Shown: piece by piece, positions 1-64,000 of the stretch
Layout: the number at the start of each line of letters is the position of its first letter
Numbering within the stretch: position 1 is the first letter of the stretch
NCBI GenBank assembly: GCA_029834535.1
Contig: JAQMWT010000370.1
Span: 202,572 to 266,571, forward strand
Direction of reading: 5' to 3'
Source of the DNA: Chrysophaeum taylorii
Lineage: Eukaryota; Sar; Pelagophyceae; Pelagomonadales; Pelagomonadaceae
DNA length: 64,000 bases
Program-made: the position numbers and the translations under genes
Notes under the pieces: model-generated
What the model was told of the DNA's origin: nothing
The model's input: only the letters and a program-made list of their open reading frames with translations
The model's database searches: none

Positions 1-2
1 AC

Positions 3-3000
3 CAGGACTTTGCCGGCTCTGACGAGTTCACGTACCGCGTATGCGATTGCGGCTCGACCCGATGTTCCGAGACCGCGACGGTCACCATCGACGTCATCGG
101 CGTCAACGACGCGCCACAAGTCCCGTCGGAACGCCAGCGCGTCGAGGTCGGCTGCGACGTCGCGGGAAGCGTCGGAAGTTTCGCGCTCCGAGCCTCGGAC
201 GTCGACGCGAACGAAACTCTCGCCTACGTCCTCACCTCGCCCGCAACAGGCGGCTTTGGCGGCGGCAGTACTGATGATGATGATGCTGGGTTTTCGTTGC
301 TTACGGTTGATGCTGCTTCGGGGGTTGGCGGCGCGGTGATCCTAGAGTTTCCGTACGCGCTTCCCTCGAACGTCGCGTGGTACGAATTGAAGAACTCGGA
401 CGCGACGTGGGCAAACTTCAGCTACACCGTCTTCGACCACGCGGGGGCGCGCGCCGCCTCAAACGGCACCGTCACCATAACGTGTCGCAAGAACGAGTGC
501 AGCCCGGGCTCGTACTACGACGGCACCGAGTGCGCGCCGTGCCCGCCGGGTCGGTTCGCGGACGACGTCGGCGTGCGGTCGGCGTGCGAATTGTGCCCAA
601 AAGACGAGTTCAGCTCGGGCTGGGGGGCGACACTCTGCGTCGCATGCGGCCTCGAGGAGTACTCTACGGCCGACCGCGGCGCGACCGAGTGCACGTGCCT
701 CCCCGGAGCGCGCAAGGACGGCCAAGGCCGGTGCTCTTTGTGCACGCCCGGGAAATATTCGGACGTGGTCGACGCCGAGAACTGCACCGATTGTCTCCCC
801 GGAAACTACCCGACCGACTCGGCAAACGACACCGACGGCTCGGGCGTCACCTTCGGGGCCGAGGCCTGCGTCAAGTGTCCGCGCGACACCTTCTCCGAAA
901 GCCCGGAAACGGCGCTCTGCGCCCCTTGCCCCCTCCTCCGGGCCTCCGAGCCGGGCTCGACCGCCTGCAGCGAATGCGTCCAGTTCTACTACCTCAGCCG
1001 CTCGGAGGAGGAGTGCTTGCTCTGCGACACCCACGTCACCTGCGATCCCGGCACGACCCTCGCGACCTGGAACCTCGACGAGGGTTATTGGCGCGCCGAT
1101 CCCTCGACGACCCAAATCTACCAATGTCCCGCGACCTCGAGCTGCATCGGCGGCGCGGGTGCGACGGGCGACGACGACTCGATATGCGGCGACAACTTCG
1201 TCGGCAGGCTCTGCTCCTTGTGCGGCCCCACCTACCACCTCAGCGGCACGCGCTGTCGTCGCTGCAAGGAGAGCTCGACGCACTTCGTCTACACCTTTGT
1301 CGCGATCTCGACGGTCGCCCTGGTGGCGCTTCTCCTCTTCTTCTCGGGAAAGCCCGCCTTCATGGTCGACCTCGCCAAGGCTGTCTCCGAGTCTCAGCGC
1401 AAGCGTCGCATGCACTCGCAGCGCCTCCAGCGCGACGTCCTCGAACGCCGCCTCCTCGTCCACCCCGAAAGGTCGTCTGTTGCTCTTATTGATGGAGACG
1501 TCTCGCCCGTCGCCAAGTCGGTCAGGCACAAGAAGAACGCTTCCTTCTCAGGAGGAGGAGGAGGAGGAGGAGGAGCACCCCCGATCGCCGATTCTTCGAA
1601 CGACAACACCGCCGCCGCCGCCGCCGAGGGACCACCGCGAGCCGCGACGAGCGTCGAGGCGGGGCCGGCCGACCGGAAGACCGAAGAAGAAGGAGAAGAA
1701 GACAAGCAAGCCCAGCAGCAGCAGCAGCAGGAGAGGAACAAGCGCAAGTCGCGGAGACTGATGAAGAAGTTGTCGTCGCTTCGGTCGATGGGGGGAACGA
1801 CGACGACGACGACGAGACCGTTCTCGTCGCTGAGGTCTATCGAGTCGGGGAAGCAACGCAAGCTGGAGAACGCGCAGAACTCGGTGACTTTCATGCGGCT
1901 CTACGCGATGCTGTCGGTCAAGTGGAAAATAGTGATTTCGGCATTCCAGATCCTCGCGTCGAACAGCACCTCGTTTCTCATCAAATGGCCTCCGGTCGTG
2001 AGTTTCTTGCTGGGATTTCTGTCGATCCTCAACGTGGACATCCTCTTCATTCCGCAATTCGCTTGCCTCCGGCGCATCAACCACTACAACCAGCTCCTCG
2101 CGGCCACGGGCCTGCCGCTCGCGCTGATCGCCGTGATCGCCTTCTTCATCATCGTCCCGCTCGACACGCTCGCCAAGGCCAAAAAGTGCTGCTACGAACA
2201 GCAGCATTCCAAGGTCGCTCTCGCGGTGATCGTGCTCTTCTTCGCCTATTCCTCGGCGTCCCAGACCATCGCGCTCACCTTCGTGTGCCAACACTTCGAG
2301 GAAGCCAACGAGAGCTACCTCCGAACCGACCTCTCGATCCGGTGCAGCGGGCTCACCTACCAGCTCTGGTTCGCGTACGCGGTCGCGATGATGTTCGTCT
2401 GGCCGCTCGGGATTCCTTTGCTTTTTTTCTGCCTCTGCTGGAACCGCAAGGCCCGCATCGACCCCGTCCGGATGACGAAAAAACACGTCGACGTGTCGTT
2501 GGCGACCAAGACGGAGGCGGTAAACCGCGCCGTCGCGCAGCGGCAGTTCGACCCCGACATCCACGACATCAAGGCCCTCTGGATGCCCTACGAGCCCGAG
2601 TTTTGGTACTGGGAATCGGTCATTAGCGGCCAGCGCATGCTCCTGACCTTCGTGGCGTCTCTCGTAAAGCCCGGGACCCCCGTCCAGCCGATATTTTGCC
2701 TCTGCGTCGCGATTTTCTTCCTGCGGATCCAGAGCTTTTACAATCCGTACTGCCACGACCAGGACGACGTCCTCGCCGAGGCCCTCGCCTGGATGCTCAT
2801 ATTTTTTTACGTCCAGGCCCTCATGTTCATGCTCGGCTACGTCAGCGGCTTGACGATGGACGTTCTGTTGTGCGTCTCTATCGGGATCGCGGTCCTCGGA
2901 AGCGCTTTTTTGCTCGTCACCGACATCCAACGCGAGATCCGCTTTTTGACCCTTTTTCGCAAATGGGTTGACTCGACCCTAAAGACGCGTCGCGAGCGTA

Positions 3001-3119
3001 GACCCTCGAATCGCCGCGACAACGCCGCCTGCTACGTCGTCGCCGCGCAGCGCGCGACGCGAGAAATCAAAGAATACTTCGGCGACGATGCCGCCGCGTC
3101 TCCCGCCGGCAGCAAAGTC

Positions 3120-3153
<34 letters not shown>

Positions 3154-3494
3154 GCGACGCCGGCGCCGAGGAGGAGGAGGAGGAGGACCTCGCGGTCGTC
3201 CCTGTCCCTTCACTTTCCCGCCGGGACCACAGGGACAGCGTCGAGCTCGAACGCATCGCCGAGTCCGCCTCGGACACCGACGACGACGACGTGCTCGATC
3301 CCCCGAGTTTCTTGGTGAGTAGCGAGAGGCGGGCCGTCGCGCCAGCCGTCGCCATTGACTACTCGGACTCGGACGCCTTCGCCTCGCTCACCTGCGGCGT
3401 CAAGTCCGCGTGGTCCTCCCCCGTCGTCGCCGACGACGCAGACGACAGCAGAAACCTGCCGATCTGCGGCACCGTCTCGGGCTACTGGACCTAG
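3..3494 (+). CDS. Large receptor-like membrane protein, cadherin-like plus Cys-rich ectodomain (5' partial)
   Basis: The frame is open from the window edge, so the N-terminus lies outside; about 1163 residues are visible. Residues 1-110 look like cadherin-like/Big_9 repeats (an EFTYRV strand, then VNDAPQV as repeat linker, then a DVDANE calcium-type motif). Residues about 160-420 are a run of Cys-rich modules of the GCC2/GCC3 (ephrin-receptor-like) type with CxxCPPGxF and GSTACxxC patterns. A membrane span follows at about 427-450, then a basic low-complexity cytoplasmic-type segment (poly-Gly, poly-Gln, Lys/Arg), then at least six more hydrophobic spans ending near residue 975. A YEPEFWYWE motif lies before the fifth span, as in polytopic C-terminal regions of similar algal proteins. 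The tail is acidic and Ser-rich. A cell-surface adhesion or sensory role is inferred; no enzyme domain is seen. Its 3' end converges on the acyltransferase gene. Confidence 0.85.
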
Positions 3495-3654
3495 TAGGAG
3501 CCAAAAAAAAACCAGCAGCTTGAAAGTCACAATTTTGGTGGTCACAGACGATGACCGCGCTCGAACGCGTCCTCCTCCAAGCCCCCCCCCCCCTTGCTCG
3601 AGACGACGACGGCGGCGACGGCGAGGCACGCCTCCGACTCGGAGCCCCCCCTGG

Positions 3655-3683
3655 CAACCAACCAACCAACCAACCAACCAACC
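3655..3683. repeat. (CCAA)n microsatellite
   Basis: About seven tandem copies of a CCAA/ACCA tetranucleotide in the roughly 300-base gap between two convergent genes. A poly-C run lies just upstream near 3583-3592. Nothing else is recognised in this gap. Confidence 0.9.
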
Positions 3684-3796
3684 CTCGGACCGGAAGCGAA
3701 CGCGTCAATTTTCATCCTTTTCCACGATATTAAAAAAATAAATAAATAAGTAAAAGTGCATCGAAACAAGAGCTCTTTAGCCCGTCCGTCAGTCAG

Positions 3797-4684
3797 TCAA
3801 TCGTCCTTGCAGAGGCTCTGGTAGGTGCGGCCGAGGAGGAGTCGGGCGGCCTCGGCGAGGTCCTTGTCGGTGTCGAAGTCGTCAGGATCGAGGGGGGCGG
3901 CGAGCTTGATGACGATCTCCGCAGGTCGAATCATGTTGGAACCGACGGGCCAAACGTCGTCGGTGCCGCGCATCGCCACGCAAACGACAGGTACCTTGAG
4001 TTTTTTGGCTAGATCGAAGAACGCGGGCTTAAACGGCATGAGCTTGGAGACGTGGCCCGCTGCCTCCATCGCCTTATCGAGGTCGTAGCCCATCCTCGTG
4101 CCCTCGGGAAAGAGGCCGACGCTCGTACCTGCCTCGAGAACGCGCGATGCCTCGGCAAGCATCTTTCCAACGCTGCCTTTTACCGTACCCCAGCCGCCCT
4201 TGCTCGCGTCGAAGGCGATCGCGAGGTCGCCCGCGCGACGCATAGCCCAGCCCCCAAAGGGGACGGTGAAGATGGAGGCCTTGGCAACGTACTTGGCCTC
4301 GATCGGCAGGAGCCCGGCCCCCAGGGCGAAAGGATCCATAAACGACCTGTGGTTAGCCACGAAGATCGCGGCCCGCTCGCCAGAGACAACCTCGGGCGGC
4401 GGTATCCACGAGTCCGCGGACCGCCGCAGCCGCACCCCCGGCGTCAATGACGTCACGATGCCGGCGCACCCGATTCGCACCAGGTAACCGCACACGCGAC
4501 CGCGCCTCTCCTTAGTCATCAACAAGCCGATCGTGTACGTTACCACGAGTTGGCTCACCCACGTCAATACGAATCCCGTCACCATGTTGGCGTAGAAGCA
4601 CAGGGTTGTCACCCGACTCCCGCGGGGATAGTCCGCGAGCATCGGCGGACACGCGAGAGCCGTTCGCATCGCGCGTGTTGACAT
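3797..4684 (-). CDS. PlsC-family lysophospholipid acyltransferase
   Basis: A 295-residue 1-acyl-sn-glycerol-3-phosphate acyltransferase-type enzyme, expected to acylate a lysophospholipid at the ER or plastid envelope. It shows the family signature: block I NHRSFMD (the NHx4D catalytic His/Asp) and block III FPEGTR (phosphate binding), about 75 residues apart, as usual. A hydrophobic segment at about residues 25-55 (FVLTWVSQLVVTYTIGLL) is a likely membrane anchor. The reading frame continues 57 bases upstream but without an ATG before an in-frame TAG, so the start is placed at the ATG at 4684. Substrate (LPA, LPC or other) cannot be told from the sequence. Confidence 0.9.
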   Translation of the reverse strand: MSTRAMRTALACPPMLADYPRGSRVTTLCFYANMVTGFVLTWVSQLVVTYTIGLLMTKERRGRVCGYLVRIGCAGIVTSLTPGVRLRRSADSWIPPPEVVSGERAAIFVANHRSFMDPFALGAGLLPIEAKYVAKASIFTVPFGGWAMRRAGDLAIAFDASKGGWGTVKGSVGKMLAEASRVLEAGTSVGLFPEGTRMGYDLDKAMEAAGHVSKLMPFKPAFFDLAKKLKVPVVCVAMRGTDDVWPVGSNMIRPAEIVIKLAAPLDPDDFDTDKDLAEAARLLLGRTYQSLCKDD

Positions 4685-5076
4685 CAGCCGGTCCCTCGAG
4701 AACAACAGGGGCAGCAGCAGCCTCAGATATGATGACGTCAACTACATCCCAATTCATGACGTCAAAAATAATTGGTGTCAGCTGTATACACCCTCATTCC
4801 AATACCAGTGTACGCGGCCATGGCCAAAATTATTTCGGACCGAAGTCGGAGCTAGCCGGGCGCCGAAGGACGCACCCAAAAAGCGCCGGTTCAAGGCGAC
4901 GACAGATGCCGTTGGTGCCAACCACACTTTCGGCGGCCTTGAAATAAAATGCTCGTCGAAGAACGAACTTTGGGTGGAATAATGAATGATTGGGCTCAGA
5001 GGGAAATGTCGTTCGACGAGGACAAGTACGTCTGGACTGTGAGTCGCTGCTGACGGAGGCATCTCAAAAGGTCGTG

Positions 5077-5613
5077 ATGCGCCGGTCGGCACGAATTCAG
5101 AGTTTCGTGTCGCCCGCGGGCGTTGCGAACATCGACTATTTCGACGAGACCGACTATTTCGACGAGGCCGAGTTCGAGAAGGCCATCGTCGAGTACCAGT
5201 CAGTCCTCGCGCGAAGTCAACCTCAAGGAGAGGCTGGCATCCTGCCGGTGACGAAGCCGACTCGCAAGACCGAAGTCTCCAGGATAAAGGTCGCCGACAA
5301 CCGTATGATTCGCAGAGCACGGGGGGGGGTTTTAGGAGGCCGAGGCCAAGCATCAGCGCGCGGAGGAGCGCTCCCAAAAGCGAGATCGAGGGACCAACAA
5401 CTCTACGCGCGTCTCATGCCCGCCTGGTATATCGAATGCAAGGATGGCTGTGACTGCGAGGACCTCTTCCGATCTCGAGCGTCGCGATGCCAGCCGCCTC
5501 ATCCAGTGCGACGACACTTGCGGCGGCGACCTGAAGAATCGAATCGACCCTGCGAGAGGAAGAAGTGCGCGAAGGAGCGCGTGGCGGCCGCTGACGATGG
5601 TGCTTGTTGCTGA
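5077..5613 (+). CDS. Doubtful hypothetical ORF
   Basis: A reading frame from an ATG at 5077 whose first ~60 residues look coding-like, with a duplicated DYFDE motif (IDYFDETDYFDEAEFEKA). After a run of eight G near 5323 the translation turns into Arg-rich low-complexity sequence, and from about 5465 it runs into a dispersed repeat. An upstream ATG at 4982 opens a short acidic peptide in another frame that ends just after a GTGAGT, but a joining intron would be only ~32 bases. It may be a decayed gene fragment; no family is recognised. Confidence 0.2.
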   Translation: MRRSARIQSFVSPAGVANIDYFDETDYFDEAEFEKAIVEYQSVLARSQPQGEAGILPVTKPTRKTEVSRIKVADNRMIRRARGGVLGGRGQASARGGALPKARSRDQQLYARLMPAWYIECKDGCDCEDLFRSRASRCQPPHPVRRHLRRRPEESNRPCERKKCAKERVAAADDGACC

Positions 5614-5972
5614 TGATGATGATGGTGCTGCTGCCGATGACGGCGTCGACAGGCTGACGGATGCAGAACAGGACGAGCACCTCGACTTTCGCGCTGCTCC
5701 GGTCGACTTCCTTATTCCTACAGACGTCTCTCGACCTAGTTCCGCGTCCGCCGTGCTCTAACTGCGTCTCGTTTAATGGCTTGGCAGTTCACGTGCCGCG
5801 TTGTTTTTTGTGTTTAGGACCCCCGGGCCGTGACGCCACAGTCCATCAAAACTCTCTCAGAACAGAGCACTAGCTGCTTTGGGAAGTGCGGGGGGACTTT
5901 TGGGGCCATCTTTGGTCGCGTCGGCGGCGTCGCTCGTGTCGAGGGCTGTCCGCCCTCGCAAAAAAAAAGCAA
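5465..5972 (+). repeat. Dispersed repeat, copy 1
   Basis: This ~500-base segment matches 22408-22893 along its whole length with substitutions and indels. The best block, 5672-5695, is identical over 24 bases to 22600-22623. Other shared landmarks are TGCTCTAACTGCG, TTGTGTTTAGGA/TTGGGTGTTTAGGGA, CCACAGTCC, GGGAAGTGCGG, and a closing GGGCTGTC..CCCTCGCAA. No intact ORF is shared by both copies, and no transposase or reverse transcriptase motif is visible, so this is probably a non-autonomous element of unknown class. Strand is arbitrary. Confidence 0.75.
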
Positions 5973-6045
5973 TCCTTCGGTTGAAAAACTACAGTAGCCC
6001 TTTCGCGAAGAGAAAAATTAACAACGAACGGTAACGTGACGAAGC

Positions 6046-6113
6046 TGTGACACTACTTACCCCTGCACCACGTCCCCATTATAGTTCTCACATCCCCCTT
6101 TTCAGTTCTCACA
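6046..6113 (+). repeat. Putative left LTR of Copia element
   Basis: Begins TGTG, ends in TTCTCACA and is followed at once by a primer-binding-like sequence. It shares a perfect 20-base block (6054-6073) with 10222-10241, and its CCCCATTATAGTTCTCACA matches 10281-10299 with a few changes. At about 68 bases it is very short for an LTR and is probably deleted relative to the right copy. Confidence 0.55.
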
Positions 6114-6125
6114 TGGTATAGCCGG
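6114..6125 (+). other. Putative primer-binding site
   Basis: TGGTATAGCCGG follows the CA end of the left LTR directly. Copia elements often start this site with TGGTAT, complementary to initiator-Met tRNA. Only the first six bases fit that consensus. Confidence 0.4.
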
Positions 6126-6720
6126 TGTACTACAACGTTGATATCCATGAAAACCGCGACATGAACTTCACGCAACTTTACGAGCGCATTACCGATGTCT
6201 ACATGGGCCGTGGGGATCGCGTAGCGCACTTCCTCAACAAGTTCATCATCGGAGTATACAAGTTGCTCGGCATGGTACCTGATCCGACGTACCCTCGAGT
6301 GTGTCCTCGCATTTGACTACGTGCATCGTGCTTCAAGACTTACTGGCTTTGTCTTATCGTCTCGCGTTTCGTACCGATGAATGTGGTTGTACCCTTGAGA
6401 AGTTCAACAACAATCAATTTAGATGGCATGCACAACCACTTCCGCCGCGCTATCCGCCGCGTCGTCAGCCACAACCCCGACTTCAGACTCTTCCAACTGA
6501 CCTACCCTATACACTCCCCTTTCCCACCACCAACCTGGCTCTACTCGATTCCGACGCACTACCCATTGTCCTTTTGGCGGCTGCAAGGACCACTTTAAGG
6601 TGGACTGCCGCCATGTTCAAAGTTCCTAGCTATTCCACGACAACGCCCTACCCACCATCGCCGTTCTTCTCAACAGCGCAACACTCCCAATGACTCCAAC
6701 AACACCCAACAACACCAACC
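6125..6720 (+). pseudogene. Copia gag remnant
   Basis: A short open segment (6125-6316) begins MYYNVDIHENRDMNFTQLYE, consistent with a gag N-terminal half. A second piece in another frame, near 6555-6612, reads HCPFGGCKDHFKVDC, a Cys/His cluster with C-x4-C-x2-H-x4-C spacing that resembles but does not match the CCHC zinc knuckle. Stops and frame changes separate the pieces. Assignment rests mostly on position before the pol fragments. Confidence 0.4.
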
Positions 6721-7018
6721 CACCAACACCAGTAACACTACCTTTTCTGCTCCTGTGCCTACTCCAACCTTGACTGATTCTAGTTCCACTCCGCCGCTTT
6801 TCTTAATACCACCACCTATTACACATCTTTGCACCTTTCTGCCAATCAAGATAATTCCAAGTCAGCGTGTGTACCGCCGATTTTCTGACGCAAGCACATC
6901 AACAACCCCATCCCACGGAAGCACCTCGTTTTTGTGAAGGAAAAGTGTTTTTGTGGAAGCCCCTCGTTTTTGTTTTTAGCTCCCATTGCACAGGCGCCCT
7001 TCGTTCTGTATTTTCCGC

Positions 7019-7257
7019 TGTTCGTTGCTCCTCTCCTCGTTCTGTATTTCCCCCTCGTCGTTGCTCCCCTCCTCGTTGTCTTTTCACCTCGTCGTTGCTC
7101 CCCTCCTCGTTCTGTATTTCGCCTATTCGTTGATCCACTCCCCGTTGTGCATTTTCAGCTATTCGTTGATCCACTCCCCGTTGTGCATTTTCACCTATTC
7201 GTTGATCCACTCCCCGTTGTGCATTTTCACCTATTCGTTGATCCACTCCTCGTTGTG
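7019..7257. repeat. 36-bp minisatellite inside the Copia element
   Basis: About seven tandem units; the last four start at 7126, 7162, 7198 and 7234 and are nearly identical 36-mers that begin TTCGTTGATCCACTCC. Earlier units are more diverged, with GTTGCTCC instead of GTTGATCC. As 36 is divisible by 3, one plus-strand frame reads a 12-residue repeat (VDPLPVVHFHLF). Confidence 0.85.
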
Positions 7258-8694
7258 CTTATCGGTTCTGGTAAAACCAGCGAATCACGTTCCATCGCGC
7301 ATTTCACCCGCCACAACTATGCTGTGCCTGTCAATTTTTCGCGTGCGCAGCTTTCGTGCTTCCTACGTGGTTTGATCGCTCATCTTCGGGATCCTGGACC
7401 GACGCTTCTTTGCTGTGCTATTCGGCTTCTTCGTCTACGGTATCAACACAATGTTGTGGTTCTCCTTCGCGCACTCTCGCCTTTTTCGCCGCTCTACCTT
7501 TAAAATTCGGTTTTGCTATCGAAGTGAATTCCGTGCTCCGCACCCGCGACGCTATCTGCACTGTTCTTACGTGTCACTGCGACGCTATCTGCAACGTTCT
7601 TACGTGTCACCACTGTTTTGCCACTCTCGCCAACTTCTACCGCAGTCTATTCGAGTATGACGAACAAAGATCGCCGCTTGCTCCTCAAACGTTGGCCCAT
7701 ATGGCAACTTCGTTCTTGCGAATGCGACAACGGGCCACTTTCTTATCTGCCACAGCAGGCTGGCATATAGCAGCCTGGTCTACCCGTGTTCGTTCCTTAC
7801 ACCGCTGGCGCGTCCGAAGTCTTCCATATTCGCGTACAGGACGCGGTCGTGCCCATGGAAACTTGCTCGCGCCACAACAACCAAACACCCAACGTTCGCA
7901 TCAACCCTGTTTACGCCTGTTTTTGCTTCAGTCGCCTCCGAGCATCGTCATAACCTGGTCACCATACAACATATCTGCCCAACGGCAACGTTCTCATCAG
8001 ACGTCTGGTACTCTGCCATCATATGCACTTTTGTTGCTATTGTTTTTCAGACCTCGATTTTTTTGCTGACAGTTTCGCTTATCAGATTTCCTGCAATGTC
8101 AACCACCGAAGGAATTTCAACGTTGTTCTGACTTTCCTCGATCACGCTTCCAAGCTCTCGTCTACTGTTGCCCCATTGTCACCTGTTCTTCCACTGTTGC
8201 CCCCTTGTCCCCTGTGTTTGATGAGAATGCGCCGGTTTCACTGGGACTGATCACCCCATCGCGTGAACCGACCATTCTACGAGCTCATGAACTCCGACGA
8301 ACCAAAGAGAGAAAACAACAAAACGTGCACAACAAAGTCGAGCCAACCAGAGCCGACAAAACAACAAGCATGCAAAACAAAAAAAGCATGCAAAACAAAG
8401 TCGAGCCAAACGGAGCCGACCGCGCAAAGTCGACAAAAAAGCGCACATTATTCAGAAACAAATGGAGAACCAACTCAAACCCACAATACTGGCGTTTTAC
8501 CACTCACTGTCGATTCTGTGTCATCTTGTCATTCCCTTCGATTCTGTGTCGTCTTGCCATTCCCTGTACGTTTATTATTCTAGCTTTCGTTTGTTAGTTT
8601 ATTATGCCTTCCTTCCCCTCTCCAAATCCTGCACGTCGGTTACAAGCCATTGCCAAAGAATATCATTCCCTCGGTCATTGTTCGCGTTCCTTCT

Positions 8695-9480
8695 CCTTTT
8701 TCTGGCACCATCTGCCCTTTGAAGTGGGTCCACCGCACGAAGTATGAATCTGGCCGCTTCAAATCGTACACTGCTCATCTCGTTGTCCGCGGTTACACAC
8801 CCAGGTTCACGGCATTGCTTACCACACGACACGTACCGTCCTGTAGATGTCATCTCTGCTTTCATACAAGCCCCTGTCTGGCGTTGCTGTTCACGACTGG
8901 GATTTGCACAACTTGGACGTCAGCTCCGCTTTTATCCAAGCTCCCATTGAACAACGAAGACATCTATGTCTGGCCACCCGAAGGTTATGCTCCTCGCCAA
9001 CCCACCGATGGTTCCAAGATCGTTTACAAACTCCGTCGCTCTTGGTATGGTTGCAAACAAGCTTGTCGTAATTTGTGGGTTTTTTTTTGGCACGCTTTCT
9101 CGTCAATGACTGTGGCTTCGTCCGCGGATCTGGTGACACTTGCCGTTACAAGCTCGTGCTTAATTCTACCGTTGTCCTACGTCTCGTTCTTGTCGTTGAT
9201 GATCTTGTTGTGGCGCACCCTCATCCTTGCCTTGGTCATTACCAAGCCTTCTTCCTCCGTTTCCGAACCTTCACTGACGTCAACGAGCTTGATCTCACCA
9301 CTTACGTTGGTCTCCGCATTACGCGTGCTCGCGCACAACCAGACTTGACTCCCGCTCCCAAAGTTCTTCCTCTTTCTGCTGCGGCTGCTTCTCCTGCATC
9401 TGGTTCCCCTGCTCGCGTCTTCATGGCTGCATCCCTTGATATCACTTGGACCGTCACTCAGTGTGCGCGTTTTACAGACA
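8695..9480 (+). pseudogene. Copia reverse transcriptase remnant
   Basis: Pieces align to the Copia RT in order across two or three frames: LKWVHRTKYESGRFKSYTAH then LVVRGYT (from about 8717), WDLHNLDVSSAFIQAP (8898-8945), EDIYVWPPEGYAP, YKLRRSWYGCKQA (near 9025), then VLVVDDLVVA at about 9189-9218, where the catalytic YVDD box reads VVDD, and YVGLRITR. Later, SLDITWTVTQCARFTDNPGKP corresponds to the conserved block before RNase H. Frame changes near 8950 and 9070 and the changed catalytic box make this a dead copy. Confidence 0.85.
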
Positions 9481-10010
9481 ATCCTGGTAAACCCCACTGG
9501 CACGCCTTATCTCATACCCTCCGTTATCTCATTGGTACTCAAGATCTTGCCCTTGTTTTTGGTCGCGCTTCTTAAACCCTTCGTCTCTGTGGTTATTCCG
9601 ACTCCAGCTGGGCCGACGACGACCCTGATGACCGCCACTCCACAACGGGTTTTTTGTTTTCTCCTTGCTGGCTCTATGATATCCTACTGCTCACGCTCGC
9701 AATACCTCCTCGCCCGCTCCTCTTTTGAAGAAGCTCAATTGCTCGCTCTTTACGCCGCCGCTACTGCTGAGCTCTCTTGGCTTCTCAAACTTTTTGATGC
9801 CTTTGCACTCCCTCGTCGCACGGTACTACCAATGTATGTCGTCGATAACAGAACCACCGTCACCCAAGTCCGTCTCCAATGTCTCGCGCGGCGCACCCGC
9901 CATATTGATATTCGTTTTTACAGCACCGCCGAATATCAGCATCGCAACCACAACATTGATCTCCAACACATTCCCTACCTTGACAACCTTCGCGATATAT
10001 CTTCACCCGC
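9480..10010 (+). pseudogene. Copia RNase H remnant
   Basis: Shows HWHALSHTLRYLIGTQDLAL, then in a shifted frame GYSDSSWADDDPDDRHSTTG (near 9592), then SFEEAQLLALYAAATAELSW, then VDNRTTVTQ and RRTRHIDIRFY, the standard order of the Copia RNase H domain. At least two frame changes occur between 9560 and 9720. It ends near HIPYLDNLRDI, where active copies read an ADILTKPL-like tail. Confidence 0.85.
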
Positions 10011-10200
10011 AGTACGGAAGCCCCTTCCTTCCTCCGGCTTCGTGACTTCGTTACCTCACCTCGTGACTTCTTCGCCCGATATCTCTCATATGTTTCTTTC
10101 TGCCACAGTGCCTCTCCACACGTCTCTTTTCCTTCAAACTTCTCTTCTGTGAGCGCGTCTCGCTTATCCCTTTTTTTCCTTCTCTTTCTTTTTCAGCACC

Positions 10201-10299
10201 TGTGTGAGGACGGACCTCACTTACTTACCCCTGCACCACGTATCTCGTACCCCTACGTCATTCCCTTATCTAGTCTAACGCCCCATTCTAGTCGTAACA
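10201..10299 (+). repeat. Putative right LTR of Copia element
   Basis: Starts TGTGTGAGG and ends GTCGTAACA. It carries the 20-base block identical to the left copy plus a ~27-base segment missing from it. No purine-rich tract precedes it (the upstream stretch is pyrimidine-rich), so the boundary is tentative. From here to 10629 no gene is seen. Confidence 0.5.
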
Positions 10300-10629
10300 A
10301 ACAAACAATTGCCGTTGTGAAGTTTTGAGAGTTCGAGCGTGCAACAACAGGGCTGAAATTGATTCATTCGTTCGCTCGAGACGAAATCTCGGAAAGGTAG
10401 GTCGCAGCACTTATTAGCCGAGGAGACGCGGGAATTCGTCGGAGTAAATATTTGCGCACGCACGCGAAGCCTCCTCCTTTTCCCTGTCCACAGAGGAGAC
10501 GAGCTCAAAATTCGTGCTGTGAGTAAGGATCCAAATCTGATCACTTCTCGACCGTCCAACCCGAAACCTTGGTCGATCCGAGGATTCTCGCCTCGTCGAG
10601 AACTACTCGATGATGGATCGCGCCAACAG

Positions 10630-12192
10630 TCAGACTTTTTTTAAGAAGAGCCCGCGGCGGCGGCGGCGCAGGTTTTTTTTCGAAGAAGTCGGGAGTGGCG
10701 GTCGCAGCAGCACCACTGAAGGCTTGGCGGCGAGGTAGGCGCGCATGTTCGCCAAGGTGCGCCACTTGGAGTTCGAAACGCGACCCCACGGGTTGTCGTC
10801 GTCGAGGTCGAGGACGGCAGGGGCGAGGGCCCTGCCGATTCCGCGCCAGGCGTCGGGACCGAAGGGCTCGACGTGGCGGCCCCGGGGTCGCTGCTCGGGG
10901 GAGGCCTCCCTTGCCCTCGAGGCGGGGACGTGGTTTATCGTCTTGGGACAATGGTAGTTGCACTCTAGCGTGTAGGCGGCGACGAGGCCAGCGTATTCGC
11001 GCACGGCGACGCGCGCGGCGCCGCGCGCGCTCGAACCGTCGCAGTCGACGCGGAGCATGTGTTCTTTCGAGAAGTTGCATCCATCAAAGTCGAAATAAGG
11101 CGAGTTGACGGAGAGAAGGAGAGGGTAGAGTTTGTTTTGGACGACGTCCTTGGGATCGTCGAGAGCGTTTCCGTAAGCGAACGCGCCGCGCTTCGTCGCG
11201 TGGGCGTGGAGATCCAAGAAGAGATAGAGGGGGCAGGCTTTCGCGAGAATCATGAGCGCGGCCTGTGCCGGGTAGACCCGGTGGTCGGGCCACGGGTAGT
11301 AGACGCGATTGAGGTTGACGCCGCGCGCGTCGCGGCGGTAGTGTCCTCGCGCGACTCCGTCTGGATTAAGCATCGGGACGATGCGCCAAACGTACTTTGC
11401 TCTCAGTCGTTGCGACCGCGCGTCCTCGGCAAGAAGCACATCGAGCAGGCCTTCCAACACGAAACTGGCGGGTGTCTCGCCGGGATGGACTCTGGCCCCG
11501 ACGAGAATCGTCGGACGTCGACGACGAAACATAAGCTTCTCGGCCGGCTCGATGCCAGCTCTCGCGTCCGGGAAGAGCCAGGTCTCCTCATCACCTAAAA
11601 ACGTCTGGTCGTCTTCCTCAGATGAGGAGGAGGTATTTTTTGGGTCGGTAATTGTGACCAAGTCGACGCGACGACCCTCGAGACTACGGCAGAGCAGTTG
11701 GCGGCGGAAGTAAACGCCGCGCTTCGACGCTAGGACGCTCGCGTCTACGAGACTTTTCTCGAGATCCTCGCAACTATACGGATACGTAAAAGCGAAGGCT
11801 GCTTCTTCCTTGGCCTGGAATTCGTATTCCCACTGAACTTCGCCCGAATCGCGACGCTCGCGATAGTCTACGGGCGTCGAGAGCCTCGACCAGCCCGTTC
11901 CGTCGTCGACGACGACGCGAAACCCAAACCGGTACAAGGCGCCTTGCTTGTTCATATTCACGATCTTAAATTTCGATTTCTGATGCTTTTCCGCACGCAC
12001 CCGAAAGTGGAACCACGTGCAGCTGCGTGTCTCCTGAGGCGTGCCCTCGCAGTCGCGCGCGATTTCTAGCTGGTACGTCCCCTGGACAAATCTCGCGCAT
12101 TTCAAGTTGCCCGAATCGAAATCGCTCGAAAACACCAGCCCTTCGCACGCGTACTCCTCGAGCCGCACCAAAGAAGGTGGGGCCCCCGTCAT
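10630..12192 (-). CDS. Cytosolic carboxypeptidase, CCP5-like (tubulin deglutamylase)
   Basis: A 520-residue M14-family metallocarboxypeptidase of the Nna1/CCP group. The CCP N-terminal domain is clear at 20-200 (FSSDFDSGNL, YQLEIARDCEG, CTWFHFRVRAE, NMNKQGALYRFG), followed by the M14 domain: zinc ligands in HPGETPASFV (near residue 235), NPDGVARGHYR, GVNLNR, the third ligand in FLDLHAHATKRGAFAYGN (near 325), and the catalytic Glu in YTLECNYH (near 410). The FDFDGCNFS and TLECNYH context matches CCP5/AGBL5, which removes branch-point glutamates from polyglutamylated tubulin. It lacks the large internal insertion of the animal protein. It is transcribed divergently from the actin-related gene, 278 bases away. 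A basic C-terminal tail is unusual. Confidence 0.93.
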   Translation of the reverse strand: MTGAPPSLVRLEEYACEGLVFSSDFDSGNLKCARFVQGTYQLEIARDCEGTPQETRSCTWFHFRVRAEKHQKSKFKIVNMNKQGALYRFGFRVVVDDGTGWSRLSTPVDYRERRDSGEVQWEYEFQAKEEAAFAFTYPYSCEDLEKSLVDASVLASKRGVYFRRQLLCRSLEGRRVDLVTITDPKNTSSSSEEDDQTFLGDEETWLFPDARAGIEPAEKLMFRRRRPTILVGARVHPGETPASFVLEGLLDVLLAEDARSQRLRAKYVWRIVPMLNPDGVARGHYRRDARGVNLNRVYYPWPDHRVYPAQAALMILAKACPLYLFLDLHAHATKRGAFAYGNALDDPKDVVQNKLYPLLLSVNSPYFDFDGCNFSKEHMLRVDCDGSSARGAARVAVREYAGLVAAYTLECNYHCPKTINHVPASRAREASPEQRPRGRHVEPFGPDAWRGIGRALAPAVLDLDDDNPWGRVSNSKWRTLANMRAYLAAKPSVVLLRPPLPTSSKKNLRRRRRGLFLKKV

Positions 12193-12470
12193 CTTCTCCT
12201 CGAGATCTTATCTTGTATCTTTGCAACAACAACAACAACAACAACACACCACACAACAGAGGGGTAAAGAAAGAAAGCCGCCGGGCCCGCCGGTGCGCGC
12301 CTTTTTTATTTAAAATTATATTAACTCGATACTTTAGTAATAACTAACTACTAAAGTTAAAAAAGTTTGAAAATGCAAGAGGGCACACATCTTTTTTGGA
12401 TTCGTGATCCGTTGTGCGGGCCGTTTGCAGGAGGAGCAGCATATCTATCATCTCCAAAGAGAGGACAGAG

Positions 12471-13937
12471 ATGCCTGTGAGACGTGAAACGATTCGGAGC
12501 GAATCGGTCCGGAGCAAGAAGAAGGTCGCGCGGGTGTTCCGGAAGCGGGTCGCGAAGATCACCGGCGTGCGGCACTTCTTCGGGAAGACCGAGGCCGCCT
12601 TTGGGGGGGAGGAGCAGCCAAAGCCCCTGCCGAAGAAGGTCGTCGCCGCCGCCGTCGTCGTCGTCAAAGAAGAAGAAGAAGTTCTCCCGCCGCCGCCGAC
12701 GACGATAAAAAAGGAGGTGGACTCGAAAATCAACAACAAGGAGGCGCCCGTCCATGAGGAAAAAGAAGAAAGCTCTCTGCGGTTTTTGTCGGCAGAAGAA
12801 GAAGAAGAAGAAGAGGAAGTGGTGGGGGCGATCGCGGTCGACTGCGGGTCGCACGGGACGCGGGTCGGGGCGGCCGGAAGCGATAGTCCGTCGGTCGAAT
12901 GCCTGTCGATCGTCGGGACGCGCAAGACGGCCATGGCAGATGGACTGCTCCCGGACGTATCTTTCGGCGAAGACGCCGAACGGGCGTCTGCCGCGTACGA
13001 CTTGGCGATTCCCGTGGAGAAGAGCTTGGTCGTGGACTGGGACGGCGCGGAGAAGCTGTGGAAGCACGCGATCGGGTTGTCGGGATTTCGGTCGAGTCGG
13101 ATCATCGTGACTACGGGGGTTCTGGCGCCGAAAGCGACGCGCGAGCGATTAGTGAGGACGTGCGCGGCGATGGGGTTCGCGGACGTGCATTGCGGCGTCG
13201 CGCCCGTCCTGGCGCTGTTCGGCGCCGGGTATACGACGGGCTGCGTGGTTGATTGCGGTCTCGAATCCTCGCGCGTCGTTCCGGTGTACGACGGCTACGC
13301 GCTGCCTCACGCGATCGTCGTCGACCCTTCGCTCGGCGGTCTCTCGGTCGACGCCCACGCCGCTCGAATTTTGGAGACCGCGGGCCTCGCGTTCCGGAAC
13401 AACGAGGCCGCCCTCAGAGCGGGCGAGGTCCTCAAAATTCGAGCTGCGACCGTGGGTATTCCGGAAGCTGGAACGACCGTCGAACTCCCGCTTAAGTGTC
13501 TCGCGGCTTCGTCCCGGCACCGCCAGGTCGTGGAGATCGGCGTGGACGAGAGGGCGGCGATGGGCGAGACGCTCTTTGTGCCGCAGGTCGCCAACCGGTC
13601 GATCGAATCCCCTGGTCTCGCGGGCGTCGTCCTCGCGGCCGTTACCAAGTGTTCCATAGATCTCCGTCGCGCGATGTACGAGGGTATTTTTTTGGTAGGC
13701 GGCGGGTCCCTCATCCCCGGCCTCCCCGAGAGGCTCGACGTCGACCTCAACCACCTCGCCGCCGCCAACGTCGACGTTCAAGTCACCGCACTCGAGAATC
13801 GCAAGTTCGCCGCCTTTCTGGGCGCTTCCGTCGTCGCCGACCTCCCCGACTTTGCCTCCAACTGGATCTCCCGCGAGGACGCGGAGGACGACGTCGCCCT
13901 CGCGGCCCGCCTCGACCAGACCTCCTACAACTGTTAA
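12471..13937 (+). CDS. Divergent actin-related protein
   Basis: A 488-residue actin-fold protein. An N-terminal extension of ~115 residues is Lys/Arg- then Glu-rich. The actin core then follows: AVDCGSHGTRVG (phosphate 1), VEKSLVVDWDGAEKLWKHA, LAPKATRERLVRTC, TTGCVVDCGLESS (phosphate 2), VPVYDGYALPHAI, MYEGIFLVGGGSLIPGLPERL and ALENRKFAAFLGASVVAD, ending in a WISREDAED block that matches the actin C-terminus. The order and spacing are those of actin, but divergence is too high to assign an Arp class. The frame is open upstream with no ATG; the start is the ATG at 12471. Its stop overlaps the next, convergent gene by four bases. Confidence 0.88.
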   Translation: MPVRRETIRSESVRSKKKVARVFRKRVAKITGVRHFFGKTEAAFGGEEQPKPLPKKVVAAAVVVVKEEEEVLPPPPTTIKKEVDSKINNKEAPVHEEKEESSLRFLSAEEEEEEEEVVGAIAVDCGSHGTRVGAAGSDSPSVECLSIVGTRKTAMADGLLPDVSFGEDAERASAAYDLAIPVEKSLVVDWDGAEKLWKHAIGLSGFRSSRIIVTTGVLAPKATRERLVRTCAAMGFADVHCGVAPVLALFGAGYTTGCVVDCGLESSRVVPVYDGYALPHAIVVDPSLGGLSVDAHAARILETAGLAFRNNEAALRAGEVLKIRAATVGIPEAGTTVELPLKCLAASSRHRQVVEIGVDERAAMGETLFVPQVANRSIESPGLAGVVLAAVTKCSIDLRRAMYEGIFLVGGGSLIPGLPERLDVDLNHLAAANVDVQVTALENRKFAAFLGASVVADLPDFASNWISREDAEDDVALAARLDQTSYNC

Positions 13938-14458
13938 ATCACGAATATTTCTACCTGGAGGTGGTGGCTCGCGATTCCGGCCGCGATCCCTCCGCACGCA
14001 ACCACGAAAGGCAGGGCCGCGGCCAAAGCAAGGTTAGGTTGTTCTTTTGCTTGCAAAAGGAGACTAGATGATGATGTTTTCCAGTCGGCCATTTGCTTCT
14101 CCGAAGGACAACCGACCTCGTAAACGATTCCGTCCGTCGCCCGAAACAAACCTTCCGACAAGCCAAGGTCGCCGCCCGGCGCGGCCTCGAGCCGTACGGT
14201 GGCGCCGTCCACGATCCCGCGCACCCCGCCCTCCTCGACGTACTCCCAGGGATCCACCAAGGGCAAAACCGGCAACCCGTCACCCCCCCACTTCTCGCGC
14301 AACGCTGTCCCCGACGCCTCCCCGAGCTCCCGCGCGAGCCGCCGCCACGCGACAAACCCCGTCGACGACGACGCTGCTTTCACGCGGTCGGCGAGGGCCC
14401 ACTCCCGCGCGAGGGACAGCGCCTGCGCGCCGCTCACCACCAACAGCCCACCAATCAT
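13934..14458 (-). CDS. Small predicted membrane or secreted protein, unknown family
   Basis: A 174-residue protein with a hydrophobic N-terminus (MIGGLLVVSGAQALSLA) fit for a signal peptide or plastid bipartite signal, a middle segment with LPLVDPWEYVEEGGVRGIVDG, and a C-terminal membrane span (LALAAALPFVVACGGIAAG). I do not recognise the family. It shares a palindromic TTAA stop with the actin-related gene and diverges from the GFA-fold gene with only 67 bases between starts, which supports its being a real gene. The frame extends five codons upstream without an ATG. Confidence 0.6.
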   Translation of the reverse strand: MIGGLLVVSGAQALSLAREWALADRVKAASSSTGFVAWRRLARELGEASGTALREKWGGDGLPVLPLVDPWEYVEEGGVRGIVDGATVRLEAAPGGDLGLSEGLFRATDGIVYEVGCPSEKQMADWKTSSSSLLLQAKEQPNLALAAALPFVVACGGIAAGIASHHLQVEIFVI

Positions 14459-14525
14459 CTTCTTCTTCTTCAACTTTCTTTCGCTTGAACCAAAAGAAGG
14501 AAGGAAGACTTTTTTTTATGGATCA

Positions 14526-15011
14526 ATGATCGATGCGAAGTGGTCGTGTTCTTGCGGGAAGTGCGAGGTCGCCGTCAAGGGCGCCGTCATCGACGTGTGC
14601 GTGTGCCACTGCAACATCTGCCGGAAGTACACGTCGCAGCTGTTTAATGCGGAAGTCGTACTCCCGGATGGATGCGTCACGGTCACCAAGGGGTCTTTAG
14701 TTTCTCACCAAACGAGCCCAGCAATGCTACGGTATCACTGCGGAGGCTGCGGCTCCAATTTGTACGAAAAGGGGACGAGCTTTCCCCTCGAGTTCGCGCC
14801 GCTGGTTGCGGTATTGGGGAAAAACAACTCCGTGCCGAGCCACCTCGCGCCCAGAAAACACATCTTCTACGACGACCGCGTCGTCGACGTCAACGATGAC
14901 CTTCCCAAGTACGAGGGCTTCGACGTGGACTACGCGAAGGATCCCCCCGAAAGCATCCCTCCGATCCCCGATCACGTTTTGGCCGCGACAAAACTCGCGG
15001 TCACGATGTAG
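14526..15011 (+). CDS. GFA/CENP-V (Mss4-like) zinc-binding domain protein
   Basis: A 161-residue protein built on the GFA (glutathione-dependent formaldehyde-activating-like) fold. Zinc ligands are visible as CSCGKC near the N-terminus, CVCHCNICRKY around residue 30, and CGGCGSNLY around residue 75, the normal set for this family. The C-terminal part (HIFYDDRVVDVNDDLPKYEG) is also typical. Most family members have no proven reaction, so no function is assigned. A three-codon ORF overlaps just upstream (14518-14526). Its 3' end overlaps the convergent TTLL gene by 11 bases. Confidence 0.88.
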   Translation: MIDAKWSCSCGKCEVAVKGAVIDVCVCHCNICRKYTSQLFNAEVVLPDGCVTVTKGSLVSHQTSPAMLRYHCGGCGSNLYEKGTSFPLEFAPLVAVLGKNNSVPSHLAPRKHIFYDDRVVDVNDDLPKYEGFDVDYAKDPPESIPPIPDHVLAATKLAVTM

Positions 15012-16588
15012 CGGCGGTGGTAATAATGGACCGTTTGATGCGGCGGACGTAGTCGTGCAGAGGCCCGGGGGCGAGTTGCTCGTAGGCACCCGGGGTGGAA
15101 GGGGGCTCCCCGTAGCGCCGCGGGACCCCCAGGAGGATGAGGTTGAGGTCGGCGTTGAGGAGTCGTTCGTCGTACGCTCGGCGGGCCTCGGCGGCGCGCA
15201 GTCGGCGGTCCATGACCTCGACCAATCGCGCGCGGTCGTACCGGAGCGGCGCGACGAGACCCACCGTGTCGCGGATCATCGCCTCCTTGATGAGGCAATC
15301 GAGCCTCGTGTCGCGGGCCATCGACGGCGACGCGTTGACCTCCAGCAGCCACGGGCGCATTCCTTGGTCCAAAATCACGTCGTACCCAAAAACCTCGAAC
15401 GAGTTGGGTTGGTGCGGGATGCTGTCTTCGACACACACGAGAGACTTGAGCACGAGAATGCAAATCTCGCGCCACGCGTCGTCGAACCAACCTCTTTCCA
15501 CCGCGCGAGTTGCCTCGAGGCGCCGTCGTAGGTACTCGAGACTGCACTTGGTGCCGCCGGCTTCCTCGGGCGACGCGAACCGGAGGGGCGCACACGACTC
15601 GCCCGATTTCCGCTGGATCGACGCGTTCGTGAGGTGCACTATCTTGTCGCGAAGCGAATCGATCGAATATTCGCGAGTCGCGACGCGCGCGAAGCCCGAG
15701 CGGTAGATAAACACCTCGAGGGGAGAAAACGAGGTCACCAGCACGTACAACCGGAGGTCGAACTTGTGGGAATCGAGGAGCAGCGGCGCGGCGAGGTACT
15801 CCTGGATGACCACGGGCTCGGAGTAACGCACGTCTTCTAAATCGCTCGCGAGACTGATGCCTCGGCCGCGCGACAGCCCGACGGGCTTCATGATCCACAG
15901 ACTCCCCGGTGGTTTCGCGCGCCACGCGTCCACAAACCCGACGTAGTCCTGTGGCAACAGAAACGTCTTCGGTACGATGTCGAACGCCCCGGCCAGCCGG
16001 CGCGCCGTGCTCTCGGGCGCCACCGACACGAGCTTCTGGTACCGTCCGACGGCCCGCGCGAACAAGTCCTTCCGCGTCAGCTGCCGCGAATTCGGGTAGT
16101 GATTCACGCGCTGCCACGCAAGAAGGTGTGCGTAGTCGATTCTCGGCTTGGACCACGTCCACAGCAGGTTCCACGTCGTCTTCAGGCCCAGACCCGACGG
16201 CAGTTCCACCCAATCCGCGCACTGCCCCAGCACCTGGCTCACGATATCAAACACCTCGGGCCTCGACGAATTCACGCGAAAATGGAGCGCCGAGCTGTCG
16301 CCGGCGTACACTTCTTTGCTGCCATCGCTTTGTTCCCCAAACACCGCGCCGTAGTCGGCCATGATCGCCTCGAACGCCGCGTACAGACGCCACTGCCGCG
16401 CCATCGCCACCCGCACGTCCCCGGGTGGCGGCCGATGTCGCTTCTTCGCGCATCGAGACCACTGCGAGAAGATCGAACACCACTCGCCGTGCACCAGCCC
16501 GAAATCGATCATTTTTCTTTTGGCCAGGAACATCATCGGAGATAAACTACTTTTTTCGCCGCGACCCTTCTCGGCACCCTCTTCTTCC

Positions 16589-16624
<36 letters not shown>

Positions 16625-17850
16625 GTGGTGGTGGATAAAACCCCCTCAGTGATTCTATCCTCGCCGCGTGGAACAAGAGCAACCTCCTGGGTGTCCAACT
16701 CTGATTCTTTGATATTTTGAGGGCTGACACTTTCCTCTTTACCTTCGTCCAGTCTCGTCGTCTCTCGCGCGCGCGCAGAATCGTCGTTTTCAGCAGCAGC
16801 AGCAGCAGCTTGGGCATCCTGTTGTCCGGTCGGAGGCGATACCTGCGGTAGTTGTTCTTCTTCCTCCTCCTCGAGCCTCGCGTCTTCCGCAGTTACTTCC
16901 AGCTCATCATCATCATCAACAAAGGTCGTCGAAGGAGGTGCCTCTTCCGTGGGAACGACGACAACCACCTCAGCGCTCTCGGTCGTCGTCGTCGTCGTCG
17001 ATAGAGGTGCCTCGAGGCTCGCCGCGCTACTGGCAGCTTCCTCGTCGAACTTTGCTGGTGCCTCTGTTTCGCGTCGAGCATCTGCTCGAGGTTCCACGAT
17101 CGCCTCCTGCAGGGACTTTGGCGGTGTTTCGCGTCGAGCATCAGCTTCCACCGCCTCCTCCTCTTCAGGCTCGAGGGCCACTCGTAGTCTCGATAGCTCC
17201 AAGCCACTTTCAGCATCGCCTGGCGCTCCTTGTCGTTCCGAACAAGCGAAACTTGGGGCGTCCTCGTCGTCGTCGTCGCTGACCGACTCGCTGTCCGAAG
17301 AAGAAGAAGAAGAACAAGTAGGGCGCGGCGCGTTCGTTTTCCCGAGGCGACCCGCGCGGCGGCGGCGGCGGATCGCCCTCTGGTCGATGCGTTGCTGACG
17401 GCGCGCTTGCAGGCGCGATATCGCCGCTTTGCGGCGTTCCCGTCTCTGCTGGTCGACGGCGAGAACAACAGCTTTACCACGACAAATTTTCTTTCGTTGC
17501 TGCTGCTCGCGAGCCCGGCGCGCGAGGCCGCCGTCGCCGCCGGCGACGACAAAGGTCTTGCCCCAAGAGCTCGAGGAGGCCTCCTCCTCGAGCCGCCTCG
17601 TCGATTGGCCAAGAGATCGGCGTTTCCGGAGCTCTTCGCGAATCGCCTCGTCCTGGCGGCGGACGTAAGCTCCCAACGGTCCTTCGTCGTCCGCGAAGAG
17701 GTGCGAGCAGGACTGGAGGTGTTCGAGGCGATCGGTCGCGGCCCCGGGAATGTGGTCGAGCTGAATGAGGACATCATCGTCTGATGATGTCGTCGCGGCG
17801 GCGCCTGCTGGTGGTGGTGCTGCTGCTGCTGCTGCCCTCGCCGCGCGCAT
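15001..17850 (-). CDS. Tubulin ligase-like (TTLL) protein, probable tubulin polyglutamylase
   Basis: A 949-residue protein whose C-terminal ~430 residues form a TTL ATP-grasp domain: HYPNSRQLTRKDLFARAV, LPQDYVGFVDAW, WIMKPVGLSRGRGISL (ATP-binding lysine), VIQEYLAAPLLLDSHKFDLR then LYVLVTSFSPL, VHLTNASIQ, and FEVFGYDVILDQGMRPWLLE then VNASPSM. These are the standard TTLL blocks, and the closest resemblance by eye is to TTLL9/TTLL1-type glutamylases. The N-terminal ~500 residues are low complexity (poly-Ala, poly-Glu, Ser/Thr, Arg) with one less biased stretch near residues 25-75 (DHIPGAATDRLEHLQSCSHL). GGC repeats encode a poly-Ala run. Likely role: adding glutamates to axonemal tubulin. Divergent from the EF-hand gene, 141 bases apart. 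Confidence 0.9.
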
Positions 17851-17991
17851 GAATTATTATTACTATTCATAATAAGTAAGTACTCACTCTCTCTCTCCTA
17901 TAAATAAATAAATAAATAAGATTAACGGCCGCCAGCCAGCATATAGTATCTTCTTCTTCTTCTTCTCTGTGCGCGATACGATACTATTGTT

Positions 17992-20670
17992 ATGGGCCTA
18001 GGGTCGCTCGAGCCCAAGTTCTTCCCGCGGCGCGCACCTCGGCAGAAATGGAGCCTCGAGAAGCTGATGGACGTGCTGTCGTTGAAGTTCGCGACCCAGA
18101 GTTCGTCGGTGCGGCGGGCTTTTCGGGGCGTGGCCGTGCCCGGGGAAGACAGGATAAACCCGGAACAGCTGAAACGGTGGCTGCACTCGCTGAATTTGGG
18201 CGTCGGGGCCAAGCTGTCGCGGCGGTTGTTTGACAAGCTCGACAAGGACGGCTCGGGGACCATATCGTACGAGGAGTTCCGGTCGGCGTTCGGCGAGACG
18301 ATCAGCGGGGCGGCGTATGAGGGTCGAGAGTTCGTTTTAGGCGAAACCGAGCACGCGCAACGCGTTCGCACGATCTTTGAGGCGGCGAAGAGACGAAAGA
18401 CGCCCTTGATCAGCGTCGACGAGTGCGTGCGCGTGTTGCGCGAGAGAATGGCTTCGCAACACTCCAAGGTGCAACGCGCGTTCCGGTCGCTCGACAAAGA
18501 CCATTCCGGATATTTAGAAAGGCAAGAGTTTGAACGAATGCTCGCGATTCACAACGTCCGGCTCGCCCCGATTGCTTTGGACGAGCTGATAAAAAGAATC
18601 ACGTCGGAGCCGACGGTGTCGTACGAGGCGTTTAAAAAGTTTTTCGGAGAAGATATCGCGGGAACGGGTTTTCAGAATTCGACGTCGACGGAGCGCGTCT
18701 GCGATCACGATCATGCTTGGGGCAAGGCGAACGCCGCCTTCGCTGCGTACATGTCGTCTCCAAAGAGACCCAAGCCCCTCGCCAAGCTCTGGACACCAGC
18801 GGAGTTTTTGGCAACACTCGAGATGGCTTTGTCGTCGCGGTCCAAGAGCGCGCGCAGGATCTTCCGCATGGTCGACGCGGATCAGAGCGGACATATTGAC
18901 GCCGAGGAGTTCCACCGCGCGATGCTCAAGCTCAACATCAACCTCTCGCCGGCGGAGTCGAAGCGCTTCTTCCTCATGTTCGACGAGGACAACTCGGGCT
19001 CGATATCCTACGCCGAACTCACCAAACATATCGGCTCGATCGTCTCCGGCTACAAAGACACCGGCGTCCTCACGATGAAGGCCGTCGTCGAGGAGGCGCC
19101 GACGACGACGCACTTTGTTGACGACGCGCGGAGAACGCGACCCGCTGCTGTCTCCTCCTCCTCCTCCTCCTCCTCCTCCTCCTCGGAGGGGATTCCTGCT
19201 GCTGCTGCTGCTGCGCGGTACGCGCTCCCGCAGATGAAGGAGCTGATCGCGCGTCGGCTCGGGAACAAGTACCTCTCGGCGTGCGCCGCGTTCCGCGAAA
19301 TCGACAAGGACCACACCGGCACGCTCTCGGAGGACGAGATCCGGGCGTTCTTGAAGAACCGGAACATCGAGTTCCACGACGAGGACTTCAAAGTTCTTAT
19401 GAGCGACATCGGACGGCGCGACGACGGTCGAGTGCAGTACGACGAGTTCGTCAGGTCGTTTGGCGAGGCGATTTGCGGCGCGCCCTGGGAATCTGCGCAG
19501 CAGCAGCAGCAGCAGACGAGCCTCCCCGACCTCGCTGCCGAGGGCCCGCCGGTGGTGTCCAGGGCTCAAAGCGTCCTCCCGACGCTGGGGCCCGAGGAGG
19601 CCCTCCAGAAGCTTCGCGAGAAACTCGGGGAGACGACGGCGTCGGTGAACCGCCTCTTCAAGCGGTACAACAAGGGTCGCGCCGGAAAGCTCGACCCAGA
19701 CCAGGTGGCGCTCATGTTCAAAAACTACAACCTAGAGGTCGCGGACATCCAGGCTGTCATTTCTCTCGTCCGAGCGCGCCACCGCGAAGAGGACGACGAA
19801 GAGATCGACGGCGGCGGCGGCCTGAGCTATCGGGTGTTCGCTGCCGAGTTTGGGCCCTCGATTGCGGGTCACCGGTACGAGGGTCTGGTCGACCCGTTCG
19901 CCGACGCGGCCTACAGACCCATCACGCTCCCGCCGCCCGCCCAGCCGGTCACTGCCGAGCAGGCGAAGACGATGTTGCTCCGCAAGCTCGCGACCAACTT
20001 CGCGCACGCGCGACGGGCCTTCGTAAACTTCAACACGGTCCGCGACAACGTTCTCGATCTCCAAGAGCTGCGCGCGGGGCTCGAAAAGTACCACATACGC
20101 ATGGAGGACGCCGAATACGACAAGTTCGCGTCCGACTATCACGACGGTTCGGGCGAGATTCAGTTCGACGCCTTCGTCCAGAACGTGGGTAAGGCTGTCT
20201 GCGGCGACCAGGACCAAGGTCTCTCGATCACCTTGAAGGCGCGCGACGACGCGATCAAGCTCAAGCGGAAGGAGTTCGAGGCCAGTTTCCAGGAGATCGG
20301 CGACGCCGACGACCCCGAAGAGGACGAGGAGAAGTTGCCTTCTTCTTCTTCCAAGGCGGATGATGATGATGGTGATGATGAAGCCCCCCTACCCCCGGTT
20401 TCGGAGGAAACTCCCCCCCCACCACCACCACCACAGCATGTTGCGCAAGACAAGAAGCTCAAGCAGACGCTCGTCGTCGTATCCTCTTCTTCTTCTTCTT
20501 CTTCTAAGAAAAAACGACCGCCCGCCGCCGCCCGGCGTCGCCGGGCCGCGCTGAACAACGCGAAGACGCACTGGCGCGTCGTCGTCCAGGAGGAGGACTA
20601 CGCTGCGCCGGAGACCACCACACTCCGCACCTCGGTCTCGGCCCCTCGCATCGTGTGCCACCACGCTTAA
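17992..20670 (+). CDS. Multi-EF-hand repeat protein
   Basis: An 892-residue protein of six ~100-110-residue repeats, each a pair of EF-hand-like helices closing with a signature resembling FGxxIxGxxYEG (e.g. FRSAFGETISGAAYEG, FVRSFGEAICGAPWE). Clear 12-residue calcium loops are DKDGSGTISYEE (near 83), DKDHSGYLERQE (near 168), DADQSGHIDAEE (near 295), DEDNSGSISYAE (near 331) and DKDHTGTLSEDE (near 438). The partners in repeats 2 and 4-6 are degenerate, for example NKGRAGKLDPDQ, and probably do not bind calcium. Low-complexity linkers (poly-Ser, poly-Gln) separate repeats, and the tail is acidic then basic. A cytoplasmic or ciliary calcium sensor is inferred. Its stop lies four bases from that of the next gene. 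Confidence 0.9.
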   Translation: MGLGSLEPKFFPRRAPRQKWSLEKLMDVLSLKFATQSSSVRRAFRGVAVPGEDRINPEQLKRWLHSLNLGVGAKLSRRLFDKLDKDGSGTISYEEFRSAFGETISGAAYEGREFVLGETEHAQRVRTIFEAAKRRKTPLISVDECVRVLRERMASQHSKVQRAFRSLDKDHSGYLERQEFERMLAIHNVRLAPIALDELIKRITSEPTVSYEAFKKFFGEDIAGTGFQNSTSTERVCDHDHAWGKANAAFAAYMSSPKRPKPLAKLWTPAEFLATLEMALSSRSKSARRIFRMVDADQSGHIDAEEFHRAMLKLNINLSPAESKRFFLMFDEDNSGSISYAELTKHIGSIVSGYKDTGVLTMKAVVEEAPTTTHFVDDARRTRPAAVSSSSSSSSSSSEGIPAAAAAARYALPQMKELIARRLGNKYLSACAAFREIDKDHTGTLSEDEIRAFLKNRNIEFHDEDFKVLMSDIGRRDDGRVQYDEFVRSFGEAICGAPWESAQQQQQQTSLPDLAAEGPPVVSRAQSVLPTLGPEEALQKLREKLGETTASVNRLFKRYNKGRAGKLDPDQVALMFKNYNLEVADIQAVISLVRARHREEDDEEIDGGGGLSYRVFAAEFGPSIAGHRYEGLVDPFADAAYRPITLPPPAQPVTAEQAKTMLLRKLATNFAHARRAFVNFNTVRDNVLDLQELRAGLEKYHIRMEDAEYDKFASDYHDGSGEIQFDAFVQNVGKAVCGDQDQGLSITLKARDDAIKLKRKEFEASFQEIGDADDPEEDEEKLPSSSSKADDDDGDDEAPLPPVSEETPPPPPPPQHVAQDKKLKQTLVVVSSSSSSSSKKKRPPAAARRRRAALNNAKTHWRVVVQEEDYAAPETTTLRTSVSAPRIVCHHA

Positions 20671-20674
20671 ATAA

Positions 20675-21685
20675 TCATAACTCCTTCTCCTCCTCGTCCA
20701 GGTGGTGGTGGTCGCGCGCGCATCGGAAGCCCGTATTGGCCGAACCCGAGTCAGGGGTCTGGTCCATGCGCGTCGAGACGCGGAGGGCGTGGTTGTAGGA
20801 GCCGTCGACGGTGTCGACGTAGGATCCGCCCCGAAGCGGTTTTTTATCCGGAGCTTTCGAATCGCACCACTCCCAGACATTCCCAAGCATGTTGTAGACC
20901 CCGAGGGCGTTGGGACCGTAGGCGTCGACGGGTGCCGTCCCAACGTAGCCGTCCTTCTCGGTATTCTCGAGGGGAAATTCCCCTTCCCAGCTATTCAGTT
21001 TCTCGTGAAGATCCCAGTCCCGATCCCCCCAAGGAAACGGATAGTCCTCGAGGCCGCCGCGCGCCGCCATCTCCCACTCGAGCTCGGTCGGCAGCCGGCG
21101 CCCGGCCCACCGACAGTAAGCATCGGCGTCGTTCCACGACGCGTGGACGACCGGATGGTTTCCTCGCCCCCGCAAATCTGAACCGGGGCCTTCGGGCTTG
21201 CGCCACGTCGCCCCCACGACACCCAGCCACCACGGCGCCTCCTGGACGCGCCCGAGCCCGTCGTCGCAGGCCTTTATGGTCTCGTTCGAGGCCAGGAGCT
21301 CCAGCACGAAGCTCCATCGAAACTTTTCGGCCTCGGTCGTAAATTTCGTCGCTCTCACAAAATTCTTGAAGTTTGCGTTCGACACGGCGTGGGCGTCGAT
21401 CTTGAACGGCTTCACGCGGACGTGCTTGGCGCGAAGACCGCCATCCCGGGACAGGCTGCTCGGCCGCTTGTCCATGCCCGTCGCGCCGGCGATCGCCCCG
21501 AACACCTCGGCCCCGAGCGACTCTTTCAAACTGTCGATCTGCTCGCCCTCGGGGTCATCCGGCGCAAACACCTTCGCATCGTCCTCGTCGGCGAACGACG
21601 TCCCGAACGACAGCCATCCCCCTGACACCACCACCTCTTGGGCGCCGGCGCCGGCGGCGGTCACAATGATAAGGGTAAGGACCAT
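20675..21685 (-). CDS. SUMF2-like (FGE-sulfatase domain) protein, lacks catalytic cysteines
   Basis: A 336-residue protein with a cleavable signal peptide (MMVLTLIIVTAAGAGA preceding the start by at most one codon) and one FGE-sulfatase domain. Landmarks are HPVVHASWNDADAYCRWAG, RLPTELEWEMAARGG, WEGEFPLENTEKDGYVGTAP, NMLGNVWEWC and TGFRCARD. In active formylglycine-generating enzyme the GGSY block is followed by two copper-binding cysteines; here that stretch reads GGSYVDTVDGSYNHALRVST with none, as in the paralogue SUMF2 (pFGE), which has the same IDTADGS-type sequence. The C-terminus is EEEKEL, close to a KDEL-type ER retrieval signal. It is therefore expected in the ER lumen as a non-catalytic partner or regulator of sulfatase maturation. 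Confidence 0.9.
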   Translation of the reverse strand: MVLTLIIVTAAGAGAQEVVVSGGWLSFGTSFADEDDAKVFAPDDPEGEQIDSLKESLGAEVFGAIAGATGMDKRPSSLSRDGGLRAKHVRVKPFKIDAHAVSNANFKNFVRATKFTTEAEKFRWSFVLELLASNETIKACDDGLGRVQEAPWWLGVVGATWRKPEGPGSDLRGRGNHPVVHASWNDADAYCRWAGRRLPTELEWEMAARGGLEDYPFPWGDRDWDLHEKLNSWEGEFPLENTEKDGYVGTAPVDAYGPNALGVYNMLGNVWEWCDSKAPDKKPLRGGSYVDTVDGSYNHALRVSTRMDQTPDSGSANTGFRCARDHHHLDEEEKEL

Positions 21686-22407
21686 CAATCCCTCACGTTC
21701 TTCTTGTGACCGACCGACCGACCGACCACCAGTGAGTCAGGATACGAAAATTTTAAAAAAAAAAAATCTCTCCTTTCATAATAATAATAAGATCCCCGTG
21801 GCTGGGCTGCGCTGCGGCGACACACCGGGCGCGATGGCGAAAAAAAGGGGGTGTTGGACCCAAACCCACGCGATGATTGATTGAAGGCAGCGCGCGTTCC
21901 AAAAATGCAGCGGTCCTCCTCCTTCGACAAGATGACTGCTGATCCCGTTGGTGGACCGAACGAAGCGGAAGCAGCGACAGAAGACTCTGAGGCAGCAAGC
22001 AGCCTTGAAATACTGCCCGGAGGAAAGCGTCGCGAACTGCTTGTTATCCAAGAACCCCGAGTGGAAGGAATGGATCTCGTTCTTTGATCGGCTCGCGGAA
22101 AGTTAGGTTCACCGGGACGTAGGGACCAGTCTTTGCTGCCGGAAGTCGAGGAGAACTCGCTGGTGGGGTGGGCGATATTGAAGAACCGGGACGCTGTCAG
22201 CGACCGTGAGCATGAAGGTGCGCCACAGCTTGCTGGCCTGGCGCCACCAGAACCGGAATGACGTCGGCGAGTTCGCGTCGCGTCCCGCCTTTGAGATTCT
22301 TTCCGCGAGATGCAATCGGGTTCTATTCGCGGCACTCGAAGAAGAACAACAACCGGCTCACCAAGAAAGTCCGCCCGGTATCGATCCCAGGATAGTCTGG
22401 CCTTCCG
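21686..22407. other. Intergenic, no recognised gene
   Basis: After the SUMF2-like gene there are short frames only. A plus-strand stretch near 22000-22090 reads KNPEWKEWISFFDRLAES in one frame before a stop, which looks like a scrap of old coding sequence but matches no family I know. The dispersed repeat copy 2 begins at about 22408. Confidence 0.5.
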
Positions 22408-22893
22408 ATCGGTGTCGGGGCTTGCGATGCCGACCGCCTCATCCGGTGCGACCTTAAGAAGAAGAAGAAGAAGAAGAAGTGAGCGGCCTCGTAAGGCAGG
22501 AAGAAGTGCGTGGAGGAGCACGAGGCGGACGCTGACGATTCTGCTGCTGCTGATGATGACGACGGCGGCGGCGGCGGACCCGCGGATGCCGCCTAGGCCG
22601 ACGAGCACCTCGACTTTCGCGCTACCCCTGCCGACATCCTTTCTCCCACCGGACCTCGCTCCACATAGTGGCGCGTGCTCTAACTGCGCCTCCTTCTCAT
22701 TTGTACAGGGCCAATAAATCATCACTGCCTTGTTTTTAAAAATATTTTTCTTTGGGTGTTTAGGGACGTCGAGCCACAGTCCGTCGTAAGTCGTAAAGAC
22801 TAGAGTATTAGCTTTCCCTCGGGAAGTGCGGCTGCTGGGGCCGTCTCCCGTTGGTATGGAGGGCTGTCAGCTACGTCCCTCGCAATCAATAAG
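22408..22893 (+). repeat. Dispersed repeat, copy 2
   Basis: Co-linear with 5465-5972, as described for copy 1. The shared landmarks occur in the same order and orientation: TGCGATGCCGACCGCCTCAT at the start, the 24-base identical block at 22600-22623, GTGCTCTAACTGCG, and the CCCTCGCAA end. It contains a (GAA)n run at 22458-22480 absent from copy 1. Confidence 0.75.
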
Positions 22894-24512
22894 AGTTTTT
22901 TTTTTTGTAACCGGCCGGCCGCCCGTATGACCAAGTGGGCCCAGGGAAGTCGCGTCATGAGCGCAGAATGCAGGGCGAAAGAGGTAGGGGGCGATGATTC
23001 GGCCAATTAATAAGTCTGAGCCCGCCCGACCTTAGATTACGCGGCGTTGCGAGAATCGACGTGCCAAAGCGCGCGATATTATTCGACGTGTCGTTTTTGC
23101 TCGTCGACGTGCTTTTAAGCATTTCAGTGCATGTCTCAAAAAATGTTGGTCTCAGATCGAGTCGGGGGCTCACGAGCAAACGAGCTGCTGCCGTCGCAGG
23201 CAGCCGTTGAAACGCGCGACGCTCGGTGCTGGGGAACCGACGACTCGTCGTTAAATTGCCCGAGGATGCTGGCTGTCACGAGCACCATTGGTGCGGTAGA
23301 GTTGAGCGCGGGAGGTCGGTCCATCGCCGGCGCCTCTCGAACCCGGAGGAGACCTTAGTTAACATAATTCCGACATAACATAATTCCGACATTGATAGCT
23401 ATCGTCGGGGACGCATTATTAACTTGAAGTTGTTGTTGTTTGTTTGAGCAAGAAGACGAAAAAAAAACGGAAAAAAAATATGGACAAAAATTGCGGAATG
23501 TGGCGAAAACCCGGCAGGAAACCTTATCCTAAGGAAAAGATCAAGAGGCAGAGCAAGAGACTAAGGAGCAGGTAACGGCGGCCGAGGCAACAGGGACCTA
23601 TGTACTCAGATACTACTTTTGTTGTGTCGTGTTCTCAGCAGACGGCGACTCTAGGGTATTTTTAAACGCGAAGGATCTGTTCTTTGGGATCTTCCTCGTA
23701 GACGCTCATGCTTCGTCTCTGCGGCTGAGTAACAATCGCAAAAGCATACACCTACAAGTGCACGTTTGGGACTGAATTGCGCCGAGGCGATCAATTCGAG
23801 ACGCCAGAGCAACCGACGTCCGGCAAATCAAGTGGTGGTGGTGCCTGATCACGTAGTTAATTACTTAATTAAGCAAGGGCGCCCGGCGATGATGTTCCCG
23901 TTTGCACAAATGGCTCGACATCGCCGTTGGATGTGACCAACTATGTGCCTGCCACTACTCGAAAGTACATGAAGGTGGGTAGTGAACAAGCTTAACATAA
24001 GAGTAGTGGGAAAAGGAAGGAAGATCTCTCACCAACGAAGAGCGACCTCGGCACCACCACACTGCCATTCGTTCGTTAGCACACTAGACGCGCTCTAGTT
24101 CGGACGAACGAACGAACGAATTGGATAAGTAACCGCCGCCTCTCTGCATCGCGTCGCACGCCCCGAATCGCCGTCGTGATTCGTCCGAATCATAGGTATT
24201 TCTAGTAGGTCGACGGTTTTTTTTTTTTATGAGGCCGATTCTTTCTTTTCCCCCTTCATCAGTGACTTTAGAACAAACGAAAAGCGGAATGTCAGGGGAG
24301 GGGAGCGAAAGTCGTGACCGACCCACTCTGGACGACGCGTACTTGTTGTGCAAGCCCTCTCCTCTCTTCCGAGTCTTCGGGTGTCCCGCGGCTTTTTGGG
24401 AACTTTGCGGGGCCCGTCTTTTTTGAACCAGCACCACCACCCTTGGAATAATAAAGAAGTCAAGGAATAAATGATAGTTAGCAGGTGGCAAAAAGGGTGA
24501 GCATGATGGTCA
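22894..24512. other. Gene-poor intergenic region
   Basis: No gene is recognised on either strand. It contains a perfect 16-base tandem duplication at 23360-23391 (TAACATAATTCCGACA twice), A- and T-runs, and an ACGA tetranucleotide run near 24105-24118. The longest frames here are short and of biased composition. Confidence 0.6.
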
Positions 24513-26798
24513 TCATGAGATGGCGCACTTGCATGATGTGGCGGCGACCTGGTTCGCCACGGCGCCTGGCGCGAGGGTGGGGCACGGGGCGGTCACGGGA
24601 TCCTCGAGCAAGTTGAGCAAGGCAGCTGCTTTCATTCTGTTGCTGGTGAAATCGGCTTCCTCCCGGATAGACTCGAGGCCCCGGATGATCCCCTTGTACT
24701 TCAAGATCTTGGCCTTGAACTCGGGCTTGTACTTGACGAAGTGCCACAAGAGGTCAATAGAATCTCGGTCGGTGTCGTTGTGATAAGGTCTGATGACGAA
24801 GGGCACGATGACGTCGATGCCGTCTTCGGCGGCGATGTGATCGAGGTTCTTGGGGGTTATGGCGAGGCACACGAGCAAGCCGACGAAGGCGCGGCGGTCC
24901 TCGCGGTTGGAGGTCTTGAGGAGCCTGACGAGGGTTTTGATAGTTCCGGTTTCCGCGATGCGCTCGACGTTCCGCACCGAGGCTCGGGCGAGGACGGTCA
25001 GGAGGCGGGCCGTGATGCAGCGCGCGCGCCGGGGGCTGTTGCCCTGGAGGATGCCGACGAGGGCGGTGATCGCGTTGTTTTTGACGATCTCGTCGCAGAC
25101 GTGTTCGTCGCCCTTGACGAGGCCGACGAGCGTCTCTCCGGCGTGCTCGACGATGGACCAGTTCACGGCTTCCTCGCCGTGTTCGTCGGTTAGCGACTCG
25201 GCCGCGTCGACGAGTTGGACGAGGCGAATGGCCGCCGTCGACTTGTTGTCGGCTTTTTGGAACGCGTTCTGGAGGAGCGTCCGCGTGACCGCGAGCTGCG
25301 AGTCGAGGGTCTCGTTGTCGTGGCCCTCCCGCATGTGGATCAGCCGGAGTAGCGCATTGTAGGCCGGCTCTATGCGGAAGACGCACTTGCTGTCGTCCTC
25401 GGAACACACCTCCCCGTCAAACTCAAAGTCGTCGTTTTCGTTTTCGTCGTCGTCGTCGTTTTCGTCGTTTTCGTCGTTTTCGTCGCCCCCCCCGGACGTT
25501 GCCGTTGCGGCGGTGGCCAGTTCTCCGTCGGCGGCGTCGCCGGCAAAAGATTCTGCTTTAGCTCCCCCCATTCCTCCTCCTCCGAGGGCGTCGATGAGTA
25601 TGGAGAGGGCGGCGCCCTTGATCCGACTGGCGCGCTGCGCGGAGACCGCGTTCCGCCACGGTTCCAGGACCAATTCGTACTCGGCGAGCTGGATGACGGT
25701 CTTGGCGAGAGCGTGCTGCATGCGTCGTCGGCCGCTCGCGTACCAACGACCTTTGTGCGGGTGGTGGTGGTGGTTTCCGGGGGCGCCAGCGCTTTGAGCG
25801 TCGGAAGCGTCGGCGAGCATGAGGGTGAGGGCGCGGATCGAGAGGAGGAGGCGGTCGCCGTGGGCCTTTTGCTTGTCGGTCATTTGGGGCGGGCCGGGCA
25901 GGCCCTTGGCGCGCTTGGTCATGCTGAGGCGGGGGTCTATCGAGAAGGCGGCGGCCGAGGCGACGAGCTTCAAGACCGGTTCGACGAGGTCGGGACCCGA
26001 AGCGAGGACGGCGGCGCGATAGGGCTCGTCGCCGTCGTCGTCGAGGAGCTTCCAGAGCTCGAGGAGGGGCCGCAGGCTGTAGAGTTTGTCGTCGAAGGCC
26101 TGGAGTCTGACGACGACGGCGCAGACGACCTTCTCGTGGCGTTCGAGGACGTCGATTCTCGCCTTGGGCTGGGAGACGAGGGTCTTGAGGGCGCTGGAGA
26201 CGAGGTCGAGGTCGCCCTTGCTGGAGGCGCCCGAGAGGAGCATGTCGACGAAAGGCCCGGCGGCGCCAGCGGCCACGACGAGGTCGGCTAGCTTGTCGTC
26301 CGATCGGCACGCGTTCGCGATCTTGTTGGCGACGGCCGCCTTCTCCCGCGCGGTCGCGGTCGCGTCCCGGAGGCGGCCGATCCAGGTGCGGAGCTCGACC
26401 GGGAGCGAGATCCAGAGTTCGTTGTCGTTGGCCTCCTTTCTCACCACATCGGGCACATCGGGAGGGGGGTTGTCGACGCGTCTGGCCCGGGAGGGCGGAC
26501 CGTCGACGACGACGCCAAAGACCGGGTCGCCCGGATCCTTGAGGTTTTCGGCGTTAGCGATCCGGAGCTGGCAGACCACCGGGACGCCCTCGAGGTACTC
26601 CGGGACCTCGAGCCAGCCGTGTTCGTCGTCGAGATACTCGAGCTCGAGGGAGAGCCGTCTCTCTTCGAGCTGTTCCTCGAGGCGGAGGGCCCGGGCCACC
26701 GCGTCGTGGATGTCGTCGACCGTGAGCGCCAAGACCCCCGCGACTTTTTTTTTCGTGCGCCGATTTGGCCTTTCGACCAGCAGCGTATATTGCTGCAT
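24513..26798 (-). CDS. Armadillo-repeat-like protein
   Basis: A 761-residue, mostly helical protein. The N-terminal ~110 residues are a compact region with ELEYLDDEHGWLEVPEYLEG. Alpha-solenoid repeats follow from about residue 150, of armadillo/HEAT type (AAVANKIANACRS, LVVAAGAAGPFVDMLLSG; later NNAITALVGILQGNSPRRAR and IAETGTIKTLVRLLKTSNRE, with IAAEDGIDVIVPFVI). A Gly/Asp/Glu/Asn-rich acidic linker of ~50 residues interrupts the solenoid near residue 470. The frame is open 84 bases further upstream but without ATG, so an upstream exon is possible. A scaffold role is inferred. Divergent from the receptor-PARP gene (205 bases). Confidence 0.8.
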   Translation of the reverse strand: MQQYTLLVERPNRRTKKKVAGVLALTVDDIHDAVARALRLEEQLEERRLSLELEYLDDEHGWLEVPEYLEGVPVVCQLRIANAENLKDPGDPVFGVVVDGPPSRARRVDNPPPDVPDVVRKEANDNELWISLPVELRTWIGRLRDATATAREKAAVANKIANACRSDDKLADLVVAAGAAGPFVDMLLSGASSKGDLDLVSSALKTLVSQPKARIDVLERHEKVVCAVVVRLQAFDDKLYSLRPLLELWKLLDDDGDEPYRAAVLASGPDLVEPVLKLVASAAAFSIDPRLSMTKRAKGLPGPPQMTDKQKAHGDRLLLSIRALTLMLADASDAQSAGAPGNHHHHPHKGRWYASGRRRMQHALAKTVIQLAEYELVLEPWRNAVSAQRASRIKGAALSILIDALGGGGMGGAKAESFAGDAADGELATAATATSGGGDENDENDENDDDDENENDDFEFDGEVCSEDDSKCVFRIEPAYNALLRLIHMREGHDNETLDSQLAVTRTLLQNAFQKADNKSTAAIRLVQLVDAAESLTDEHGEEAVNWSIVEHAGETLVGLVKGDEHVCDEIVKNNAITALVGILQGNSPRRARCITARLLTVLARASVRNVERIAETGTIKTLVRLLKTSNREDRRAFVGLLVCLAITPKNLDHIAAEDGIDVIVPFVIRPYHNDTDRDSIDLLWHFVKYKPEFKAKILKYKGIIRGLESIREEADFTSNRMKAAALLNLLEDPVTAPCPTLAPGAVANQVAATSCKCAIS

Positions 26799-27003
26799 GG
26801 GAGGACACACTGCCGCCCAGATGATGATGATGTCGTGGCTCTGCCCGAAGCTTCCGGGCAATTGTGTAAGGGCAAGGTGCACATATATGAAAAATCTGCT
26901 GGGGACCTCCTTGCAGGCAAACCTATATCCAAATTAGGATTCGGTCACACCTTGCAGTTGTTGGGTGATCGTAATTAATTCGTTCATTCAATCGATAATC
27001 AGG

Positions 27004-30000
27004 ATGCGGCGGCGGCGGTATGATGGGATCTTCTTCATCATCTCCTGGATGGTGTGGTCCCAGGCGGCGGCGCAGCAAAGCAACTCGACGACGACGACGC
27101 TCATCGTGACGTCTCAGGTCCTCGGGGCGGCCTATCCGGTCGACAGCTCGGGGACCGAGTGTGCCGCAGAGACGTATCTCGCGACGCCCTGCGCGTGCTT
27201 TGGAGGGGCGGCGCGGCGCGCCGCCTTTTTGGAGGATGATGATGTCGTCGGCATCGACATGGGGGGGTATTTTTTTGGGTCGGGTCTCTTCTACGAGACC
27301 TTCGAGGGCGGGGGCTCGGCGCGGCTCTTCAAGGCATCGGGGTACGCGGCGCGCGGCCTGAACTCGAGGGACTTTTCGGTCGACGATTCGGCGCTCGCGT
27401 CGCACCTCAACGCGTCGGGCGTCCCGACGGTAGCGTCAAATTTCAACGCCACTTTTCTGGACGATGTGGTGGTTCCCTTCGCGGTCAGCGGAGGCGTGGC
27501 GGTCGCGTCGCTCTTGGACGACGATGCGGGAGGCGGGAACCTGCTGTCGTTCGAGCGGTCGGTGATAGACATCCTCGGTCAACTTCAAGGAACCGACGAG
27601 TTGAGGGTCGTTCTGATCCCGGGCGGCATCCCCGAGACGGACGTGATCGAGCTGCTGCCCGCGGAGGGCCACGAGCACGAGGATTCCCTCGACCGCCAGG
27701 AGAGCGCGGTGGTGGCGATCGCCGCGAAATTTCCGTTCGACGTCGTCGTCCTCGACGGTTCGACCGAGCTGGGGGCGAGATTTTCGACGCCGCGGATTAT
27801 CGAGTCGTGGCTGAACGGCGAGGTCGCCGTGGTCGCGACCCCCGCCGCCGCGGATCGGGGCACGCGGATCGCGCGAATCCGCGTGATGTCGCGGGATGGC
27901 TTTTACAATTCGGCGACCGTCGAGGAAATAGTTTTAGATTGCGACGACGTTCCGCGGGAGGCGTCGCGACAGTTGCTCGACGACCTCAAAGCCGAGGTCG
28001 ACGCGGATATCGCGACGCGACCCGTTGGGTGGATAGACGACGACCTCCAGGAGGTTGGGTGCATCCGGAACTCTGTTGTTGAGGACGACGGCGGCCCGGA
28101 GTGCGGGTGCGCGGTCGCCGAATGCGACGTCGGCAACCTCGCGGCCGACGCGGTGCGGTGGTTGGCATCCACAGACGTTGCGCTCGTTCTCGGCGCGGAC
28201 CTCGGGGACGCGAGGATCGAGCGGTACCAAGTCACGGCCGGCGCGATGCTCTCGGTCGCGCCCTTCCTCGGGGACGAGATCGTCGTGGTCCGCGACGTGA
28301 CGGGACAACAACTCAAATCCGTGATCGAAGCATCGTTCGCGACGGAGCTCCGGTGCCCGACCAGTCGCAACGAAAGCTCGGTTCTCCAGGTGTCCGCGGG
28401 GCTTGAGGTGACGTGGTTCTACGACACCGAGGCGACCCCCCTGCTGGGCGACGTTTTCTTCGAGGGTACGGTCGTCGACGACGACGAAGTCTTCGACGTC
28501 GCGACCTCGAGCGACCTTTTGGTTCAACAACAACAACAACAACAACAACACCGTTGCGGTGCGTGGTTGAACAACAACAACAACAACAACAACGTCAAGC
28601 TGGGGGTCCCGACCTTCTCGGCCATCGTCCAGTACATGTCGGAGGTCCACGGGACGCCCGATTCAGCGCTCGTGCCGTCGCGGGAGTACGCTTTACCGCG
28701 CATTTCGCAGCTCGAAGACCGGTCTCGAGTCCACGTCGCTCTTCTCTGCGGCGACGATCGGTTCTGGCTCGAGCACTGCGACCACGCGTATCACGCGATC
28801 ACGCAGATCGACAACCACCACGACGGCGTCTTCGACGACGTCCTCCCGAACGTGAAGCTGACCCCCCACAACTTCCACATCGGGTGCTCGGAGGGACGAG
28901 CCTACGACGGTCTCGTTTCCCTCGCGAATCAAATTGCCCCCGATCCCATCAGCCTCGTGATCGCTGGGTGTTCGAACGACGTTGCCGAAATCGGATCCGT
29001 CGAGGCGCGTTCTCGAATGGCCGTCGACGCGCCCGCGACCGGAGGCGACTACGTCATCATATCGCCGGGATCGACGGCGCCGTCTCTCGCCGACGACGAG
29101 GCTTACCCGTACGTCGCGCGGATCACCACGCCCGACAGCGAGAACGGGCTCGGGGTTGCAAGGATGGCCGAGTTTTACGGATGGGGTCGCGTCTGCGTCG
29201 TCCACGAGGATTCTCTCTTCGCCACGGAGATGGCGCGGGCCTTCGTCGAGAAGTTCCGACTCTCGAGCCCGAATTTCGCGGGCGACGAGGCCAACGAAGT
29301 GCTGGGGGGGGGAAGGTGCGTCTCGACGAACGCCGCGTGCGAACTCGAGATCGAAGACCCCATCACGAACCAAGCCGTCGGGATATCGGTGTCGCTCCGG
29401 GACTTTCACGGAGGTCGCCTGAACATGACGGACGTCGTGCTCGCGGTCGCCGAGACCGGGGCGAAAATCGTGTTGCTGGCTGTTTTTGAGGCGCTGCAAG
29501 AGATCTACGAGGCCGTCTCCGAACTCGACGTAAACCACGGCGTTGGGTACGCGTGGATTTCGGCCTTTCCTTCCGAAGACTCGCTCATCGATAGGGCGAC
29601 GGGCGAGACGAACAACGCGGCCGTCGACGGCGCGGAGGGCGCCGTAGGCTTCTCGGAGCGGACGCCTTCCTACGGCGAATGGAACGCCACGACAAACTAC
29701 CTCGATGCCTGGGCCGAAGTTTCTGGTCTCGAAGGCTGCGAAGGGGATCCGCTCGAGTGCTGCGACCAAGACCGGGATTATTTTTGCGACTTTGACGGCG
29801 TCGACGCGAGCGTCACGGGATTTGGCCTCTACTATGCGGATTCCGTATACCTCTACGCTTCGGCGCTCCACTCGCTCGGCGAAACAGATGCCACAAAACT
29901 CGACCCCTCGGTCGTGTACGACAGAATCAAGGAGACGGCGATCGACGGCGCGACCGGCCACATCGTCCTCGAGGACGCCTCGGGCGATCGTCTCGGCGTC

Positions 30001-32229
30001 TTCGACTGGCTCAACCTCGTCGTGACCTACCCGAGCCGGAACCGCCGTCGAAAACTCTCGGCCGTCGAGCTCCAGACCGGGACGGCCGAGTTTGTGGTCG
30101 TCGGCGAGTACGACGCCGAATCCGACGCGGTCACCAAGTCGCAGGACGTCATTTTCCCCGGTCTCACCACAAATCCCCCCGCGGACCGCGACCCGGCGGT
30201 GGCCGACGGCTCGTCGAAGAACAACAACAACAACCGCACGGCGGCGAGGCTCAACTTGATCATCTTCGTCCTCCTCGGCGTGATCGGCTCGCTCTGCGCC
30301 GCGGGCCTCTACGCCCACTACCGCCGCCGCACGCCCATGTACGACGGCGACCTCGACAAGCTCTTCCGAATTACGCGAACTTTCGACCCCGTCTCGGGTC
30401 TCGTGCAGCCGCTGCCCAAGGAAGACACGAGCGATTACGGACGCGAACCGCCGAGCAGGGAACGGAGCCAAGACGAGAAGTTCGACCAGCGATCCGAAAA
30501 AGAGGAGGACGACGAGGAGCACGTCGTTTTGTTGGGGAGGATCAATACCACCGCCGCCGCCGCGGCGACCGAAGAGCCGCCGCAACCTCGACTACCCCAC
30601 CTCGCGCGGCAGTTTGCGGTCGACGCGTGGTACTGGCTCGGGGACGACGACGACGACGACGCCTGGCACCCGTACGACGAAGATCTCCAAAACACCATAA
30701 CCCGCGCGTGGCGCGACTTTCACGAGCAGGTTGGTCACTTCCTCGACGACGACGAGAATCCCTCCTCGCGCAATTTGAGCAGTAGTAGTACTTTTGGCGG
30801 CGGCGCCGCGGCCGCGGCCGCCGCGGCGGGAACCCCGATCCTGACGCCGCACAACTCGATCGAGTTCGAGTTGGATGGCGGCGCCAAACACAAGATCGTC
30901 TTTTCGGCCGATCCAACGCAGGTCGACTTCGCCCACATCAACACCGAAACCTTCCGGACGCGTCCAGTCAAGCGCCGGCCGTTGGCGCGTCGCGTCTCGA
31001 TGACGTGGTACTTCGAGGAAACCCCGCGCAAGACCCAAGCCGAGTGGGAGCCCGAGCCCGAATGGACCATCCCCCCCCTCCCCGGGACCGCGTGGCGCGC
31101 CTTCTCGGACCGGGCCCAGCCCGCGCTCTCGGCCGCGTACGCGAGCTGGCTCGCGGGCTTCTCCGAGCCCCAGGTCTACCTCAACGACGAGTGGAACAGG
31201 ACGTCCCAATTCGACGCCTTCAAGTGCTACGAGGTCAACGTCCAGACCCTCGTGCAGACCCGCGTCGCCTCGGGCTTCGAGCGACCCATAAAAATCGTCT
31301 TTGCCAAGCCCCCGCCGACCGAGGCGACGGCGGCTGCCGAACTCGACGGTCGTCTCCGGGCGACGGCGCGGCCGGATCGCGTCGGCTGCGACGCCTGTCT
31401 TCCTCTCGAGATCGACGACGTCGTGGCGCTCAAGACAACCCTGGGCGGCGGGGACGTCGACGACGACGGCGAGTGGGGCCTCGGTGTTGTCGTGAGCGAT
31501 AAGACGCGACGCACTCCCGCCGGCGCTCGCGAAGGCTACTTTCCGCTCGCCTGCGCCACCAAATTAGTGGATCTCCCCGCCATCAAGGGCCTCGAGGCCT
31601 TCCGCCAGCCCCGCTGGTGGGACGTCGGCAACGGCGAGCCCGTCCAGCGCCGCACCGTAATGCGCGACTCGGACGAATGGCGTGCCGTTTCGGACGGTTT
31701 CCACCTCGACGACTGGAGCATCCACGACGTCGAGCGCATCCAGGACGTCTTCAAGTGGCAGCAGTACGGCATTGCCGTATCGCAGGTCCGCAAGCGCTCC
31801 AAGACGACCTCCGCCACCGCCGACCTCTTCGGATCCAAGGTCTGGCTCGACCACGAACGCGTCCCGGTGTATCACGGCACGCGCCGCGAGAACGTCGACA
31901 AGATAATCAAAGGAGGCTTCAAGCCCGGCTTCGCGAGCCCCGAGGCTCGCTACGGCCGCGGCGCCTACTTTGCCGTCGCCTCGCAGCGCGCTCTTTTTGC
32001 ACAGTGGGCGACTCCGGACGACGACGGCATCGTCCACGTCTTTCTCTGCCGCATCGTCTCCGGAAAATACCGCCGCGGTGCCAACGCCGACAAGGACGCC
32101 GGCGAGGACTACGACACCACCGTCGACGATACCAAACAGCCCCAGATCTTTGTCACCTACGACGTCCAGCAGGCCTATCCGCTCTACTACGTCCAGCTCA
32201 AGAACAACCTTGACCCCGTCTCCTTCTAG
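27004..32229 (+). CDS. Transmembrane receptor-PARP fusion (5'-nucleotidase-like, ANF-type ectodomain; WWE, SH3-like and PARP cytoplasmic domains)
   Basis: One uninterrupted 1741-residue frame. A signal peptide (IFFIISWMVWSQAAA) precedes a calcineurin-like/5'-nucleotidase-type module (about 25-260: CFGGAARRAAFL, GIDMGGYFFGSGLFYE, ASGYAARGLNSRDFS); the metal-binding NHEFD of active enzymes reads NSRDF, so activity is doubtful. A 5'-nucleotidase C-terminal domain follows (360-480: VGNLAADAVRWLA, MLSVAPFLGDEIVVVRDVTG). Poly-Gln and poly-Asn runs interrupt it near 510-530. A type I periplasmic-binding/ANF ligand-binding region spans 570-1000 (DYVIISPGSTAPSLADDEAY, MAEFYGWGRVCVVHEDS). A single span lies at 1083-1105. 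Inside are two WWE-like domains (about 1200-1320 and 1333-1430), an SH3-like segment (about 1460-1520) and a PARP catalytic domain (1610-1735): YHGT, YGRGAYFAVASQRALFAQWA, YDTTVDD, IFVTYDVQQAYPLYYV. The HYE position is not Glu, which suggests mono-ADP-ribosylation. Confidence 0.88.
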   Translation: MRRRRYDGIFFIISWMVWSQAAAQQSNSTTTTLIVTSQVLGAAYPVDSSGTECAAETYLATPCACFGGAARRAAFLEDDDVVGIDMGGYFFGSGLFYETFEGGGSARLFKASGYAARGLNSRDFSVDDSALASHLNASGVPTVASNFNATFLDDVVVPFAVSGGVAVASLLDDDAGGGNLLSFERSVIDILGQLQGTDELRVVLIPGGIPETDVIELLPAEGHEHEDSLDRQESAVVAIAAKFPFDVVVLDGSTELGARFSTPRIIESWLNGEVAVVATPAAADRGTRIARIRVMSRDGFYNSATVEEIVLDCDDVPREASRQLLDDLKAEVDADIATRPVGWIDDDLQEVGCIRNSVVEDDGGPECGCAVAECDVGNLAADAVRWLASTDVALVLGADLGDARIERYQVTAGAMLSVAPFLGDEIVVVRDVTGQQLKSVIEASFATELRCPTSRNESSVLQVSAGLEVTWFYDTEATPLLGDVFFEGTVVDDDEVFDVATSSDLLVQQQQQQQQHRCGAWLNNNNNNNNVKLGVPTFSAIVQYMSEVHGTPDSALVPSREYALPRISQLEDRSRVHVALLCGDDRFWLEHCDHAYHAITQIDNHHDGVFDDVLPNVKLTPHNFHIGCSEGRAYDGLVSLANQIAPDPISLVIAGCSNDVAEIGSVEARSRMAVDAPATGGDYVIISPGSTAPSLADDEAYPYVARITTPDSENGLGVARMAEFYGWGRVCVVHEDSLFATEMARAFVEKFRLSSPNFAGDEANEVLGGGRCVSTNAACELEIEDPITNQAVGISVSLRDFHGGRLNMTDVVLAVAETGAKIVLLAVFEALQEIYEAVSELDVNHGVGYAWISAFPSEDSLIDRATGETNNAAVDGAEGAVGFSERTPSYGEWNATTNYLDAWAEVSGLEGCEGDPLECCDQDRDYFCDFDGVDASVTGFGLYYADSVYLYASALHSLGETDATKLDPSVVYDRIKETAIDGATGHIVLEDASGDRLGVFDWLNLVVTYPSRNRRRKLSAVELQTGTAEFVVVGEYDAESDAVTKSQDVIFPGLTTNPPADRDPAVADGSSKNNNNNRTAARLNLIIFVLLGVIGSLCAAGLYAHYRRRTPMYDGDLDKLFRITRTFDPVSGLVQPLPKEDTSDYGREPPSRERSQDEKFDQRSEKEEDDEEHVVLLGRINTTAAAAATEEPPQPRLPHLARQFAVDAWYWLGDDDDDDAWHPYDEDLQNTITRAWRDFHEQVGHFLDDDENPSSRNLSSSSTFGGGAAAAAAAAGTPILTPHNSIEFELDGGAKHKIVFSADPTQVDFAHINTETFRTRPVKRRPLARRVSMTWYFEETPRKTQAEWEPEPEWTIPPLPGTAWRAFSDRAQPALSAAYASWLAGFSEPQVYLNDEWNRTSQFDAFKCYEVNVQTLVQTRVASGFERPIKIVFAKPPPTEATAAAELDGRLRATARPDRVGCDACLPLEIDDVVALKTTLGGGDVDDDGEWGLGVVVSDKTRRTPAGAREGYFPLACATKLVDLPAIKGLEAFRQPRWWDVGNGEPVQRRTVMRDSDEWRAVSDGFHLDDWSIHDVERIQDVFKWQQYGIAVSQVRKRSKTTSATADLFGSKVWLDHERVPVYHGTRRENVDKIIKGGFKPGFASPEARYGRGAYFAVASQRALFAQWATPDDDGIVHVFLCRIVSGKYRRGANADKDAGEDYDTTVDDTKQPQIFVTYDVQQAYPLYYVQLKNNLDPVSF

Positions 32230-32599
32230 GCACGTCCTCTTTCTTTCTTGCTTGCTTCCTACGCACAAACCCTATGATGCTCTCCCTCAATCCATCTGTG
32301 GAGGGAAAGAGGGAGGGAGGGAGGGCATTCTTCTTCTTCTTCTTCTTCTGTAATACCACGTCCACAATACCCCTTCTTCTTCTTCTTCTTCTTCCCATCT
32401 TCTGCGCCTTGTGACACAGACGACGACACCAGCTATATACCTGGTGCTGTGGCGCGCGCGCGTCGTCGGCCATGTTCTTCTCTTTCTTCGCCCTCTCCTC
32501 GCCGACCGACCCCCCCGCACCGATATATGGATAGCGGCGCTCCTACACACCGCACGGGTCTTCTTCGTTTCTTGGAACCACCCGGCAATGAGAGTATTA
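32230..32599. other. Intergenic pyrimidine-rich spacer between convergent genes
   Basis: Holds two (TTC)n tracts (about 32329-32349 and 32372-32393) and a GGGA repeat (about 32306-32324). No gene is seen. It separates the 3' ends of the receptor-PARP and eL27 genes. Confidence 0.6.
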
Positions 32600-33080
32600 T
32601 TAAAATGCCATCTTCTTGTAAAAGTAGGAGACGCCGGTGGCTTTCTTCTCCTTCTTGACGGTCGTCTGGTTGAGGTATCGCTCCTCGAAGACTTTTTTGA
32701 TCGCCTTGCGGGCCTCCTGCTTGCTCTCGGTCTTGCCCTCCTTGTACTCTTCGATAATTTTTTTGAGGTCCAAATCAACAACGTAACGAGTCGGCATCAG
32801 GTGCGAATAGTTGATGTTCTTCAGGAAGGGCTTCATTTTGGTGCGCTTGGCGATCTTCTCCTTGGACATTCCCCGCGTCACTTTGCGGGGGTATCGATCG
32901 ATCCCAGCGACGATGGCGTAACCGAATTTTCGGTCGGGAGTTCCGTCGTCAAACGTCTTCACCACGACGCCCTTCCGCCCAGCGAACCGACCGGACAGCA
33001 CGATCACGACCTTGCCGGACTTTATGCTGCAGGGCGGGGGTGATTGTGGACGACAACGCCATTATTACTCACATGCCCAT
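32600..33080 (-). CDS. RPL27: Large-subunit ribosomal protein eL27 (two exons)
   Basis: Complement of 33073-33080 (exon 1, eight coding bases) joined to 32600-33026 (exon 2); 144 residues, close to the usual 136. Exon 1 encodes MG plus two bases of the third codon. The 46-base intron starts GTGAGT and ends CTGCAG. The joined N-terminus reads MGIIKSGKVVIVLSGRFAGR, matching the KOW-type start of eL27. Other hallmarks are VAGIDRYPRKVT, KIAKRTKMKPF, NYSHLMPTRY and a C-terminal FYKKMAF. It is part of the 60S ribosomal subunit. A Helitron-derived repeat starts about 125 bases upstream of the start codon. Confidence 0.95.
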
Positions 33081-33204
33081 CTTCTTCGCCAATTTCACTC
33101 TAGTAGGGGGGGTAAGCGTGATTTTGGTTTGCGACTCAAACGGGGGGTTTATTATTATTATTTGTGAGATCAAACGGTCTATTTATTATATTACATTAGT
33201 ACAA

Positions 33205-34266
33205 GTGCAGGCCAGTAAGTTCACCTAGTCCCAATCTCTAACCCCAGCAAGTTCACCTGGTCCCGTTAAGTTCACCTAGTCCCAATCTCTAACCCCAGTA
33301 AGTTCGGCGTAAGCCCACTCGTGCTCACACCCACTCACCCCACTCTCCTTCGAGCTCGTCGCTCTCACCTCCGCCAATCTAAGCTGCTTTGATCCGCTTT
33401 GATCCGTACACGCCGCTAGCCTTTGCGTTCACTCTAAAAACCTCAGTAAGTTCACTTGGTCCCAGTAAGTTCACCTGGTCACTAAGTTCACCTAGTCCCA
33501 ATCTCAAACCCCAGCAAGTTCACCTGGTCCCAGTAAGTTCACCTACAGTGCGCGTGTAGACGCCGGGAGGGGCTTATCGGTATTGCGCAGCACGTGTGGG
33601 GTAGGGTGGAGTCATCGACTCAGAAGAGGATATCCTCGGGGTTGCCGATCGACAGAGAGCCGCGTAGAGCTGGACGTGGCAGAAGACGGGCTTCACCAAG
33701 AGGACGCCGACCTCGCGGGGCGTCTGGCCCTGGCTCTTGGTGATCGTTTGGCGTCGGCGGGCCTTACGGGATACAGGTTGGAGGAGCCTCGGTGACAACG
33801 ACACGATCGATCATGTATCTGGTACCGTTGCAGTGGCCGTGCGACGGGTCGAGGTTGCGAAGCGACGGGTCGAGGTTGCGAAGACTTTAAGCTCGCGATC
33901 AAAGTCAGCATGCCGTTGGTTGTCAGGGAGTTCAAAACTCGACTCTTGAGAGCGAGGCGTCGTCTTCCGACCAAACCTAGTCGGCCGAAAAGAACTCCGA
34001 CGCCTCGTCTCCGGGAAAAAAAGGCCGCGGTCATGCGCGCGTTGTCAGCATCGACAACATCGTTTCGACGGGGCGTGAGAATGGCGCGCTGAAAGAGCCG
34101 CCGCGGGTCGTGGAAATAGTCTGCGAGGTCGCCGTAGACGGCTTGGAGGATCACTGTCTGGCTCTCGCGCCTACCTGATCCTTACTCTCGGGCCTACCTG
34201 ATCCTTACCCTAAATCGAGGGACAAACAAACAAACAGACAGACAAACATCTGTCGATTAGTAGTTA
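33205..34266 (-). mobile_element. Helitron-derived non-autonomous element, copy A
   Basis: In the minus direction it begins near 34266 with TAACTACTAATCGACAGATG and a TGTC/TGTT tract, followed by GGGTAAGGATCAGG. A decayed Pif1-type helicase C-terminal piece follows: LQAVYGDLADYFHDPRRLFQ with RAILTPRRNDVVDADNARMT (34150-34025), LNSLTTNGM, then in another frame TITKSQGQTPREVGVLL (near 33735). The ORF end resembles PPGVYTR. A non-coding tail carries about eight copies of a motif like CAGTAAGTTCACCTGGTCCC (33213-33545). Copy B at 44582-45770 matches it from end to end in the opposite orientation. Confidence 0.75.
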
Positions 34267-34385
34267 GGACCCCCCCGAGCGTCGGCGTCGTAATGATGAT
34301 AAGGAACGGCGTACCGATACAACAACAACAACAACGGGCAGCATGGCGACAAGCCCGAGGTGTCCGCTCGGTATTGTTATTATTA

Positions 34386-34901
34386 TTAGTCTTGCGCGGG
34401 ACGAGGGGACTCCTCCTTCTGGTTCTCTTGAACACCACCACGACGACCGCCGAGTTGCATTTTTTTGAGGTCGACGAGGAGGTTGGCGGAGATGTGGACG
34501 AAGTTGATCATCATGATGATCAAGAGCACGAGGAGCGGGGTGCAGTAGACCGAGGCCGCGAAGACGCCTTGCCTGTCGAAGTAGTCTTGGGACGCAAATT
34601 CGCGCCATCGCTTTCGGCCCAACGTATTGAGGGGTTCGGCGGCGGCGACCAGCGCGATTATTACGAGAAAGAGACCGCACTGAAGGCTGAATATCTTTCG
34701 AGACAGCACGAATGTCGTCCACAGCAGGACGTGCATGGCCAGGATTCCCCGCAAGAGCGGTTCCCGCCAGTTGATTGCCGTCAGGAAGGCGTCGATGTTC
34801 TCGCGGAGCGTCTCGGGGACGGGACCGTTCTTCGCGAGGTCGAAGATCGACTGCTGCACGCCTTCGAGCATCTCGCCGAAGGAGGAAGTCGCGTTCGACA
34901 T
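34386..34901 (-). CDS. TMEM18: TMEM18-family membrane protein
   Basis: A 171-residue protein with the TMEM18 core: INWREPLLRGILAMHVLLW, a span in QCGLFLVIIALVAAAEPLN, then WREFASQDYFDRQGVFAASV and a further span (PLLVLLIIMMINFVHI), ending in a charged tail after LVDLKKMQLG. The animal protein is a small nuclear-envelope protein with three spans and a basic tail; the same fold is expected here. Its ATG lies only seven bases after the stop codon of the CDK11-like gene on the same strand, with the spacer made of further in-frame stops (TAATAATAAT then ATG). Confidence 0.88.
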   Translation of the reverse strand: MSNATSSFGEMLEGVQQSIFDLAKNGPVPETLRENIDAFLTAINWREPLLRGILAMHVLLWTTFVLSRKIFSLQCGLFLVIIALVAAAEPLNTLGRKRWREFASQDYFDRQGVFAASVYCTPLLVLLIIMMINFVHISANLLVDLKKMQLGGRRGGVQENQKEESPRPAQD

Positions 34902-34908
34902 ATTATTA

Positions 34909-35958
34909 TTAGATTCGGTCGAGGGGGAAGCGCGGCATGAGGTGGGGGGGTGAGGGGAGGGGGGACTCGGCGAAGTAGGGGTGGGCGGGGTCGGGGGCAC
35001 CGCGGCGCGCTGGGTCCAAGGCCAGGAGACTTCCCAGCATCTCAAAGCCCGAGTCGGAGAGCGGGGTGGTCGAGGCGAAGGTGACGGCCGGTAGGAGGTC
35101 GCGGAGTCGATTCCGGCGGAATTGGCCTTTTTTCCACGCGAGATTTTTGGCGAAAGGGAGTTTCTGATACCCCGGCCACCGTTCCTCGGTCGGGATGCCC
35201 AATACCTTAAAAATCTCGGACAACTGGGCAATCTCAGTTTTTGCTTGAAACAACGGCGCTTTCTGGAAAATTTCCGCGAAAACGCAGCCGCACGACCACG
35301 CGTCGAGCTCCGTCGAATACGTCGTCGCGCCGAGCAGAAGCTCGGGCGCGCGGTACCACAAGGTCACGACATTCCGGGTGTACGGTAGGACGGGGTCTCC
35401 AAACCTCCGCGCGAGCCCAAAGTCGCAGAGCGCCAGCCTTCCTCTCGAGTAGAGAAGATTGCTCGTCTTGATGTCGCGATGGATGAACCACTTCGAGTGC
35501 ATGTGCGACACGCCTGCCACGAGTTGCCGGACCAGGCTCTTGGCGTCGGCCTGCGAAAAGGGTCCCTCCTGTTTCTCGATGCACGTCTTGAGGTCGTGCT
35601 CGAAGTAGTCCATCACGACGAAGACCCTATCGTGTTCGCGACCGACGACCATCTCGTGAACTCGAATTATGTTTTCGTGCTGCAATGCCAGCAGCACGTT
35701 GGTCTCCCGCAGGGCGGTTATGGGAAAACCCTCGAGGCACGCCTCGCGCGGTAGTTTCACGCGCTTCAACGCGACGATATCCCGCGACACCTTATCGCGC
35801 GCGCGGTACACTACCCCATACGACCCTTCGTCGATGCGGTCCAGCCGCTCGAACTCCTCCACGCTTCGGCACCCCTCGATCAGCGCCTGACGCTTCTTGC
35901 GTCTTTTCGATGCTTCCGGCGGCGGTGGAGACGACGACGACGGCGGCTCTTGAGACAT
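34909..35958 (-). CDS. Cyclin-dependent kinase, CDK11/CDK10-like
   Basis: A 349-residue Ser/Thr kinase. Blocks: CRSVEEFERLDRIDEGSYGV (Gly loop), VALKRVKL (ATP lysine), PITALRE (cyclin-binding helix; PITSLRE in CDK11), FIHRDIKTSNLLY (catalytic loop), DFGLARRF, and the activation segment YTRNVVTLWYRAPELLLGA. The start GCRSVEEF-type sequence, the KTSNLL catalytic loop and the C-terminal AESPLPSPPHLMPRFP match CDK11 better than CDK9, despite the PITALRE spelling. CDK11 acts in transcription and splicing. Short N- and C-terminal tails; the long RE-rich region of the animal protein is absent. Divergent from the next gene, 78 bases apart. Confidence 0.92.
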   Translation of the reverse strand: MSQEPPSSSSPPPPEASKRRKKRQALIEGCRSVEEFERLDRIDEGSYGVVYRARDKVSRDIVALKRVKLPREACLEGFPITALRETNVLLALQHENIIRVHEMVVGREHDRVFVVMDYFEHDLKTCIEKQEGPFSQADAKSLVRQLVAGVSHMHSKWFIHRDIKTSNLLYSRGRLALCDFGLARRFGDPVLPYTRNVVTLWYRAPELLLGATTYSTELDAWSCGCVFAEIFQKAPLFQAKTEIAQLSEIFKVLGIPTEERWPGYQKLPFAKNLAWKKGQFRRNRLRDLLPAVTFASTTPLSDSGFEMLGSLLALDPARRGAPDPAHPYFAESPLPSPPHLMPRFPLDRI

Positions 35959-35998
35959 TTATTATTTACCGCGATCTCTGATTATCCTTCAAAACCCT

Positions 35999-36000
35999 AA

Positions 36001-36031
<31 letters not shown>

Positions 36032-36036
36032 AATAA
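35999..36036. repeat. (TAAA)n microsatellite in a bidirectional promoter region
   Basis: About nine AAAT/TAAA units fill half of the 78-base gap between two divergent start codons. The last unit abuts the ATG at 36037. Confidence 0.9.
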
Positions 36037-36633
36037 ATGCTGCTCCTCGTTGCGGGCGCCGTCGCCCACTCCTCCTCCTCCTCCTCCTCTACCCTCGCTC
36101 GAGAGGCGATGGCGACGGCCGCCAGGTTCGGGGCCGCGTCCCCCGAAGCGCGCGTGGCCTGGAGCTTTGTCGAGGAGGAACGGTCGCGCGGCTGCACCTT
36201 TCCCGCGCCGCGGGAGACTACGATTGTCGACAGGGTTGCCGCCTCGCGAAGTTACGCCGCTTGGCTCCGCCGCCGCCGGAACGAAATGCGCCAGCGCGAA
36301 GCCGCCCATCAGCTCAACTCTTTCTTGAGCGGCTTGTCCCTTTCGACGATCCCGCGGCGCGGCCCGACGTCGCGCCGCCAGGACCTGGTGGCGCCCCTCA
36401 TCGCCGAGGCCCAGGCGGCCGAGGGCGACGCCGCCAAGGTGGCGTGGGACATCCTCGAAGAGATCCTCGCGGCCGACAACTCCATCTCCTACGCCCCCAG
36501 CTTGGACGAGGACAACTCCTCGCTCCCCCCCAAGGCATCCCTCTTCGTCGACATGGCCCTCGAACTCCTGGAGAAAGTCTCCTGGAAAGCCGAGCAGAAC
36601 GGCGCCTTTGGTCACAGGCGCGACTGCGTCTGA
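36037..36633 (+). CDS. Hypothetical protein with signal-peptide-like N-terminus
   Basis: A 198-residue protein. MLLLVAGAVAHS and a Ser run make a signal-peptide-like start; the rest is helical and charged (SRSYAAWLRRRRNEMRQREA, VAWDILEEILAADNSIS, VDMALELLEKVSWKAEQNGA). Pairing by divergence with the kinase gene, good GC3-style codon use and a full-length frame support a real gene. The family is not recognised; a secreted, ER or plastid location is inferred only from the N-terminus. Confidence 0.6.
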   Translation: MLLLVAGAVAHSSSSSSSTLAREAMATAARFGAASPEARVAWSFVEEERSRGCTFPAPRETTIVDRVAASRSYAAWLRRRRNEMRQREAAHQLNSFLSGLSLSTIPRRGPTSRRQDLVAPLIAEAQAAEGDAAKVAWDILEEILAADNSISYAPSLDEDNSSLPPKASLFVDMALELLEKVSWKAEQNGAFGHRRDCV

Positions 36634-36739
36634 GGACAAGTTTTTTTTTTCTTAAGTTCGAATTAAAAGAAGAAGAAGAAGAAGAAGTCACAGCAGCAAG
36701 AAGGGTTTTTGTATTTATCGAAAAGGAATCGAAGAAGAG

Positions 36740-38005
36740 ATGATCATCGTTCGCGTCCGACACGCTGCGGGGACGTGGCGGGTGAAGGTGAAGGCGGCGG
36801 GCGCGACGGCGCGCGAGGTGCAGGAGGCGATCTTCGCGGCGCACAAGGTGCCCGTCGAACAGCAGACGCTGTCGTCCGACCCCGGGGGAAAGGAAGTGCT
36901 GCGCGAGGGCGGGGACCTCGGGCTGAAGAATGGCGACATGGTTTACCTCAAGACGGAGGCGACGCTCTCCGAGGGGAGCGGGGTCCGGCGGAAGATTGGC
37001 GCCGACGGCACGATCCAAGCGCAGCGGTACGACGACTACACGTCGCGGAAGGGATTTAGGCCGGGCATGTCGGCGTTGGGAGACATGAAGAAATCGTGGA
37101 CATTGACCGATTTTCTGGCGATGGACGACCAGTTCATCTTCAAGATCAAGCGGCAGGAAGAGGCGACCTGTGCGTCGGTCACCCTCGATACGTCGAGCTG
37201 CATATCTTTCCAGTCCTACGCGAGCCAGCTCGGTTGGCGTCAAACTCGGAGCGGTTTCCTCTACGGAACCTTCGAGGAAGACAACACGGTCCGGGTCGAG
37301 TGCCTGTACGAGGCGCCTTCCTTCGACGCCGAGCCCGAAGAGGGCGTCGAGGAAATGGCGCGGCTGTTCGGACTGAGGAAAGTAGGTTGGATCTTCGCCC
37401 ACCCCCCTCGGGAGAAGGGCTTTGTCTTTTCGGGCCAGGAGGCCATCCACGCGGCGACCCTCCAGCTCGACGCGGCGGACGGTGTGAACGAGACGCCTTT
37501 TGTGTCCGTTAAGGTCACCGTCAACGAAAACGGCGAAGCGAATTTCGAAGCCTACCAAGTCTCGTCGCAGTGCATGGCGATGGTCGCCGAGGGCGCGCTC
37601 GGCGTACGCGACGACGACCTCGCGTCCTGCGCCGTGCATCCCACCTTTACGGCGGTCGTCGAGGGCAAGCAAGCCGACAAGGTTGATACGAATTTCTTTC
37701 TTTGCAACGTCCCCGTCAAGCAGCACGCCTCGACGATCTTCACCGCGGGCGCCACCTTTCCGAAGGAAAATCGCGCCGTTCTTCAGACTCGCGACGACCT
37801 GAAACCCCTCTTGAAAAAGCCCCGCCTTCTCAAGGACGTCCTCGCCGATTTCGGTCTCCTCCTCTTCCTCTCGAAGTTTCCCCAAATATTCGATCGACAC
37901 GCCTTCTTCCCCGCTCTCGCCGCTAAAATTAACGACAACGAGGACGACCTCGACGACGGCTACAAGCTCATCCTCTTCTCCTTCGCCGGCATAGACGACT
38001 TCTAA
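36740..38005 (+). CDS. NPL4: NPL4 homologue (p97/Cdc48 cofactor), no zinc finger
   Basis: A 421-residue protein. Residues 1-75 form the ubiquitin-like/UBX-type domain that binds p97 (VRVRHAAGTWRVKVKAAGAT, LKNGDMVYLKTEA). The NPL4/MPN-type domain follows from about 135: FIFKIKRQEEATCASVTLDT, then CISFQSYASQLGWRQTRSGF, LYGTFEEDNTVRVECLYEAP, KVGWIFAHPPREKGFVFSG, VSSQCMAMVAEGAL, and a C-terminal half with TNFFLCNVPVKQH. The Cys-rich zf-NPL4 segment of animal and yeast proteins is absent between these parts, as in plants. It works with UFD1 and Cdc48 in extracting ubiquitylated proteins (ERAD). Confidence 0.92.
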   Translation: MIIVRVRHAAGTWRVKVKAAGATAREVQEAIFAAHKVPVEQQTLSSDPGGKEVLREGGDLGLKNGDMVYLKTEATLSEGSGVRRKIGADGTIQAQRYDDYTSRKGFRPGMSALGDMKKSWTLTDFLAMDDQFIFKIKRQEEATCASVTLDTSSCISFQSYASQLGWRQTRSGFLYGTFEEDNTVRVECLYEAPSFDAEPEEGVEEMARLFGLRKVGWIFAHPPREKGFVFSGQEAIHAATLQLDAADGVNETPFVSVKVTVNENGEANFEAYQVSSQCMAMVAEGALGVRDDDLASCAVHPTFTAVVEGKQADKVDTNFFLCNVPVKQHASTIFTAGATFPKENRAVLQTRDDLKPLLKKPRLLKDVLADFGLLLFLSKFPQIFDRHAFFPALAAKINDNEDDLDDGYKLILFSFAGIDDF

Positions 38006-38072
38006 ATAATAATAATAACCGACACGTGGAGTTGTTGTTGTTCGTCGTCGTAGTAGTAGTAGTAGCATTGAA

Positions 38073-38999
38073 CTAGGATGTGGGGCTCTTAAGGATGGGG
38101 ATGTCGTCGGGGACCGCCTCGAAGAAGAAAGAGTATATCGCGAAAAGGAGAAATAAGAGACCTCCGACGAGAGCGACCGTACGTTCGGAGATGCGCGAGG
38201 CGAGCATGCGACCCCCGAGGACGGCAAGCCCCGTGCACATCGCGTGGCCCGTGATTCCGCCGAGAATAACGCCGTACGGATCTTTGGCCGAGGCGAGGGC
38301 TATGGTCGCGATCTGGGAGCGATCGCCCCACTCGGCCAAAAAGGTGAGAAAAAAGGCTTGGGTGAAGACCCGCGAGCCCGTCCTCTTGGAGGGGGGGGCC
38401 TCGATGTCGCCGTTTTCCTCTTCTTTCTTCCGCACGAGCTCTTCTTCCACTTCGACCAATTCTTCGCTCGGCCCGTCGCGAGAAGTGCTCGCGTCGCGCA
38501 GCATTCGAAGTCCAAAGTACAAAAAGAGCGCCGCGCTCGCGTAGTGGGTGTACTTCCGCGGTAGCAAAGACGGCAGCGCGTAACCGAGGGCAGCGCTCAG
38601 GACGGTCATGATAGCGAGAGAAAACAAAGCTCCAGAGAAAACGACGAAACGAGAATTTCGCATCGCCAAAACGGCGGCGATAAAAAACGTCTTGTCCCCG
38701 ACCTCTGTCGCCCAGATCATGCCCAGCGAATTCACGAACGCCTTGTAAAAGCTCGCGTCATCGATCATCGGCAACGACGCTTGCCCCCGAAAACGCCGCG
38801 GAACAGGCATGCCGATGAATCCGTCGCCCGGGCCACCCAGCCGCGCGCGCTGGAACTCGTCGAGGTCCAGCACGCCGTCTCCGTTCGCGTCCGCACGACG
38901 AAACACCTCCTCGCCGGACACCAACGCGACCAGAACCAACAGCATCGACGACGACGACGACGATGACAGGGTTCGTATCATGGGGCTGCTGTTTTTCAT
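38073..38999 (-). CDS. GDT1/TMEM165 (UPF0016) family Mn2+/Ca2+ transporter with N-terminal EF-hand
   Basis: A 308-residue protein from the ATG at 38999 (302 from 38981). A signal peptide-like stretch (SMLLVLVALVSG) precedes one EF-hand loop (ADANGDGVLDLDE) and the UPF0016 domain with its two signature repeats: GMIWATEVGDKTFFIAAVLA and TFLAEWGDRSQIATIALA (ExGDK/R-S/T), each in a three-helix unit, joined by an acidic linker. Such proteins exchange Ca2+ or Mn2+ in Golgi or plastid membranes. The EF-hand is an uncommon addition. The frame stays open far upstream through a 38-bp minisatellite, where further in-frame ATGs exist, so the true N-terminus is uncertain. Confidence 0.9.
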   Translation of the reverse strand: MKNSSPMIRTLSSSSSSSMLLVLVALVSGEEVFRRADANGDGVLDLDEFQRARLGGPGDGFIGMPVPRRFRGQASLPMIDDASFYKAFVNSLGMIWATEVGDKTFFIAAVLAMRNSRFVVFSGALFSLAIMTVLSAALGYALPSLLPRKYTHYASAALFLYFGLRMLRDASTSRDGPSEELVEVEEELVRKKEEENGDIEAPPSKRTGSRVFTQAFFLTFLAEWGDRSQIATIALASAKDPYGVILGGITGHAMCTGLAVLGGRMLASRISERTVALVGGLLFLLFAIYSFFFEAVPDDIPILKSPTS

Positions 39000-39082
39000 T
39001 CGAGTAGAAAAGAATCCGTTCAGGGTGTGGCGATACGTGTTGTCGCGGCGCATCTCGCTCGTTCTTGTGCGAAAAAATGTGA

Positions 39083-39773
39083 GCCGCCACGAGACGTTGC
39101 TCGCCATCTCGCGCTTGATCGCCGCCACGAGACGTTGATCGCCATCTCGCGCTTGATCGCCGCCACGAGACGTTGATCGCCATCTCGCGCTTGATCGCCG
39201 CCACGAGACGTTGATCGCCATCTCGCGCTTGATCGCCGCCACGAGACGTTGATCGCCATCTCGCGCTTGATCGCCGCCACGAGACGTTGATCGCCATCTC
39301 GCGCTTGATCGCCGCCACGAGACGTTGATCGCCATCTCGCGCTTGATCGCCGCCACGAGACGTTGATCGCCATCTCGCGCTTGATCGCCGCCACGAGACG
39401 TTGATCGCCATCTCGCGCTTGATCGCCGCCACGAGACGTTGATCGCCATCTCGCGCTTGATCGCCGCCACGAGACGTTGATCGCCATCTCGCGCTTGATC
39501 GCCGCCACGAGACGTTGATCGCCATCTCGCGCTTGATCGCCGCCACGAGACGTTGATCGCCATCTCGCGCTTGATCGCCGCCACGAGACGTTGATCGCCA
39601 TCTCGCGCTTGATCGCCGCCACGAGACGTTGATCGCCATCTCGCGCTTGATCGCCGCCACGAGACGTTGATCGCCATCTCGCGCTTGATCGCCGCCACGA
39701 GACGTTGATCGCCATCTCGCGCTTGATCGCCGCCACGAGACGTTGATCGCCATCTCGCGCTTGATCGCCGCCA
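39083..39773 (-). repeat. 38-bp minisatellite, 18 near-identical units
   Basis: Eighteen complete units plus seven bases. Each unit is a 20-base half (plus strand GATCGCCGCCACGAGACGTT) and an 18-base half (GATCGCCATCTCGCGCTT), both starting GATCGCC. Only the first unit shows a clear change (TTGCTC for TTGATC). On the minus strand no frame contains a stop, so all three frames read through, each giving a 38-residue repeat over three units. Each unit holds one minus-strand ATG in a good context (GCGAGATGG). It lies directly upstream of the GDT1 start. Confidence 0.95.
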
Positions 39774-42700
39774 ATCTCCCACTGGCAGGCAGACAGACAG
39801 ACCGATAATTTTAGAGGTAAGAAGAAGTGGTGCGGCCTATCCGCGCGCCCCACCAGAGCGCCGCCGCGTTGAGCCTAAGGAGCACGAAGACTTCTCCTCC
39901 GCCACTGCTGCTTCTTTAAGATATCGAGAAAGAAACCCCGAACCAACGGTACCTCGCCGCGTGCTTTTCTCCACCCAGACGAGGCTAATACCGCCGCGCG
40001 GAACTACTACTACGCGCGCGTCCACCAGACGTTCTCTACAATCTGCTCGCAGCGATACCATTCCGGTGGTGTCACCGAACGATGGCGCCGCCAACACAAC
40101 CAACGCGTAGAGGCATCATATTGTACGCACGCAGAAAACTCCGCGTGTTCAATTCTTAGCCAAACCGCGCGTTGTTTCCCGCCGTTTTCGCTCCGTCGTA
40201 CGCTGCACTGCACGAGACGCGATGAGACCTGTTCGTGGTCAATCAACATTGGTGACACTCAGCCGCAACAGTTTCGACACTCTACAGCAGGGCATTGCCG
40301 ACGACGACGACGACGTGTGGCTCTGGCAGCTCGCCGCCGCTAAGGACACTTTCCAAATGGTGCGCGTAGACGTAACCTCTTCCACCGCGCGATATAATTT
40401 CAAAAAAAAAAACTGGCAGCCAAGACAAGAAGCAAGGATTGTTAGCAAATACCACGCGGAATCGAGCGTCTCGGCCTTGGCACCATGAAAAGCGCGTGAT
40501 GGCAAGAATCTATTGGCCGCCTCGGGAATTGAGGACCGCTCCTCGTGCGTTAAGTGGAGGAAGCATGGTGGAACAACAAACTACGTAGGTGTTGTTGTTG
40601 CGTTTTTCCAGCCCATTTTCTTCTACACCCCCGGATAATCGAACTGGAGCTTGGGCGTTGTCGATGCCACGACCCCGCTCGAGTCTTCGAAGATGCCGCC
40701 GCCCGCTCGAAGTCGCTGCTGCCCGGGTTGCAGTTGGTTAGCGACTAGACTTCGAGTCTCGCGGAGACACCGTTGCTGAGTGGTCGTATGGGCGGGTCCC
40801 GACGTCGCCGCGAGCCTCAAAGCTGGCGAGTGATACGCTTGGCCGCATACCGTTGCACGACGATGGCTTCGTACAATCCCTCGTATACGGCTCGTACCAC
40901 ATGTTTTGCTCGTGTCTTCGTCCCGACCAGAAGGAATCTCATCGGAAGAATCGTCTGACTTTCGAGTTTGGATGAATTGCCTTGTCACAAGAACGGATCT
41001 GCTCCATCATCAGAAGATAGGATTCCATTCTACGTGCAATAGAAAACGTCACAAAAACACACCATGCTGCGGAGGAGAATTGGACGTTTCGAGAATGCTT
41101 GAGGTTGATATATCTGTACAGCCCTTTATCGGAAGGAATTTGCCATCCTGAAGGAACGACCTATCATCCGATGAAATATTCGGAGAAAGAACCGTTTAAA
41201 AATTTTGGTGCGTGCCGCCACGCGACCTGGAAAGAGAAACGAATCTCCGTTGAAAAACGAGGCTTGGCGCGACTTTAAGCAGCTTGATGGTCGTATGGGT
41301 AGACTCCCGGACAGTGCGCTTGGACTGTGTGACGGACCAAGGGTACGTACTACCAATGCTGGCTGGAAAACGCAGTCCAGGACCTAGCATATAGACAACA
41401 TGCCTCCGTATGCTTGATACTAAAGACGACGCTGGGGGTCGTACCTCGGTTTTTGAACACACAACACTCTTTTGTACTTGTAGTCTCCTCGGAGTGTCAC
41501 TCCGAGCTGCACTAGCGGCAATAACAGCACCCCAACTGGTCTCAAAGGTAGCGTCGGGCAAACCATTCCATCCTCGTCGGAACCAGAACGATCACCACAG
41601 ACCATAGTTACGTACGCACTCATTGCCATCGTGGCACTGCGAGATTTGGAATCCGTGTTCGTCTTACTGTAGAGCCATAAGCGAGAAGAAACCAATCACC
41701 TCTTGCCTCAGCACCGAGCGGCGCATGTGAAGCTTGCCTTTCGGGCTTTTCGAGGCTCGCGGCCGTGCTGGCGGCTTGCCTCTGCTCGATGCACTCCTGC
41801 TCCTCGGCGATATGCTCCGTGCAACTACTCATTGTGCAGACCACGAGGCTGCTATTGGCTCCCTGGCATCAGCAAGAGAAAAAAAAAACATTGACCGTAT
41901 GGCGAGAAGAAATGGTTATCCGAATTTCTTGCTCGGCGTCGGGTCCTGCACCCTTCATTGCACAAGACGGCGCCCGCTGTCATGTACTTCGCAAGAAAAA
42001 AGACCAGTTTCGCAAGACCAGTCCGTTATCAATCAACAGTGGTGACACTCACCCGCAAAGCCCACCGCAGCCCAGCACAGACACGCGTTACCACCACCGA
42101 ATGATGCCCTGCCTGCTCGCGTTCGCACTCCCCTCACCTTTTTGGAGTCGACCTTCAAATACCCAACAGTAGGGCATTACTTCCGCCGCTACGGCCCCGG
42201 CACGCTGCGTCCATAGGGGTCGGCCGCCGGCCTGGCTGCCAAGAACCTTTAGTCTCTTCCCCAGAGAGCGCGCGGGATCCCCGTCGAGCACGGGGACATC
42301 GATACCGTCACGACTCGGAGGAGGAGGTGAGCTTAACGTTTTGTGGATGATGGAGGCTCCCTTTTGGAACACCTGAGCTCTTATCATGCGCACACATGAC
42401 CTCCGCGTGAATGCGTGTATGCGAAAAAGCCATCCGAGCAGCCGACTAACATACTGTGTCAGCAGTAGCGAGCGCATTGGGCGCGTTGACCCAACCCGAG
42501 GGTCCGATGGTATCGGTGCTACCAGCCAGTGCGACTTGGAATATTCCACTATCGGCAGCGACGACGACTTTGACGACGACTCGATGCATATTGCCAGCCT
42601 CAAGACGGATTCATCTCTAGGCCTCGAAATTCGGAATACGGTTTGGTGAATGCCACCCAGACATCGACGCAACGTGAGTCACAGGCCTGGCTTGACGTGC

Positions 42701-44581
42701 CGAAACGCAACCTCCCTGTAACTTCTTGATGTATCTTGAACCCAACTCGTCGAGCAGGATCTTGGCAGACGACGGGCCCGGAGTGTTCGCGTTGACTCGG
42801 GGGAGGCTCGCTAACGTTGGTTAGTTGGTGGTGGTGTCGCCGCGGAGCATAATTGGACCATCCAGGTGCGTTATTAAACTCTCCGACCATGTCAACACGG
42901 TTTTTTATGCATACAATAACCGTACGCTCCATCAGATATGCCATCACAGCGTACCCACGGTTCGCGGCGACGAGGATGAATGAATGAATGAAGCACGAGG
43001 TGAATCGTGGCATTGCTGAACGCGCCTTGAACTACGCCGAGTCGCCAGATGTCCTGGTCGGGGGGATTCGAAAAAAAAGCTGCGAGAGTCATAACCGCTT
43101 CGACTGTTCCCTCATCAAAAAAAAAACCCTCATCACGCCCTTTTTTTGAGCGCCGCGTAGAACGATCCAGTGCCTCATATCTTCTTGGATGAGGAGGGAC
43201 TTTGAGCAAGGACATATTATTAGTACTGGCGAACGTTGACATTCCAAACGAGAGACGAGCTCAACAGAAAGAACTGTGATTGATAAACTCACAACTGCGC
43301 AGAGAGGTCGCACAATCATCGAAGAAAGGAAGATCGTCATCGAGCGTGCTAATAAGTACAGAAGACCGGTTGTTGCGGATATTTGATGTCAAGACATGAA
43401 GCCACGTTACAAAAATCCGAAGCGGCGGCTCCGCTTGCTGCGCCACAATCCGAAGCAATGGTAAAACGTGCGGAAGAAATAAATGCTACTAGGAGGAGGA
43501 ACTTTATGCGAGTGCGTCGGAGGTTGTTCCGCAAGTGTGCGAGCGTGGCCTTGTGATACGAAGAACTTATAGATGTGAAGAATAACAAGGAGCTGGACGC
43601 GGCCACTTGAATGTGTGGTGGTGGTACTTCCACAACGTTGTCCCATATTCAAAATCAAAAAATCTGCTTTGTGAAGAACAAGCGACCATCGTCGCTTAGG
43701 CGGCGTACGACGACAAGCTGGTTTTGAGGAATAGGGAAATCACGGGGGTCGTCGCGTCCTTAAAATCATCTTTCAGCATATCGCTCTGTCTGGAAGCGAT
43801 TGTGACAACGAGACGCGAGTGAAGCTCGTGTCATTCATTCATCCATCCAGGTGAGGAAGGTCTGGTTTGTTCAAGGTGACTCCTTGGCAGAAGTAGAACT
43901 GTCACATCTCGAGCGGGTGGAGGCTTATCGTCGCTTCGCGGTAGGTACGGTGGTATAATTCCCGTTCTGGGGGAACAGCTGGAGGTGTCCTGAAAGTAGG
44001 AGTATATTTGTTTGCCAGTGTTTGTTTCCGATCTTGGATTCATTCGGCCATAACGTGGTGGTGGTCGTTGAATGTCGCGCGAGCGGCTCGCAGAACAGCC
44101 TGCATACACGCGGAAGTCCATCGACGCGACACTCGGCTTTCCCCTGGTGTATGTCCTAGCCGAGTACGTCCTTCTTCATATAGAGGTCGATGATTGCGAG
44201 ATCGGGTAATTGCGGCTACTACGAGGCTATGGTGCTAGACGGCGCTAATTTTCGATGGAACTTGCGGGTCTACTACGCCCGTGGGAGTGATTCGTTCGCC
44301 CAAGGCTAGAAAACTTCGGGAATGGGGATTGAGCTGGGCCTTTGATATAATTAGGTTGTGAGCGCGAATTCATTCAAGAGTAATCGATAGCAATCATAGG
44401 TTTTTATCAGTCCCTCGCTCAAGTCGCGGGTTGTGGTGACACGTGCGGCTTGCGCCGTTTTCAGTCAGTCAGTCAGTCAGTCAGTCAGTCAGTCAGTCAG
44501 TCATTCAGAACAGGGCAGTCCGTCCTGCGTAAAAAATATGGTGACGAAAAAGTTCGGCTTTATTACTCCAATGTTTTATCC
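39774..44581. other. Gene-poor region with decayed repeats
   Basis: About 4.8 kb without a recognised gene on either strand; all frames are short and interrupted. A 30-base block at 40239-40268 recurs with three changes at 42029-42058 (AATCAACA..GGTGACACTC), with weaker similarity on both sides, pointing to two old copies of one element. A perfect inverted repeat with a one-base loop lies near 41491-41509 (CTCGGAGTG/CACTCCGAG). A (CAGT)n microsatellite occupies 44461-44502. Composition is more AT-rich than the flanking genes. Confidence 0.6.
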
Positions 44582-45770
44582 TTACTACGAATCGGCAGAT
44601 GTTTGTTTGTTTGTTTGTTTGCTGATTGTCCTTAAAAGTCGACTGCTAAGAGGGGGGGGTGTGTGGGGGGCATGAAGGATGTGGGTGGGTGACCTAGTTT
44701 GTCTTTAAATGTCGACTGCTAAGAGGGGGGTGTGTGTTGGGAGCGTGAAGGATGTGGGTGGGGTTAGTTTGTCCTCCGATTCAGGGTAAGGATCAGATAG
44801 GCCCACAAGCCAGGCATTGATCCTCCAAGCCGTCTACGGCGACGACCTCGCAGACTATTTCCACGACCCGCGTCGGCTCTTTTAGCCAGCGCGCCATTCT
44901 CCCGCCCCGTCGAAACGATGTTGTCGATGCTGACAACGTGCGCATGACCGCGGCCTTTTTTTGCCGGAGACGAGGCGTCGGAGTTCTTTTCGGTTAACTA
45001 GGTTTGGTCGGAAGACGACGCCTCGTTCTTTACAGTCGAGTTTTTTTTCAACTCCCTGACCACCAACGGCATGCTGACTTTGATCGCGAGCTTAAAGTAA
45101 TCGCAACCTCGACCCGTCGCACGGCCACTGCAACGGTACCAGATACATGATCGATCGCGTCGTGTCACCGAGGCTCCTCGAACCAGCATCCCCTAAGGCC
45201 CAACAAGAGGGCAGACGCCCCGCAAGGTCGGCGTCCTCTTGCCCAAGCCCGTCTTCTGCCACGTCCTGAGGTCTACGTGGCTCTCTGTCGATCGGCAACC
45301 CCGAGGATATCCTCTTCGGGGTCGACGACTCGACACCACCCTACCCCACACGTGCTGCGCAATACCGATAAGCCCCCTCCCGGCGTCTACACGCGCACTG
45401 TAGGTGGTGAACTTTCTGGGACCAGGTGAACTTGCTGTAACCAGGTGAACTTACTGGGGTTGGAGATTGGGACTAGGTGAGCGACCTTAGTAGTGACCAG
45501 GTGAAGTTAGTGAGACCAAGTGTGAACTTACTGGGGCTTTCTTTCTTTCTTTCTTTCTTTTAGAGTAAAAACTCAAAGGTTAGCGGCGTGTGCGGATCAA
45601 AGCAGCTTAGATTGGCGGGGGTGAGAGCGACGAGCAGCGTCAAAGGTGAGTGGGGGGATGTGAGCAGGAGCGGGTTTCCGTCGAACTTACTGGGGTTAGA
45701 GATTGGGACTAGGTGAATGAATTTACTGGGACGAGCGACCAGGTGAACGAACGAACGAACGAACTTAAAT
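44582..45770 (+). mobile_element. Helitron-derived non-autonomous element, copy B
   Basis: Same organisation as copy A in inverted orientation. TTACTACGAATCGGCAGATG and a TGTT tract open it, then two imperfect G-rich ~100-base units absent from copy A (44630-44770), GGGTAAGGATCAG, then the helicase relic: TGATCCTCCAAGCCGTCTAC (44817), CCCGTCGAAACGATGTTGTC (44907) and GAGGATATCCTCTTCGGGGT (45302). Next comes a CCCGGCGTCTACACGCG end of the old ORF (45378), then the tail with motifs such as ACCAGGTGAACTTACTGGGG (45403-45755). The tail stops about 45 bases before the SLC33A1 start codon. Confidence 0.75.
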
Positions 45771-45815
45771 GCGAAAAAAAGCTAACGCAGTAGCAGCATA
45801 AAGGGTTTGGATTGG

Positions 45816-47255
45816 ATGCCTCGGCGTCGCGGAGGTGTCGCAGAAGCCGTCGCAGAAGTGCTCGAGACGACGACGACGACGACGACGTCTAAGAGGAAGA
45901 ACGATGTCGGGTCGGTGGGTCTGCTGCTGGTGCTGTACACACTGCAGGGCATTCCGATGGGGTTGTCGGGGGCCGTGCCTTTGTTGCTCGCGGGTCGCGT
46001 GAATTACAAGGGCCAGGCGCTGTTCAGCCTCGCGTCGCTGCCGTTTAGCTTAAAGTTGGTGTGGGCGCCCATCGTGGACTCGTCCAAGGTGCGAGGATTT
46101 GGGCGGCGCAAGTCGTGGCTCGTGCCGACGCAGCTCTTGATCGGTACGTCGATGGTTTTGGCGAGGTCGTCGATAGACGCCTGGATGACGCTGCCCGACA
46201 TGCGCAAGCTGACCGCGCTGTTTTTGGGGTTGTACTTTCTGTGCGCGACCCAGGATATCGCTGTGGACGGGTGGGCGCTGACGATGTTGTCGGAGAAGAA
46301 CGTCGGGTGGGGTCCGACGTCGAATTCTTTAGGCCAATCGCTCGGGTTCGCTCTGTCGTACGTTGGGTTCGTCGCCCTCCACGACGAAGCTACGTGCAAC
46401 AAGTACTTTCGGGCGGTTCCGGCGGAGGGCGGCCTCGTGAGCCTGGCGGACTTTGTTGGTTGGTGTGGCTGGGCGTTCCTCGCGACGACGACTGTCGTCG
46501 CTTTTACGCCCGAAATAGACGCGGAGGAACCCGAGAGGATATCGGTTGCGTATGCGCGCGCCGCCAGGACCCTCCGGCTCGGTCCGATGCGGGCGCTCTG
46601 CGTGCTGCTTCTCACGTGCCGCGCGGCCTTTGGAGCGGCGGATGCCGCTACGGCGCTCAAAGCTATCGATTACGGTCTCCGGAAGGAGGACGTGGCATTT
46701 TTGTCGCCCGTCCTCCTCGCTGCTTCTGTCGTCTTTCCCCTCGTCTGTGCGCGCTGGACCACGCGAACTCCCCTTCGAGCCTTTTTGGTCGCCGTTCCGC
46801 TCCGTCTCCTCTTGAATCCGGTGACGTGGGCGGTCCTCGAGTACGTCAAGCGTGGGCGCCCGAACCACTTCGCGGCTTTCGCCATTTTGTCCCTCTCCAA
46901 GGAGTTCGCCGCGAATCTCATGTTCGTCTCCCAGATGTCCTTCTTCGCCAGAATCTCCGATCCTCTTTACGGTGGCACTTTCATGACTCTCCTAAACACG
47001 GTCGCGAATCTCGGCGCGAAATGGCCGCCGTCTCTGGCGCTCTTCCTCCTAGACCCCCTTTCCAAACGAGTCCAGGACGCCTTCAAGCTCGAGCTTTTCG
47101 TCTCGACAATCGTTGGGTTTGTCTGGTTGCTCTGGGCGACGCCCCGCCTCAAGCGCCTCGATTCCCTTCCTCTCGCCCGCTGGCGCCCGAAGCTCTACCT
47201 AAAAAAAAACGGCGACAACTCCTCGGAATCTTCCAACGGCAACCACGACCACTAA
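45816..47255 (+). CDS. SLC33A1: Acetyl-CoA transporter, SLC33A1 (AT-1) family
   Basis: A 479-residue major-facilitator protein of the ER acetyl-CoA transporter family. Strong landmarks: LYTLQGIPMGLSGAVPLLL, LPFSLKLVWAPIVDS, FGRRKSWLVPTQLLIG, CATQDIAVDGWALTMLSEKN with VGWGPTSNSLGQ, CNKYFRAVP, and YGGTFMTLLNTVANLGAKWP near the C-terminus. About twelve hydrophobic spans are visible. It imports acetyl-CoA into the ER lumen for acetylation. The frame is open three codons upstream without ATG; the start is 45816. A Helitron-derived element ends directly upstream on the same strand. Confidence 0.94.
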   Translation: MPRRRGGVAEAVAEVLETTTTTTTSKRKNDVGSVGLLLVLYTLQGIPMGLSGAVPLLLAGRVNYKGQALFSLASLPFSLKLVWAPIVDSSKVRGFGRRKSWLVPTQLLIGTSMVLARSSIDAWMTLPDMRKLTALFLGLYFLCATQDIAVDGWALTMLSEKNVGWGPTSNSLGQSLGFALSYVGFVALHDEATCNKYFRAVPAEGGLVSLADFVGWCGWAFLATTTVVAFTPEIDAEEPERISVAYARAARTLRLGPMRALCVLLLTCRAAFGAADAATALKAIDYGLRKEDVAFLSPVLLAASVVFPLVCARWTTRTPLRAFLVAVPLRLLLNPVTWAVLEYVKRGRPNHFAAFAILSLSKEFAANLMFVSQMSFFARISDPLYGGTFMTLLNTVANLGAKWPPSLALFLLDPLSKRVQDAFKLELFVSTIVGFVWLLWATPRLKRLDSLPLARWRPKLYLKKNGDNSSESSNGNHDH

Positions 47256-47800
47256 TATCCTTTTCTTCCCGGGCGGCCGGCCATTGTCCGTTCTTTTTCC
47301 ATTTCTCTTCCGCCCTATTTTATGCTGTTTCTGCTGCTGCTGCTGCTGATCATCGTCATCGTCATCGTCGTGAGTAGGAGGAGGAGGAGACGACGACAGG
47401 ATGCTGCCCCGGCTGCGACGTTTCCAGAGAGAGAGAGAGAGAAAGAGAAAGAAAGAGAGATCATGCGATGCGCCGCCGCAAGCAGAACTTTAATACAACG
47501 TAACTAAAATCCGAGACGCGGAAACACCACCACGCTTCTTGCGGATTTCGGCCACCACGCTAAATTCAGCGGGTGGCCTTCCTGCCCCATTACAGGCCCG
47601 GAGGACCGACGCTGCACGTGCGACGCTGCAGGTGCTCAAAGAGAAGGGACACGCACGAGGGGGGGTATTTTTTGTCGTAATTCCTCGTTTTTTTTTTAAA
47701 GAAAGCTAGACAAACCGAAAAACATTGGACAGAGGGGGGTGCCTCGCTGCCTCGCCTCGCCTAGCCTACGGCTAAGGCTCAACCTTAGCCTTAAGCCGAG
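47256..47800. other. Intergenic spacer, no recognised gene
   Basis: Contains (TGC)n, (ATC)n and (AG)n short repeats near 47325-47460 and T-runs near 47670-47700. A 15-base stretch at about 47552-47566 resembles the first bases of 28S rRNA but the match stops there. It separates convergent 3' ends. Confidence 0.55.
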
Positions 47801-50800
47801 CTAAAATCTGCTTTTGTGGTGGTGGTAGTAGTACCTGTCGTCGTCCTTTGCGTTTTTGAGGTGCTGCTTGTAGGCCTTGAGCATCTCCTCCTCCTCTTCC
47901 TTCTTGATTTGCTTTTTGATCATCTTCTTGATCTGCTTTTTCTCGTAGGCGGAGAGCGCGTCGGGGAGATAGGTCGGGGAGTTGACGGGCGCGGGCTCGC
48001 CGACCGTGACATACTCGGTGGGCGCGGGCAAGTAGGGGTTGTATGGCGTGGGAGCTTCCGTTCGCCCGACCGCGGGTCGGGGCGTGGTCTGCTGGTTCTG
48101 GACATACAAGTTTTTGACCCACAAGTTTTTGACGTACAGATCGCCGCCGTTGGAGTACGCGTACTCGTCTTTCTTGCCGTACTTGTTGTTGTTCTTGGAG
48201 TACGCGTACTCGTAGTCCTTACCGTACTCCTTCTTGGAGCGCCTGGCTTCCTTCTTCGGATAATGAGACGCGATGAGCTTCCGGTTGCGGACGAAGGAGC
48301 TGTCGGATGTCTCTTCATCCGAAATGGCATTTGTGTCCAGGTAGGAGGCTGAGGCGTAGACGTCCCACAACTCCTTAAACGGCGACTCGTCCGTCCAGGG
48401 TTTGGTATCGCCGTTGAAGTGGAGGGCGAACGCAGATTCCACTTCAATGCCGAGGTCGCGGAGCGTGGAGGGTTGGACAAACCCGAGGCCAGAGAGGACC
48501 GATATGTCGGCGGTCAGTGCGGACTCCCAGCACTGAACTTTTCCCGCGAGAGCGACGATCCCGAGACCGAGGCCGTGGGCGAGGGAGCCGACGGGGAAAA
48601 TGCTCGCGGCAGCGTCGAGCCACGCGTGATAGGCGCGGGTGAGGTTTGCCGCGCGCCACTTTGGAACGTCGATCGAAACGAGACCCCAGTTCCAGGCGGG
48701 TTCGAGTTGGAGGCGAGTTCCCACATCTGTAGCCGTAAAAGCGTTCGAGCAGGCGAAAAAGGTCTCGCAATCAACTTTCGTTTTTGCCGCAGCCAATTTG
48801 GCGAGAAAGTCGTGGGGCATGCAGTTCTCCTTCTTCTCGTCGTCGCAGAAGGCTTTGGAATAGGGCGCGCCGCGGGGGATGCCGTCGAAACCCAAATACG
48901 ACGTCTCGAGGACGTTCATCAACACGGAAGACGCCATTCCGCCGTCTTCTTCGACGAACCAGTTCTGGCAGCTCGCGACGACCGGCGCGCGGGACGTCTC
49001 GTGGACGGCGGCGATGATATCGCCCTGCACCAAAACGTCGTCGTCGAGCAGAATTAGGCGGTCCGCGTGTGCGAACGCTTCCAACGTTGGTAAGTAAAAT
49101 CTCGCGAGATTGAACGGGGACGCGTGCTTTGGATCCCTGTCTTTGGCGTAAGTAGTACCGCTCTCGTCAGCCTCCGAAGAAACCTGCCAGACCAGCTCGA
49201 GCTCGGATTGGACGGAGGCCATCGACCGGAGCTCGAAGGTCGCGCCCTCGCAAGCGCCGAGGACCTCCTTCAAATCCCAGGCCGGGTCCGACTCGTCGTC
49301 GGGGAGGACCAAATGAAACACGAGCGCCTCGACGTCCGAGGCGTGAAGGCACACGGAGGTGAGGGTGGCGGCGATCGCGAACGCGCGGTCGGAGAGAAGC
49401 GCGACGTGCGTTTTTTTCTTCTTCTTCTCCTCCGAGAGTGTTTCTTTTTCGGAAGAAGAAGAAGAAGAAGAAGAGGATTTTTTTGTAATGATGCCACCGT
49501 TGCCGGTTCTCGGGTTGAGGAAGTGCCCGAAGCCCGCCTTGTTGAGGCCGGTGGCGACGGCGTCGAAGTTGTGGACCTTATCCCTGAGGCTCCGGGAGTC
49601 TCTGGTAATCGATCCGCCCGTCGTCGCGAGGAGCGAATCCAAAACAGCCTCGCCAGAGTCGACGTCGAGGAAGTCGAGGACGCGGCGAAAACAGTCCCGC
49701 GGACTCGCGACGCAGGACTCGTATTCGACGTGCAAGACCTCCACGTCCATCGACGCCAACAGCGCGTTCCTCGCCACGCGCTGGGCGATAGTTTGCTTCA
49801 AAAATTGGACGAGTCTGTCGACCTGGACGTTTACGCGGAGGTCGCGGTTGCACTTGCCGCCTTTCGTGCAGTGGAAGCTGCCGAGGGTCTGGCCGATCCG
49901 CAGTGATATGTACGAGCTGACGAGGTTCATGCGATCCAAAATCACAAGTTTGGCACCGAGCTCGGAGATAACGCCCGTCAAGTTGTAGCCTCCGGCGGCG
50001 GCGGCGGGAGAAGAGGAGGGCTTTCGCAGCCAGCCTCCCATCACTTTCAAGCCCGAGACGGTCGTGTGGAGCGGACAGGAACACGGCATTTGGATGTTGT
50101 CTTGGGAGAAGGAGGCGTGGACGAGGCGGTCGTCGGGGTTTAGGATGCCGTTCGGCGCCGCGAGTTCTTGGTGCTGCTGCTGCTCCTCCTCCTCGGAGAA
50201 GATATTGTCGCGGGCGTCGCCAGGCCTCTCGGCGCCGACGACGTGGGCCACAAAGTAGTGGAATGCGGCCTGCATGACCTTCTGGTGCCAAAATACCGGC
50301 GCCTCGCTGCCCGCGGGGGCGTTTTCGGCGCCCGCCTCGGCCGCGGCCACGACGATCGCGCGGTTCAAGAGCGCACAAATCGTCCCCAAGTGCGAGCCGT
50401 AATAAGAATAGTTCGCTGCCTCTGCCTGAGTCGCGTAGCAGCTTTCGGGGAGGTGCTGCCCCCGTTCGGTTTCTTGCAGCAACGACTCGAGGAGCCGGGC
50501 CGTGATCGACCAGTGGCAGACGGCTTTAGGCTGACAGACGTCGGCCCACTCGGTCGCCTCGCGCAACAACAGGGCTTCGCGCGGCCAACCGCGACCCGAG
50601 GACTGCGTCTCGCCCGAGGCGCAGACGTTTTCGTGGCGATCGAGGATCGACATGAACCACTCCGAGCCCGAGCGCGGTGCCGTCCACACGAAAAAGGCGT
50701 TCGTTTTTGCTTTTTTTCGGATTTCGGCGGCCGCCTGAACCTCTTTCCGTTTCTTTTCGTATTCGCTCTTCATTTTCGGGGCGTGAGCCAAAAAGTACTC

Positions 50801-51961
50801 GGCGTATTCGTCGATCGCCACCTCCCAGGACCACGGCTTGCGATCGCCGTTCCAATGGAGCGCATAGTACGTCTCGATGCCCCTATTCGCCACCTCCTTC
50901 GATCTACTCAAGTCGTCGGCTTCGACGAACCCAAGACCGTGCAGAACGGGCAGGTCGTCGTCGTCCATGCAGACCATGTCGTCGGCGAGCGCGAGAAAGG
51001 GAATCCCCAGCCCGTACGCGAGCGAGGAGGTCGGAAACCAACCGTAGTGTGCGTTGGCGTTGATCCACCTGAAGTAGACTTCGGTCAGGTTCGCGTCCCT
51101 CCACGCGGTCAAGTTGAACTTGTTGAGCCCAAAATTCCACGCGCGCTTCGTTCTCAACTCCTCCAGAGTCAAGACGGCCTTATCTTCGCGGATCTCCGCA
51201 GACGCCTCGGCGAGGGTGTCGAAGAATCCCGGCGGCGCACACTCCTCGTCCTCCAGCGACCGGCACGTGGCATTCGAAACGTCGGCCCTCGCGCCCGTCA
51301 TCGACCCGAACCCAAAATACGGAACTTGGACGTACGAAAAGTTCAGCGACGCCTCCATCCTCCCGCAGTCGTTCCAGATCCAGTTGAGGCACCCCGCCGA
51401 AATCGCCTTTGTCTGAGGATAGTCCCAGAGCTTTCCGACGTCGCCGCGCATCACTATGTCGTCATCCATAAAAATTATCCTGTCGAGGTGCGCGAACTCG
51501 GGGAGGAGCGCGAGGTAGAATCGGAGGCAGTTAAACACCGAGTTGTGCTTCGCGCCGTGGTCCCACGACGCCACCTGAACGGTGTGCGGAGTGATTGGGA
51601 CTTCGATTTCCCAAGTCGTCGGAAGCCCCAAGCTTCGGATCGAACTCACGATTCCTGACTCGGTGTAGATCCGAAGCGTCGACCCCTCGCAACTCTCGGG
51701 GAGGATGCTCCAAACGACCTCCTCGCGCCGGTCGGGCACCACCACGTGAAACGCCAGAAACTTCTCCGTATTCACACACACGCTGTCCAGAAGCGCCGTC
51801 GTCGGCTCGATCCGGTCCGTCAGTATGATTATTTCTACGGGGTTCTCCGTCCCCCTTCGCGGCGTCGTCGTCGTCGTCGTCGTCGTCGAGTCCCCCGCCG
51901 CCGCCGCCGTAAACAACGCGGTCGTCGCGATGATCTTCACGACCACCAACAACACCATCAT
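47801..51961 (-). CDS. GT8 glycosyltransferase - sulfotransferase - GT8 glycosyltransferase fusion
   Basis: A 1386-residue protein in one frame. An N-terminal hydrophobic stretch (VLLVVVKIIATTALFTAAAAG) is a signal or signal-anchor. Domain 1 (about 35-390) is a GT8 family transferase: FNCLRFYLALLPEFAHLDRI then IFMDDDIVM with the DxD near residue 165, and FGLNKFNLTAWRDANLTEVY. Domain 2 (about 415-790) is a sulfotransferase: 5'-phosphosulfate loop FFVWTAPRSGSEWFMSILDR near 427, and the 3'-phosphate region LVILDRMNLVSSYIS near 674. Domain 3 (about 840-1250) is a second GT8: LLSDRAFAIAATLTSVC, FNLARFYLPTLEAFAHADRL then ILLDDDVLVQGD near 970, and WNWGLVSIDVPKWRAANLTR. The tail repeats Lys/Tyr-rich motifs (KYGKKDEYAYS, YVKNLWVKNLYVQN) and ends in a basic region. 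A Golgi role in making a sulfated glycan is inferred. Confidence 0.88.
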   Translation of the reverse strand: MMVLLVVVKIIATTALFTAAAAGDSTTTTTTTTPRRGTENPVEIIILTDRIEPTTALLDSVCVNTEKFLAFHVVVPDRREEVVWSILPESCEGSTLRIYTESGIVSSIRSLGLPTTWEIEVPITPHTVQVASWDHGAKHNSVFNCLRFYLALLPEFAHLDRIIFMDDDIVMRGDVGKLWDYPQTKAISAGCLNWIWNDCGRMEASLNFSYVQVPYFGFGSMTGARADVSNATCRSLEDEECAPPGFFDTLAEASAEIREDKAVLTLEELRTKRAWNFGLNKFNLTAWRDANLTEVYFRWINANAHYGWFPTSSLAYGLGIPFLALADDMVCMDDDDLPVLHGLGFVEADDLSRSKEVANRGIETYYALHWNGDRKPWSWEVAIDEYAEYFLAHAPKMKSEYEKKRKEVQAAAEIRKKAKTNAFFVWTAPRSGSEWFMSILDRHENVCASGETQSSGRGWPREALLLREATEWADVCQPKAVCHWSITARLLESLLQETERGQHLPESCYATQAEAANYSYYGSHLGTICALLNRAIVVAAAEAGAENAPAGSEAPVFWHQKVMQAAFHYFVAHVVGAERPGDARDNIFSEEEEQQQHQELAAPNGILNPDDRLVHASFSQDNIQMPCSCPLHTTVSGLKVMGGWLRKPSSSPAAAAGGYNLTGVISELGAKLVILDRMNLVSSYISLRIGQTLGSFHCTKGGKCNRDLRVNVQVDRLVQFLKQTIAQRVARNALLASMDVEVLHVEYESCVASPRDCFRRVLDFLDVDSGEAVLDSLLATTGGSITRDSRSLRDKVHNFDAVATGLNKAGFGHFLNPRTGNGGIITKKSSSSSSSSSEKETLSEEKKKKKTHVALLSDRAFAIAATLTSVCLHASDVEALVFHLVLPDDESDPAWDLKEVLGACEGATFELRSMASVQSELELVWQVSSEADESGTTYAKDRDPKHASPFNLARFYLPTLEAFAHADRLILLDDDVLVQGDIIAAVHETSRAPVVASCQNWFVEEDGGMASSVLMNVLETSYLGFDGIPRGAPYSKAFCDDEKKENCMPHDFLAKLAAAKTKVDCETFFACSNAFTATDVGTRLQLEPAWNWGLVSIDVPKWRAANLTRAYHAWLDAAASIFPVGSLAHGLGLGIVALAGKVQCWESALTADISVLSGLGFVQPSTLRDLGIEVESAFALHFNGDTKPWTDESPFKELWDVYASASYLDTNAISDEETSDSSFVRNRKLIASHYPKKEARRSKKEYGKDYEYAYSKNNNKYGKKDEYAYSNGGDLYVKNLWVKNLYVQNQQTTPRPAVGRTEAPTPYNPYLPAPTEYVTVGEPAPVNSPTYLPDALSAYEKKQIKKMIKKQIKKEEEEEMLKAYKQHLKNAKDDDRYYYHHHKSRF

Positions 51962-52347
51962 GCGTCTCCGTTGTTGTTGTGAATGCTGGCTGGCTGGATT
52001 CGCCGCGGGTAACAGAGAGGCGGTTTTGCCGGAATGTTGCGGGTCTTAGGCCACAGAATACATCCCCGTTAGGCCTACGTTTCCGCGAATCGTCACTCCA
52101 CTTCCGTACCACGAAGGCAGTTATGTTTCAGGTAAATTATTTCGGCCAGTATATCGCCTAGAACCTCAACCAACGACAACGGCAATTCTTCGTTCACCAC
52201 TCTCTATATACTAATACTAATGGACTCCTTCCTACTCGTCGTCGTCCTTAATTAATAATAAACCCTTAATAATATCAACTCACTCCCTTACCCTCACACA
52301 CCAAACAACAACAACAACGTCAGCAGCAGCAACAACACACAATAATA
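51962..52347. other. Shared upstream region of two divergent genes
   Basis: 386 bases between the GT8 fusion and the SAC1-like gene. It becomes AT-rich toward 52150-52350 with a TATATACT at 52205 and (ACA)n/(CAG)n runs just before the SAC1-like start. No gene is seen. Confidence 0.5.
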
Positions 52348-53727
52348 ATGGCCGCCGCCGCCGCCGCCGCCTCAGCCCCCGCCGTACGATGGCACGCCGA
52401 CGGGCTCGTGTTCGAGGGGGTTGAAGGGTTTGCCCTCGCGCGGCAGGGGAACGACGTGTTCGTGTGCGAGACGAAAGCGACCGTGCACTCGCCTGCGACC
52501 CCGATCGACGGCGTTTTCGGGCTGTATTCTCTGCCAAGCGGCCCCTACGTGGCCCTCGTCCTCGAGTCCGAGGCGTTGAACGAGTGCCTGCGGAAGGTGA
52601 CGAAGATCGGGCTCGCGCCCGTGTGCCAGCTCCGACTGAACTCGCAGCTCCGGGCTGACGAAGCCCTCGAAGTCGGGCTGCTGTCAAAGGCGCTCCGCGA
52701 ACATCCGTGGGTTTTTTCGCCGCGGTCTCTCGCGACGCGGTGCGTGCTGCGGCAGGACGAGGACGACGAGTTCGAGGACGAACGGTTCTTCTGGAACCGG
52801 GTCGCGCTCCAGCGCATTCCGAGAGCTTGGGGGTTGGCGTGCGCGTGCGCGGTCGCGTCGCCCGTCGCGGATATCGAAGGCGGTCGGAACGTTTTTTTGA
52901 TATCCCGGATAGCCTGCGATTCGCTGTCGTCGGGGTATGGCCAGGGTGTCAACTTGGTCGAGACCGAGCTGATGATGGAACACCGGTCCTTCGTGTTCGT
53001 GCGGTGTTCGTTGTTAGATCTGACGATCGCGTTCGTCGACGCGCTCCTCGCCGATTACGGCGGGAAGACGGCGACTTTCGTGATGGATATAGGGGAGAGG
53101 CGGCTGCGGGCCCAGGCCGCAGACCTCGCCTCCTTGAGGAATGGGGGCAAGGTTCGGGTTGTGGTCATCACGCAAAACGACGTCTCGGCGGTCGCGACGG
53201 CGGTAGAACTGGCGTCGTCGGCCGGATTTCTAGTTTTCGCGCGGTCTCCGGCGACCGACGAGGCGGTTCTGTTTGGGGCGCAGCAGATTATCGGCGAGGA
53301 GTCGGAGGAGTTCGAAAGCATCTACGCGGACCACGCCGCGCGGCTCGCGAGCTTGTTGAAGTCGCCGAGCGCCGGAATTTTTTCGGGGCTCTCGGACGTC
53401 GCTTCGAGCGTCCTCGAAGGCCCGCGCGCCGACGCGACCCAGCTGTTGCTTCTGGGGGGTGCCGAGGACCCCAAGAAGCGCCGGTTTTTGGGAGCCGCGA
53501 CCCCCGTCCACCCGTTGGAGCGCGTGGACGTGTTCGCCGCCAAGGTCATCCTCCTCTTCTCCGCGATCTTCTTCGTTCTCCCGAAAGAAGCGCCGCTCCG
53601 AGCTAAAGCCAACGTGGCCCTCCTCATCCTCCTCCAGGCCCTCGTCATCGCCTTTGGCGCCCAGCTCTACGACGGCCGCCTCGCCAAATCCCTCGCCCTC
53701 ACCTCTCGCTTTTTTCTTCTTCTTTAA
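52348..53727 (+). CDS. SAC1-like protein lacking the phosphatase motif
   Basis: A 459-residue protein with the SAC-domain N-terminal layout: IDGVFGLYSLPSGPYVALVL near 52, then FFWNRVALQRI, NVFLISRIACDSLSSGYGQG then VNLVETELMM and RSFVFVRCS (about 150-220), as in Sac1 phosphoinositide phosphatases. In Sac1 the catalytic CX5R box (NCxDCLDRTN) follows further on; here no such box exists, and the region around residues 255-310 reads VRVVVITQNDVSAVATAVEL and FLVFARSPATDEAVLFGA instead. The following EESEEFESIYADHAARLASL block and two C-terminal membrane spans (VILLFSAIFFVLP, ALLILLQALVIAFGA) fit Sac1 again. A non-catalytic ER/Golgi membrane SAC1 paralogue is inferred. Confidence 0.75.
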   Translation: MAAAAAAASAPAVRWHADGLVFEGVEGFALARQGNDVFVCETKATVHSPATPIDGVFGLYSLPSGPYVALVLESEALNECLRKVTKIGLAPVCQLRLNSQLRADEALEVGLLSKALREHPWVFSPRSLATRCVLRQDEDDEFEDERFFWNRVALQRIPRAWGLACACAVASPVADIEGGRNVFLISRIACDSLSSGYGQGVNLVETELMMEHRSFVFVRCSLLDLTIAFVDALLADYGGKTATFVMDIGERRLRAQAADLASLRNGGKVRVVVITQNDVSAVATAVELASSAGFLVFARSPATDEAVLFGAQQIIGEESEEFESIYADHAARLASLLKSPSAGIFSGLSDVASSVLEGPRADATQLLLLGGAEDPKKRRFLGAATPVHPLERVDVFAAKVILLFSAIFFVLPKEAPLRAKANVALLILLQALVIAFGAQLYDGRLAKSLALTSRFFLLL

Positions 53728-55136
53728 GTATCATCCTCATCGCCTCCCGTCGCGGTCAACAGACGCCGCGAAGCGTCGTGGATCGCCGAATCCCAGTCGA
53801 TCCTTCGAAAAAAGACCCACATTTGGATCAGGAAGCTCGTGGTTGCCGCGACGGCGCCGCACGCCAAAAGGGCGGGGACGGCGGCTTGGTCGAGTTGGAG
53901 GTAGTACACCGAAAAGAACGCGACGGGAGCGCCTACGCCGTACCACGATACGAAATTCGAGATGGCGATCGCCTGGGGTTTCCCCGCCCCCGCGAGCGCC
54001 CCCTGAACCGTCGTGTTGAGGGCGTCGGACCACACCATGAGAGCGAGGGCGGGGGCGCTCTTTCCCACGAGGCGCGCGATCGGTCGGTCGTTCTTGCTCC
54101 TCGTCGAGAACAGAGTCGCGGCAAACGACGCGCCGCCTAGAACAAGACCAGCCGCTACGACCGCCCCTCCCCCAAAGGCGAGCAAGAGCCCAACTTTCGC
54201 CGCCCCGCGCGCCGCGAGAGGGTCGGCGTGACCCACGGCTTTCCCGACGCACACCGAGACGCCCACCGCGAGCCCCAGCCAGCACAGTTCGAAGACCGTC
54301 TCGAGGTTCAGGCAAATCGCGAGGGCACCTACGACAGTTTCGGCGGAAGGACGCGTGCCACCGAGGACCATCAGCAACTCGAGAGACCACCACTCGAGGC
54401 AAATAAAGACCAACCCCGGAACCGCGAGCCGGAGATACTCGAGAATTCCGTCCGTCCGAAGAGCTTCTTTCCACCGCGGCCGAAAGACGCTCCGCAGACG
54501 ACCCGCGCGCACCATCACGGGAACTTGCAGGAAAACGTAGAGCGAATTGTACACCACCGACGCCCAGGCCGCGCCCTTCCACCCGAAGCGCGAGACGAAG
54601 GCCCAAACGACGAAAGGCGCCGCAGCGCACACGGCTCCGCAAACCATTAAGTTCGATCGGGCGAGCCCCTCGGCCGTCATGACGCGCTGGAGGATCGTCA
54701 TAGCATTGAGACCGCCCACCGACGCGATCAGCCGCGTCGCGTACTGCTGCGCCATACGAGAGAGCCCGGTCGGTTGCCCGAGAACCCGGAGAACGCGCCC
54801 CGCGCAGAACGCGAGCCCGATCGACGGCAAGAGCCCCACGCTCGTCACCACCAAGGCCCGTTGCGCGTACACGCCCTGCAGCCCGCTCTTCCCCGCGCCG
54901 GCGGCCTGGGGGCACAACGTCCGAAGCGCAGAGATGAGCCCGTACGACACCGAGAAGGCCGTCACGTTGAAATACGATCGAGCGAGCGCGACAGCGTCCA
55001 AAGCCTCGGAGGACCCCTCGCGCCCCACGATCGCGAGACTCACCGTCACGGGGAGGTACTCGGACAGGTTGGCGACGGCCGTCGGCAGGGCGACCGAGAC
55101 CACCTCGCGCACCAACGACCGACCCTGGTCCGTCAT
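53724..55136 (-). CDS. MATE-family multidrug/organic cation antiporter
   Basis: A 470-residue protein with twelve hydrophobic segments in two halves, as in MATE transporters. Typical blocks: VSVALPTAVANLSEYLPVTV, SYGLISALRTLCPQAAGAGK (the conserved Q-A-x-G after helix 2), QRALVVTSVGLLPSIGLAF, and in the second half VGVSVCVGKAVGHADPLAAR and VQGALAGAGKPQAIAISNFV (G-x-G-x-Q). It is expected to export organic cations or metabolites in exchange for H+ or Na+. Its TAA stop overlaps that of the SAC1-like gene in a palindromic TTAA. A motif array lies directly upstream of its start. Confidence 0.92.
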   Translation of the reverse strand: MTDQGRSLVREVVSVALPTAVANLSEYLPVTVSLAIVGREGSSEALDAVALARSYFNVTAFSVSYGLISALRTLCPQAAGAGKSGLQGVYAQRALVVTSVGLLPSIGLAFCAGRVLRVLGQPTGLSRMAQQYATRLIASVGGLNAMTILQRVMTAEGLARSNLMVCGAVCAAAPFVVWAFVSRFGWKGAAWASVVYNSLYVFLQVPVMVRAGRLRSVFRPRWKEALRTDGILEYLRLAVPGLVFICLEWWSLELLMVLGGTRPSAETVVGALAICLNLETVFELCWLGLAVGVSVCVGKAVGHADPLAARGAAKVGLLLAFGGGAVVAAGLVLGGASFAATLFSTRSKNDRPIARLVGKSAPALALMVWSDALNTTVQGALAGAGKPQAIAISNFVSWYGVGAPVAFFSVYYLQLDQAAVPALLACGAVAATTSFLIQMWVFFRRIDWDSAIHDASRRLLTATGGDEDDT

Positions 55137-55180
55137 CTTCTGACGTCACACTAATATTACCAAGAGGGATATGATCGGAG

Positions 55181-55515
55181 GAGGCAAGTTTGGTCAACAA
55201 CAAGTAGTTTGGTCAATTTCTTTTTTTAAGTTTGCTCGATTTTTTATGTATGTTTTTTTAAGGATTCTTAATTTTCACAAGTTTGGTCACTTTCATCAAT
55301 AGAAGAAGTTTGATCAGAGTTAAAAGTTTGGTCACTCCTCCTCCTCCTCCTCGGAAGAATTTTGCCTTAAGTTTTTGATCAATCAACCCTTTTTCAAGTT
55401 TGATTAATAACCTTGTAAGTTTGGTCAACAAGAGTTTTTTGATCACTACTCCTCAAAAAACTTCCACAGTATTGACCAAACTTTTTTTTGTTGGCTTTTT
55501 AAATCAAACTTTTAA
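55181..55515 (-). repeat. Array of short GACCAAACTT motifs upstream of the MATE gene
   Basis: About ten copies of AAGTTTGGTCA-like units (plus strand) in 330 bases, for example near 55184, 55206, 55279, 55325 and 55416, with diverged ones such as AAGTTTGATCAGAG, and two in reverse near 55473 and 55502. Spacing is irregular. In gene orientation the unit is TGACCAAACTT. The array starts about 45 bases upstream of the MATE start codon. Confidence 0.7.
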
Positions 55516-57885
55516 GAAAGAAGAAGAAGGCTTTTCAAGCCGGGGGCGCGTGAGCGCTTTTGGTGCGAAAATGCTTTTAAAACGACAGCTAGGTGCTGCA
55601 GCCACGCAGAATCTACCGTGGCGTTACACGCCGCGCGGCATGGGCACCCCCCCCCATGACCGCCCGCCCGCCTTAGAAGGAGATCCATCCTAAGACAGCG
55701 CGGCGACGATACGATACGCGCAAGGAGAGCGGGCAGCGACGCGCGGCCTCGAGACCAGATTTTCCCCACGGCTTGGCGTATTTAAGCTTGGCCCATTCTC
55801 GTACCTTCCATCGTTCGTAGAAGCCACCCAAACCGCGACTCACCACGGTGGTGTTGCCGTAGTCGTGCGTCATTCTTCAGCAACATGCAGAGACATCGCA
55901 CACCAGACTTATTATTACATGGTCTTCTGCGTGAGACGGATCACCCCATTCTGCATCCCAAAATCTCTCCGAGAGGGAGCGCGTCTTTGATAATCGACTC
56001 GGGGTCGAGTTAAAACGCGAAACTCGACGACGACCTCGAGAAGAAACTGCGAGAGGCAACGCTCCTGGAGGGAGCACCCAATGATTGTGTAGTCCCACAC
56101 TTGTGCGGGGCCGTACAGGACCACGTTCAGGAGTTCCTCATCGTCGCGTACCCGATCCGGAGTCAGCTGTCCAGCTTGATCATGGGAAAACGGCAACGCG
56201 AGCACGTGCCGTTACGCCAGCATAAACAACTCGCACGACCGTAAGTGAACACCTCCTTATCATCCTCCTCCTCGCGCATCTCGATAACCCCGCCCTGCCG
56301 CAAGAGAGATCTCCCCGGGAGCTGCTGCTGCTGCAACGTCGAACACTGTGCTACGAGAATTTAAGTCGGCAAATACAAGCTGCGGCGCGAAGGGATGTCA
56401 AGACACCCTCGCTCCGGAAGAGATCGTCGCTGACACCACCCCTGTAATTCTAACCCAGTCATCATCAGTACGAGTCTAAAATATGACAAGTTTGATGTGA
56501 TTGTTCGAAATTTGATCACACCAAATTGAATGCCACCAAGTTTGCCCATACACGCGCATCAACATGCGAATACTCACAGAACAACATCCACAAACAAGGC
56601 CTGCGTAAGACAACGCTGATACCATGCTGTTTCCTCGTCGCCCAAGATTATTCGGATGCGCCTTATTAGTTCGATGTTTATGACAGACTACAGCGAATGA
56701 TCCCGGTTCGTCATCTCGTGCCTTTAGCGGATGACATTGTTTGTTGCAGATGTCTATCAAACGCATATGCCGAGAAGAAGAGCCGCCTGACTTGCCCTCC
56801 ACAAAGCCCTTGATGAGGACCGACACGGCGTCGCAGAAGTGCTTCGCGATATAGCAGGATCTTTGTCGGCAAGAAGGTTCGAAGAGCAGGCGTGCCTTTT
56901 ACAACACGCGCGACGGTATTGTCTACTTGCACATCACAAAGAACAGCACGCACATAAAAGCTGCACCTTGCATATAGCACTTGAACGACAGTGCTGTCGC
57001 GCTGTAGACCATGTTGTTGTACGCGCCGTCTAAAAACTTGCCGCCCGCGTCGAACATCAGATGCTGCTGCAAGTCGGCCTCGAGAACACACATGCTGAAC
57101 TTGGCATCTTGGTTAGATCGAGTAAAGTGGACTACCCTCATATTTTTTGCGCGCTCCGAGCTGCGACAGCGTACTCGGCGATCTCTCATAGTCGTTTACC
57201 TTCGTCTGGACACGCTTAGACTTGTTGTTTTCTTTCTCGGCGTCGTGGTCAACCGACGTCGGCGTGTTACCACCACCACGCGACCCGAGCGACGACGAAA
57301 CCCGCATCGATACCGTGTTCGTTTCGAAGTCGAAGGACGCTCCGGTGTCTCAGAGCGAAATGCAGAACCGCTGAAAGCTTGATCACACGGCGGCCCTTGT
57401 TTTAAAGTCCTCCACAATAATTAATTGGGAAACGTGTGTCAGTCCGTCAGAGAACTCTACCGGACCTCTACTTTCTGTTCTTTTCCCTATGTATGCTCGA
57501 AACGGAAACACAAAATCTGCGTTTTGTGAAGCCGATTTATTTCAAAACGCTTCACTCGCGGCCTACTTTCTGTTCTTTTGGTAATGTATGCGCCAAAAGC
57601 AAAGCTCTTTATAAAATGTTTTCTCCTTGGCATCTGCGAGAGCCTTGTAGTATTGGAGAGAGCGAAGAACTTTGAGCGAGAATCTGGGGTGGTACGTCTC
57701 GAGTTCGGATCCTGTCTATTTTCTTTTGCCTTTTTTTTTTGGCCTCCCCTCGACCCAAACCCCGCCCTTGAAGATATAACGATCCTAGAAGATATATCCT
57801 GGCATCCTATATCCTGGCATCCTAGAAGATATAACGATCAGAATCCTGGCGTCACAGCGAAGTTCCGACCCCAGCACTGTGGATT
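55516..57885. other. Gene-poor region left of the Helitron
   Basis: No gene is recognised. Minus-strand frames between 56480 and 57190 have unbiased composition (FDAGGKFLDGAYNNMVYSAT, then CDAVSVLIKGFVEGKSGG after a stop and a frame change) and may be the remains of one gene. A ~95-base imperfect tandem duplication starts near 57467 and 57562 (CTACTTTCTGTTCTTTT twice). Short AGAAGATATA/TCCTGGCATCCTA repeats lie at 57769-57847. Confidence 0.5.
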
Positions 57886-60800
57886 ATGCGCCACGCCCTC
57901 CTCCTCATTATCATGGCAACGACCGACGCGCCGTCCTCCTCCGCCACCGCCGCCTACAGAGACCTCGCCGACGACGAAATTCTCGCGCTCTGGCGCGATC
58001 GCAACGAACGATGCGAACCCTGTTCGGCCGAGGGATGCGACGCCTGCTGCCGGACCGGCCGCCGATTCTCGACGAAGCACGATGGCTACACGTATGTCTA
58101 CGGCCGCCAACGTCGAATCAACGCCGCGCGCCTCCTCCGGACCGACGCGAACGACGCGATTCCGGCGCCCGTCGGACAGGTACGCACGGTCAACGGTCCT
58201 CCGCAGCCTCGCGTCGCCCCGGCCGCGCTCGCTCCCGACGCGACCTTGCCCGCCGCCACCCGCGAAACCGCCGTCGACGACGCCGCGGCTAAGTATCGGA
58301 GCTTCACCGATGCCCAGATCCTCGACTTCTGGCAACACCGCGAGGACGCGTGCGCGTCGTGCGCGGGACGCGGCTGCGACACCTGCTATCGAACGGGGTA
58401 CCGTTTTACGTTCAAGCACGCCGGATACAGATACGTCCGCGAACGCCACCGCCGCCTCGCCGCGTGCCACGCTTCGCCCGAGGAGGCCGCGGCTCAGAGA
58501 GACGCGCACGCGAACAGCCAACGGCAGTCGCGAGCGCGCGCCGACGCGCGGGGCGAGCGCGACGCTCGACTGGCGACCGATGCGGCCGAGCGGCGCGAAT
58601 CGCGCAACCGCGCCGACGAACGAGGGGACCGCGACGCCCGGCTCGCAACCAACGCCCAGGAACAACGCGAGTCGCGCCAACGAACCGACGACCACGGGCA
58701 GCGCGCCGCGCGCCTCGCCGCCCACGCCGCCGAACAGCGACGCGCCCGCCAAAATGTCGTCAACGAAGTGCGGCGACGCCCGACCTTCGTCGCCCGCTGC
58801 GCCCTCGAGGACTTCGACGACAGAAACGTCCCCACGCACGACGCCGGCGCGATGGACAAAGTCTGTCCGTACTGCTACGCGCTTTACTGGAAGTCCGAGG
58901 AGACGACCAGAGGCACATACAACCGGTGCTGCTCGGGGGGCACGATCGTGCTTCCCGACCCTCCGAACCCGCCTCCGGAGTTCGTCCATCTCATCACGAC
59001 ACCCCACGCCACCGGCATCGCCTTCAGAGCCGACACCCGCAAGCTCAACAACGCTTTCACGTTCGCGAGCATGCAGGTCCACGACGAGCGCCCGTTCGCC
59101 AGAAGCAGCACGACCTCGACCAATCGGTGCCCCCTCAGCGCCCTGCGCATCTCGGGGCAAATACACCACCGCCTCGGCTCCTTGCGGCCGCGGGCCGGCG
59201 AGGCGCCGATGTTCGCGCAGACGTACCTGCTCGATCCCGGCACGCAACTCCAGCACCGTCTCCAGTCCTCGCTCCTGAACGATCACGTCGTCCGCACCGT
59301 CCAGGACGTCATCCTGGCCAACAACCGCTTCGTCCGAACGTTTCGACACGCCGACGCCTACATCAACAGCGCGAACGCCGACGCAACCAACGCCCGAATC
59401 GTCATCCACGCGGAACAAAGGCCCGCCGACCACCACGCGCGACGCGGAAACGCGCAGGTCGTCGACGAGGTCGCCATGATCGTCCTCGGCGACGAAGAGA
59501 CCGCCGTGCCGAACCGCGACATCGTCGTCCACTGCGAGGGCGCGCACGGGCGGCCCGAGCTCGAGCTCATCAGCATCTACAACGGGCAGCGCGATCCCCT
59601 TCACTTCACCCTCATGTTCCCCACGGGGCGGCCCAGCGGCTACAACATCGGAATCAACAAGGTTAACCCCGAGGACGGGACCGCCCGCCTCACCACCATC
59701 ACGCCAAAGGAATATTACGTTTATCGCGCGCACCTCCGCGCGCCAAAACCCGGACAAACCACCTGCCGGCCCCGAGGACGAGACCAACAGAGAGACCAAG
59801 AGCGAGACCAACAGAGACGCAACAACAACACTTCGCCGGTACTGGCCCTCGCCCTCCACGTTTTTCCTCATCCACCGCCTCAACCGCTTGAGCCACGAGT
59901 ACTTCCTCGACGGCGCCGTCAAGATGGAGGTGTCGCGGATCGAGTGGTGCCGCCGGAACCAAAGAAGCTGCGCGCCGATCTCTACTTCGGTCTCCAAGAC
60001 GCCGTCGCGGATGGCGAGGCGGGCAACGCGGGCAAACGCAGCATCCTCCCGTCCACGTTCAAGGGGTCGCAGCGAGAGATGCGCGCCGCCTACCAGGACG
60101 CCATGGCCATCGTCAGAGTTTGCGGCAGGCCCTCATTCTTCATTACGTTCACGTGCAACCCGAAGTGGGACGAAATCATGGCCGAGCTCTACGAGCACGA
60201 GGAGCCCCACATGCGACCCGACCTCATCATCCGCGTCTTTCACATTAAGCTCGCCGAGCTCCTCCGCGACCTCACCGAGCGCCTGTCCTCGGCCGCGTGC
60301 ACGCGTACACGTACACGATCGAGTACCAGAAGCGGGGCCTGCCCCACGCCCACATCCTCCTCATCCTCGACAGCCGAGACGACATCGCCGCCGACGACGT
60401 CGACAAGGTCGCCTGCGCAGAGTTCCCCGACCCGAACGACCCGAGACAAAGGAACTCCACCAAATCGTCGTCAACCACATGCTCCACGGGCCCTGCGGCC
60501 GCGACTACCCGTCGTGCCCCTGCATGCAGGACGGAGAATGCTCCAAGCGCTTTCCCAAAGAATTCCAACGGCACACGACCGTCCCGGAGGACAACTACGT
60601 CCAATACCGCCGCCGCTCGCCCCAAGACGGCGGCCGCACCTATACCAAGGTCATAAACGGCCGCCCCTGCGTCATCGACAACAGATGGATCGTCCCCTAC
60701 AACCCCTGGCTCCTCAAGAAATACAAGACGCACCTCAACGTCGAGATCTGCTGCACCATCCACGTCTGCGCCTACCTGTACAAATATGTCTTCAAGGGCC

Positions 60801-61030
60801 CGGACAGCGCAACGATCACGATCCGGCAAGACACGTCTCGCGGCCACCGCGACCCCCCCCCCCTGGACGAGATTTCGACGTACCAGACCGGCCGCTACAT
60901 TTGCTCGACGGAGGCCCTCAACCGCATCTTCGGCAACGAAACCCACGCGAGGCACCCCGCCGTCTTCCACCTCGCCGTCCACCTCGAAAACGGCCAGCGG
61001 GACTACTGGCAGGATTCCGACGACCCGCGA
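57886..61030 (+). pseudogene. Helitron N-terminal region and HUH Rep domain, frame-broken
   Basis: The N-terminus carries two Cys modules, CEPCSAEGCDACCRTG and CASCAGRGCDTCYRTG (C-x2-C-x4-C-x2-C), each followed by RF.KH.GY.YV. Three ~23-residue Arg-rich repeats (ARGERDARLATDAAERRESR and two relatives) come next, then a zinc-like CPYCYALYW and the Helitron_like_N block (DEVAMIVLGDEE, LHFTLMFPTGRPSGYNIGIN, LPSTFKGSQREMRAAYQDAM, FITFTCNPKWDEI). The Rep HUH motif is GLPHAHILLIL (His at 60345 and 60351). The tyrosine motif is AYLYKYVFKGPDS near 60770-60808, with both tyrosines present. Frame order is 1, 2 (about 59836), 1 (about 59962), 3 (about 60290), 2 (about 60450), 3 (about 61030), so single-base indels have broken it. 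Confidence 0.88.
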
Positions 61031-63108
61031 GCGCCTCGGCCTCGACGAGAACGACTTCTCGACGGATACCGTGGCGCGCATGTACGCCGTCTCTCCCAAG
61101 AACCAGGAGGCCTTCCACATGCGCGTCCTCCTGACAGTCGTCCGCGGGCCCACCTGCTACTCCGACTTGCGCATCGTGCCCGGGAAAAACAACGACGAGC
61201 CGTACGACACCTTCAAGGAAGCCTGCAAGGCGCGGAACCTCCTCCACGACGACGCCGAATGGACCAAGTGCCTCGAGGCCGCCGCGGTCTCCAACACCGC
61301 GTACGAGCAACGGTTGCTCTTCGCCATGCTCATCACTCACTGCGAGCTCACTAACCCCTTCGCCATCTGGGAAGCCACGAAGAAAACCCTTACCACCGAC
61401 ATCCTCCGCCGGTACCGGACACATCACCGGAACCAGGACCTCGACCTCAACGAGAGCATGGAGAACGAAGCCCTCGACATCCAGGCCCACCTCGAAGGCG
61501 CCGGCATGACAATGCGCCAAGTCGGCTTGCCCGAGCCCACGCAGGCCGAGCAGCTCACGTCGCGGTTCGTCGCCGAGGAACTCCGCTTCGGCGACACCCG
61601 GGAGAAGCGCGCCGCCCTCGCCGAGATCCTGCGCCGCAACCTCGAAAGCATGCGCCAGCACAACCAGCCGCAGCTCGACACCTTCAACGAGATCATGATC
61701 TCGTCTACCAAGGTAGTCCCCATGCTCCTCGCGCCCGGCGCCGCCTTCTTCATACAGGCGGCCGCGGGAACCGGCAAAACTTTCCTCTGCCAGACGCTCC
61801 TCGCAGCCGTGCGCGAACGCCACCACGTTGCGCTCGCCACCGCGAGCTCCGGCATCGCCGCCACGCTCCTCCAGGGCGGCCGCACCGCGCACTCGCGTTT
61901 CAAGATCCCGCTCAACGTGTCCGACACGAGCGTCTGCAACGTCACGAGAAACAAGAAGGACCGCACCCGCGACGTCCTCACCAAGGCCAAGCTCATTTTG
62001 TGGGACGAAGCGCCCATGACGAACAAGGACACGCTCATGACCGTGGACCGCACGCTGCGCGACATCCTCATGACCGACGCGCCCTTCGGCGGCAAGGTCA
62101 TCGTCTTCCTCGGCGACTTCCGCCAGACGCTGCCGATCGTCAAGCGCGGCCGCCGGTACGAAATCGTCGGCGCCTGCATCAAGAACGCGCCCGTCTGGGC
62201 CCACGTTCGTGTCCGCGAGCTCACCGTCAACATGCGCGTCAAAATGTCTGGCGGCCAGGACCAAGTCGACCTCCAACAGTTCGCCGACTTCCTCCTCCGC
62301 GTCGGAAACGGCACGCTGCCCACCGAGCCCGCCCTCGGCGACGACTGGATCAACCTCGGCACCCACGTGCCCCACGTCGACAGCCCGCCGACTTAACCGC
62401 CCGCGTCTACGGCGAAGCCCGCTTCGACGACCCCGCGTGGCTTTTCGAACGCGCGGTTCTCACGCCCAAGAACTCGAACGTCGACCATTACAACGCCGAG
62501 ATGACCGCGACCTTCCCCGGCTCCACCGTCCACACCTTCCACTCGGCCAACGAAGTCGCATACGAGGACGACCCCGTCCTCTACCCCATCGAATTCTTGA
62601 ACTCCCTCACGCCCAGCGGCATGCCTCCCCACGAACTCAGACTCAAGGTCGGCATGCCCGTCATGCTCCTTCGAAACGCCACCCCCCTCCACTCCAACGG
62701 AACGCGCTACGTTCTCCTCCGCGTCGTAACCGACTGCCTCCTCGAACTCGCCACCTGGATCAAAGACGAAGCCGGCGTCCCCCAACGACACACGCTCCTG
62801 GTCCCCGCTTCACGTTTACGACCACCGGCAACGACTACCCCTTCACATTGCGACGCCGCCAGTTCCCACTGCGCCCCGCTTTCGCGATGACCATCAACAA
62901 ATCCCAAGGCCAAACCCTTAAAAAGGTTGGCCTCCTCCTCCCCGAACCCGTCTTTTCCCACGGCCAACTATACGTCGCCCTTAGCCGCGTCGGCCGCCGT
63001 GAAGACTTCGTCTTCTACGCCCAGAACAACACCTTCGTCCGCGACTACGCCCGCCGCCACCCCGGCGCCTACACCAAAAACATTGTCTACAAGGAAATAC
63101 TCCAATAA
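61030..63108 (+). pseudogene. Helitron Pif1-type helicase domain, frame-broken
   Basis: Continues the Rep protein. The largest intact piece (frame 3, to a stop at 62396) holds FIQAAAGTGKTFLCQTLLAA (Walker A, near 61752-61811), ATASSGIAATLLQGGRTAHS, KLILWDEAPMTNKDTLMTVD (Walker B) and [16 protein letters not shown] frame change near 62390 leads to [40 protein letters not shown] and TRYVLL, and another near 62800 to [20 protein letters not shown] with [13 protein letters not shown]. It ends at [11 protein letters not shown], stop at 63108. All helicase motifs are otherwise present, which suggests recent decay. Confidence 0.9.
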
Positions 63109-63360
63109 AAACGGCCCTCGGCCATCACATAGTCCATCCGCAAAAAACGCAAAGCCGAAAATAAACAGGCATAATGCTAACCCCCAGAACGCTTCGCGCA
63201 ACGGAAAGGAAGGAAAAGGGTGCACACCCTAACCCAAGAACGAAAAACTTACCAAGAAATCTTCAAGAACCGAAAACACTCAATTTCCACGGCGTGCGAC
63301 GGCTTTTTTCGTCGGCTCCCGAGACGCGGCGGCCGTCGAGGCCATGGGGGGTCCGGGGTG

Positions 63361-63457
63361 TCCCCCGGCGGGGTTTGGGGGCAGAGCCCCCAATTCCGGG
63401 GGTTCGGGGCTTGCCCCCGAGAAAAAGGCCGAAAAAAACCCGACTTGGCCTTACTAG
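63361..63457 (+). other. GC-rich hairpins and putative Helitron 3' terminus
   Basis: Hairpins: GGGGGC-AGA-GCCCCC at 63377-63391 and GGGGC-TT-GCCCC at 63406-63417, then an AAGGCC..GGCCTT pair (about 63425-63452) just before CTAG at 63454-63457. Helitrons end in CTRR with a hairpin a few bases before; the AAGGCC pair has a loop of about 16 bases, which is larger than usual, so the exact hairpin is unsettled. Confidence 0.5.
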
Positions 63458-64000
63458 TAACTACTAATCGACAGATGTTTGTCTGTCTGTCCTCGATTTA
63501 GGGTAAGGATCAGGTAGGCGCGAGAGTAAGGATCAGGTAGGAACGAGAGCCAGACAGTGATCCTCCAAGCCGTCTACGGCGACCTCGCAGACTGTTTCCA
63601 CGACCCGCGGCGGCTCTTTCAGCGCGCCATTCTCACGCCCCGTCGAAACGATGTTGTCGATGCTGACAAACGCGCATGACCGCGGCCTTTTTCCCGGAGA
63701 CGAGGCGTCGGAGTTCTTTTCGGCCGACTAGGTTGGGTCGGAAGACGACGCCTCTCTTTACAGTCGAGTTTTCAACTCCCTGACAACCAACGGCATGCTG
63801 ACTTTGATCGCGAGCTTAGCTCTCGCAACCTCGACCCGTCGCACGGCCACTGCAACGGTACTAGATACATGATCGATCGTGTCGTTGTCACCGAGGCTCC
63901 TCCAACCTGTCCCTCAAGGCCCGCCGACGCCAAACGATCAACAAGAGCCAGGGCCAGACGCCCCGCGAGGTCGGCGTCCTCTTCCCAAGCCCGTCTTCTG
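63458..64000 (+). mobile_element. Helitron-derived element, copy C (cut by window end)
   Basis: Starts TAACTACTAATCGACAGATG with a TGTC tract and continues GGGTAAGGATCAGG, as in copies A and B. The helicase relic reads LQAVYGDLADCFHDPRRLFQ and RAILTPRRNDVVDAD (63560-63665), then NGTRYMIDRVVV-like sequence near 63850, and reaches the [16 protein letters not shown] block (in plus-strand frames at 63928-63985) where the window stops. It belongs to a different Helitron family from the near-complete copy next to it. Confidence 0.75.

Follow-up and report, generated by a model that had tools for sequence, protein, structure and literature searches.

A gene of the alga Chrysophaeum taylorii joins a ligand-binding type of ectodomain, a single membrane span and a PARP catalytic domain in one open reading frame, and we read its product, with a probability of roughly 0.7, as a ligand-gated mono-ADP-ribosyltransferase receptor of type I, single-pass form. 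The elements of this reading that were obtained directly are the domains, the span and their order, the existence of a family, the loss of nucleotidase motifs, an intact PARP triad and purifying selection in close paralogues.

The gene lies in a 64,000-nucleotide stretch of DNA (the window), which forms the end of contig C370 in the C. taylorii assembly. Its frame runs from ATG to TAG over 1741 codons with no need for an intron, and a protein collection contains an entry identical to the 1741-aa product. A Pfam scan of the whole protein placed 5_nucleotid_C, ANF_receptor, WWE and PARP above their curated cut-offs, found no match to Metallophos or to a guanylate cyclase domain, and together with hydropathy agreed with the domain order and span that a first-pass annotation of the DNA had described at these coordinates. 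An NCBIfam scan up to E 0.1 returned no match. The parts of the gene are listed in Table 1.

Table 1. Parts of the receptor-PARP gene, in window positions
Feature	Position	Strand	Residues and basis
Whole receptor-PARP coding frame	27004..32229	+	1741 aa plus stop
Signal peptide-like N-terminus	27004..27072	+	1-23, limits approximate; by eye
5'-nucleotidase N-terminal fold-like segment, catalytic motifs missing	27091..28083	+	30-360, approximate; family profile vs 2z1a
5_nucleotid_C domain	28099..28512	+	366-503; Pfam 8.6e-14
ANF_receptor/Venus-flytrap ligand-binding region	28723..30093	+	about 574-1030, approximate; Pfam 7e-23, best stretch 612-752
Membrane span, basic residues C-terminal of it	30256..30312	+	1085-1103; hydropathy
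First WWE domain	30628..30963	+	about 1209-1320; Pfam 23.5 bits alone, remainder by cytoplasmic alignment A2
Second WWE domain	31036..31293	+	about 1345-1430; Pfam, family WWE profile
SH3-like segment	31354..31563	+	about 1451-1520; weak: conserved in cytoplasmic alignment A2
PARP catalytic domain	31663..32208	+	about 1554-1735; Pfam 1.6e-10, match over 1571-1699
PARP triad codons	31873-31875, 31966-31968, 32146-32148	+	H1624, Y1655, I1715; alignments

The layout is that of a single-pass enzyme-linked receptor, with a signal sequence (by eye), an ectodomain, one span and an enzyme domain that is presumably cytoplasmic. Read by eye, the N-terminus consists of RRRR, then GIFFIISWMVW, then AAA-Q. 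One strong span (mean hydropathy 2.45) separates the ANF and WWE regions and is followed by AHYRRR; a laxer threshold adds a second, weaker hydrophobic stretch at residues 810-828 (1.84), within the ANF region. The span occupies the corresponding place in ten aligned family members, and of 21 family proteins collected for comparison (P0001-P0021), all but P0009 have a single internal span with a hydropathy of at least 2.0, P0009 having a weaker stretch seen by eye. The signal-like N-terminus, as judged by eye, and the single span, as judged by hydropathy, suggest a type I topology with an ectodomain of ~1080 aa and a cytoplasmic part of ~640 aa. Five cysteines are invariant across nine aligned ectodomains and none across ten aligned cytoplasmic parts, and cysteine density in the 21 proteins is 2.16 per 100 aa in the ectodomain versus 1.02 in the cytoplasmic part. 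N-glycosylation motifs in the same proteins have no bias to the outer side (0.54 vs 0.60 per 100 aa). The window protein probably sits at the cell surface.

The ectodomain has two parts. The first resembles 5'-nucleotidases of the CD73/UshA fold, with which it shares a clear C-terminal substrate domain (5_nucleotid_C) and an N-terminal profile match; the family profile matches the Thermus 5'-nucleotidase (2z1a) and CD73 among solved structures. The N-terminal half of the module in the window protein gave no Pfam match when scanned alone, and here the metal-binding and catalytic motifs are lost. For reference, a canonical 5'-nucleotidase of the same genome (C366) bears the motifs GD, GNHD, TH and GHDHH; by eye, these are absent in all nine family members aligned with it, the window protein included, although the Asp of the first motif is retained in two of the nine (P0008 and C606). 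The alignment with 2z1a agrees with the motif loss over the stretch shown. The 5'-nucleotidase-like module of the first-pass annotation stands in its C-terminal domain, while its N-terminal half is recognizable from the family profile alone and has lost its motifs. Since none of the nine members compared retains the catalytic motifs, the module is probably a binding fold, that is, a pseudo-enzyme serving in binding or spacing. The second part belongs with the ANF_receptor family by its Pfam match and by matches of the family profile to solved receptors, namely GABA-B receptor 2 and metabotropic glutamate receptors. It contains a conserved S/T-A-P stretch located, as we take it, where GABA-B and mGlu receptors hold their amino-acid ligands; by this analogy, a ligand resembling an amino acid is no more than a reasonable starting guess for the flytrap domain.

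On the cytoplasmic side, WWE was matched in two stretches of the window protein (Pfam 1.1e-7), and both copies exceed the cut-off of 21.1 bits when scanned alone (23.5 and 22.9 bits), the match of the first copy spanning profile positions 3-29 of 67 only. A profile built from seven family WWE stretches, over which a W, a Y, a Q and an R are invariant, matches the WWE domains of Deltex, DTX1, TRIP12, HUWE1 and PARP11. In other WWE domains, residues of this kind make contact with ADP-ribose. The SH3-like segment noted on first pass survives as a conserved stretch of the cytoplasmic alignment; scanned alone it gave no Pfam match, and SH3_2 appears in four relatives at sub-cut-off scores. The closest solved relatives of the PARP domain are PARP15 (4.2e-14), PARP14 and PARP10, and the family PARP profile matches solved PARPs at 1.3e-53. 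In alignments, the triad is H-Y-I, its third position not being Glu, and this is the pattern of mono-ADP-ribosyltransferases. By its triad the window PARP is therefore of the mono-ADP-ribosyltransferase type, with activity predicted from sequence. Over P0001-P0021 the His motif occurs in 20 of 21 proteins, the Tyr motif in all 21, and I, V or M as the third residue in 20 of 21. The exception at the third residue, P0008, reflects the ending of a gene model, as the motif is present in the genomic frame, and P0019 is without a His segment that is present in its near-twin P0013. Mono activity of PARP10 is the subject of a title cited in PMC4245714, as available in part.

The gene is not alone. In the C. 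taylorii assembly (70.8 Mb in 697 contigs, to which the C-numbers refer), a PARP profile gave 21 matches at E 0.001, and 13 loci besides the window carry nucleotidase-like and ANF pieces together with PARP or PARP-like ones, nine as long frames and four split. Counting the window, there are 14 loci of the 5'-nucleotidase-like, ANF and PARP or PARP-like type. The order 5_nucleotid_C, ANF, span, WWE, PARP is found in the window and at C379, C323 (three times on one contig), C125, C129 and C242, and PARP is over the cut-off in all eight of these frames; scores below it are those of 5_nucleotid_C in C323b and C323c (20.0 and 20.1 of 23.6) and of WWE in C379 (18.4 of 21.1). Two further frames, C149 and C606, join the family by blastp and have Pfam matches to 5_nucleotid_C, ANF (sub-cut-off in C606) and WWE, with no Pfam match to PARP. 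The C149 frame breaks within its PARP domain; the deposited gene model P0006 has this domain in full. At C439 (three genes) and C388 (one), matches to 5_nucleotid_C, ANF and PARP are distributed across several frames, presumably exons, and the span is seen in all three C439 copies. C389 and C673 instead combine PBP_like_2, a domain of the phosphate-binding-protein type, with a span, WWE and PARP, the end of the C389 frame diverging from the family beyond the third triad position. Downstream of a 5'-nucleotidase and ANF frame at C675, hydrophobic segments but no Pfam match were found in the frames scanned.

Divergence within the family is considerable. The ectodomain of the window protein is 30-45% identical to those of other members, and its PARP domain is 68% identical to that of C379, whose protein is deposited as CTAYLR_001206 (P0002), 32-35% to those of C125, C129, C242 and C323, and 25-30% to C606 and the broken frame of C149. 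Membership of a family had escaped the first-pass annotation, and the window gene as a unique case was rejected on finding these paralogues and relatives outside the genome. The first searches of protein collections had returned the window protein and one paralogue only; as they also missed clear in-genome paralogues, absence from their lists says little.

Selection was estimated as Nei-Gojobori dN/dS in three close pairs. Whole-gene values are 0.30 (C323a/b), 0.34 (C323a/c) and 0.29 (C125/C129), and the 15 domain-by-pair cells range from 0.10 to 0.41, some of them based on small numbers (six changes for the linker and four for PARP of C323a/b) and with gene conversion among neighbouring copies unallowed for. 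Among the five parts, PARP ranks lowest in two of the three pairs and third lowest in the remaining one. Purifying selection seems to act on either side of the membrane, which is the pattern expected of a receptor with two working halves.

Relatives beyond the genome were sought using the C125 paralogue's PARP region as query, and 534 candidates of suitable length yielded 19 proteins. All 19 combine an ectodomain family with PARP, a figure that describes long proteins and not all PARPs, since the length filter (at least 0.55 x the 1952-aa query) favours them; 18 have WWE over the cut-off and 18 a strong span. Four are from C. taylorii, and 15 come from outside the labelled records of its genome. 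When 14 of these 15 were rescanned, PARP and an ectodomain family were each over the cut-off in 14 of 14 and WWE in 13, P0011 falling just below (20.0 of 21.1). Their ectodomains are diverse. P0005, a metagenome protein from a separate contig, has the 5'-nucleotidase and ANF ectodomain in the same order as the window protein; P0007, P0011 and P0016 have ANF; P0009 has Peripla_BP_6 with an EGF-like domain; P0010 has NMT1_2 with CUB; P0012, P0015 and P0018 have Cache (P0015 from precomputed domains only); P0013, P0014 and P0019 have CUB; P0017 and P0021 have PBP_like_2; and P0020 has LRR with a furin-like domain, the latter sub-cut-off. P0009-P0011, which begin without Met, are probably partial. 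P0019 carries the label Aureococcus anophagefferens; P0013 is almost identical to it, so the pair is not independent. As an architecture, then, the single-pass receptor with PARP output proposed on first pass is borne out, its order being kept in paralogues and in P0005 and 14 more foreign proteins having ANF or other ectodomains. Searches by short words miss members, and the relatives found are a lower bound on the spread of the family. Scans of viral contigs with the cytoplasmic and ectodomain alignments found no relatives.

In a tree of the cytoplasmic part (28 rows and 478 columns; 9 of its 25 inner branches are open), proteins cluster mostly with others of their ectodomain type. The 8 labels require 8 changes, a pattern in keeping with infrequent swapping of sensors on a single module. 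C122, C322 and C495, for which “soluble” is a label only, were unusable as an outgroup, two lying on very long branches and C322 (with a Pfam WWE match and no PARP match) elsewhere, beside the 5'-nucleotidase and ANF group (91/95). The differing ectodomains make PARP look like a reusable receptor output.

How such a receptor might work can be proposed from receptor cyclases and class C receptors, on whose analogy the steps past the architecture depend; surface location, dimer, ligand, activity and signalling are the parts we infer. The outside part would combine a catalytically dead 5'-nucleotidase-like fold with a Venus-flytrap (ANF) domain, most likely a small-molecule binder. Closure of the flytrap domain on its ligand would rearrange a receptor dimer, and the change, passing through the single span and the juxtamembrane stretch, would alter PARP activity. 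The cytoplasmic PARP would then transfer single ADP-ribose units from NAD+ onto itself and proteins close by. The two WWE domains in tandem probably bind partners, ADP-ribose-marked or otherwise, for recruitment or feedback, and would thereby read or restrict the mark. In the wider family, a shared cytoplasmic module (juxtamembrane stretch, WWE, SH3-like segment and PARP) would be joined to different extracellular sensors.

Four other readings were weighed. It is barely credible that the frame is an artefact, either an assembly join or a read-through of two neighbouring genes, as the same order recurs in nine further long frames spread over seven other contigs (seven of the nine with PARP over the cut-off) and in P0005 on its separate 17,244-base contig, and five gene models (CTAYLR_001206, 008075, 008111, 006066 and 008929) each combine ANF and PARP. 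An assembly error joining two genes, which would have undone the first-pass proposal, is refuted by these paralogues and independent contigs. Highly improbable, too, is the suggestion made on first pass that an active ecto-nucleotidase is coupled to sensing of its product. The clear 5_nucleotid_C domain and the Asp kept in two of nine members speak for it, but the motif loss relative to C366 in all nine, the missing Metallophos match and the absence of a nucleotidase domain from 14 of the 15 foreign family proteins led to its rejection.

Somewhat more weight, within what is still unlikely, goes to a sensor of an internal membrane, with the ectodomain in the lumen of the ER or vacuole and PARP reporting the lumenal state in the manner of PARP16. 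A signal peptide and span would suit an internal membrane as well as the surface, and PARP16 is described, in partly available sources, as a tail-anchored ER protein acting with IRE1 and PERK. However, its span is C-terminal and a ligand-binding ectodomain is undescribed for it in the available part of PMC4245714. Against this reading, too, a seven-span receptor of the same genome also bears PBP_like_2. The ectodomain families of the receptor-PARPs are, moreover, known mostly from extracellular or periplasmic ligand binding. Also improbable is a ligand-regulated scaffold similar to RCD1, in which the WWE and PARP folds serve to bind ADP-ribose or partners, with little or no catalysis. The distant structure matches of the window PARP include RCD1, which is an inactive PARP, plant SRO proteins are described as inactive in the accessible portion of PMC4245714, and the PARP-like region of C606 is without the catalytic His segment, such that at least one family member may work without catalysis. 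On the other hand, the triad motifs persist in 20 or 21 of 21 proteins, the best matches (PARP15, PARP14 and PARP10) are mono-ADP-ribosyltransferases, and PARP is the part with the lowest dN/dS in two of three pairs.

The ligand-gated receptor has partial counterparts among known systems. Receptor guanylate cyclases, such as the natriuretic peptide receptors, share the ANF ectodomain, one span and a cytoplasmic enzyme, but the output here is WWE-PARP, and kinase-homology and cyclase domains were not found by Pfam. Their dimer logic is likely common to the receptor-PARPs. Class C GPCRs (GABA-B, mGlu) share the Venus-flytrap domain and have seven spans, whereas the receptor-PARP has one and no 7tm_3; elsewhere in the C. 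taylorii genome, PBP_like_2 is found on 7tm_3. Kinases, phosphatases and cyclases are established outputs of enzyme-linked receptors. With PARP14, PARP15, PARP10 and the WWE-PARPs (PARP7/11/12) of clade 3, the window protein shares PARP sequence, the H-Y-I type and WWE before PARP; the window protein is membrane-spanning, and a ligand-binding ectodomain is undescribed for clade 3 in the part of PMC4245714 available. Membrane spans are reported there in PARP16, an Amphimedon PARP12-like protein, clade 3 proteins of Rhizaria and a rice SRO protein. PARP16 and other membrane PARPs thus share PARP and a span, while a sensor ectodomain is undescribed for them in such excerpts; PARP16 acts in the unfolded protein response (PMC3634511, in part). 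The first-pass annotation was silent on existing membrane PARPs such as PARP16. Searches of the open-access literature found no receptor-PARP and no enzyme-linked receptor with an ADP-ribosyltransferase output, and the protein is read as an enzyme-linked receptor whose class of output looks new. A 2010 PARP survey, as far as its available text goes, places Aureococcus anophagefferens among organisms without an identifiable PARP (PMC2964712), with which the architecture of P0019 under that species name is in conflict.

The odds lean slightly towards receptor ADP-ribosyltransferases being a general class in pelagophytes and some other protists, in which interchangeable sensors (Venus-flytrap, PstS-like phosphate-binding, Cache, CUB and LRR) are set on one WWE-PARP module. 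If so, outside nutrients and signals would be read out directly as NAD+-dependent mono-ADP-ribosylation, much as receptor kinases do with phosphate, and the PBP_like_2 versions could be direct sensors of extracellular phosphate. Members of this algal group can cause harmful coastal blooms, according to a partly available source. With a receptor family of this kind, ADP-ribosylation inside the cell would be a primary means of reading outside conditions.

Not every relative of the receptor-PARP gene in this genome gives a Pfam PARP match. In the family member on contig C606, alignment with the family revealed that the catalytic His motif is missing from the PARP-like region, and Pfam gave no PARP match in the frame; C606 likely encodes a pseudo-PARP receptor. 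The WWE-bearing frame on C322, whose blastp alignment covers residues 1309–1736 of the window protein, is likewise devoid of a Pfam PARP match, and a tree placed it beside the 5′-nucleotidase + ANF receptors. Downstream of the 5′-nucleotidase + ANF ectodomain on C675, the frames scanned contained hydrophobic segments and had no Pfam match.

Features of the window and of other stretches (L-numbers) of the same genome
Feature	Location	Strand	Basis
M14 carboxypeptidase match, cytosolic type	window 10630-12189	-	
Actin-family match	window 12414-13934	+	
Tubulin-tyrosine ligase family match	window 15004-17850	-	
Divergent gene upstream of receptor gene	window 24516-26882	-	armadillo-like match to ARMC5, under its cut-off
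630-aa frame, antisense within receptor gene	window 28693-30585	-	open frame
Frame just downstream of receptor gene	window 32600-33007	-	by eye
Helitron helicase-like N-terminal domain	window 57886-61131	+	match 1.8e-29
Receptor family member, PARP-like region altered	L023:3740-8344, contig C606	-	Pfam, alignment
5′-nucleotidase + ANF ectodomain	L024:4286-7825, contig C675	-	Pfam
PBP_like_2 ectodomain fused to 7tm_3 class C receptor core	L031:1732-6000, contig C695	+	Pfam
700-aa frame with WWE domain	L038:1121-3220, contig C322	+	Pfam, blastp

Within the window, the antisense frame is probably a by-product of GC-rich codons, and the frame just downstream of the receptor gene bears a putative resemblance to ribosomal protein L27, as we judge it. 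The tubulin-tyrosine ligase, M14 carboxypeptidase and actin-family matches are clustered, and the first two genes may both relate to tubulin tail modification. The Helitron-like frame is a predicted mobile element close to the contig end.

A 2010 survey enters Aureococcus anophagefferens as lacking a PARP gene (PMC2964712). In contrast to that listing, P0019, a CUB-type receptor-PARP labelled as from this species, possesses WWE and PARP domains by Pfam. The HGT segment is missing from the P0019 model and present in the near-identical P0013.

Other sensor and output pairings were also found. The C695 protein shares its sensor type (PBP_like_2) with the receptor-PARPs of C389 and C673, but its output is seven-span. 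Finally, five stretches (L033, L034, L035, L039 and L040) encode large ANF receptors bearing ephrin-receptor-like repeats, with a weak to moderate TRP-channel match in two of them (L033 and L040); these may constitute another unusual receptor type.
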